Positions 1-64,000 of a DNA stretch of 64,000 nt are shown piece after piece. The stretch comes from Ianthella basta. Taxonomy: Eukaryota; Porifera; Demospongiae; Verongiida; Ianthellidae. Location of the stretch: positions 3,262,143 through 3,326,142 of the forward strand of contig OZ025868.1 in the NCBI GenBank assembly GCA_964019415.1. The letters are read 5' to 3'. The notes beneath the pieces are model-generated. The model was given only the letters and a program-made list of their open reading frames with translations, was not told where the DNA came from and made no database searches. Position 1 is the stretch's first letter. Each line of letters begins with the position of its first letter. The position numbers and the translations under genes were made by a program.

Positions 1-1
1 G

Positions 2-175
2 GAACTCTATCCTTTAATGAGCAAGCTTGTGCAAAGAATGTTTTCATTCGTGGCTACCAGTGTTCCATCAGAGCGCCTATTCAGCACGACAGGGAATGTG
101 ATCACTGACAAGCGTAATCGGCTCACTTCTGAGCATGCTGACCAACTGATCTTTCTTTTTGAAAACCCAGAGTAA
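2..175 (+). pseudogene. hAT-family transposase, C-terminal dimerisation fragment
   Basis: Reading from base 2 gives 57 codons and a stop, open to the left edge. The peptide contains 'SVPSERLFS' followed by 'KRNRLTSEHADQL' and ends 'FLFENPE', the signature of the hAT C-terminal dimerisation (Dimer_Tnp_hAT) domain. Only the tail of the transposase is in the window, so whether the rest is intact cannot be judged. It lies 3' of the last visible NFRKB exon on the opposite strand, probably inside an intron of that gene. No terminal inverted repeat is visible downstream. Confidence 0.8.
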
Positions 176-385
176 CAGCTGGAAAACCATGTATGCATGT
201 ACCTCACCTGTTTGCTTTAACGCTCGCTGTATTACTCTATGTGTTTGGCTTATATCTGAGCACTGTGCCAATTGTTCATTAATATATCGTGATACACAAT
301 ATATCGTGATACAAACCTACAATAATCGTGATACATATTTTCCTATATCGTGGCAACACTAGTCTGTAGACGAGACGGCTCCCAC

Positions 386-3300
386 CTCTGCCGCCAGATA
401 GCTTAAAGCTGATTGGACAAGAGGTATCCAAGATGGTTGGAGCTTCGCCCACTGGCATTGAGTGTGTTCAGAAGATCGTTGCCACTGGCCAACCTTCTTC
501 TCAATCTACCGGTCAGTGGAGGGGTGATGGGGGAGGGGTGATGGGGGGAGGGGTGATGGGGGAAGGAGTGATGGTGGGAGGGGTGATGGTGGGAGGGGGT
601 GATGCGGAGAGGGGTGATGGTGGGAGGGGTGATGCGGAGAGGGGTGATGGTGGGAGGGGTGATGGTGGGAGAGGTGATGGGGGAGGGGTGATGGGGGAGA
701 GGTGATGGGGGAGGGGTGATGGGGGAGGGGTGATGGTGGGAGGGGTGATGGTGGGAGGGGTGATGGTGGGAAGAGTGATGGTGGGAGGGGTGATGGTGGG
801 AGGGGTGATGGTGGGAGGGGTGATGGTGGGAAGAGTGATGGTGGGAGGGGTGATGGTGGGAGAGTGATAGTGGGAGGGGTGATGGTGGGAGGGGTGATGG
901 TGGAAAGGGTGATGGTGGGAGGGGTGATGGTGGGAGGAGTGATGGGAGGAGTGATGGTGGGAGGAGTGATGGGAGGAGTGATGGTGGGAGGGGTGATGGT
1001 GGGAGTGATGGGAGGAGTGATGGTGGGAGGAGTGATGGGAGGAGTGATGGTGGGAGGGGTGATGGTGGGAGGCATGATAGTGGGACCCACCTTGCTTAGC
1101 TCCCCTTTGCAACCTTTGATGGAGAGGAAGATGCAGCGAATGAGGGAGAAGAATGACATGTACAGATCTCCTTCCGGTAGGTCCTCCTTCAGCCTGCAAG
1201 GAATATGGAAATGTACACACAACCACAGTTGTCATGACATCAATCACCATAGCAACTACAAAGCTAATTTTATAATAAAAAGTCATTAGAGAGGTGTCTT
1301 GATTTCAGGGTGTCCTTTATAAGGGTATCCGCTGCAATCCTCATGAAGTACACCCTTCTCTCCCCTCTCCTGCCTTCCCTCCTCATCCCCTCTTCCCACC
1401 CCCAACATGTAACAACTGTCACACTGTTGACTACCCATCACTCCACTCACTCAACTGGTATGTCCGATTTGACTCCCACAAACTTCTTGTACTCTCTTCC
1501 ATCATGAGTTGGAAACATCTTCTCTTTCTGCCCAACAGGAGGAGGGTCCAATTCATCGAGGCTGGAATCCACTTGTTCATCTAGGTTGCGATCGGTGGGT
1601 GGTGGGCGAGGGGAGCGGGTTCGAGTTCGTCGGCTCGTCTTCGAAGGTAGTGTCACTTCCCAGTCCCAACCATCCTTTACTGCCTGGTCCCGCCTTACAA
1701 CATCATCCAGGGTTATCCCCTTTGTTGCGTCAAGTGCTGTACTGCCATTTCTCAGGTTTCTGTCATGTTGCCGTAGTAACCGATGGTACCAGGACTTGGA
1801 ACAACACTCTGAGCCCAACAACGTCTGCGGCTTGACCAGCAACTGCAGGTCATCGTCTGATGAGTCAGCATCATCTTTGTGCTCCTCATGGAAACGGGCC
1901 ATCAGTCTGACAAGGAGGAGAAGTGGGAGAAGTTATAGTGGAGCTCCTTTACATGGGACACATTGGATTCAGGACACCTCTCTAATGAGGACAGTGCCTA
2001 CTGTCCCAGCTACATAGAGATGTGTACAAAACTACCTCTGAAATAAGGCAACCTCTCTAATGAGGACAGTGCCTACTGTCCCAGCTACATAGAGATGTGT
2101 ACAAAACTGCCTCTGAAATAAGGCCACCTCTCTAATGAGGACAGTGCCTACTGTCCCAGCTACATAGAGATGGGTCTACCTCTAAAATAAGGACAATTCT
2201 ATAATCAAGACACTTGGGCCTGTCCCAAAGGTGTCCAGAATAAAGAGGTCTCACTGCAACAATCACAATCACAAAGTAGAGTAACTCTAAAGACAGTGTT
2301 TGGCAAAGAGGCTATAAAGATATGGTGGACAAGAAGACCATTAGCACAACCACGGAGGAGGTGGAGGGAGACAAACTCAAGGTGGTAACACTAAAGAAGA
2401 AAGACAGAAGAGTGTGACAGTTAACACTGCTTCTGCATTTGTAACATTCTGTCATATACACGTGTCCTGCATGTGTTAATGCGCATACGTAAATTGTAGC
2501 AGTGCAGTTGATCTTACTCTCTGAAGCGCTTGACTGCGTTCTCCTCCACTGTTTCCCTGTCTGTCTTGCTCTTCTTCCCTGTCTGCCCCTCTATATCCTC
2601 GGACCCAATGCTGTCCTTGAGCAAGCCCTGGAAGTAAAAGAGTAGCCCAGTCACCGAGCATCAACACAACATATGCACACACAATACACAAATAACACAC
2701 AGAAACACACAATACATACACACACAACACACCTGCACATAACATACGTAAATAATACACATACGTACATAAACACACATGCACGCACGCACGCACACGC
2801 GCGCACACACATACAGCAATAAGGCTGCATGAATGAGTTGCTTACAGCAGCTAACAGTACTTTCTCAAAGCTCACTTGGTGTCGATTGAAGAGAATTTCA
2901 AACATCTTCAAAAAGTTGTTCCTCCGCTCCTGATGGTTAAGTCTCTTCTGCTGCCTCTTCTGCTCCGCCTTCATCTGTGCCATGTCTTTAAGGAATTCAC
3001 CAGCATTGAGCTGTCGCCATGCCAACTGTAAAGGGCTACCAAAGTGGAAACTTTCCTGAGAAAACAGCCGTGAAAGTGTTTCCTGTGTTTCTGTAACTTG
3101 GTCACTTGACTCAGGGAAGGTGGGTAGAAATGTCTGCAAGAAGGGATGACAGTGTAGGCACACACAAACACACACACACACACACAGCACACACACATAT
3201 ATGCACACAGATATACCTGCAGATGCTCTCTCTCTTCCTTACTTAGGACATTCTTCCACGTGTCCAGACTCAACACTTCACAGAACACGTCATACTACAC

Positions 3301-3699
3301 ACACACAAACATACAAACACATATTGCACACATACAAATTAAACAATTAATACAAACAAACACGGGAATATATGTACATATGCATGACATGAGCAACAGA
3401 AACACCATGTGCATTTAGTGTCCAGCTCAGATGCTCGTCATCTCATCCGGAGCACATGGAAATAGCAATAGTACATTAGCGAGCCCTGTCCCAAACACAA
3501 TGTCATACGAATGCCAAGGCACAGAGCATAAAACGGGGGAAGAAGCTGTGTGCGTTGGCTTCAACTCTTGTGGTTTTAAATCTGCAATATGAGTGTACAG
3601 TTGAGGCTTATGCGTACAGCTTACATTCTCCACCAGAGCTTCGGGGACACTGAATTCGTCTTCTGCGTATGCTAGGTCTACACTCGACATGGCGGCCAT
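386..3699 (-). CDS. NFRKB: NFRKB (INO80 complex subunit) homologue, 5' part, seven exons, continues past left edge
   Basis: NFRKB (INO80G) is a nuclear subunit of the INO80 chromatin remodeller that binds the deubiquitinase UCHL5 through its N-terminal DEUBAD domain. Exons (minus): 3625-3699, 3217-3294, 2846-3133, 2518-2627, 1451-1906, 1091-1193, 386-505. All join in phase with GT-AG sites, giving about 411 codons. The first ATG encodes [16 protein letters not shown]. Exons 2-3 carry '[12 protein letters not shown]' and '[16 protein letters not shown]', matching the DEUBAD region of vertebrate NFRKB. Exon 5 is acidic then basic. Exons 6-7 ('[14 protein letters not shown]', '[12 protein letters not shown]') match the helical segment after the basic linker in NFRKB. 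The next donor is GTGGGA after base 386; the remaining C-terminal part lies beyond the window. Ortholog assignment rests on remembered family similarity. Confidence 0.85.
515..1080. repeat. G-rich minisatellite, 15-base unit, in NFRKB intron
   Basis: About 35 imperfect copies of the unit GGTGATGGTGGGAGG, with shorter variants (GGAGTGATGGGA), fill the intron between NFRKB exons 1091-1193 and 386-505. G and A are concentrated on the plus strand, which is the non-transcribed-RNA-complement of NFRKB. Long open frames on both strands here are low-complexity products of the repeat. Confidence 0.95.
1976..2200. repeat. Three tandem 75-base units of a dispersed repeat family
   Basis: Units start at 1976, 2051 and 2126. 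Each begins ACCTCTCTAATGAGGACAGT and includes CCCAGCTACATAGAGATG and ACCTCTGAAATAAGG. Related, partly inverted copies occur at 1288-1330, about 8085-8395, 15945-16045 and 60745-61010. The family resembles a MITE or satellite-derived repeat; no coding capacity is visible. Confidence 0.85.
2680..2815. repeat. Degenerate (CA)n tract in NFRKB intron
   Basis: Interrupted CA/CACG dinucleotides fill the intron between NFRKB exons 2846-3133 and 2518-2627. A similar shorter tract lies at 3160-3210 in the preceding intron. Confidence 0.8.
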
Positions 3700-4091
3700 T
3701 TTAGTTAGGGCGCGCGAAATCCCAAATCCAACTTCCAGTTTGCATGCATTGGTTTTCAAATGGAACCGAACACATGTAAATGGGATATAGTATACCGAGC
3801 AGTGTGGCCCCCATGCAGTACATGTACACCTTGCCAACGATGAAAGGGGCAAGCAATCTCACATTAGTGCTGGAACTATGTATTCCAGTATCCCGGTGTT
3901 AAGTACCATTTCTTCAGTATTGCTACTACAATTCTCCTTCAATTTTCCCAGTTTCTTGGTCTGCACCCATCCCAATTTATCTTAATTGTCAATTTTGCAT
4001 AAATGGGTGATAGTGCATACCGCACCATTACACACTACTAAAAGACCTCCAATACGAATGCAGTCCAATACATTAATTGGCCCACAGCTAG
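3700..4091. other. Intergenic spacer between NFRKB start and ANKHD1-like stop
   Basis: This 392-base gap must contain the NFRKB promoter and the end of the ANKHD1-like transcript; both genes are on the minus strand. The NFRKB start context on the minus strand is AAAATGGCCGCCATG, resembling a YY1/TISU initiator. Nothing else is recognised. Confidence 0.5.
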
Positions 4092-17464
<13,373 letters not shown>

Positions 17465-17746
17465 TTCAAACCTAAACCAACCGGGTACAACAATGGCTGT
17501 CAAAAGGGTTCTTCTCAACTTCTCTTTACTGATTTAAGTACCGAATTTACCTTTCTGCGTGCTTTTGATCCCTTGTACCGGCCAGAGTACCTCTTACCCC
17601 CTAGGGGAGCCTTAGCGGCACGTGGGCGGGTAGGGGGACTAGACGTCTTCTTTACTTCCTAGGCTGTAACCAAGGGGTGTCTGTTGTATTGCGTAAGCAT
17701 GCACGTGCTATGACGTCATTAATGACGTGCATAGCACACAAGCAGC
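17465..17746. promoter_or_regulatory. Divergent promoter region with CRE palindrome
   Basis: The ANKHD1-like gene (minus) and mL37 copy A (plus) start head to head 282 bases apart, so this interval should hold both promoters. At 17711-17718 is a perfect CREB/ATF site TGACGTCA, followed by TGACGTGC; the two halves form an inverted repeat around ATTAAT (about 17707-17740). The palindrome is conserved upstream of copy B (22897-22925). Confidence 0.6.
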
Positions 17747-18748
17747 ATGGATGCTTGGAAGAGATTGGCGTTTGGGCAAGTTGCCAGACGATACTCGGCT
17801 CCATCCGTCGCCTATGTCTATCACCCTAAGCTGAACACACTAGAAGGAGACAAGCAGTCTTTTGAGTGGACGAAAACTGTTCAGGTAAATATTGTACCAC
17901 AGTCCATTCAGGAAGGTCTGGATTCGTTGGACGAAACAAAGTGGAGAAAACGCGTTTCAAGCGCCATCCTGCAATCGAAAGGATACGAGAGTCCTTTAAA
18001 GGATAGGACGGACCCTGATTACGTGTATGGTCTGATACAGAACTTATTCCGAAGCCTATTCGCAGCCTATCCAGAGCGTATGAAGAACACTCACGCGACC
18101 TGGGACCCCTCTTTGGCGGCATCTTGGCATAGAAACGGGAAGAGGTATGCTATTCGCGGAAAGACAGGTATTATCATGTCAGCCAAGCAGCCTCTACCCG
18201 CTCATTTCTCGAAGGAGACAGTGGAGGAGTCGAGCAAGAAAGAACTCCCATCTCTTTGGCCCATTGATACAACTATTGACATGTCCCGTCAATCCACTTT
18301 GAAGGAGCGCTTTAGTACCAGTGCTCACACAAAAACATCATTCCCTCATTTGCACACTATGCTTGTACTATACCAGCAGCCCCTCAAAGACGCCCACCTT
18401 ATACAAAAGGGGTTGTGTCTCACTTTTGCACGATTGTTAGCAGAAGCAAAGCTCTCGGCAAGAACTGGTGTCCTTCATCCACCACTACCAGGACAATGCA
18501 TTGCTACCAATGGGAAGAAGTTCACCTTCTTTTACTATCAGCTAAACACGTTGGACCTGGATGAAGATGCTGGGGTAAAGAACGTGGTCCATGTGGATGG
18601 TCCTCATTTGTTGTATAGGAAGTTGGAGAAGAAGGGAGGGAAGAAGTGTGTTGTGGACTTGAATGAGCATGTACTAAGACTGTTGATAGCTACTTTGTCA
18701 AACCAGCAGCAACCGTTAGGTTCAGTGTCAACAGATAATGCTGCATGA
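17747..18748 (+). CDS. MRPL37: Mitochondrial large ribosomal subunit protein mL37, copy A
   Basis: A single 333-residue open frame from ATG to TGA, no intron needed. It matches the mL37/mS30 family (PF07147): 'LWPIDTTIDMS', 'FPHLHTMLVL', 'GLCLTFARLLAEAKL', 'QLNTLDLDEDAGVKN' and 'VDGPHLLY' parallel conserved segments of MRPL37. The N-terminus (MDAWKRLAFGQVARRYSAP) is basic and lacks acids, as expected of a mitochondrial targeting sequence. The protein would act in the mitochondrial ribosome large subunit. Human MRPL37 is somewhat longer. A plus-strand AATAAA lies at about 18954. It is duplicated at 22933-23934 with about 16 substitutions. Its relative mS30/mL65 is the main alternative. Confidence 0.85.
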   Translation: MDAWKRLAFGQVARRYSAPSVAYVYHPKLNTLEGDKQSFEWTKTVQVNIVPQSIQEGLDSLDETKWRKRVSSAILQSKGYESPLKDRTDPDYVYGLIQNLFRSLFAAYPERMKNTHATWDPSLAASWHRNGKRYAIRGKTGIIMSAKQPLPAHFSKETVEESSKKELPSLWPIDTTIDMSRQSTLKERFSTSAHTKTSFPHLHTMLVLYQQPLKDAHLIQKGLCLTFARLLAEAKLSARTGVLHPPLPGQCIATNGKKFTFFYYQLNTLDLDEDAGVKNVVHVDGPHLLYRKLEKKGGKKCVVDLNEHVLRLLIATLSNQQQPLGSVSTDNAA

Positions 18749-19229
18749 TATGTCATCAAAGGTGCAACACTATAAACGCATGACATTATACTGATATTAT
18801 ACTGTATGACTTTTTGTGTACTTGAATCATGGTTGTCGTGTCCATGCAAAAAGGGATAATGCAGCTATATAGAAAGCACTTAAGCTTGTACATAATTATT
18901 ATGCAGAAAATACCTATATTAGTTTTTCTTTGATTATTAATATGCAGACAGCCAATAAAACAGTACAAAACAGCATTGCAAAAAAGGAATTGGATTAAAC
19001 TTGATGTATTTAAGAAAATAATGATGTACGCAAGGGGACTGTTCAAGCTTGCCCCAATAAGGAGCACGCATGCAGTGGACATTAATTTTACTACCTGCAT
19101 GCATGTATTAGTGGCCCTAGTTACAATACTATAGCTGAAAAAATGTCAGTATATTAAATATACTGATACAGTGAATTCAATTGTGTGCAAGAGTGTGTTG
19201 GTCCACACAAGATGCAGTCCACGTGTGCC
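18749..19229. other. Convergent 3' spacer, copy A
   Basis: AT-rich spacer between the 3' ends of mL37 and the helicase, with a poly(A) signal at about 18954 and a short palindrome GTATATTAAATATAC at about 19149. It is nearly identical to 23935-24431. Confidence 0.6.
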
Positions 19230-21252
19230 TCAGCCACAGCCATCCACAGCCTTTGCAATTTCATCCAGGTCGTCGGTCTGCAACTCGAGAATGGGACACC
19301 CGAAATATTCCTGTATCTTCAGCATGTTACGGCACTCTCTCTCCCCATCCACCAGGCTCAGGGCCAGTCCACGTTTGCCGAACCTTCCTGTACGTCCAAT
19401 GCGGTGCAGATAGGTCTCAAAGTCAGGCCGATGACGAACTTTATCATAAGGCGGGTTGTCATAGTTGACGACAAGGGTGACTTGTTCCACATCTATACCG
19501 CGTAGTACCGGGATGGTCAAAATCAGCACCCTCTCCTTGCCTTCTCGAAAGCGGTCCAACATACCCAAGCGCTGCTCTGTGTCCATCTCCCTCTCCAGCA
19601 GGCCCACTGCATGGCCATCGTTGGCCATCTTAGTGGCTAGACTGTTGGCACTCTGGCGAGTCTGTGAAACAGATGGGCAGAACCTACTGTAGACATAGTC
19701 TCACAAGACCAAGTAATAACTTACCTCCATTTTTTCAGACATCAACAAAATCCAAAAAAATGAAGGCAAGGAGGTAATGATCTTCCATATACATAGTATA
19801 GACAAGTCTACAGCTATAGTCAACGTCAATACCAGCATGCACCACAATCACTGTGTTGACTTACTCCGCAAAAGATGATTGCTTGTCCAATGGTGATGGC
19901 CCCGAAAATGCTAGCCAAGGCGTGAAACTTCTCCTTCTCATTGCAGCACTTGACAAAGAACTGTTTTATGTTCTCCGGCAACTGCTCCACCTTCTTCAAC
20001 CGCAGGATTTCAGGTTCTGAGACGATTGATTGAGCAAACCGCATGGCATCTTTGTTATAGGTATCCGAGAATAGAGCCATTTGGCAATGTGGGTTGACAG
20101 TCCTAGAGGAATGGGCAAAACAAGGCGAGGTGAGCTGTGCTGTATAGCATAGCACAAGGTCTGCCTACTTTAGTATCCGGATGACCTGGTCCTGGTATCC
20201 CTGTGTGGAGACCATGATGTCGGCCTCGTCCAGCACAAACAGGGCAATCTTGCTCAGATCAAGTGCCTTCTTACTTATCCAGCGGAGCACCGTCCCAGGG
20301 GTGCCCACCACGATCTGATTGTGGATCACTTCTCCTTGTTTGACTGCAGAAGGACAGACGTACGTATGTACGTGTTAGTACACAGTGGAGGCCATGACAG
20401 CGATTCCCACTCACGTTCGTGGCCCTTGCAATTCATGGCATAAGCGACACTGACATTTGGTAGGGACTTCCCCAATTGTTCCAAAACCTTGCCCGTTTGC
20501 AGAGCAAGTTCAAAGGTTGGAGAGAGGCAGATGGCCTGGGCAGTGAGTAGGTGAGCTTCAAGGTTACTTCATACACTTCACTCAGCGAGCACAGATTGTA
20601 TACCTACCTGTGGGTATGTTTTGGACCCATCTACACGAGTAAACATTGTTATCGCAAATGCAGCTGTTTTGCCAGTTCCACTCTGAGATTGTGCAATAAG
20701 GTTCTGAGGACTGATGAGGGATGCGCACACCATATTAACAGCTCTACTAACAGCACTATGTCAGTCAAGTGCCTATACTGTGTGTGTGTTTGTGTGTGTG
20801 TTCCTTACTGGTCAGCATTGAGGATAGAAAGTGCCTCCCCCTGTATCCGAGAGGGTTTGTTGTAGCCCATCTCATACAAACCCCGAAGCAGCTCTGGGAG
20901 TCTGTGTGCAATTGCAATATGGGGAATTCTGAGAAGATATGTCACTAACTCAACCACATGAAATATAACAAAACCCAGCCACGATACAACCAGTCAATCT
21001 GGCTAGACTGCCCCAACTAAACGTGTGCACGGCGGTATTATTAAAGCCACTTAGGAAGGGAATAGCCGGTCTAGTGGCAAGTAGAGCACGGTAGCACCAT
21101 AGCCCCGTATGTGCACGCAATACTCACATTTTTACATCTTCAAAGGGTTTCACAGAGTAGAACGGCAAATTTGGATAGGCGGGCATGTCCAAAAAAGACA
21201 CTTTGTCCTCCAACGCAAAAGAACTGGAATGATTGCCTTCTAAGGTGGCCAT
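19230..21252 (-). CDS. DDX19/Dbp5-like DEAD-box RNA helicase, copy A (intact)
   Basis: DDX19/Dbp5 helicases remodel mRNPs at the nuclear pore. Seven exons (minus): 21128-21252, 20809-20928, 20608-20746, 20415-20535, 20169-20343, 19865-20102, 19230-19661. All phases agree, giving 449 residues (human DDX19B is about 479). In order: Q motif 'GYNKPSRIQ', motif I 'SGTGKT', Ia-like 'PTFELA', II 'DEAD', motif V region 'RGIDVEQV' and VI '[11 protein letters not shown]'. The C-terminal 'TDDLDEIAK' is typical of DDX19. Motif III reads SDT ('LFSDT') instead of SAT. The start ATG has context CCAAAAATGGCC. The N-terminus is short compared with copy B. The boundary at 20746 is the least certain. Confidence 0.88.
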
Positions 21253-21352
21253 TTTTGGCTTTGCCTATCCACCTTATGCCTGCCATAATCACACACTGGG
21301 CATTGGTATTCAGAGACAATCTGTCCTCTTCTTTGTCCCACCGTCCTAGCAT

Positions 21353-21499
21353 TCCAGTCTACAGCGGTCTAGCGAGCGAGTCAACAGCCCCACTTTCGCA
21401 AAATGGCTGCCGCCTGCGACTACGAACCACTCACGTGACCAGTCCGTGACCCGCGAACTAAGCTAATGGAGTTTAACGCAGTTAGACGTGGTTAATGAT
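21353..21499 (+). mobile_element. Left end of truncated DIRS-like element, before MITE insertion
   Basis: Segment 21430-21499 (TGACCAGTCCGTGACCCGCG to AGACGTGGTTAATGAT) matches 35667-35722, the 5' region of the DIRS-like element further right. It continues at 22262 after the inserted MITE. Confidence 0.65.
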
Positions 21500-22261
21500 C
21501 AGGGGGGGGTCGGTCAAGGTCACGTGTGTCCGCAAAATGGCGGACGCGGCTGCTCTTTACTGTGTATTTTACCTATACTAGCTAAGAGCAGACATATTTT
21601 GAGAAACACGTCGCATCGCTTGTTTATTTGCTTCTGAGCACACAGTTGGACAAGGGCTATCAGAAAATGGACCCTTCCCCGCCCTTCCCCAGCATCTAGG
21701 TAGGTTTTGCGAGCATTTTCCAACACCGGTGTACGAGTGTTCGCTGATGCTGGCTACGAGGCAGATGGGGCCTAATCTGGAGTACTGAGCAAGTGCTCCT
21801 ATGTAAGTGACTCCTTAGAAGCTGGTAGCGAGTCCTCATTGATCACTTCAGGACTGCAAGACTGATAGGTTGACTGCTTCTGCAATGGGAGTGCAATCGG
21901 GCAGCCACGTCCTTGCAATGGTCTTGGCTCTGTACACGATTTGTCACATTCAATAGCAGGGATGCTAGAAATGGCTTAAGCGTGCTAGCAATCCTCAAGA
22001 AACGCTGCGATAACTTGCAAAACTAAATCGTGAAAGCGGTCAGACAATTAAGCCCAATCCACCGTATAGCTCCTTGGCTACGTACGTACGGGTCATACCA
22101 GGGGCGCGAATGCAGTACAAGGCCCTGCCATAGCTCAGGGTATGCACATTCGGCCTTGGAGCACAGTCAGTTAACATATGGAGACGCGATTGGAATGTCA
22201 GGAATGCAATTATTGAGGTGCTGGTATTGCGCAATCTCAGGACCTTGTCCGACCCCCCCTG
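21500..22261. mobile_element. hAT-like non-autonomous DNA transposon (MITE), 762 bases
   Basis: Terminal inverted repeats start CAGGGGGGGGTCGGTCAAGG on the left and end CCTTGTCCGACCCCCCCTG on the right. The flanks are a perfect direct repeat GTTAATGAT (21491-21499 and 22262-22270), 8 or 9 bases of target duplication. TIRs starting CAGGG with 8-base duplications are typical of hAT; a 9-base duplication would suggest Mutator. No transposase is encoded. Confidence 0.85.
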
Positions 22262-22895
22262 GTTAATGATCATCGGCTTACCATTCCACAAAATGGCGGC
22301 CGGCACAGGCACCTCGGTCCTATCGCCCTTCATCGCAATCAAGCCGGCCGCCTCGTCTCTATTCGTTTGCCCAACCAGTTGACTCCATCCTCCCCAGGCC
22401 CACCTCATTTTCCGTCAAGAAGTGAACGCTTTCGCTGTGTACTGTCCTTCATTCGTCCACACTCGACATGAGTTCGCTGAGCGAAGGGAGTGGGACGACC
22501 AACGCTGGGTCGGTTCCAGCTGCGACTCCACCTGAACCTACGTTGGCTTCGGTCCTAGAGTGTATGTTGACGCTCCAGCGCCAGCACAACCAGCTAGGGG
22601 AGGCAGTACAGCGTCTCGCTCCGCCTGCCCAGTCGGCTCTGCCCGCTGACTCGCAGCTGCAGGGGTCTACCTCGCCCGCTCCCGGGGAACAGGCTGGCGG
22701 CTCTGCTGGTGCCGGTATTGGTGGTTCCCCTGCCTCCGCCCCTGCGACGTCGATTGGGACTCTCCCTTCCTCCGAAGGTGGAAGCGCTAGCGGTGAGTCA
22801 GGAGCAAGGCTGCATAATACTTTGTATTGTTCGCATAATAATTATATATCATTACATGGTGGTCATCTATGATCGATACTAAAATATGTCCAATG
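22262..22895 (+). mobile_element. Truncated DIRS-like element: 5' region, gag exon 1 and intron start
   Basis: The frame at 22468-22800 (MSSLSEGSGTTNAG...) is about 85% identical to the exon at 35990-36312. It ends at the same conserved donor (GCTAGCGGTGAGTC), and homology continues into the intron up to about 22895, where duplicated block B begins. No RT or recombinase follows, so this is a 5' fragment. Confidence 0.8.
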
Positions 22896-22932
22896 TATGA
22901 CGTCATTGATGACGTGCATAGCACACAGCAGC

Positions 22933-23934
22933 ATGGATGCTTGGAAGAGATTGGCGTTTGGGCAAGTTGCCAGACGATACTCGGCTCCATCCGTCGCCTA
23001 TGTGTATCACCCTAAGCTGAACACACTAGAAGGAGACAAGCAGTCTTTTGAGTGGACGAAAACTGTTCAGCTAAATATTGTACCACAGTCCATTCAGGAA
23101 GGTCTGGAGATGTTGGAGGAAACAAAATGGAGAAAACGCGTTTCAAGCGCCATCCTGCAGTCGAAAGGATACGAGAGTCCTTTAAAGGATAGGACGGACC
23201 CTGATTACGTGTATGGTCTGATACAGAACTTATTCCGAAGCCTATTCGCAGCCTATCCAGAGCGTATGAAGAACACTCACGTGACCTGGGACCCCTCTTT
23301 GGCGGCATCTTGGCATAGAAACGGGAAGAAGTATGCTATTCACGGAAAGACAGGTATTATCATGTCAGGCAAGCAGCCTCTACCCGCTCATTTCTCGAAG
23401 GAGACAGTGGAGGAGTCGAGCAAGAAAGAACTCCCTTCTCTTTGGCCCATTGATACAACTATTGACCTGTCCCGTCAATCCACTTTGAAGGAGCGCTTTA
23501 GTACCAATGCTCACACAAAAACATCATTCCCTCATTTGCACACTATGCTTGTACTATACCAGCAGCCCCTCAAAGACGCCCACCTTATACAAAAGGGGTT
23601 GTGTCTCACTTTTGCACGATTGTTAGCAGAAGCAAAACTGTTGGCAAGAACTGGTGTCCTTAATTCACCATTACCAGGACAATGCATCGCTACCAATGGA
23701 AAGAAGTTCACCTTCTTTTACTATCAGCTAAACACGTTGGACCTGGATGAAGATGCTGGGGTAAAGAACCTGGTCCATGTGGATGGCCCTCATCTGTTGT
23801 ATAGGAAGTTGGAGAAGAAGGAAGGGAAGAAGTGTGTTGTGGACTTGAATGAGCATGTACTAAGACTGTTGATAGCTACTTTGACAAACCAGCAGCAACC
23901 GTTAGGTTCAGTGTCAACAGATAATGCTGCATGA
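22933..23934 (+). CDS. MRPL37: Mitochondrial ribosomal protein mL37, copy B
   Basis: Same length (333 residues) and frame as copy A, with about 16 scattered, mostly conservative substitutions (for example V to L, D to E, S to N) and no stop or frameshift, so it may be functional. The chosen ATG aligns with copy A; an in-frame ATG 36 bases upstream falls within the CRE-palindrome region and is less likely. Retention of two intact copies of a ribosomal protein gene suggests a young duplication. Poly(A) signal AATAAA at about 24140. Confidence 0.85.
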   Translation: MDAWKRLAFGQVARRYSAPSVAYVYHPKLNTLEGDKQSFEWTKTVQLNIVPQSIQEGLEMLEETKWRKRVSSAILQSKGYESPLKDRTDPDYVYGLIQNLFRSLFAAYPERMKNTHVTWDPSLAASWHRNGKKYAIHGKTGIIMSGKQPLPAHFSKETVEESSKKELPSLWPIDTTIDLSRQSTLKERFSTNAHTKTSFPHLHTMLVLYQQPLKDAHLIQKGLCLTFARLLAEAKLLARTGVLNSPLPGQCIATNGKKFTFFYYQLNTLDLDEDAGVKNLVHVDGPHLLYRKLEKKEGKKCVVDLNEHVLRLLIATLTNQQQPLGSVSTDNAA

Positions 23935-26027
23935 TATGTCATCAAAGGTGCAACACTATAAACGCATGACATTATACTGATATTATACTGTATGACTTTT
24001 TGTGTACTTGAATCATGGTTGTCGTGTCCATGCAAAAAGGGATAATGCAGCTATATAGAAAGGACTTAAGTTTGTATATAATTATTATGCAGAAAATACC
24101 TATATTAGTTTTTCTTTGATTAATAATATGCAGACAGCCAATAAAACAGTACAAAACAGCATTGCAAAAAAGAAATGGATTAAACTTGATGAATGAATGA
24201 ACTTGATGCATTTAAGAAAATAATGATGTATGCAAGGAGACTGTTCAAGCTTGCCCCAATAAGGAGCATGCATGCAGTGGACATTAATTTTACTACCTGC
24301 ATGCATGTATTAGTGGCCCTAGTTATAATACTCTAGCTGAAAAAATGTCAGTATATTAAATATACTGATACAGCGAAGTCATTTGTGTGCAAGAGTGTGT
24401 TGGTCCACACATGATGCAGTCCACGTGTGCCTCAGCCACAGCCATCCACAGCCTTTGCAATTTCATCCAGGTCGTCGGTCTGCAACTTGGGAATGGGACA
24501 CCCAAAATATTCCTGTATCTCCAGCATGTTACGGCACTCTCTCTCCCCATCCACCAGACTCAGTGCCAGTCCAGGTTTGCCAAACCGTCCTGTACGCCCA
24601 ATGCGGTGCAGATAGGTCTCAAAGTCAGGCCGATGACGAACTTCATCATAAGGCGGGTTGTCATAGTTGACGACAAGGGTGACTTGCTCCACATCTATTC
24701 CGCGTAGTACCGGGATGGTCAAAATCAGCACCCTCTCCTTGCCTTCTCGAAAGCGGTCCAACACACGCAAGCGCTGCTCTGTGTCCATCTCCTCTGTCAG
24801 CTTGCCCACTGCATGGCCGTTGGCCATCATGTTAGTGGCTAGAGTGCCAGCATTATGGCAAGTCTGTGGAACAGATGGGCAGACATCTACTGGAAACAAA
24901 ATCTCATAAACCAAACTAATAACTTATCTCCATTACTTCATAAAATAAAATCTGAAAGAGTAGATGCAAGGAAGTGATCTTGCGCGACTAGCCAAATAGA
25001 TAGACAAGGCTACAGCTAGCCAATGTCCATACTACAATCCAGCATACACCACAATCACTGCGTTGACTTACTCTGCAAAAGATGATTGCTTGTCCAATGG
25101 TGATGGCCCCGTAAATGTTATCCAAGGCCTGAAACTTCTCCTCCTCATTGCAGCACTTGACATAGAACTGTTTTATGTTCTTTGGTAACTGCTCCTCCTT
25201 CTTCAACTGTAAGATTTTCGGTTCTGAGACGATTGATCGAGCAAACTGCATTGCATCTTCATTGTAGGTATCCGAGAATAGAGCCATTTGGCAATCTGGG
25301 TTGACAGTCCTAGAGGGATGGGTAAAACAAGGCGAGGTGAGCTGTGCTGCATGGTGTGTAGAGCATAGCACAAGGTCTGCCCACTTGAGTATCCGGGTGA
25401 CCTGGTCCTGGTATCCCTGTGTGGAGACCATGATGTCGGCCTCGTCCAGCACAAACAGGGCAATCTTGCTTAGATCGAGTGCCTTCTTACTTATCCAGTG
25501 GAGCACTGTCTCAGGGGTACCCACCACAATCTGATTGTGGATCACTTCTCCCTGTTTGACTGCAGAAGAACAGAGGTATGTACGTGTTAGTACACAGTGG
25601 AGGCCATGACAGCAATTCCCACTCACGGCTGTGGCCTTTGCAATTAATGGCATAAGTGACACTGACATTCGGTAGGAACTTCCCCATTTGTTCCAAAACC
25701 TTGCCCGTTTGCAGAGCAAGTTCAGAGGTTGGAGAGAGGCAGATGGCCTGGGCAGTGAGTAGAAGGTGAGCTGCAAGGTTACTTCATACACTTTACTCAG
25801 CGAGCACAGATTGTACCTACCTACCTGTGGGTATGTTTTGGACCCATCTACACGAGTAAGCATGGCTATCGCAAATGCAGCTGTTTTGCCAGTTCCACTC
25901 TGAGATTGTGCAATAAGGTTCTGAGGACTGATGAGGGATGTGCACACCATACTAACAGCTGTACTAACATGCATAAAGTGCCTAAGCAACACTATGTCAG
26001 TCAAGTGCGTATTGTGTGTATGTATGT

Positions 26028-26134
<107 letters not shown>

Positions 26135-26420
26135 CCTTACCGGTCAGCAATGAGGATGGAAAGTGCCTCCGCCTGTGTCCTAGAGGGTTTGTTGTAGCCC
26201 ATGCCATACACACCCTCACACAGCTCCGGGCATCTGTGTGCAATTGTAAAAGGGGAATTCTGAGAAGATATGTCACTAACTCGACCACATGAAATATAAC
26301 AAAACCCAGCCATGATACAACCAGTCAATTTGGCTAGACTGTCCCATCTAAATGTGTGCATGGCACTGTTATTAAAGCCACTTATGAAGGGAATGGCCGG
26401 TCTAGTGGCAAGTAGAGCAC

Positions 26421-26840
26421 ATCTGTGTCTCGCACATTTAACACATGACATAAGCCACAGCCACTGAAGAAGGTAGTTTGGGCAGTGTGCAACAAGGTGA
26501 TGACTCCAATACTGTGTAGCTAATCTGGTCTTGAAAGAGCAATAGCTACATTTTGGTGCCTATTCCTATTCAACAGCGCAGGAATGGGCGAATCGGCATA
26601 GTCTCGCAATAATAACCTAGTAGGGTATTATTGCCCCATCTGGAGCTCATCTCACTTGTAACCATCGAGTACTACGTACCATGGCCCCGTAGCCAGGCTA
26701 CAGACAACTTTAAGTGGAGCGCCATTTTCTTCGTAGCAAAAATGGCGATCCAGCTACCGGGGATACAGTGTATTTATGCCTAAACATCACCACACAAAAC
26801 AGGTTTAATGCCATGTCTTTCACCCGCATCTATATATGCA
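26421..26840. other. Intron segment unique to helicase copy B
   Basis: About 400 bases lacking a counterpart in copy A apart from a patch (ACCATGGCCCCGTA, about 26689). No element ends or coding capacity recognised. Confidence 0.5.
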
Positions 26841-27366
26841 CGCAATACTCACATCCTTAGATCTTCAAAGCGTTTGATGGAGTAGAATGACGAATTGAGA
26901 TCGACTGGCTGTACCCACAGGTCCCCATGACTTGTCTCTGCCAATCGTTTCTTGGCCAAGAGGGACACTCCGACCTTCGAAACAGGATCCTCGTGTACGC
27001 CCAGCTTCAGAGAACCAGTGACATTGGCTACCGCCGTCTGCAGTTGCTGATTTGCTCCCTGGAGGCTGTCCTGGACATCCAACGCACGGAGAAAACCGGC
27101 ATGACTGCCTTCTGAATCGGCCATTTTGCGTACTGTGTCTCCATCTCATGCTCATCATGATATCCACCAAGTCTAAGAATCGATTGTGAGCTGGGGGCGC
27201 AGCTTCTGCTTTTTGCGTAACTACAACAGCTAACCAGTCACGTGATCTTGCCTGGGCCTGCCACGACGTTTGTCTACGCGCGTCATGTGAATTATAGTAT
27301 ACCCCCGTATTACGCCGTAAAAGGGTACAATGAATCACAGTGCCATACACTACAAAAACACAGTTA

Positions 27367-27543
27367 CAGCCGATTTCAGAATGGTTGTCCGAAAGGTAAA
27401 TGGCAAATGGCGTGACATCATAGCAAATGACAGTACTGTACAATAGGAGTGACGTGTTGGCAAGCAGTTAAACTAATAGTGACGTCACGCCATTTGATCG
27501 TTCTGCCATTTGCCATTTTGGCCAACCGTTCTGAAATCGACTG
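27367..27543. mobile_element. mariner-type MITE, 177 bases
   Basis: Imperfect terminal inverted repeats start CAGCCGATTTCAGAATGGTT and end AACCGTTCTGAAATCGACTG; flanked by TA on both sides (27365-27366, 27544-27545), as for Tc1/mariner. Inner arms contain AAATGGCAAATGGC and an ATF/CRE core TGACGTCAC at about 27480. Confidence 0.8.
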
Positions 27544-27545
27544 TA

Positions 27546-28239
27546 GTTTGTAAGAGTATGCAAAATGCATACTACAGACATTTGCAAATAGTATGCAAGA
27601 CTTGTGAATATGCAGAGATGCCTTGGTGCCCACTGTCATGAATATCATGAATCCTTATCTTGTGGTATGCAACTCATTATCGTGATCAAAATGGCTGCCG
27701 CGGTCTCATGAGCCTGTGAGTCTTGAGTTGTTCATCTCGATCGCATTGATCCCCTTGATTGGCTTTTTCAGGCCTGAATCATGCCGGTTTGCTGCCGATG
27801 TAACGGTAGCGGCAGATGCAGGAATTGTTCTTGTTCCAGATCCAATACAATACAATACAATACAGATCCGGGATTAACTGTGTCGATTGCTTACCGCTGA
27901 AAAGACAACGTTGCGAGAACACCCGCGGCCGCCTGCAACAGGGCGTACCAGAGAACACCAGAGCAGAGACAGCTTCCCAAGCTCAGCGAGCACTGACTGG
28001 AGACACTGAAGAGACCCGACCGGATGGGACCCCACTGGGTGACACCCGACAGGGCGGAGCAGCGGGATGTGGCACGGGGGACACGGTGGCCAGGTCAGGT
28101 GAGGCTAAACCCACAGAGAATGGAGGAAGTGGTAAGCAAAGTTTACCCCCCTATGAACCTGCATGCTCCCTCGACTGTGCCCACCTTTGGGGCTGCTGTG
28201 ACGGGCCCACAATGTGTGCTAAGGTCACCGACTGCTACA
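27546..28239. other. Spacer, no gene recognised
   Basis: Contains a short ACAAT-type repeat (27846-27866). An open frame at 27816-28277 is rich in Gly/Thr/Arg and may be the degraded 5' part of the RT element that follows, but no domain is recognised. Confidence 0.4.
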
Positions 28240-28249
28240 GTGAGGTCAT

Positions 28250-30104
28250 CCACTGGAAGAGGAATGTCTTGCCCTGAGGTGCATTTATGACCTACCCACT
28301 TCTGAGGCCATCCTGCTGGTAGACGCATCGAATGCTTTTAACAACCTGAACCGCAAAGTGGCCCTCCTCAACATCCAACACAGCTGCCCTAGCCTAGCAA
28401 CAGTACTGATTAACACCTACAGGCAGGACCCTGAGTTCTACATTGAAGGTGAAACAATCCTCTCCATGGAGGGAACGACACAGGGGGACCCGCTGGCCAT
28501 GGCGATGTTCGCCCTGGCCATGGTCCCACTAGTTGACAAAGCGAGTGGCGGGGCAAGACAAGTTTGGTACGCTGACGATGCAGCAGCCGGTGGCAAGATG
28601 GAGGAGCTTAGAGCTTGGTGGGACAAAATCACGCGGTTTGGTCCTGAGTATGGATACTACCCAAACCCTGCCAAGACATGGTTGGTGGTGAAGGAGGAGC
28701 ATCTGGAAGCAGCCCGTAACACCTTTGGGAGTTCTGGTATCCAGATAACCACCGAAGGACGGCAGCACCTTGGTGCACCCATCGGGTCTAAGGAGTTTGT
28801 AGAGATAGCACTGAAGAGGAAAGTCGATGCCTGGGTGACTGAGGTAGAGAAGTTGGCACTCATCGCTAAAACCCACCCTCATGCAGCCTATGCTGCGTAC
28901 TGTCACGGGCTATGCCACAGATGGAAGTTCATCTCCAGGACAACTCCCACCAACGGTGAACTGTTCACACCACTGGAAAAGGCCATTCGCGACCACTTTC
29001 TCCCATCCATATCAGACAAATGGGACATCAGCCACTGCATGAGGAAGATTATTGCCCTACCAACCCGTTGTGGAGGACTCGGGGTGGTGAATCCACAAGA
29101 GGAATGCACTCGGGAGTATGCTGCTTCCTGCCTCCTGTTGGGACCACTGACCAAACTCATTTTGCAACAAGAGGGGTGCATGCCCCCAAGCATTTACACC
29201 GAGCAGAAACAGGCGAAAACAGCTATTTCACAACAGAAGACGGCACACATAACTGAGGCAACTGAGAAGGTACTTGGGGAAGTGCAGGCAGAATAGAGGC
29301 GGATGATCGAGTTGGCATCCGAGAAAGGTGCGTCTAGCTGGCTGACAACCTTACCAATTGAAGAGCATGGCTTCCACCTGAGCAAGACCGCGTTCTGGGA
29401 TGCAATCCACCTGAGATATGGGTGGAGGCCCGAGAAACTGCCTGACAAGTGTGTTTGTGGAGTCCAGTTCAACGTGGAACATGCTCTCACCTGCCCCCGT
29501 GGTGGCTTCACCTTCATCCGCCACAATGAAATCAGAGACATGACAGCCAACCTGCTATCAGAGGTGTGTCACGGCGTCCAGACGGAGCCTGACTTGCAGC
29601 TGCTTACAGGGGAGACCCTAGCCCACCAAACCGCGAACAGGCAGGACAATGCACGGCTAGACATCCGGGCCCAGGGCTTCTGGGGGGAGAGACGGCAGGA
29701 TGCCTTCTTTGATGTAAGGGTCTTTAACCCACATGCATCCAGTAACCGCCTATCCTCACCAGGAGCATGCTACCGGAGACATGGGAAGGAAAAACGAAGG
29801 ATGTACGAGGAGAGAATCAGAGAGGTGGAACACGGGTCATTCACTCCCCTGGTATTTGCAGCAACTGGAGGCATGGGCATCGCTGCGGAGATATTCTACA
29901 AGCGCTTGGCGTCACTGATTAGTGAAAGAAATGATCAGCCCTATGGAACCACAATGGCTTGGATACGATGTCGGATTAGCTTCTCCCTGTTATGATCAGC
30001 AGTGATGTGCCTGAGGGGCTCCAGATCTAGCCACCACCACCCCATCAGCCCAACCGCGTCAGTTGATCTTGTGGCAAGGGAGGGCGGGTACCTAGGTGGT
30101 AGAT
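28250..30104 (+). pseudogene. Non-LTR-type reverse transcriptase with C-terminal zinc/nuclease-like domain, decayed
   Basis: One reading frame covers the region except for stops at 29294-29296 (TAG) and 29993-29995 (TGA). RT motifs are 'LLVDASNAFNN', 'TTQGDPLAMAMFAL' and 'VWYADDA'. The C-terminal half has a Cys/His cluster (C-V-C-G...EHALTC) and 'ARLDI...FFDVRVFNP', reminiscent of the restriction-like endonuclease fold of some LINE elements. The frame reads on after the second stop for about 35 codons ('CLRGSRSS'). RT motifs before A are missing or degraded and no target duplication is seen, so it is a 5'-truncated dead copy. The family is common in invertebrate genomes, but I do not know its clade name. 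Confidence 0.75.
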
Positions 30105-31166
30105 GACTGATTAACTTGATTAATTATATAACTTTCCATGGATCAGGACATTAATATTGACTTCTCATTAACCTTTTTACAATATGTACTATGCAGGCAG
30201 TGCGCATGTGTGCCTAGCAAACTATGAATTTTATATAATAATACAATGTCATTATTATGCAACTTGCGTACCCAGGGTTTACAACGTATCTCATGAATAT
30301 CGCGTTATTATGGCTTTCACAGACTATGAATATAGTATTATAATTGGCTCCAGAAGATGCCTTCCCAATGAATAGCTGATGAGCACGCTGGAAGACACAG
30401 TTGTTATGGACAGGTAAAGATGGTGTGTATATGGCTGTGTGTTGGACTTTCTCTGCCCATCTGTGCGTGTGCTGGCGTTTCCTCAGTAAGCGTCAATCTT
30501 TCCGAAGCTCTGGTCTCATTGTGTGCTCATCCGTGTAGCTGACTAGCTAATGGCTATAAATGGCTACCCCTTTCCCCTTGTGGGCCTCATTAGATGCATA
30601 ACCCTTGCACCTCAGTAAGGTTGCCCTTTTGTCCCTCCGTAATTGTGTGTCTGTGACTGTCTTTGCCCTTTTGCCCGTCACTGGCCATGTTTGGGATCTC
30701 TCATTGCGCGGCATGCTACGTACGTAGCCAAGTAGCCACATGTACATGTGTGTGTGTGTGTGTTTGGAATCGGGAAAGGCTGTACTCTGAAGAGTGCCAT
30801 AAACGCAATGTGCACTTGTGAAGCCTTTACATGGAAGTCTTCTATTTATGCACTGCGTTCGGTATTTCTTTGCATAGCACCATTTCATGTATAATAGCGA
30901 AGTGATCAAGATAGCTAGCTAACTTTTTTCCTGGTGCTGGGTGGTACGTAGCTAGTGTATAGTGTACATGGCTTCATGGAAGAGCAGTATTTATTTACGT
31001 ACAGCATCCATTATTTACCGTATTTTAAGTATAGCTACACAATGAATGAAATAAAAGCAGTTGTAAGCACATGCAGAGATGGTGATGGTCCTTGATAGGT
31101 TAGTGTGCATTTGATCTCTTAAATACAAAACATGCTTACGAAGTGATGTTTCTGTCATTGCTCATG
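30105..31166. other. Spacer, no gene recognised
   Basis: AT-rich; short (GT)n at 30749-30763. All frames are short. It may include the 3' end of the RT element and the end of the TNP2 element, whose termini I could not identify. Confidence 0.5.
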
Positions 31167-32209
31167 CTAAATGTGTTTGAGAAAGCATCCTGGTGTGGGC
31201 ATTCCAATTGAAGCACAGTTGAGAGGAACCGCAATGTTCACTTCCTCTTTACCAGTAGTCATATGTATGTCCTGTGTTGTGGCTGCAAAGTGGCATGCAA
31301 TCATGTCCACTAGGATAAGTGAGGGATTCTGCCAAGTTTCGTCTGTGCCATACACATAGCAAGGCAATGGAAGGTGACTTTGATGCTGGCGGCAAACTAA
31401 GAACCATTTGACTTCTGCGAAATACATCCATTTGTCTACTACGTCACCTTTGATCTTGGCTTTAAAATGAACTTTTAGTAGTTGTAGAATTTCACATGGA
31501 CTGAGAGTGCAATTGTTGGCCTGCAACACAACTCCCACTTGTTGAAATGATGGTTTGTAGGCAAATACTTTGGAAGCTTTCCGTCCTCCAAACATTTCTC
31601 CTTCAATTTCCAGGCGAGAGAACTTAAGAGCCAGAGTATGTAGTGAACCTGCCACATATTCGTCGCCATGTGTGGTTTTCAGAATAGTCTCAAGCTCTTT
31701 CTTCCTTGTGTTGGTTAGGAAAATGTTGATTGATTTCTCTGGCTCTTTGCAGGTAGGTTGTGCCTGCCTGGCCAATTGGAATAGTTTGTGGGCATGAACA
31801 AGGCATTCTGCAGGATTTTGGCCATTGTATAGTTCCATTATTCTACTGGCCCGGCTCATCATGTCTGTGGTACTATACTGTGTGCCTTTTTGTTCTTTCT
31901 GGAGGTAGTCAAATGCTGGCCTCAATTTTTCATGAATATCTTCTGTTTTAGTCTTCTCCTTCCTCCATGTAAGCCTCTGATCTGCAAGAAATCGCTGTAT
32001 GATCTGGGTTTCTATGTTTCTGTTGTTTGTTTTGAATGCACCAAGAATTCCATTGTATCGTTCACAACTGAAGAGCCAAAATGAGTATGTCGGTCCATAG
32101 TCCAGTAGACACTCTTTCATGTGCAAATGCAAATGCATGTTAGGCGTAAGCTGGTCATGTCCATATAGGTCTACATATTGCTGCATAAATGCTTTAGGTG
32201 TGAATGTGC
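31167..32209 (-). pseudogene. TNP2 (CACTA-type) transposase, C-terminal part in shifted frame
   Basis: Encodes 'LTPNMHLHLHMKECLLDYGP' and 'FWLFSCERYNGILGAFKTNN', the conserved C-terminal block that follows the tnp2 domain in animal EnSpm/CACTA-like transposases. It continues the protein of 32171-34105 but in a different frame; the switch falls around 32195-32215. Ends at a stop near 31167. Confidence 0.75.
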
Positions 32210-34105
32210 GTCTTCCACCTCAGTCAGAGTGATTGTTCTGGTACAAAGAAGGTAGCATGCCTGTACAAAACTTGTCCAGCACTTGTAATGTCGGTAGGGT
32301 AAGATATCCTTGAGTGCACTTAAAGAAAATATGTTGGTCCAGTTGCGCCACTCTTCAGCTGTGAAGTTAGCAAATTTGCTGGCAATCTTACGGGGAATGC
32401 GTCTAATAACATGGGGCAGACTGAATCTGTCAACCCTTTCTTGCATGACATCAAGATGTTTGTCTGTTATCACTCCTTCTCTTTTCCACAGGGCTATCAT
32501 TCGCTTAGGCGTCCCCAGAAGCAAATTATGCATGGGGTCAATAGCATGGAGTCGTACGCAATCGAAGTAAGGCAGTTCATTGAGAATGGAGTACCGCACA
32601 CTGTATGCTCTCTCCAGTTTCTTTTGTTTAGCTGCCACATTGCTGTTCTTGTGCTGTAGTGCTAGTTGCTTGTGCTTACTAGGATCCCATTTTAGCCAAG
32701 TTGTTTCATCTACAGGGTTCTGAAGTGATTCTTCTGTTACCTCAGCTTCATCGTCCGACTGTTGGACTTCATCATCTGTCACCTCAGCTTCACTGTCCGA
32801 CTGACGGATTTCGTCATCTGTCACCTCAGCTTCACTGTCCGACTGATGGATTTCATCATCTGTCACCTCAGCTTCACTGTCCGACTGATGGATTTCATGG
32901 TCTGTCCATTCAGCTGTGTTCTCTGCTTGCTCAACTTCACCATCCATTTGCTGCACGCCATTATCTGCTTGTGCTTGTTGGAATCTGTCATCTCCATTAT
33001 TGTCATTATCTGTCAGCTTAAATGTAAAGAGACATTTGGAGCAACCTTTTGTGGCATTGTGTGATAAGAACCCAAGGACCTTTCTTGTAGCAGGTATGTC
33101 ACAGCATGTCAAAATAACTGCTGCACGAATCCACCTCTGATTTAGTATCCCTAAAGGATCAGGCACGTATGTACCTTTCCATAGCTGTTCTAATTCCTTG
33201 ACTAACGGCTGCAGGAATGTATTGATAATACCTTTGGGTTCATGTGGACCTGGTATGATGCCACAAATTATGATGTTTTTCACTTTGAACCGTTGATCTC
33301 GTGGAAGATTAAGGATGACTGCATAGATGACCCCAACACTGTAGGTACTCCTGTCGAAAGGTTGAAACCAGTCAACATTGAGCATTAGCACAAAGTTATT
33401 CTTTGCCAACAGAAAGGGTCTACCATCATGTTCTTGAAAGTCTTTCCATACTTGACCATCGTAGATGTCTTCGTATATTCCATCTGAAACAGAGCGTGAC
33501 CTCCAGTGTTCACAATCCACAAGAAATCCAGGCCTCTTAATCATTTCAGCCAGTGTGGCTATTATGCTGTTGTACACAAATGATTTTAGCGGGTAGTGTA
33601 CAGTCTGTTTTCCCCATTTCAAAGCATGTAGGAGTTGAGAGTTACATTGCCTTTTAAAGATATTTGAATTACAGGTATTTACGCGGACAATTTTTCCTTT
33701 GTGGTTCCTTTTTACACATTCTTCAAAGTCATAAAGAGTGTAACATTTGGAACAGGTCACGTAATGCTGTAATGTTGAATCGACTCCTAATTGTTTTCTT
33801 AAAGTATTTACAGTCTTGGGGAAAGCCCTTACAATCTGCTGTATATGGTCAGTTGATAGTTGCTGTCCAAGTTGCAACACCCGTGGCAAGAGCTCTAGTA
33901 AGGATTTTACTGCTGATTTCGTCAGCTTGTACTTTGATTGTAGGAGGAGTAGAAACATTGCCAAGTTCTGATATATAGAATTGACTTCTATTTCAGTAAC
34001 TGGAGACTGGTGGTCGTGTTCCCCTTTTATGCTGTTCATGCTGACAAAGACATCATCATCTTCCTCTGTGTTGTCTTGAATTTGTATACCCACCTCTTCG
34101 TCCAT
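32171..34105 (-). pseudogene. TNP2 (CACTA-type) transposase, main open frame
   Basis: 644 codons. The middle part ('LNVDWFQPFDRSTYSVGVIY', 'ILNLPRDQRFK', 'IIPGPHEPKGIINTFLQPLV', 'CCDIPATRKVLGFLSHNATK') matches the Transposase_21/tnp2 family (PF02992) of EnSpm/CACTA transposons. An early 'CSKCYTLYDFEEC' and 'C...QLLHALKWGK' suggest zinc-binding residues. A 14-residue acidic repeat (EAEVTDDEIHQSDS) occurs four times at about 32740-32930. The frame breaks near 32200 relative to the C-terminal part, so the gene is probably dead unless a small intron is spliced there. An upstream exon is likely (34731-34945). Confidence 0.8.
32740..32930. repeat. 42-base tandem repeat inside the TNP2 transposase frame
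   Basis: Four in-frame copies containing TCATCTGTCACCTCAGCTTC, encoding the acidic 14-residue repeat. Confidence 0.85.
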
Positions 34106-34730
34106 CTGTAAATGGAAAATCAGTTATACTTTGTGCATGTACTTGCCAATGGCAATTATATGAGCATAGTTTGAGGCATGTATGAGTGAACTTGCACAAG
34201 ACTGACCCACTCATCTTCGAATTCATTTTCTAGTTCATCAATGTTGTCCAATGTATCCATGGATGTTTTCTGTATTTCATCATTTGATTGCCCCTGCATG
34301 TGTGAATGTGTATAGGCATGGCATGATTAATGCAGACCTTCTATACAGCGAACAGTGCAGCAGCTATTTCATAGGTTAGCTACTGCTATTGGCTATGCAT
34401 ACACGGTACATGCTTGCATGCCTACCATCATGTGCAGTGACTGATTCATCAAAGGCTTCGGGAGCACATGGTAGTGTAGGCATCATAGTTGAACTTGTGT
34501 CTTCACTTTCAGAATCTGGAATGACTTCGCCTTCATTAACTTCCATTGTAGCCTACGCAGCATGATACATATTTGCATTTATAGAATGTAATTTTCTTTT
34601 CTTCACTAGTCTGTTACCCCATGCACTAGCTCTCTGTGTTATAGTTTGTAAGCTTACTTATAATCGGCAAAAGATAATATCAGTGAAGTAAACCCATCAA
34701 TGCCATTTGGTTTATATATTTACCATCCTC

Positions 34731-34945
34731 ACCTCGTCACTGTCTGTTGTGTCATCAAGCAGCCTCCTTTCAACTTCGTCCACAGATATTGTCTGTCTCT
34801 TGGAAACAGCTGCATGACTTCTTGGATACACTGGTTGAATATTCTGATGCCGATACCAGGTCCTAAGTGATACTTCACTGTTGCAGCAGGCGCAGTGACG
34901 TTTCCGTCCTTTGCTTCTCCCATTATTCTTGACACTCTCTGACAT
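34731..34945 (-). CDS. Probable first exon of TNP2 transposase gene (zinc-finger-like)
   Basis: ATG at 34943-34945 encodes MSESVKNNGRSKGRKRH followed by CACCN...WYRHQ, a CxxC...H arrangement seen at the N-terminus of animal CACTA/TNP2 proteins. It ends at a GTGAGG donor. A second acidic exon candidate lies at about 34440-34555 (EVNEGEVIPDSESEDTSS) with GT-AG borders. I could not connect it in phase to 34105, so the 5' gene structure is unresolved. Confidence 0.5.
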
Positions 34946-35660
34946 TGGCGCTTTTTATAATGCTTTCTGTGGCTATTTATAGAACAGTTCCCATGATGTA
35001 ATCAATGATATTAGATGTCTAGTCATGTGCACAGACATATTGGAGTCAATCACCATGATGAGTCATCATGACAGTGCATAATTATATAATTTTATAATAC
35101 AAATAAGTTCTAAAGATAGTACATTCCTATGATGTAATTTATAATAATTCTGTACACACTGATCGATCACCATGTGCATGTTGCAGGCTGGAATCATATC
35201 CCAATGCATATGTTATAAATCAGCATGCAGTACGCGTATACGTACATATATATACACCTACATACTATATGCAATTGTTCGCATGGCGTTATCTATATGT
35301 ACGTGGTTATATAGCTGTCCATGGGTGAAAATGAAGGTGCATCCAGCATGCGCAGCTGCAGACCATGGCCATGCAGGGGCGCAAAATGAATAAGTTAACA
35401 ATCAGGAGGGCTATAGCTATAGACATATGTATACAATGTCATGTGTACCCTGCAGCTCCTGCATGGCTTTTTATGCATGCACGCATATGCATGGCCCTTG
35501 CAATTGATCATGATCAGCTGCACCATAAGCGCCCGGCGTTTAGATGGGACGGTCTAGCGAGCCAGACTAGTGTGTTGCCAGACCCTTTTCCGCCCCTCCC
35601 AAATTATAAAATGGCAGAATGGGTCTGGGTTCGAGACTACGTCTCTCCTGGATCCTATAA
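34946..35660. other. Spacer, no gene recognised
   Basis: AT-rich; CACTA-type ends were sought here and near 31.1 kb without a convincing pair. GGTCTAGCGAGC at about 35551 also occurs at about 21367, suggesting the DIRS-like 5' flank or a shared repeat starts there. Confidence 0.4.
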
Positions 35661-35989
35661 CAAGTCATGTGACCAGTCCATGACCCGCGAAATGGAGTTT
35701 AACGCAGTTAGACGTGGTTAATGCCGAGGCGCCCATTCTCATTTCCTACCTAGCAATATTGGGAGTGGTGGTGCATGCTCCTTGTAAAAATGGCTACCCG
35801 ACGAACGGACCAATAGGAAGAACCGCTAATTTAAATGGCTGGAGCCCGAACGTGTGGCAAATCATTTCGTCGTTGCGTTGCGCCGCAACGTTATCGACGC
35901 TCCTTGCTCTCGTCAAGAAGTGAACGCTTTCGCTTTCGCTGGACTTTGTTGTCTCCCTGTCTATTGTCCTTCACTCCCCCACACGTGAC

Positions 35990-36312
35990 ATGAGTTCGCT
36001 GAGCGAAGAGAGTGGGACGACTAACGCTGGGTCGGTTCCAGCTGCGACTCCACCTGAACCTACGCTGGCTTCGGTCCTAGAGTGTATGTTGGCGCTCCAG
36101 CGCCAGCACAGCCAGCTGGCAGAGGCAGTACAGCATCTCGCTCCGCCAGCCCAGTCGGCTCCGCCCGCTGACTCGCAGCAGCAGGCGTCTACCTCGCCCG
36201 CTTCCGTGGACCAGGCTAGCGGCTCTGCTGGTACCGGTATTGGTGGTTCCCTTGCTTCCACCCCGGCGACGTCTTCTGTGACTCTCCCTTCCTCCGAAGG
36301 TGGAAGCGCTAG
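35990..36312 (+). CDS. DIRS-like gag, exon 1
   Basis: Ser/Thr/Ala/Pro-rich frame starting MSSLSEESGTTNAGSVP with a short helical segment 'SVLECMLALQRQHSQLAEAV'. It ends at donor GTGAGT (phase 1), conserved in the fragment at 22468. A matching acceptor is GGGGCAG before 37087. It is probably the N-terminus of the gag-like protein. Confidence 0.65.
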
Positions 36313-36629
36313 CGGTGAGTCGGTTGCGTAATAATTTGTATTGCTCGCATAATAATAATAATAATATCATTGCATGGTTGTCGTGTATGAACAATACCAA
36401 AATATGTCTAATGTATCAGGGGCTTGTAATGGTGGACATACGCTCCTGTTTGGGCCTAAACGCCTTACAGTGACGGCCTTCAGAGGTTGTACACTGCCCT
36501 TGGTATATCTATGGGTCTGCTACTTTTGGTACTCACTCATTTTTGTATGGTCAATAAGTGCATAGGGTATGCAGTGGACCCCAGTTTGTAGGGGCCCCTT
36601 GCATGTGGATGATTATTGTCCATTGTTTA

Positions 36630-36925
36630 TAGACTCTCTTGTGGGGTCCACTCACAGGTGGATGATATGGTGTATGGTATATGTACCCGCTTGTGGCGTC
36701 CACTTGCATGTGGGTGATTAGTGTGCAGTGCATTGAATATACACTCGCTTGTGGGGTCCACTCGCATGTGGATGATATGGTGTATGGTATATGTACCCGC
36801 TTGTGGCGTCCACTTGCATGTGGGTGATTAGTGTGCAGTGCATTGAATATACACTCGCTTGTGGGGTCCACTCACATGTGGATGATTAATATGCATTGAA
36901 TATACACTCGCTTGTGGGGTCCACT
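36630..36925. repeat. 110-base tandem repeat in DIRS-like gag intron
   Basis: Repeated ACCCGCTTGTGGCGTCCACT (36685, 36795) and CTCGCTTGTGGGGTCCACTC blocks give a 110-base period with two related half-units, about 2.7 copies. The shorter copy at 22800-22895 lacks it. Confidence 0.85.
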
Positions 36926-37086
36926 CCTGTGCGAATGGCCATCTTGTGCAAGGGTCTTTCTTTCTTTGTTTGCAACTTGGGTTGCGCCAACAGGACTGGC
37001 ACCATATACCCCATTTTTCATCCATGCCACAGGCCCTATCTTGGCTGGCACTTTGGCTGGTTGTGTGGTTCAAAACAGTGGGGCAG

Positions 37087-37816
37087 CTGTGAGCAGTGAC
37101 TCCACCAAAGCTGCAGTATCTGCGGTGCCTACGGTGGGTTTTGCCCCCGGTGGCGGTCTCCCAGCCATACCAGCTTCGCTGGTGGAGAGCATTCGCAAGG
37201 GGGAGTTCATCGATTTAAGAGACTTGCTGCCAGAGAACGTATTTGAAGCGTTCGTAAACACGGGGGACAAAGACAAAGATAAAAAGAAGAAAAAGGTGCC
37301 CATCGATTCTTTTCAGGATTGGGCTTTAGCCTTCATTGCCTGGGCGAGCACAATTGTGGCGACCACTTCCACTCGCGGGCTTGAGCTCTTCCAATATCTG
37401 GGGGTAATTGGGCGTTTAGCCCGGGATAACCCCCCCCCGAGGTATGGGTCCACTATGACAAGCAATTTCGCCAAATGGCAGCGGCAGCCCCCCAGGCTGC
37501 CAAATGGAATGAATTGAATTTTCAGTTCTTACAGTGGGCCCAACAGAAAGAACGTCAAGTGGCCCACTCTTCCTCAGTAAAGGAAATTTGCTTGCGATGG
37601 AATGAGGGCCGCTATTGCCAGTTTTCATCTTGCAAGAAGGACCATGTTTGTTCTTTGTGTGGAAGGGGTCATCGGGCCAAGTCTTGCCCCTCCTCAAGGG
37701 CTGCCCCATACCCCTCGGTTCGGGGGTCATGGCCTCAGAATACTGGGCCACTGCTTCCACCCCCCCCCCTACCCCTCCCACATCTCACTGAGGCCTCTCT
37801 AGTGGTCAACCACTAA
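37087..37816 (+). pseudogene. DIRS-like gag, exon 2, frameshifted at a C run
   Basis: First part (to about 37430) encodes 'ESIRKGEFIDLRDLLPENVF' and 'FQDWALAFIAWASTIV', a gag-like helical segment. After a run of nine C at 37430-37438 the frame must shift to read 'VHYDKQFRQMAAA', 'WNEGRYCQFSSCKKDHVCSL' and 'CGRGHRAKSCP'. The Cys/His cluster is typical of gag-like nucleic-acid-binding regions. A one-base indel in the C homopolymer explains the break; either a mutation or a sequencing error. Confidence 0.7.
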
Positions 37817-38092
37817 TGTTCAGTTATCTGTATGCAGTGTATTAGATTAATTGCTAACCATTTTTTGCTTTAGCTGTCCTCTCTTTATCGTGTTCTTGTA
37901 TTAGTTCATCTACAATATTATAACTACATTGACAGTATAATGGGCAGTCCCTGCTCTATAAGTTATCATTTGTTGTAATGAATCCTTTGCTGATAATTAT
38001 GGTCATCCTTCGATTATCACCCGCTAGATTCCCATATCCCTATTTCTCGCGGACTTCAAGCGTCTGGGCTCCTTGCGGCCCATTTCTGCAAG

Positions 38093-39867
38093 TTGCAGAC
38101 TACCCATTTGGCATGTCAGTTTGTGGCACCATACCTCCCCCCAGAGGCATTAATAATTCAGACACCTCTAAAAGTGGACGAATGGTCTACCGCGCTAAGC
38201 TTGCATCCCAACCAGGTTTGGGCCCAGGCACTGGTGGAAGGCCTTAGGACTGGGGTTCGGATTGGCTGCTCCCCTGCACGAGTTTGTAAAAGGGCTAAGG
38301 CCAATTGTCAGTCTGCACGTGACCATCCGTACGTCATTGACAAGTACTTGGCCAATGAATTAGCATTGGGTCGAGTGGCAGGCCCATTTGCTGATAGTTT
38401 GCCTGGTGTCATGATCAGCCGTTTGGCGTCATACCAAAATCTGGCCAACCAGGAAAATGGCGCCTTATTGTCGACCTATCTGCCCCATCGGCGGCAAGTG
38501 TCAATGATGGCATTAGTAGTGTGGATTCAGGGATGGCCTACTCATCTGTCGCAGACGCTGCCCGGCTCATTCTGCAGCTTGGTGTGGGTACGGAAATGGC
38601 TAAGATGGATATTGCAAGTGCCTTTCGGCTCATCCCTGTACATCCTGATGATTGCCACCTTCTGGGCATGAAATGGAAGGAACAAGTTTACATTGACATG
38701 CAACTGCCTTTTGGCTTACGATCAGCCCCTGTCCTTTTCAACGGTTATGCAGATGCGTTGAAATGGGTCATCCGTTCTGCAGGTGTGCCATACATCCTCC
38801 ATTATTTGGATGATTTTCTGGTATTGGGTCCTCCTCATTCAGGGGTTTGCAGAGATGCATTAGGTCGCATGCTCACTACTTGCCAGTCTTTAGGGGTGCC
38901 TCTAGCCAAAGATAAAGTAGCAGGACCTGCTACCTCTCTGGTTTTCCTTGGTATTGAGCTTGACTCTGTCCACATGGAAGCAAAATTGCCCAAGGAAAAA
39001 CTCACTCAACTTTGCCAAGAGCTTCAGCAGTGGGCCGTTCGAAAATGCTGCAAGCGTAAAGAGCTAGAGCATTTGTTGGGGGTCCTAAACTTCGCCTGTA
39101 CAGTACTACCTTCTGGACAGTCTTTTCTGCGGCGAATGTTCTCTCTGCTGCACAGTTCAAAGGATCCCAATCGGTTCCTTAGGCTGAATGCAGAATTCAG
39201 GTCAGATTTGGCCTGGTGGTTGGCCTTTGCAAGCAGATGGAATGGAATCTCTTTCTTGCAGCTCTCAGGTTCTGCTGAGCCCTCGGTGGTTTTCTACACA
39301 GATGCTTCAGGGTCGTGGGGCTGTGGTGCCATTTGGGGCTCCCAGTGGCTCCAGGGCCAGTGGCCTTCCGAGTGGGCAGAGACGTCCATAATGTTTAAGG
39401 AACTGGTGCCCATCGTGTGTGCTGCTGCGCTGTGGGGGCCAAACTGGGGAGGGCAACATGTCCTCTGTTTTTGTGACAACATGTCGGTGGTTGCCGCGCT
39501 CAACAAAGGCTCCTCAAAGGAGCCTTCCGGCATTGTCATGCACCTTCTGCGAACGCTTACATTCTTTTCAGCCATTTTTGGCTTTGTTCTGCGGGCTCAG
39601 CATGTGGCTGGCTCCAACAATGGCCCTGCAGATAGCATTTCCAGAGGTAACATGTCCCTGCTCTTCTCACAGGTACCCATGGCATCCAGGGAGCCAACCC
39701 TTATTCCAGATGACCTCTGGACTCTGCTGGTGAGAGAGCAGCCAGATTGGCTCTCAGAGAGGTGGAGGAATCTTTTCACTTCTTTTTGCAAAAAGGCTTG
39801 GCCAACTCCACTAAGAGATGCTATGAGTCAGGTCAGCGCCGATACTTCACCTTCTGTGACAAAGTGA
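38093..39867 (+). pseudogene. Reverse transcriptase-RNase H of the DIRS-like element, one frameshift
   Basis: The first part (to about 38420) has 'YLANELALGRVAGPF', the usual lead-in to DIRS/Ty3-like RT. A missing T at about 38426 (CCGTTTGGCG) shifts the frame; the rest then runs 'KWRLIVDLSAPS' (before 38521), 'KMDIASAFRLIPVH', 'LPFGLRSAPVLFN' and the active site 'LHYLDDFLV'. RNase H follows: 'FYTDASGSWGCG', 'FKELVPIV', 'CDNMSVVAALN' and 'GPADSIS'. Polymerase and RNase H catalytic acids are present, so only the single-base deletion disables the frame. Confidence 0.82.
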
Positions 39868-40709
39868 ACTTCTCTCCGTTGCCTGCATCAGAAAATTCTA
39901 TGGCCCTATTTATCTCCTACTTGGGAAGCGAAAAGGTATCTTACAAAACAATAAAGTCATACTTGGCTGCAGTTAGACATCTACATATTTCATTTGGTTT
40001 ATCTTTCATTGGCTTATCGCCTCGTACCCATCTACTTATCAGAGGTATAAAGCGTACTCAGGGAGATGCTGCAGTTAGACCACGCCTACCAATCACACCT
40101 TCTGTTCTCCGCAACATCAAAACCAGCCTGGCAGGTAAACCCGTGGATTATGACAATCGGTTGTATTGGGCTGCCATGTGTCTTGCCTTCTTCGGCTTCC
40201 TCCGCTGTGGGGAGTTCATAGTACCGGAGGGTCAGGAGTGTGATGCCTCTGTCCATTTAATGGTGAATGACATTGCCATGGACCCTGGTTTATATCCTGC
40301 TGGCATCTCAGTGCGTATCAAAGCATCCAAGACCGATCCCTTTCGACAAGGTGTTACGTTATACCTTGGGAGAACCGGTGTTGACCTTTGTCCTGTGGCT
40401 GCCATGGTTGAATTTTTATCAGTCCGGGGGTCCTCGCCTGGGCCCTTATTTCAGTTCAAGGATGGTTCTGCCCTCCATCGGCAGCAGCTTGTGCGTATGG
40501 TTCGAAGTACCCTTGCTGGTCAGGGCTTTGATGTTTCCCAGTACTGCGGACATAGCTTCCGCATTGGGGCTGCCACAACTGCAGCCCAAAATGGGATTGA
40601 GGACTGTGTCATTAAGACATTGGGCCGGTGGGAGAGCACAGCTTATCAATTATATGTCCATACACCCAGAGCCACGCTGGCATCCTACACCTCCAAACTT
40701 ACAAAATGA
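39747..40709 (+). CDS. Tyrosine recombinase of the DIRS-like element
   Basis: 320 codons, overlapping the end of the RT-RNase H frame by 121 bases, as in DIRS-type elements. The catalytic residues of the phage-integrase/Crypton-type family are visible: Arg in 'FFGFLRCGEF', the box 'GHSFRIGAATTAA' (H-x-x-R), 'LGRWES', and Tyr in 'TAYQLYV'. The N-terminal SAM-like core-binding region includes 'YESGQRRYFTFC' and 'SYLAAVRHLH'. The frame is intact. It would integrate the circular DNA form of the retroelement. Confidence 0.85.
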   Translation: MALREVEESFHFFLQKGLANSTKRCYESGQRRYFTFCDKVNFSPLPASENSMALFISYLGSEKVSYKTIKSYLAAVRHLHISFGLSFIGLSPRTHLLIRGIKRTQGDAAVRPRLPITPSVLRNIKTSLAGKPVDYDNRLYWAAMCLAFFGFLRCGEFIVPEGQECDASVHLMVNDIAMDPGLYPAGISVRIKASKTDPFRQGVTLYLGRTGVDLCPVAAMVEFLSVRGSSPGPLFQFKDGSALHRQQLVRMVRSTLAGQGFDVSQYCGHSFRIGAATTAAQNGIEDCVIKTLGRWESTAYQLYVHTPRATLASYTSKLTK

Positions 40710-41026
40710 ATATTGTATGCTTTTGGCTTTTGTACATTGACTGTATGATTGATTTGACCATGACAGCTCACTGGATTATTCTCTGTTTGACTGCAATCAT
40801 GTCCACTATGTGTATGATTTTGATTATTGAGACTTGCTATGCTTGGCGTCTGTTCTAATGAGGGTAGTTGGGAGGTAGAGTGTCCTGTTATACTGTATAG
40901 AGCTTATGCAGTGGGCGGAGTCGAGACGCCCATCCGCCATATTGGAGGACAACCGCGTGGAACGGTATACATCGAAGGTCTTTTGTTCTAGGTTTTGTCG
41001 CTGTCTGGATAACATTTTCGCCCACA

Positions 41027-42346
41027 ATGGTTAACTTCTGTGCTGTTTTTGGCTGCTCCAATCGTTCTAGCAGAGAAAGATCGAAGAGCTTTTACCGCCT
41101 GCCCTCAATTGTGGAACATCAAGGCCCCGAAACCCACATGCTCAGCGAGAAACGCCGAACACTGTGGCTGTCGCGTCTTCGTCGGGCTGATCTGAAGGAG
41201 AGCCAGTATTCAAATGTTCGTATATGCTCGGACCACTTCGTGAAAGGCAAGCCATCTTCCTTGTATGAGCAGGATGATCCTGATTGGGCTCCCTCTCTCA
41301 GATTAGGCCATTCAAGTGTAAAGGATGGTACTTCTGCAGAGGATAGGCATTCACGATCGCTAGAGAGAAACCGGAAGAAGAAAGTCCTTGAGAAGCAAGA
41401 GGCAGAGTGCATGAAGTGGGAAGAAGGTGAGCAACCAGGCATTGCTTCACAGTCTGCTGCTCTTACTGCTGTGGAAACATGTGTTCAAACGGATTTGAAT
41501 GCCAGTGACATTGAGCGCTTATGTCATCAAGGACAGGACATGCAGAGTATAAGGGAAAGGTTGCAATACCTTGTATTTGACATGGACTCTGCAGTTTCAG
41601 ATGAATCCAGGCTGTCATTTTACACTGGATTGCCAGGCACAGTATTAGATGCACTTGCTCAGCTTGTGTGTCCTCATCTGATGCAGAAGAGTACCCTGGT
41701 TCCATTTCAGCAACTGATTCTGACCCTCATGAAGCTCAGGCTGGGACTATCACAGGCTGACCTGGGATACAGGTTTCAGATAAGCCAGTCTACGGTCTCC
41801 CGCATATTTTGTCACTGTGTTAATGTCATGTATGTAAGGTTGAGATTTCTTATCAAATGGCCAGAAAGGAGTGCTATTCGAAAAACAATGCCCATGGCAT
41901 TTCGAAAGCATTGTCCAAAGTGCACAGTCATCATTGACTGCTTTGAAGTGTTTATTGAGCGACCATCGAATTTGTTGGCAAGGGCTCAGACCTACTCATC
42001 CTATAAGCATCACAATACGGCAAAATATCTGATTGGTGTTACACCACAGGGTACTGTGTGTTTCATTTCAAGTGGATGGGGTGGCAGAGCAAGTGACAAA
42101 CATGTAACCGAGAGTAGTAGACTTCTGTCATTTCTATTACCAGGCGACACAATTCTGGCTGACAGAGGGTTTGACATTGCTGATTCTGTTGGATTGTGCA
42201 TGGCTACCATCAAAATGCCTGCATTCACAAAAGGAAAGGCCCAACTCCGTGGGATTGAGGTGGAACAGACCAGACGGATTGCAAATGTGAGGATCCATGT
42301 GGAACGAGTTATCGGCAATCTCCGCCAGAAGTACTCGTTGCTCTAA
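41027..42346 (+). pseudogene. ISL2EU transposase: THAP finger plus DDE domain, premature stop
   Basis: 439 codons. The N-terminus is a THAP zinc finger ('[10 protein letters not shown]', 'FYRLPS', 'ICSDHFV', C-x2-4-C...C-x2-H). A helix-turn-helix with '[20 protein letters not shown]' follows, then a DDE_Tnp_4-type catalytic domain: D in '[11 protein letters not shown]', D in 'ILADRGFDI', E in '[12 protein letters not shown]'. The frame stops at 42344 (TAA), but the same frame stays open for 40 more codons to 42469 with the family's usual ending ('[13 protein letters not shown]', 'NSVVPFD'). A single nonsense change thus removes the C-terminus; the catalytic triad is untouched. Confidence 0.85.
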
Positions 42347-42579
42347 GAAACCCAACCTATTCACTTCCTCATTGCTCCCACAGATGGTGAACCGCCACTA
42401 CTGGACAAAATCACGACAGTGTGTTGTGCATTAGTGAACATGTCTAATTCAGTTGTTCCCTTTGATTAACATTTTTGTGACTTCCTTGCACGCAACATGA
42501 CACACATACTCATGTCATTATTCTTTATGTTTACAGCTGCGTAAGTTTACAGCAGTCAATTAATGTTTCTGGCTAGTTA

Positions 42580-44743
42580 CTACACTTTTCTTTTCTTTTT
42601 TGGTACATGCCTCCTACAGTCAGGGCAGTACCATGTGCGAGAGCGGGGTGGTGCCTTGATTTGTAGACATTCCAGGTGGAACCACTTGCCATGTGGACAA
42701 TTCGCATTATCGCGAGCGACCATGATGCCATATTCAGGTCCATTACAGTAGCAAAAGCTGTCACTGTCCTCTGTGATGAACTGTGTTCCCTCCATTGATG
42801 GCATAGGCTCTGCAGAAGTAGTGCTAGCATCTAAAGTAGGCTGCTGTTCACTACTGTGTGATTTCTGCTGTGGAGGGCGAGAATAGAATTTCCCGAATAG
42901 TTCAGGAAGGATGGCAAGGGTAAAGAACGATTGACATTTCTCAAAACATTCAGTCTGGAACTCTTCTGATGGCCATATGCGTTCCACATGCAAATCTTCA
43001 TTCGTCCACAATACAAAATCACAGAAATCCTTGTCAGTACACAGCAGCTGCCATTGGACCTACAGGAGGGGTTACGGATTGAACACGCAATGGCTGTAAA
43101 TACTGAATAGACATGCATGCATGCAGTGCACCACAGCTGTATCATTACCACCCAAAAATGATTTAGATTTACCTGGTAATAGTACTGATGTGTCCTCTTT
43201 AGTTGGTACCCACTTGCAGCTGTCACCTCAAGGCAGAATTTCTTATCTGCTGTAGAGTCTTCCAACAAGTCATCCTTATGACAATATGGGCACTGTAGAA
43301 TGATACATTGTTGTGTATAAGTTAATTTATACCTGCATAAACCCTAAGCACAACCGATAAATTTAAGCTTAAACCTGAGTGCATACTTACCTTTACTTCC
43401 AAGACACCTTCTCCACAACAGGTGCAGTTGGTGACTCCATCAGGAGATGCCCCACAGAATGGATGCTCAGTGAGCAAGAAAAGGCCACATTCAGTTACGA
43501 AAAAGTCATCGTGGCTTTTCTGCTGCCTTTCACAGTATGCAGTGCGTGCTCTGGCTTCATGCTTACATCCCCAGGTGGTGGCAGCACTCTTGAATCTTGA
43601 CAACTCAGGATAACAAATGGAGGTTATCAAACTGATTGACGGGGAAGACGGATCAGTGTGGCAAACAGCTCGAACCTTTGAGGCTGTGATGCGTCCACTG
43701 CGTAATTGAAACCAGAGTTTTGATTGTGCCTGTCCACGTGTCTTTTCTTCCACTGCAGTCACCTGAGACAAGGTGAGATTCTCCAGCTTGTACGTTGAGG
43801 CAACTTGTAAAAGTGTGGAGTAGGATTCGATCAAGAGGTCTGGGTTATACAGGTTAGCCAAAGGTGCTGGTAAATTTTCCTTCATGCTCACCGGTATGAA
43901 CATCTCTGCAAATGGCTCCACTAATGAACATATAGCAGGCTTTGTTTTGCAGGTGCCCAAGGTTGAAATAAACCTACTCTGCTCATCTTCAGATGGAGGT
44001 GGTACAGATTGGCTACTCACAGCATCACATTCAGATCTTCTGTGTTGCTTACTGAACTTGATTTCAGAAATGCGAGCAGGGTGTGCTTTTTTCACCTCAG
44101 GTGGCATTACCCAGTAGGCCTTCTTATCGGTCACACTTAATGATTCTCTTGTGCGAACACCTGCCTCAATTGCCCACAGTAATGATGCTACATGGGAGCA
44201 AGTTTCACCCAAGCCAGCCATGCAGTTGCAGTGTGCTGTAATTATTTTACCTCCAGCTTCTGCAAGTACCCATGGGATAAGGGGCTTCTCATTCAGGCGC
44301 TGTGAATGGTTCACCTACGTATGTGCAATGTAGACAGCAATGTAGACAGTGTCTGGATCAAAATTCTGCACATATCTTCACAACTGAGCTGGTGTATAGC
44401 TCACCTTTGCCACCATTAACACAATGTCTCCAGAGCATCTTCTCACGAGCACTTCTCTAACCCAGCCAGCGAGGAATCTCTCATAACTGTCCATACTCTT
44501 GTAGTTTTCAAGATCTTCTTTCGTGTACGGACTCGGAGTGAACAAAAGATACAATCCTACATGAATGTAGGTAATGGCTGGCCAGCTGTCCACATCGTCC
44601 TGCCACTCTTCCGTGGGAATTGAGTACGGATCGTCGCCGCCGATGAACGCCAATTTTTCCAAGTACCTCTTCTTGTCTTCGACACTTTTTATTGACTCTT
44701 GATAACTTGGAAGAAGACCACTCGCAGCCATTGTCTTAGGCAT
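42580..44743 (-). CDS. ISL2EU accessory protein: SWIM zinc finger, YqaJ nuclease and PHD finger
   Basis: Four exons (minus): 44405-44743, 43391-44314, 43173-43292, 42580-43059; phases agree, 620 residues. Exon 2 has a SWIM finger ('CNCMAGLGETCSH') and the YqaJ/lambda-exonuclease-like domain ('WFQLRSGRITASKV', 'WGCKHEARARTAY', 'GASPDGV', 'EVLEVK'-type active-site acids). The last exon ends in a PHD-like finger ('CYCNGP', 'CPHGKWFHLECL', 'WYCPDC') and a basic tail KKKRKV. ISL2EU elements commonly encode a YqaJ protein next to the transposase; its role in transposition is not established. The gene has no visible lesion. The start could be the second ATG at 44730. Confidence 0.85.
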
Positions 44744-44880
44744 ACAGTTCCCACTACCTGTGACGCCAACTAGCTCTAAGTTTACGGTCAAAACATACGC
44801 AAGTGCACACTGCTGTTGCGCGATTGTCCTCCAAGATGGCCGACCCTAAAATTCGATTGCGCAACTGCATAAGCTCTATA

Positions 44881-45212
44881 CATACGTACCTGTAGCTGTT
44901 TCTTCTTTTTTTCTTTCTTTCTTTTATTGTTGTGGCCGATGCTTTGGAGCCAATGGCCTTCTACTTCGTATCAGCCCATTTTGGGAGGTTACACTGGTCC
45001 AAACCATCTGCTGTGTGGTCGGACAACCGAACTCTTCACGTGACCTACCGCCAAATATAACCAGTTATATGGTTAGGCGATCGTAGGAGAGACGGCCGGC
45101 TTGGTCTGGATGTTGAAGCACACGGCCGGCCATCTCCCAAGAATGGTAAGCTGAGGGGCATTAAGCTACTATTATTAGACGTCACCCTCGTGACGTCTAT
45201 TTAGGAATGTGC
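44881..45212. other. Spacer with a short perfect hairpin
   Basis: TAGACGTCAC (45176-45185) and GTGACGTCTA (45190-45199) form a perfect 10-base stem with a 4-base loop and carry CRE-like cores. Otherwise nothing recognised. Confidence 0.6.
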
Positions 45213-45815
45213 CCGGTGTCACAGTTTATTTTACCCCCCGTATAAAGTATCCCCCGGGTAACCGAAAGTTGGTTAAACGACACAGAAATGCTGATAGAAG
45301 CTAATAAAATGCACCCTGCTGCAGGATGAGACTTACCACTACCAGAAGAGACTGTTAGGTGATGATATCTGCGAACCCTGCACTTCCTTCGCAGTCCTTG
45401 CAGAAGACCACATCGATCTTGTTAACTGACGACCGCGGTGAGGTTTTTGTCCTTCTACCATGGCTGGGATGCTTGTGTAATCCTCTGGGTTCTCGAAGAA
45501 TGTCAAGAGGGCACTACTACAACGAGCAGAAGTGTTTGAGTAGCAGTACGGCGTGCAGTTTCGCAAACTGGTGGACATCAATGTGCAGGTACATCGACGC
45601 TACAGCCTGAGCATGTGAGGAGCATGAAACGGTCTGAATCTTAGCTACTGCTTGTCAAAGCAGGGTTGATGGCTGTCAGAACAACCCCTCGAGGTGAAAC
45701 ACACCAAAAAGAGTTAAGAAATACTCAGAAATTCGAAGTCGGGGGATAAAGTATCCTAGTTTATTTTACCCGGGGGGATACAAAACTGGGGGGATGGAAT
45801 AAACCGTGACACCGG
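45213..45815. mobile_element. MITE-like element with CCGGTGTCAC ends
   Basis: The left end reads CCGGTGTCACAGTTTATTTT and the right end, reversed, CCGGTGTCACGGTTTATTCC. Both ends continue into C-rich blocks (CCCCCC) and ATAAAGTATCC. About 600 bases between; no transposase. Target duplication not resolved. Confidence 0.65.
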
Positions 45816-46517
45816 TTCAAAATGGCGTCCCTATCTTAATGTATTAAGGCGCTTCAGTGAAACTAGCCAAACGGCAGTGGCAAAGAACAATTAAAGGCCA
45901 CAGGTAGGCTACTTTTGGTGTATTGACGACGGCAGTGTGCCCAAAGGCAACATGTAATGCACGTAAGAGAAAAGCGTCATAGGCTGCTCGTCACGGGTGT
46001 TTCGAAAGTAGCGCTGCCGGAATGTAAGTTTCTGCGCATGCGCAGAAACACGTGACTTGCCCGAAGCCTGGCTAGCGCGGGCTGAAGTTTATTCGACTCT
46101 CCCCCTCGTACAATATACAATGGGCTTCAAGCACCTTATACTGTACGACAGAAAAGTATGTTCAGTTTACCTACAGCGTGCGATGGTAAGCCAAAGTGCA
46201 TACGGCGTAAATTATGCTGTTTGCTTTATCCAACGATTTGTGAATGTAATAATTTTCCCCGGTTTTTTGTGATCAATTGTGTTAGTTAAATGTGAAGAGC
46301 AGATATGAAAGTTACTGTTGATCAACGTTTTATCTTGCTACTTATTTTTCTCAGCGCTTGTTTGGGGATTGTGTTTTGGCAAGTGTATGTATATATGTTC
46401 CGCTCTTCGAATGCGCAATGCAATCTGGGAATACTGTGTGTATTTCAGGACACTGGCATTGCTTGACTTGACTTGCTTGACAGGATGTGGCATGTCTTTA
46501 CTTTTACTTGCTAGGTG

Positions 46518-46703
46518 TTAAGGCACACTCAAGCCCTGGTCACAGCAGCAGCTTCGAATGAAACCACTTTGTCGGCACCTAACACGAGTGAAGAAAACAG
46601 CAAGCATTGGGGTCATGATAGGAAGGGATACTCTTTTTCGCCATCAAATAGCTACGGTTTCATTCGAAACTGCTGCTGTGACGGAGCCTTGCATGTGCCC
46701 TAA
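46518..46703. mobile_element. MITE-like hairpin with TTAA-type ends
   Basis: Inverted arms TTAAGGCACACTCAAGCCC... and ...CATGTGCCCTAA share a near-perfect core: GTCACAGCAGCAG and CTTCGAATGAAACC against GGTTTCATTCGAA and CTGCTGCTGTGAC. About 186 bases. The outermost TTA(A/G) suggests a piggyBac- or Kolobok-like origin. Confidence 0.7.
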
Positions 46704-46825
46704 CGTCTAGCATGAAAAAGTGGAGAGATACTTAGACCTCGCAATGCCAATGTCCTGAAGTTTTCCTGCATTGTGTTGTACGTTCTATAGATTGCGCAAA
46801 TTCATAGAAAATGCAGAACTTATAT

Positions 46826-46925
46826 ACAGTGCAAGTTATAAAATACAGTGCAAGTTATAAAATACAGTGCAAGTTATAAAATACAGTGCAAGTTTAAAAT
46901 GCAGTGCAAGTTATAAAATACAATA
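46826..46925. repeat. Tandem ACAGTGCAAGTTATAAAAT repeats
   Basis: Five 18-20-base units carrying ACAGTGCAAGTTATAAA, followed by one inverted half-copy (ATAACTTGCA). The core CAGTGCAAGTTA recurs in inverse orientation at 57.9-58.1 kb. Confidence 0.9.
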
Positions 46926-46929
46926 TAAC

Positions 46930-47542
46930 TTGCAATATTTATTATTACTAGCTCAGTACCTGCCCTTCGGGTGGAATACTTCCCAGCCCATTTGCAATTT
47001 ACCTAATCAAAACTATTTTATTGGGATCCTTCTGTAGATTCTTTCTGTAAAACTCATTGGGCACAATCTTCTGATGTTGATTCATTCAAGCTCAGGGGTG
47101 AACACGCCAACCATAGTAGATCACTCCTTGGATTGTCATGATATAGTTTTCCATGTTTGGTTTTAAACTGAAGTCCACATTCAACGAAAATGCAGTGTTT
47201 ACCCTATCTCTTAAATATGGGGGCGATGGTAAAGATGCAAGAACTCAGACAGAATGACTTTAAGCCAAATTTTAGCTAAACCATGTTACTTTCATTACAC
47301 TTATCTGTATCCTACCATGTTTGATTGCCATCCATCGAAATCAAAGGTGTATTCCCTGAACATTATCATCCATTGACTTTGTACAATGAGATTTGAATAC
47401 ACCATGTGCAAAGCACACTGGGCTCCCTGCCCCTTGCATGCAGCTCTATAATAAAATTGTTGAATGTTGTGTGACACAATGCAGTATACATAGCCAGTAA
47501 TGATTGTGCATTACAAGTAATAGTGCTATAGAATAGTTATAG
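46930..47542. other. Spacer downstream of the RAG1-like gene
   Basis: AT-rich, no gene recognised. It is the 3' flank of the RAG1-like gene and could be the subterminal part of a transposon. Confidence 0.5.
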
Positions 47543-47880
47543 TTACTTCTTACGCCTCTTTATTAGTGGTCGGGCTGCATCTGTGGATGGGCATACTTGG
47601 AGCTGATGCTCCTGGAATATTAACCTAAGCTGCTCCTGTGGATTCCGAACAGATGCATATGTACGTCCTAAACTATTAAAAATGGCATGGATGGACTCCG
47701 CACCCTGCTCTCCGTGAAACCCAGGACAAAAGTGCCACCTCTGCATCCAAGGTACAATGTGGTCTTCTAACATGTGCATTTTTGGTGTCACTGAAGCCAG
47801 TGGAAATTCTTCTCTGTAATATGCCATGAATTCTGTCACATCCAGTCCTGAAAATATATAAATAAATAAATAAATGGAAA

Positions 47881-47938
<58 letters not shown>

Positions 47939-50900
47939 CAAGTCTTGTGATGTGTGCATGTGTTTTAACACATATATCTACAGCTTATGACAAGGTACAA
48001 TTTAGTAACTTACGAAACTGTCTTATGCCCTCATCTGAAATTGGCTGTGCTTTACTGTAGGTGTTATGGCACTTGGCGAACAGTTGGAAAAGTTTTCGGA
48101 ACTTCCTTGACGTAGTTTCAGCAGCTACCACCAAGGAGTGGTCTTCCCGAGGTATGGTAGTAATGCAGTCACATAGTTTGTCTATAGTATCAGCCTAAAA
48201 TGCAGATCATTATTAACAACTCAGCAATCTAATTAACTTATTGCAGATTTAACATGTAATAAGTTACCTTGCAGCATTGGTGCACATGGTTGCCAACGAA
48301 TGTGCTTCCATGATAGGCCTGGCGCTCTACCCCACATTCCTTCAGGGCCTTGTTCACTTGCTGCACGAATGGTCCTAGATGTAGTCTAAACTCAGGAGGA
48401 GTTAGAGACTGGACCTCCATTCTCTATATTGGAAAATACATAGCAGCAATTCACCATATCCTATTGTAAACTGGCAGTGATTCACTCTATAGACTCACTA
48501 GTCTGTCAGCTTGCTGCCTAAGGTGCTGTGCTTCCTGCATGAGTTGTTCCACTTGTTCCTGTACTTCACTGTTGTCTTGTGCATCCAGGGCAAACCATAT
48601 AGCCAGTTGGTCATTGCTCTCAGCCATACTCTCGCACTGTTGTACCATATCTTCGTTGTCTGCTATCTTCTTTAGGGCTGTTATATAGGCATTGAAATGC
48701 TGGTTTGCCTCTGTAGATGTAGTTAGAGTTGCTGCTAGCTTCACATCCAACTCATGGCATGCCTCTTCGTATAGTTGAAATAGCCGTAGAAAGATCCCTA
48801 AACTAATGTGTAAGGCTGGTACACACACCTAAATTGATGTACAACAAATGCCAATAGTTAAATTACATACTGTATAGCAGGAAATATTGACAGGCACACT
48901 CATATTACGAGTGTGCAGCCCATGCATGCATGCACATGCGTTGCAGTTGATATGGCCCTGCTGAAATACCTACTGATGGAAGGACCTGTTCTCAACTGTG
49001 ATGCTCTTTCAAAGAAGGAAACAGAACAGGTGAACGAACGCATGAGGGGAGCTCTTGTGCTTGGTGAACAAGCGAAGGTAGGGAAGAAGCGCAGAGCGGC
49101 ACGTACATCAGCTACACCCCTGAAGAAGAGTGAAGATAGGGAAATATGCAGCTGAAAACGGGCCAGCCATAGCTACTAGGTACTTCACGGTACCTGGAAC
49201 AACCGCATGATGTTCCCTGCATTCGTAGAAATAGTGCACAAACAGCTGATGGCTTTTTCTCGAGACATGCCCAACGATGGCACTCTTTCGCGTCACTGCC
49301 ACGGCGTATGGATCTTTCGTATTGCTGCTTTCCCTCACACATGGCAACTCTTCATCAGCTGTTGGACTCCAGATTTCTTTATAAACATGGTGAGCATGAA
49401 TGCAGCTCTCCACCTCCAAAGCCTCCATAGTAGCCGTTGACACATGCTCAAGCATCAATACACGCGAGTTGAGTGCAATTTTGTGACATCATTGGTCTTG
49501 GACTCGAAATCTGACAAATTTAAAACGCTCCAAATCCCTTTTTTCAAATCTGCCAAATTTTGTGCCTGCCAATATTTCCCGCTATACGGTAGTGGCGGGG
49601 TTTTTAATTTGGTGGATTTTCTGAAAACCGTCAAACCGCCAAATTTAAAACCCTGCCAATATTTCCCACTATACAGTACGTACATACGTATTAATGCCAG
49701 ACTGGCATGTTTACCTGATCCAGAGGGATGTTGAAGAAGTAAGGCTGGATGACGTTGTAGAAGAATTTTGCATTCTTGAGCATACTTCCTGCTGCCGTGA
49801 ACTGGTGAAAGTCTCTCTCTAGTGTATGTATGGTTCGAGCTGCAGGTGTTTCTCTCACAGCAAGAGGAATTTTCATTTCTTGTGATGTGATGGTGCACCA
49901 CAGACAGCAGTGTCGACCTGTGCAAAGTGAAAAGTCAGTTATTCTAAGGTTGACTAACAGTATTGAGGACTGGTGTATATAGCACAGTAGTGCTTACCAG
50001 TGGGCCCAGAGAGACCGAATATTCTACACAGAAATTCGTAGTCTCCGAAAAGGAAGACTCGGATACGTTTGCCCCTTTATAAAGTAATGATGAGAGTGAT
50101 TTAGTGATGTTACACATGTATGGTGTGTTTTAGGTGTTGCATACCTCCAAGTAGTGCCAGATTGTAGCCTGCTGACTTGATCAGTGTATGTGTCCAGTGC
50201 CAGATGTAGGTTGGTAGTGGAGTCTCCGGCCTTAAAACAACAGAAGACACAAGTCTTCTTTCCCGAGTTAGGTTTGTCTCGGTTGGCTATCTGCATCACA
50301 AATATACTATATGTACTAAAGACACCCCAGGGACACATACACACAAATGATTACATCACCTGGAAGGACATCTTGAAGGAACCGCCTCCTTTGTCCCCTC
50401 CCACCTTCACCCAAATTTCATCATTGGGGATAGCATTGTCATGCCATGTGAGTGCTTCAGTTCTGTGTGAAGGTAATTGTAGGACCTGTGAACATGCTGC
50501 GTGTGCTTGATGAACGAAGACATACTGTATGTACAGTACATGTCACAAGAAACTTATGTCATTCCATTGAATTCTGCTGATATTCTGCGAAGCTGCTGCG
50601 CAGCGCGCCGTGAAGCATCTATGCACAGTCCGTAAATCGTCTGTCCAGAGTCCGAAAAATGTGTCCTGTCCGCAGCATTTCTGAACCAGTTTCACAGAAC
50701 GTCAGCTAGGCGATGATTCTAGCGCACGAAATTGTTTCTGTAGCCATATTATACGTAGGTAGCTACTACAGAAAACATGGCGGACAAAGATTCTAATCAT
50801 GTGCGATCAGTCGTATGATTCTTCTCAGCGAATCTGCGTATTCTCCATGGCGAATTTGCAGGCTATTCGTGAGGTTCTGTACAGACACCGCAAAAGTTTT

Positions 50901-53571
50901 TTGGAGTATTTGCGACCTACTGTAACTTTGCTGCCCATGTTTCGCATACTGCCCTACAGCGAATCTGCAGAATAATGTAAGTTTCTTGTGACAAGTACCA
51001 TATGTGCATATAGTGTCTTAGAACTTACTCTTCAAGCTCATCCAGATAGGATAGTATCCTTCGTACTAAATCTGGTGTGTACACACATGGGGCTGCTCTC
51101 AGTTCTTCTCCGTTCAAGGTCGAAAATGAGAAAGGCATAGTTTCCACTTCTGTGTCACCTGCAGACCACTTCTTTGCCAACTCTCTCTCCTTCTTCTCGC
51201 TGGCAAGCTTGACTCCCCACTTTGCCAACCACCTGTTCATTGCAGAATGGACAAGAGTTACGTAGGTATGAAGGATTCAACAAATGTGGAGCTTTCCTTT
51301 ATTAGCAGCACTAGAATTCAATGTTAACAGTTGTGTCTGGCTTTCATACAATGTAACATGTCCTGCATATGTAAATAGCTGCTATACATGAGTTTCTTAT
51401 GGCAGAGATCATAACCAGTCCCATGGCCCCATTATAGTACCTTTATTGAGGAATTCTCACCTACGGATGCTCCTCAGTTTCTTCCAAGGAATGGCAAGAT
51501 CTGCCTTCATTGCCAGTATATCTGCTACAGGGGTCTCATGGGGAACTGTGATGCCTGCTTCCCTCAACAACGTGTCTCTTTCATCCCGGTTTTGTCGAAT
51601 CTCATGTGCTAGTTGAATCCTAGCTGAAGATAAGTCACCACCACTAACCTTCTGGCGGAGGGCAGCCAGATGCTTCGATCTATTCATTAATGTGCGTGGG
51701 CACGCTTCATCACTAGGAATTCTGCCATGAACAATTCTTGTATATGTGAGTGGCTGCGTGTAATAGTGGAAATTGTAATAAATATCCAGGATGTGAAAAC
51801 TGGATTGGGTAGCCAGTCAGTGTCTATATACAATATATCACATCATGGCAACAGGTGATATCTGGTATGTGAAACATGTTGTATCACACTTCAACTTGAT
51901 GTGGTGTGTATTATTTATATCACACTTGAGTGTGGCATAAGTAATACATGTGTGTGAGTTGTGTAGCGTGTCAAACCACTAAGTTGTGCCAGCTCAGCAT
52001 GTCTTTGGGGCCATAGTTTACTTCAGCAATGCTGAACAAGCTCAAATGCCTAAAACCGCTATTTATTCAGCCCAATAGTGTAAATAGTATGTAGTGCATT
52101 ATATATACCACGGGAGCTATCTTCAACTGTGTTATGACATCACATCCCTAGTGGGTCAGTCGTCATATTTACATGGCCTGTGTGCATATATACCAGTTAA
52201 ACGTCTTCTAGCTTGCATGCCCTACTTCAATAAGCCTGAACTGGATATGTGGACTAATTTACTTACTGGGCCTCCTGTTGGCAATGTGAGATCTTGATCT
52301 GTTGCCCTCTCACACCTTGAGTTTATCATTCGCCTGATGATGTGTGTGGCTGCTCTTTGTTCTATCATGGTAGGTGTTTTTTCAATTGGTGCATTTAGCA
52401 CACTTCGTAGACTGATGGCTGATGGTGTGGAAGGAGCTCTTTGGCTAGAGTTTACTTCCTGCTCCGGTGGAGAATCCATGTCCTGCTCCCGTGGAGGGTC
52501 TACGTCCTGCTCCGGTGGAGGGTCTACGTCTTGCTCCGGTGGAGGGTCTACGTCCTGCTCCGGTGGAGGGTCTACGTCTTGCTCCGGTGGAGGGTCTACG
52601 TCCTGCTCCGGTGGAGGGTCTACGTCCTGCTCCGGTGGAGGGTCTACGTCTTGCTCCGGTGGAGGGTCTACGTCCTGCTCCGGTGGAGGGTCTACGTCCT
52701 GCTCCGGTGGAGGGTCTACGTCCTGCTCCGGTGGAGGGTCTACATCCTGTTCTGGAGGTGCGCTTGCATTCATGTGCTCTGTAAGGTCTGTGGATGCAAC
52801 ATATTCTGCTTGTGATTTGGGGCGCCCTCTTCCCTTTGTCCGTTTTGATGGCCTGCCTCCTTTCAGTTGCACATCTACTTTCTTACATGTGTTGCAGTCA
52901 TGTCCTGTGTGTCTGCCCCACCTCTCTGGCTGGGTTGAGCAAGTGTAGTCATGCCCATCTCTTGCATGCTGTTCATAATGAATCATTGCCTTCATGGGAT
53001 GGAGAGGGTACGTATAATTTGTATATAGTACTAGGATTGGTAGAATGCATGCAATTTTTTCTTCTGCATGTGTTGATGCACACCACAATAGATTTACCTG
53101 TGCTATAAAGTGAACCTATATGGTCACCTGTCCTGTTATTGCTGACACCGTATACTGAGATTTTGAAATGATTCAATTTGGTAGTGTGGCAGCTGTCAGG
53201 ATATCTGCCGATATAATAGCCCACCACTATTCCTCACCATGTATTTTTGGGGCATGGAATCTGCTTATTTAAAACCCCTGCATATAGCCATTTTCGGGCA
53301 ATCTGCCTATTTTGTACCTGCCATGCAGTATTTCCCATTATACAACGGCTGTACAATATATATTATAGCTTACCATGTAGCATGCATTGCAGAATTGCTT
53401 TGGATGTACTTCCTTCTGGTCCTCCTTTACTTGCACCTTAAAGGCAGTTTCCAACCTCTCAGCGTAATCAAGACAGTTGTATGTAACTCTGTACCGTTGT
53501 GACCTGGCCAGTAGTTTAGCACAAATTCTACACAACTTCATCAGATTCGTTCGATGAGCCTCCATGTTCAT
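47543..53571 (-). CDS. RAG1-like (N-RAG-TP/Chapaev-type) transposase-like protein, 12 exons, intact
   Basis: Exons (minus): 53374-53571, 52267-52989, 51461-51753, 51029-51232, 50360-50462, 50145-50290, 49998-50074, 49715-49917, 48499-48828, 48268-48423, 48014-48194, 47543-47847. All phases agree: 972 residues, no lesion. Residues 1-66 resemble the RAG1 N-terminal zinc motif ('LCRICAKLL', 'VHPKQFCNACY'). Exon 2 is basic with 'HDCNTCKK' and about eleven PPPEQDVD repeats. The core can be laid along RAG1: Asp496 in 'VKVGGDKGG', Asp567 in 'LFGDYEFL', Cys586/Cys589 in 'CLWC', His896/His901 in 'KMHMLEDH' and Glu922 in 'GEQGAES' match the RAG1 D-D-E triad and zinc ligands in order and spacing style. 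Related proteins are frequent in cnidarian and mollusc genomes. It could be an active transposase or a domesticated gene. The RAG1 alignment was made by eye. Confidence 0.82.
47886..47934. repeat. (AT)n microsatellite
   Basis: About 24 AT units in the last intron of the RAG1-like gene, upstream of the acceptor at 47848. Confidence 0.96.
49110..49458 (-). pseudogene. HIRAN-domain gene fragment, frameshifted
   Basis: 'CIHAHHVYKEIWSPTADEEL', 'NTKDPYAVAV' and 'IVGHVSRK' match the HIRAN domain (found in SWI/SNF helicases such as HLTF and in many stand-alone invertebrate proteins). After GHVSRK the continuation ('AVCALFLRMQGTSCGC', 'SRYREVPSSYG') is in another frame, so the copy is broken near 49260. 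It lies in the intron between exons 49715-49917 and 48499-48828 of the RAG1-like gene, same strand. Confidence 0.65.
49515..49682. repeat. Repeat with TTTAAAACCCTGCCAATATT blocks
   Basis: Two related, partly inverted blocks contain CTGCCAATATTTCCC followed by a CTATAC motif. A diverged copy is at about 53255-53350. It resembles a small MITE; ends not defined. Confidence 0.55.
50532..50996. mobile_element. MITE-like element with TGTCACAAGAAACTTA ends
   Basis: The left end TGTCACAAGAAACTTATGTC and the right end TAAGTTTCTTGTGACA are inverted repeats about 465 bases apart, in the intron between exons 51029-51232 and 50360-50462 of the RAG1-like gene. AGTAC occurs on both sides, a possible 5-base duplication. 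Confidence 0.65.
52481..52745. repeat. 24-base coding minisatellite in RAG1-like gene
   Basis: About eleven copies of TGCTCCGGTGGAGGGTCTAC plus four bases, encoding the octapeptide PPPEQDVD on the minus strand. Copies differ only by silent T/C changes, so the array is young or homogenised. Confidence 0.95.
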
Positions 53572-54341
53572 GCACTAACTGCTGCTATACTAAAACAGCT
53601 CTAGTTGCTCAACACCTGTTTTATACTATTCCGTACAGGAAAACACCCCCACTTTTCCTGTCATGCTACTTTGTTTCCTGCATCCTTCCTAGTTGATAAT
53701 CAGCAAGTAATTCATCATGCCTGTGCCTGTTCATTGAGTGGGTTGTGTAACTACGTGCTGCCTGGCTGTTTTGCTGTTTTATATGCGCATTGTTTACCAT
53801 TAAGCATTAACTTTAACTAGCTATGCTCATGCATGGCATTCTTGAATAGATTATGTTTGTGAAACTTCACAGTAAGCTTCTGTGTTTTTCTCCCTTCTCA
53901 GGTACAATCTTACGTAGAAACATACTTATTTGTATAGAACAAAATCTCCACATTTTTCTTACTTGTTTATGAACTTTATGTTTACGATGTTGTATACAAT
54001 GAATGTTTAAGTCTTGAACAATATGGATGTATGTATGTAATATGTATATGAATATTATGTGCGGCAGTTGTGCACGACATTTGCATGCAGTCTAAAGATT
54101 TTGCATGTATTCTCTTCAGCTGTACATGAAAATCTAAGCGAGAGATTTGTGCAAGTTGTACATGATATGCATGAGTACAATTGTTTGGTCATATAATTAT
54201 ATTGTTGATTGAATCATATAAAATTGTGATCATGAGTCAAAGCAAATGGATTATACAATGTCATGCATTTGGGAAAATCGCAATGGCTTAGAGTTCGTGA
54301 TTGTCATCAGTGCAATGCTAGCTTGCTATTGTCAGTTGGCT
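53572..54341. other. Spacer upstream of the RAG1-like gene
   Basis: 770 bases of AT-rich sequence between two minus-strand genes; expected to include the RAG1-like promoter. No motif recognised. Confidence 0.5.
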
Positions 54342-55228
54342 CTAGCATGCAGGTCTTTTCCGTTTGTACACTTGGCGTATGTACACCGGGGAAGGCCAAT
54401 CCTGTTCTTGCAGTGGCTGTGCTTGCATGTCCGGGTACGTTGCTAGCCACTCTTCTTTAAACTCATATTCCCCGTCATCCTGCGCCTGCTCATCACATGC
54501 ACTATCAGTCATCTCCCATTCTTCATCCGTGTTCTCTGCATAAAATTGCATGGTGTTATAATTAATCACTGCATTTCACCATTTGGGCACGTTTTGAAAC
54601 CAACATGATGACTCACTGGCTGCCTCTTCCTCAACATCAGAGCTGTACATGTTGAATGAGCCTGTGGACAGCATAGTGCATGTACATGCACGTGTACCCT
54701 ATATTATATTATTATAATTATGACATTCAATTTTTGAAGAGTGTCAAGTTTGTGTGGTATATAATTATATAAGTTCTGAATAATATGCAGCTGATCAATA
54801 TTGTAATACTCACTGTACAAATGCTCAGAGGGATGCGAGTGAGGACAAAGGCAGGGGCAGGAAGCCGTTGCTTCTTTGCTGCTGCTGCTTGGGCCTGTGC
54901 ATGATTATATGTTCATTGATCAATTTTAGCTAAATACAGGGAAATCCTATGAAGTTATAATACATTGTACTCACTGTCCAATTGCTCAAAAGCAATTGTG
55001 GGTGGATGAGGCTTTTGAGGTGTTGGTAGGAAGATATGCCGGTCTTCCTCCCACTGGCTATAGCTAGCTATAATCTTAGATGGCGTCTCAGGCACACAAG
55101 TAACTTCTGGTAGTTCTTTAAAGTCACCCTTCTTAGCCTCCTGTTAGGCATTTAAATGAACATAATTAGCTACAAATTTAAATCTTTCCATTTGTATTAA
55201 CTTAGTTTACCTTATCACTTTTCTCCAT
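54342..55228 (-). CDS. Unrecognised five-exon gene for an acidic 167-residue protein
   Basis: Exons (minus): 55211-55228, 54975-55140, 54814-54894, 54617-54661, 54342-54535. All have GT-AG borders and agreeing phases (504 nt; introns 2-4 are phase 1), ATG to TAG. The protein begins MEKSDKEAKKGDFKELPE, has a Cys/His-rich stretch (SCPCLCPHSHPSEH) and a long acidic segment (DEEWEMTD...DDGEYEFKEEW), and ends basic (YKRKRPAC). No family recognised and no resemblance to RAG2. It lies 770 bases upstream of the RAG1-like gene on the same strand and inside the interval bounded by the inverted 12-base motif arrays, so it may be a second protein of the same element. The start codon is uncertain. Confidence 0.6.
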
Positions 55229-55239
55229 AGTTAGTTTCA

Positions 55240-56638
55240 CGCACAGAACCAGATTGAGCTTGGGGATTAGCTGAAGAACTAGACTCTCTAGCTTCTTGGG
55301 CAGTACTAGCTTAAGTATTACAGGTAGCTAGCCCATAACGTGTGCTATCTTGAGTTTAATCTGTACACATCCCGTGCAATTTCCTTTCACACATGCACAC
55401 CCATGCTGACCCATCCACCCACACCAGCTCATGCACCTCCCACTCCTTCTCACATAACTATTATGGTGCAAGTTGTATTATTATATTAATCTACAGTAAT
55501 TAATTCTTGTATGATAATTGTATATAGCTATAGCTATAGCTATGCATGCATAATAGCTAGCTAATTAGCTACAATAGCTATAAATAGAGGGTGGGGGTGG
55601 GGGAGGCTCTGCCCCCTAACTGAAAGCCCCATAGAATCTACTTGCACCCTTAAAAATAGCTATGTAGCTAGCTACTAGGCTAGCTAGCTATACAATTATG
55701 TTATGAACAGTGGTGGCGGAACATGGTTGGGTTTGGGGGGGCTGCTTATAGCTAGTGGCAAAGCCAATCATACATGTGCCCATTATATTCAAGATACAGC
55801 CCCCTAGCCCCCCCCCCCCCCCCCCCCCCCCCTACCTACCGCCGCTACCGCCGCCCTACGTTAGCTATGAATGAAAATGTTCCTTCACACATGCACATAG
55901 CTACAGGCATCACTGTCAGGGATTGCATTGTTATATACATGCAAAGCATTGTTCCCTGTATGTTGTCACTGCCACATGGGTACATGTGTACAGCCATAGC
56001 TATAGAGTTAGCTGAATTCTTCCAGAATCTGTAGGAAAAAATAAGTAGCAAATTGAATTCAAGTGAATTCAGCTTAAAGTATCATTAGCTTGTGCTGGTA
56101 TGTAGTGATTTCGTTCAGAAAACCCGGAGGAATGATAACACGATTATGTATAGCCAGCATAGGGAAAACACACAAAGAGCTACGCCATTGTCTTGATTGC
56201 GCAATCTAGTTTTGTACGCGTGCGAAACACCCGTGTCGTACCCCATTTGTTGTCTTTTCATATTATTCTTGTTCTCCTTCCCACCGAATATTTGCCCGCT
56301 CCTAGCGCACGACACAGAGCACCTACGGACCCAAGTCGTGCACAAGGACTTACGTACCTAGGTCAAGGACTAGGATCTGAGCGCCGGTGGCAATCCGATA
56401 AGTATAGCCCTGGAGCGGGCAGGAAATTTGTCCTCCCCGTGTATTAAAGATACCCCAATACCGCCATTTTGTTTGCGCTGGTATACCGTACAATACACAG
56501 AAGCCGCATCATCTAAAAGTGGCGCAATTGTGCTCGATGCTCTACACAATTTTCAGCTAATTTAAGGAAGGGGTATTAGTCAGCGCTGGTATCAATCTGA
56601 TATAACCATAGTCCTTTGGATATGCAAAAACTCTACAA
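55240..56638. other. Spacer with poly(C) run
   Basis: Contains a C homopolymer of about 23 bases at 55809-55831 within CCCC-rich sequence and AGCTAGCT-rich stretches. No gene recognised. Confidence 0.5.
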
Positions 56639-56968
56639 ACAAGTGTATGAAAAATCCTTTAGAATCAAAAGGGATTTAGGAATGGCCAGCAGAAAAAGCA
56701 TAGAAACAAGCAACAGTAACTCAACACCATGATGAACCACATTGCTGTGAAGTTCACTATGCGTTCCTATTTTCCTTGTAGCTACATGGGACTGACTAGC
56801 TAGACATTTGGGCCCATGTAGCTGTACAAGGAAATTAGGAATGCATATAGTGAACTTCACGGCAATGTGGTTCATCATGGTGTTGAGTTACTGTTGCTTG
56901 TTTCTATGCTTTTTCTGCTGGCCATTCCTAAATCCCTTTTGATTCTAAAGGATTTTTCATACACTTGT
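56639..56968. repeat. Long near-perfect palindrome (hairpin), about 330 bases
   Basis: Left arm from ACAAGTGTATGAAAAATCCT to CCTTGTAGCTACATGGG; right arm is its inverse, ending AGGATTTTTCATACACTTGT. Arms of about 150 bases differ at a few sites, with a loop of about 25 bases near 56800. Confidence 0.92.
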
Positions 56969-57110
56969 TAGTATGAGATCATCAATGAAACGACAAATGA
57001 CATCATTGCTTACCGTTGAAAACGTCATAAATATGACTGCCATGCAAACACACATGGAGCATGAGAAGGCAATGTATCGGGGACAATGTGGAGTACCCTG
57101 GTCGTCAATC

Positions 57111-57300
57111 ATAGTGTGTATTGTCTATTTACGGTTGCTTGGAACGCCTACGGATTGGGCATTTCACGTGCTAGTCATTCGGACCAATGAAATTCGATGA
57201 CGTCCCAAAAGAGCGCATATTTCATTTGTCCAAATGACTAGCACGTGAAATGCCCAATCCGTAGGCGTTCCAAGCAACCGTAAATAGACAGTATCACTAT
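57111..57300. repeat. Second palindrome, about 190 bases
   Basis: Arms contain TTTACGGTTGCTTGGAACGC and TACGGATTGGGCATTTCACG on the left, mirrored exactly on the right; ends ATAGTG/CACTAT. A foldback MITE is the likely nature. Confidence 0.92.
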
Positions 57301-57891
57301 GGCATAGCTACATACGTAGTTACTAAGCATGCTATGTACTTGGACATGCATTGCATTGCAATCCATGGCGTAGGCCTTTCTATCCGGCGAGACTTCCAAT
57401 TATTCCTACATGATACCAGCGCATGTACAGTTAAGGGCTCGTCTTGGCATGCTTCCAACCACATACTTGTCCTCCACAGTTGTTTCTTTAATGCTTACAT
57501 CACACCCTTCTGTATGGCAGGCAACGTAAACTTCCAAACTTGACTGACATGCTTTTATGCCTGTCAAATAAGATTCTGCTGACATCTCACACATACATAT
57601 CTGCTAACTATCACTGTCTCACTAGCAAGTCTTCTGAGTTAGCTTACAACTAGTATATGTGGTTTGTCAGCAAAGGATTATATAATTATTTCTGTATACA
57701 TTTGCCGAAGGACATCGACCCGAGCTCAGAGAACACTTCGGATGCCCTCTCACTACCCCCAGATGATGTGTATATCTATTGAATTAAACTTCTTCCCATG
57801 CACCCTCAATTCAATGGCATGCCCTTAGGCTAGCTTATATTTGCTTGCTACAGCGTGCACTCCAATGGTGGCAGTGCAGGTTCTGTCGACC

Positions 57892-58260
57892 GGCTGTAAC
57901 TTGCACTGGTGGTCTTTTTCTTCAACCATTGAGCGCATTTACTTTCTGGCACATGTGGTGGTGGCTACTGTAACTTGCACTGGTGGTGGTCTTTTTCTAT
58001 GACCAACTAGTGCAGATACCCTACTGGCACAGGTGGTGGTGGCTGCAATATTGTAACTTGCACTATGTGGTGGTGGTGGTGTTTTTTCTAGAGCAATGGC
58101 GCATATGCTGAATGCATGCATTAATTTGTAACTTGCACTGTGTGATAGTGGTGGTAGTATGCATGCATATGTGGTAGCAGTGCCTGATGTGGTCTGTTTT
58201 CTTGCAGCTCTAGCACATAATATACTGGTGTGCTCATTGCAACTTCCACTGTGGTGCACA
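57892..58260. repeat. Minisatellite carrying TAACTTGCACTG, inverted relative to 46.8 kb
   Basis: Four copies of GTAACTTGCACT (57896, 57970, 58053, 58131) and a variant (about 58238), spaced 74-107 bases, each followed by GGTGGTGG-type sequence. One copy reads CTTGCACTGTGTG, containing CACTGTG. Confidence 0.85.
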
Positions 58261-58261
58261 T

Positions 58262-58811
58262 GGTGGTGATCGATGGTGGTTGTATTTATCTATGTATGTG
58301 GTGGTATAAATATGTCATATAAATTATAGCGATCGATTTGCAAAAAAGCATACAGGAAATTTTAATGCCTTGCCATGCAGAAAGATCCATGGCCCATGAA
58401 CCCCAATAATTTACTATACATAATATATACAATCATGCATAATTATGCTTTAAATTTAATTCTTACGTTTTCTTAATTTCACAATTAGATCAATTATATG
58501 TAATACATGAAACAAAATTACAAAAGTACCTAATTATTTTACGATATATAAGGAATTACAACACAGCATTCACATAAATGCATAACCAGTATATAAACCA
58601 TACATAAAGTGAATGCTGTTTAGTGTCTGCTCTATAGCAGGCTACAAGTGGTTGAATGTAGTTATGGCAAAGTTGCATAGTAAAGTTAATTATAGCATTA
58701 TATCCACTTACGTAGTATACTGTAAATGATGTTAGCAATAAATGTCTCCAACATCATCAAAAGTAGTAGTAGTGATTATAAAGTATGCAAAGAGTGTAAG
58801 TAAGTATGCTT
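58262..58811. other. Spacer, no gene recognised
   Basis: AT-rich 3' flank of the DZIP3/TTC3-like gene. Confidence 0.5.
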
Positions 58812-61800
58812 TTACAGCTCAGGGAAGTCTTCTTGCAGCAAGACGTGGTCCCTGCATGTTGGACAGGTGCTCTGTTCATTTAGCCACGTTCGGATGCACT
58901 GCAAGAAAGTGGAGGGAAGGGTTGTTCATTTGGTGTGTCAGAGGAGATGTAGGAGGAACGGGGCATTGAGGAGAAGAGGGGGACAACAGGGTTAAGGAGA
59001 AGAGAGGGAGGGAGTGGGGGAGAAGAGGGGGACCACAGGGTTAGGGAGAAGAGAGGGAGGAGAGTGGGGGATAACAGGGTTAGGGGGAAGAGAGGGAGAG
59101 GAGTGGGGAGAAGAGGGGATAACAGGGTTAAGGAGAAGAGAGGGAGGGGAGTGGGGGAGAAGAGGGAACCACAGGGTTAAGGAGAAGAGAGGGAGGGGAG
59201 TAGGGGAGAAGAGGGTGAAGGTGGGGATGGGTAAGTGGGGAGTTGGGATAGGGAAAGGAGTTGGGAGAAGACAGGGTGAGCAGACAACAGCGGGGAGAAA
59301 GTGGGACGGAGAAGCTGTAAGGATAGAAGAGGGACTGACTAGAATGCCCATATCCACTCCCTACCTTGTCATGGAACTTGTGCCCACAGTCCAAGTGAAG
59401 TGTATCAAACTCCTCCATGTCTTCTGCACAGATCACACACTCATCCTCACCATACACCAGTGGTTCGGCGGGTCGCTGCTTAGGGGGAGGAGCTACGGCA
59501 ACTGGTCTCCTGATGGGAGCCTGCAATGGTAGATTCACCGGCTGCTGCTGAGGCAGAGTTGGCTGAGGTTGTTGAGGGAGCGTCACTGCGACCTGCATCA
59601 GCTTGGGGTCCATCGAGGGCTTCTGAAGGGCAGAGGCTGTCATTGGTTGGATGAGAACTGGTTGTGGGTGAAAACTGCCTGGAACTAGCGGGGCCGAGGT
59701 GGCTCGACCAATAGGTGGTTGCATTCTAATCTGCGCTGACGGAAGAGTAGCAGATGGTTCCTGCATAGGGGATGGCTGATGGAGAGGGAAAGCCCCTTGG
59801 GGCAAGGCAGTGGGCTGGGCTTCAAGTTGCCTTGGTGCTTGTGACACTTGGGGAATTGCCCCCAGCTGCGGCTAAGTATGTAGAGATAGAAGAGAGCAGA
59901 AGTGACAGCACTCTGAAACAATGGTGACATGCCATTAGATGGCAGTCACACTATTGTATCTTGAAAGTGACGCCGTCATCAGCACTACAGTCACATCATT
60001 GGTCAAACCTCAAACTACGAAGTGCTAGTGTGTAAGCCGATCGTGCTGTGACCATCAATATGACAGTGGCTGCTATGTGGAAGGTAGGAAGACAGATGAC
60101 GAAGAAGGTTAGACAAAAGCTCCTAAGTCAATTCCTTCGCTAACAGAAGCCAACATGAGGAGCGAGGCTGAGAAAGCCAAAACAATAAGTTATATCCAAA
60201 AAAGCAGAAAACTCTGCCATTTCTCTGATTATTAGATGATACTACACATAAATGATCACAATTTAACTGCAGGGCCCTTAAACCTAAGCCCCTACCATTG
60301 ATGTCCCCTGAATATACCTGGTTTGGTACTGGCTGTTGCTGCTGTCGAAGGGACATGTAATTCAACATGGAGGCCTGCCGGGCCATTGGGAGGAGAACAG
60401 ACGGAGCACCAACGGCGCTAGTTACGACCACTTGCGGCTGCTTTGATGGCTGTGATGGGACCATAGGGTAGGCTGATGGGAAGACCGGAGGAGCGGAACT
60501 GACGGGCTCACTGACAGTGCCAGCCGAGACGACGGTTGTTGAAGGCTGGCTGCTCGGCGTGCTGGCTTCTTGGGCTCCTTTGCTGTCCCCCAACTTCTCT
60601 CGTACTTTCTGAGCGATCACGTCCACTGACAGCGATTGAAGTGTGTTGCCGTTCTCCTTGCGAATCTCGCGCAGGATGCTGCGTAGCCGGTCCCTGTAGT
60701 AAAGGGAATGTGGCTAAGATGACTAAGAGGGAATTGGAGATACAGCACAATCCACTTCTGAAGGACATCCCAAATTCAAGACCTCTCCCTCTCATGAGGA
60801 TAACACCAACTGTACCAGCTACATAGAGATGTCTACCAATCTACCTCTGAAATAAGGGCACCTCTCTAATGAGGACAGTACCTGCTATCCCAGCTACATA
60901 CATAGGGGTGTGTACAAAACTACCTCTGAAATGAGGATACCTCTCTAATGAGGGCACTTGGTATGTCCCAAACTGCCCCAGAGGTGTCCACAAGTACAGA
61001 GGTCGACTGCACTCCAACAACCTTGGTGAACGAGTGCCACACCACAGACTCACCTCTCCAGATTGGGATAGTCGGATTGCAGGAGCTCCCAGATACGTTC
61101 CACCCCACTCTTCGCCCCCTCCATCACCTTGGCAACTGGTAGCTGCTGCACCATTGCTCCTGCATCACTAACTGGAATAAGGGGGCGGAGTCCAGTTGTC
61201 GGCCCCTGAGGAGAGCCCACCGGCTGTGGTACCAACTTTGCTACACCCCCAGGGTTGATTGGTTGTCTAATACCGCCTGGCATCATGAGGGGGATTCCCC
61301 CGACCTGTCCCTGTGCCTTCATGGCCTGTGCTTGCATCAGTTGGATCTGTCTCATCTGTTGTATCTGCCGCAGAGCCTGAGTATAGGACAATGATTTGAT
61401 AAGAAGGAATTGAAGATATTTGATTAATTGTTAATTGAACAATAATTAACAAATAAGTTTCTGACTGCCTTAATACTTTTGTACAATGTCCTAGTACTAT
61501 TCATGCAACTATCTGCTCTCGGTAAATACTGGTGAGCCCTGCTATACCACCCCCTAAGAGGAAGGATGGTACGGCTGGCCTCTTCTCCTATACTCCTGAC
61601 CCTCACTCTTCTCAATTCCTCTGTCCCCTCATTCTCACCCTCCTTCACCCCACTCTTCCCTTGCATGCATTTCCTCTCTACCATCCCTCACTCTTCCCTC
61701 CTATCACCCCTCACCCTCACAGTTTACCTTTCATCCCACCTTCACCCCTCACCCCTCACCCTCCCCTTCTCGCCCCTCACTCACAAGTGGATTGACTGCT

Positions 61801-64000
61801 GGCATGGCTGGTTTTGGTGGCAGCTCTGGTGCTGCCTTGTCCAGATTGGCATACTCCTTTCCTTGCTGGATGTCATGGAGTTGACCATCAATGGTGGCCT
61901 GGAGAGGAGAGAGGAAGAGGGAGGAGGAGGGGGAAGGAAGGAGAGAGGAAGAGGAGGAGGAGGGAGAGGGAAGGGGAGGGGAAGAGGGAGGAGGAGGAGG
62001 GAGAAGGAAGGAGAGAAGAGGAGGAGGAGTAGGGAGAAGGAAGGGGAGAGGAAGAGGAGGAGAAGGGAGAAGGAAGGGGAGAGGATGAGGGAGGAGAAGG
62101 GAGAAGGAAGGAGAGAGGGAGAGGGAGTGGGGGGAGGCATGGAAGGGTGAGGTGTTATGAGTGGGTAGAAGTGTATGCAGGCTTGATTGGTGACTGAGAA
62201 GGCATGATAATGGCGATCACAGCAAGGCATACAGAGTGCAAGGAGTTGCCGGACACCCCCACACCTATGTACACCCATTAATACCTTGTATGCATCCAAG
62301 ATCTCCTTCAAGTTGGTTCGGTAGCCCTTCCACTCATTGCTCTGTGTAGCCTCACTGAAAACACACAGAACCAAACAGTACTGTTCAATCACCTCCTTAG
62401 CTTCCTCTCCCTTCCTTGCCAGCAACTACAACATGCCCAGTCAGCACCTTACCTCAGAACATCAGCCTCACGTATGAGACCTTCAAGTTCCTTTACTTTC
62501 ATTTCTCCCTGCACTTGAAGCAAGCACAGCTGGATGGAGGTGTAGTGGGGAGGGGGCGGGAAAGGTTGCCATGGTTACACCCTTTGGTACTTACACCAGC
62601 TGCACTTCATAGCAGCATAGCACATGTATGTGACGTGTACCTCTGCGTCAACTGCCCTCTCCCTTGCCCTCTGTGCAGTGTTGTGCGCAACCTTGAGCCT
62701 TTCCTCAACAGCGGTCTTCTCCTTGCTCACTCGCTCGCTGAACAGTGGAAGTGGTGAGGATTGGAGGAGGGAGACGGGCAGAGAGGTGATACAGATCAAC
62801 CAGGGAGGGAAGAGTTGAGAGATGGAGAACAGAAACATATGTACGTACATATGTACAATGACAAAGGAAGAAATGAAATAGACAGGGATCAGATGTGAAG
62901 AGCTTGAAATACAAAGACACAATAAGAAGTGAAGTAGGTAGCCACACAGTGTGTGTATGGAGTGTGCATGTGTGGCAATCAGGTAGCACACAGCGAGAGG
63001 AGTACTGAGGTACCAGAAGGCCTATACAACATTACCACGTCCCATTACAACTCACAGTTCACGCGAATGGAACAACGACTGCTGGTCAAGCTCCTGCCTA
63101 CACTGGAGAACTTCCTTCTTCGACCTAAACGTACAAACAGAAACAAGATGGAATCGCACACGAAATCCACCAACAGCACTTCTAACGCACACTTACTACA
63201 CACTACACTTACTTCTCCAACTTTTCACTCAGTGCCTTATTCTCCTTGTTGGCAGCTTTGAGCTGATCTTGTTTCTCTTTCTTTTCCCTCTCAAAGCGCC
63301 TCTGCTCCTCTGCTAGTTGCATGCGTGCCTTGTTCAAACTTTCATCCATTTCAACCTTAACTTCCTCCTTTGCAGACTTCACTGTCTTCTCGATCTCAAC
63401 ATTGAGGGATCGCTTCAGCTTCACTTTCTCATCTTCGAGGTCTCTCACTCGCAGGGACAACCTGTCCCTCTCTCTCCTTGCATTCTCGTACATCTGCACC
63501 TGCCTGTGGCTGTCTTGAGGTAGTAGATCGGTGCTAACTGCAAAGTCCACCTTCTTAATTCGATCAGTCTGTATTCCCTTCTCTTTCTTCACAACCCTGG
63601 AAGGTGCCATCTTGGGTGGAGGGACTGCAGGCACCTCTGCCATCTCGGGAGAGAGAGATTGAGTTGAATGCTGCGAGTCTGTATCACAGAACAGGGCATC
63701 ATAGTGAGGAGTTTCTGGGCCTGGCTGGGACAACACAGGCATGTCTTTGATACCCTCCTCTTCCACTGGATGAGTGGCACTGACAGACTCTTGAGAGGAC
63801 GAAAACATTGAGCCAAACATGTCAACATCTTCAGTTTCACAACTAACAGGGCTGCTGACCGCTGCACGGTTCTTCGCTTTGTTCTTCACCTTCTCTGCCC
63901 AACCTTTCTTACTCTCACCTGATGGAACCTTTTCTTTTTCCCCACGGTAATCGTTCCCTTGATGCATGCTTTCGGCCACAGCCAATGAGTCCTCCTTCAG
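58812..64000 (-). CDS. DZIP3/TTC3-like RING-H2 E3 ubiquitin ligase, 3' part, open at right edge
   Basis: Exons (minus): 63213-64000 (incomplete), 63056-63124, 62641-62737, 62453-62508, 62285-62354, 61785-61898, 61054-61376, 60318-60693, 59365-59871, 58812-58898. All phases agree. The N-terminal visible part is a long coiled coil ('ARRERDRLSLRVRDLEDEKV'). Then come Gln/Pro-rich regions, a short motif 'RLRSILREIRKENGN...LS...IAQKV' that resembles the conserved segment before the RING of TTC3 and DZIP3, and a C-terminal RING-H2 split over two exons ('CVICAEDM', 'LDCGHKFHDK' / 'CIRTWLNEQSTCPTC') ending VLLQEDFPEL. These ligases ubiquitinate target proteins in the cytoplasm or nucleus. The upstream part, including any TPR region, is outside the window. 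TTC3 and DZIP3 cannot be separated here. Confidence 0.85.
58955..59240. repeat. Purine-rich tandem repeat in RING intron
   Basis: Units of about 38-42 bases with GGGTTAAGGAGAAGAGAGGG, about six copies, in the intron that splits the RING finger. Confidence 0.88.
60745..61010. repeat. Dispersed 75-base family copy
   Basis: Contains ACCTCTCTAATGAGGACAGT, CCCAGCTACAT and ACCTCTGAAATGAGG, close to the array at 1976-2200 almost 60 kb away, in an intron of the DZIP3/TTC3-like gene. Confidence 0.85.
61903..62140. repeat. Polypurine GGAGGAGGGAGAAGGAAG tract
   Basis: G/A-only stretch upstream (gene sense) of exon 61785-61898; polypyrimidine on the gene's strand. Confidence 0.9.

Follow-up and report, generated by a model that had tools for sequence, protein, structure and literature searches.

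The 64,000-nucleotide stretch of DNA analysed here (the window) carries a RAG1-like gene on the minus strand, running from position 53571 to 47543, which we read, with a probability of about 0.93, as encoding the transposase of a cut-and-paste element, an autonomous DNA transposon of the classical Chapaev type (not Chapaev3), recently mobile in a probable demosponge. The gene lies within a 10,244-bp unit that has CAC...GTG terminal repeats and sits at a duplicated TCGT target (Table 1). A second gene, ORF2, lies in the same unit, and its product probably serves the element in an accessory or regulatory role, or as a partner of the transposase. An earlier note on this DNA had passed over the ends of the element, ORF2, the lack of a RING finger and the 8-residue repeat.

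Table 1. Features of the Chapaev-type element, with positions in the window
Feature	Position	Strand	Basis and remarks
Complete Chapaev-type transposon, 10,244 bp	45992..56235		Ends common to three other insertions at unrelated sites
Left target-site duplication TCGT	45988..45991		Copy comparison; single TCGT at paralogous empty site
Left terminal inverted repeat CACGGGTGTTTCG, 13 bp	45992..46004	+	Copy comparison
Transposase exon 12	47543..47847	-	Translation, homologue alignment; HxxxxH 896-901, E922, stop
Transposase exon 11	48014..48194	-	Translation
Transposase exon 10	48268..48423	-	Translation
Transposase exon 9	48499..48828	-	Translation; LH motif and helical insert
Transposase exon 8	49715..49917	-	Translation, homologue alignment; CxxC 586-589
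Transposase exon 7	49998..50074	-	Translation, homologue alignment; D567
Transposase exon 6	50145..50290	-	Translation, homologue alignment; invariant D530
Transposase exon 5	50360..50462	-	Translation, homologue alignment; D496
Transposase exon 4	51029..51232	-	Translation; DUF1280 match (residues 387-551) covers exons 3-6
Transposase exon 3	51461..51753	-	Translation; joint backed by relatives
Transposase exon 2	52267..52989	-	Translation; remainder of Chapa domain, then (PPPEQDVD)n repeat
24-bp tandem repeat coding PPPEQDVD, 12.4 units	52453..52749	-	Sequence, copy comparison; between Chapa domain and core
Transposase exon 1	53374..53571	-	Translation; start codon, CRIC...HPKQFCNACY half of Chapa / RAG1 N-terminal zinc domain; PF12560 residues 2-124
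ORF2 exon 5	54342..54535	-	Genome search of its open frame (9 places); stop, ends KRKRPAC
ORF2 exon 4	54617..54661	-	Alignment with E37
ORF2 exon 3	54814..54894	-	Alignment with E37; least conserved
ORF2 exon 2	54975..55140	-	Alignment with E37; pN/pS comparison
ORF2 exon 1	55211..55228	-	Alignment with E37; start codon
Right terminal inverted repeat, 13 bp (CGAAACACCCGTG on + strand)	56223..56235	-	Copy comparison
Right target-site duplication TCGT	56236..56239		Copy comparison; paralogous empty site

Ends, insertion sites and copies

A search of the genome to which the window belongs (209 Mb in 96 contigs) recovered four full-length copies of the element, one in the window, two on contig C22 of 10,275 bp each (C22a and C22b) and one on C4 of 11,873 bp in which extra sequence is inserted. 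All four have the ends CACGGGTGTTTCG and CGAAACACCCGTG, with a further left-end match in a 40-base fragment on C2. The variant CACGGCTGTTTCG is present at an end of the relatives L037, L038, L044 and L046, in L037 at both. A diverged sister element of 9,485 bp on C1 (E37) has CACGGCTGTTTCG ends, and no matching target duplication was found at it. The target duplications of the four copies are TCGT (window), AGCT, TGGCA and AAGA, being 4 bp in three and 5 bp (TGGCA) in one. The window copy is inserted in an abundant repeat. When its two flanks are joined, the junction is spanned by matches at 40 places elsewhere (40 of 777 candidates scored), and one aligned paralogous empty site runs straight through with a single TCGT. 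An empty site for the 5-bp TGGCA insertion was looked for and not found. Perfect palindromes lie near both ends of the element (46029-46048, TTTCTGCGCATGCGCAGAAA, on the left; 56195-56206, GATTGCGCAATC, on the right) and are possible candidates for transposase binding sites.

The recent activity suggested in an earlier note on this DNA is borne out by near-identical copies. C22a and C22b, in different places, differ at 4 of 10,275 bases (0.04%), with the window copy differing by 0.33% from each C22 copy and by 1.4% from C4, and the open frame holding exon 6 has three matches of 100%, counting the window's own, and one further match of 98%. Judged from these sequences the element moved recently. 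All exons are open in three of the four copies, encoding 972, 996 and 996 aa with identical splice sites, and both C22 copies are longer by 72 bp (three units) in the PPPEQDVD repeat; in the C4 copy the frame is interrupted by two in-frame stops, and part of exon 9 is missing together with its acceptor. The earlier note had proposed counting copies and testing for selection, the first of which gives these four, three of them intact. As to the second, comparison of the transposase with E37 over 750 codons gave a pN of 0.325 and a pS of 0.805 (saturated), with pN below pS in 500 of 500 bootstraps, as would be expected if transposases stay functional between transpositions. The intact reading frame is explained by recent insertion.

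Structure of the transposase gene

Conceptual splicing and translation gave 12 exons with GT..AG borders and a stop-free protein of 972 aa, so that the twelve exons and 972 codons without phase error described previously stand on re-translation. Between exons 2 and 3 more than one in-frame junction is possible, with variants spanning 907 to 1001 aa. The joint of the 972-aa version (donor CCA/GTAAGT, acceptor ACACGCAG/) is preferred because tblastn segments of relatives break at residues 306/308. Among ten loci compared, the segments of L037, L042, L044 and L045 stop at 306 and resume at 308, and that of L041 also resumes at 308 to make five; the alternative joints were dropped on this basis. 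Further joints recur as tblastn breaks in same-genome relatives at residues 405, 508, 556, 582, 650, 760 and 871.

The motifs that had been noted (CRIC...HPxxFCxxCY, D496, D567, E922, CxxC and HxxxxH) were each found where reported, with CRIC at residue 14, HPKQFCNACY at residue 56 and the core residues as D496 (GGD), D567 (FGDY), CLWC (586-589), HMLEDH (896-901) and E922 (ESIH); the LH motif reads PALHI. In the homologue alignment D567 and D530 are conserved in 24 of 24 sequences, D496 in 23 (one gap) and E922 in 20 (four gaps).

Intron 8 contains an insert (48868-49591) flanked by 31-bp inverted repeats that are 90% complementary, within which lies a HIRAN-like fragment (49108-49488, minus strand; E 0.0019, below the Pfam cut-off).

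Domains and relationship to RAG1

The earlier note had proposed a transposase of the Chapaev type whose N-terminal domain is of the RAG1 kind and whose D-D-E core resembles that of RAG1, and both the Pfam matches and the fold comparison back this. PF12560 (RAG1_imp_bd) matches residues 2-124 (E=2.4e-9; 37.6 bits, the cut-off being 23.3) and PF06918 (DUF1280) matches residues 387-551 (E=3.9e-14; 53.2 bits, the cut-off being 25), both scores exceeding what would be expected by chance. Pfam matches were listed up to E<=10, HMMER filters removing most of those beyond about 0.1, and no RAG1 core family was among them. The solved N-terminal chain of RAG1, 21wb, is matched by the first 144 residues as a single sequence with an E of 2.6e-4 and by the homologue profile with an E of 5e-12, and a 24-homologue profile matches RAG1 residues 106-380 (E 1.2e-22) in an alignment that runs from the zinc domain through the RING into the C2H2 stretch beyond it. 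A protein search identified 25 homologues, the named ones being from Hydra, Branchiostoma, Strongylocentrotus and the sponge Ephydatia, and a second, alignment-based search identified 55, of which 50 were new. The homologue alignment comprises 24 of the 25 from the first search (all except P0025) and none of the 50.

The core fold is the RAG1 fold among the structures listed, with a structural identity to RAG1 of 13-16%, as determined on a model of the homologue P0002 rather than of the window protein. This part of the profile and structure comparison proposed in the earlier note holds, as does the pairing of E922 with RAG1 E962, but in the hhalign alignment with the RAG1 core, weak overall (probability 8%, E 0.0043), an 8-column gap opens at D496, which is left unpaired with RAG1 D600. 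If the gap is closed by hand D496 falls one residue from D600, and in the homologue model it sits near the end of the first strand, the place expected for D600 by RNase H topology; on both grounds D496 was preferred as the first catalytic acid over D530, a candidate since it is invariant and lies beside the RAG1 acidic stretch in hhalign. D496, D567 and E922 would then form the predicted metal site, by homology with RAG1, ProtoRAG and Transib.

The same homology suggests that the transposase would dimerise and pair two CACGGGTGTTTCG ends, that both strands would be cut by the metal site within an RNase H fold that the CxxC/HxxxxH zinc site completes, and that the cut ends would be joined to the target strands at points 4 bp apart. 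Like its counterpart in RAG1, the Chapa domain may be a zinc-binding module that serves regulation, entry into the nucleus or contact with a partner.

No RING was recognised by Pfam in the window transposase, and a precomputed RING domain is present in 4 of the 25 homologues (P0001, P0006, P0011 and P0022). A search with five RING stretches covered nine records, the window element and eight relative loci (L040 left out, several loci incomplete), and gave a clear match in L042 only (best E 1.8e-6), where the RING finger (L042:6428-6718) lies between the Chapa domain and the core. At least one Chapaev lineage with a RING (L042) thus shares the genome with one that lacks it (window), and a RING has therefore been gained or lost within the group. 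Their coexistence bears on the timing of N-terminal gains and losses among RAG1 relatives.

A second gene in the element

ORF2 is encoded on the minus strand by five exons (54342-55228), with a predicted product of 167 aa (MEKSDK...KRKRPAC) in which 34 residues are acidic and 16 basic. Towards its right end, over 54352-55465, the element can be aligned with E37 (66%); there E37 has the same ORF2 exon pattern, and 98 of 155 aligned residues are identical, with pN (0.208) below pS (0.525) in 500 of 500 bootstraps. The open frame of its last exon was found at nine places in the genome, namely the four full-length copies and L037, L038, L040, L041 and L042, with Chapaev transposase sequence adjoining at all nine (matched as a fragment only at L038 and L040). 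ORF2 was not found in L043-L046, where the transposase is matched and the element ends are incompletely covered. Its orientation varies, lying upstream on the transposase strand in the window element and L040, downstream on the same strand in L041 and divergent from the transposase in L037, L038 and L042.

A Pfam search of ORF2 to E<=1 matched no family, hence no kelch or PHD call, and a PDB search gave nothing better than one chance-level match (E 0.88). The conserved second gene appears to be new here, with no earlier description found; among the Chapaev papers listed by title and abstract opening, none describes a two-gene sponge Chapaev. A bolder reading, tentative and on balance rather unlikely, is that of a two-protein Chapaev lineage outside Bilateria in which a RAG1-architecture transposase and a dedicated acidic ORF2 under selection divide labour as RAG1 and RAG2 do, with an unrelated partner and with both frames kept despite their lineage-varying orientation. 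As such ORF2 offers a concrete lead to a partner protein other than RAG2.

Neighbouring sequence and host

At lower window coordinates than the element lie a CACTA/EnSpm-kind transposase (31167-34123, minus; Transposase_21, weak DUF4218 and DUF1258, and an acidic SDSEAEVTDDE repeat), a reverse transcriptase frame overlapping a tyrosine-recombinase frame (38398-40709, plus), which we take to be a DIRS-type retroelement layout, an open frame with a THAP domain, HTH_Tnp_4 and DDE_Tnp_4 (40901-42346, plus) and a frame with a YqaJ-like recombinase domain (43322-44314, minus). Two intronless mS30 (PDCD9)-like frames about 5 kb apart (17735-18748 and 22873-23934, plus) are 95% identical over 335 residues; a search with an mS30-like protein gave seven hits, the window's own among them. 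The mitochondrial contig C96 (21,233 bp) has cox1 with in-frame TGA and atp9 (ATP synthase subunit c), and the 4.3 kb of it that was examined holds four tRNAs. Mitochondrial atp9 with a tRNA-rich layout is a pointer to a demosponge, so that the host, earlier thought likely to be non-bilaterian, is probably a demosponge.

Alternative explanations

The intact frame and the splice sites identical in three copies would also be in keeping with a domesticated host gene derived from a Chapaev-type transposase, an option the earlier note had left standing. It is contradicted by the gene being part of a unit that has terminal repeats, a duplicated target and a matching empty site, and by the four full-length copies of that unit, of which two differ by 0.04%, where a domesticated gene would have no mobile ends and a single locus; different flanks and duplications argue against these copies being assembly duplicates. 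Domestication is as such very improbable. N-RAG-TP may itself belong to Chapaev. In the strict sense of the Aplysia element, that is a RAG1 N-terminal-like part alone, it shares the N-terminal motif, as the earlier note had observed, but the element here has a complete RAG1-fold core whereas N-RAG-TP is described as entirely RAG1 N-terminal-like sequence (PMC8355894), making this reading even less probable than domestication.

A RAG-like (RAGL/ProtoRAG) transposon encoding RAG1L and RAG2L, to which we give equally little credence, would account for the shared N-terminal zinc domain and fold, the presence of a second gene and the single 5-bp duplication. However, the core matches DUF1280 above its cut-off rather than the RAG1 sequence family, its structural identity to RAG1 is low, and three of the four copies have 4-bp duplications, the length that the empty site also shows. 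Furthermore, ORF2, the frame of the element that was searched for kelch, gave no kelch or PHD match, and it does not converge on the transposase, unlike the RAGL arrangement outlined in PMC7204232. The evidence thus favours a classical Chapaev element.

Comparison with known systems

Chapaev elements are described as having generally 3-4 bp duplications, 5'-CAC and GTG-3' ends and a DDE transposase with C(2)C, LH and H(4)H (PMC4079192), DUF1280 was identified with Chapaev and grouped with RAG1 (PMC3985635), and the motifs common to EnSpm, Mirage, Chapaev, Transib and RAG1 have been tabulated (PMC12730594). The Chapa domain, linked to RAG1, is reported in Chapaev transposases with a RING following in two subgroups (PMC4411706), and because of this description the combination of RAG1-like N-terminal and core regions, presented in the earlier note as striking, is not new. 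The ends, duplication size, DDE with C(2)C/LH/H(4)H, DUF1280 and Chapa domain were all found here, the exception being the one 5-bp duplication, and none of the four duplications is of the 3-bp TWA type given for Chapaev3 (PMC4079192).

Transib elements (HzTransib) differ in having no N-terminal region (PMC7204232) and 5-bp target duplications (PMC8355894), against 4 bp here in three of four copies and at the empty site. The Aplysia N-RAG-TP is alike in bearing a RAG1 N-terminal-like domain in a mobile element and unlike in having the N-terminal part only, the two being set apart by description and not by sequence. With RAG1 and ProtoRAG (BbRAGL) the transposase shares the N-terminal zinc region, the RNase H core fold, the D-D-E order, CxxC, HxxxxH and the order of domains; it differs in a core only 13-16% identical to RAG1 (structural), in having no RING and no recognised RAG2-like partner, and in its mostly 4-bp duplications. 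A clean, apparently intact and recent Chapaev whose ends, target and empty site are known provides material to test RAG1-like cutting and joining in wider relatives, as well as the role of a RAG1-type N-terminal zinc domain in a transposase. The closest likeness is to classical Chapaev, with which it has in common the Chapa domain and DUF1280 core, C(2)C, LH, H(4)H, CAC/GTG ends and mostly 4-bp duplications (three of four), and from which it differs in having an 8-residue acidic repeat in place of a RING, a conserved second gene and a probable sponge host.
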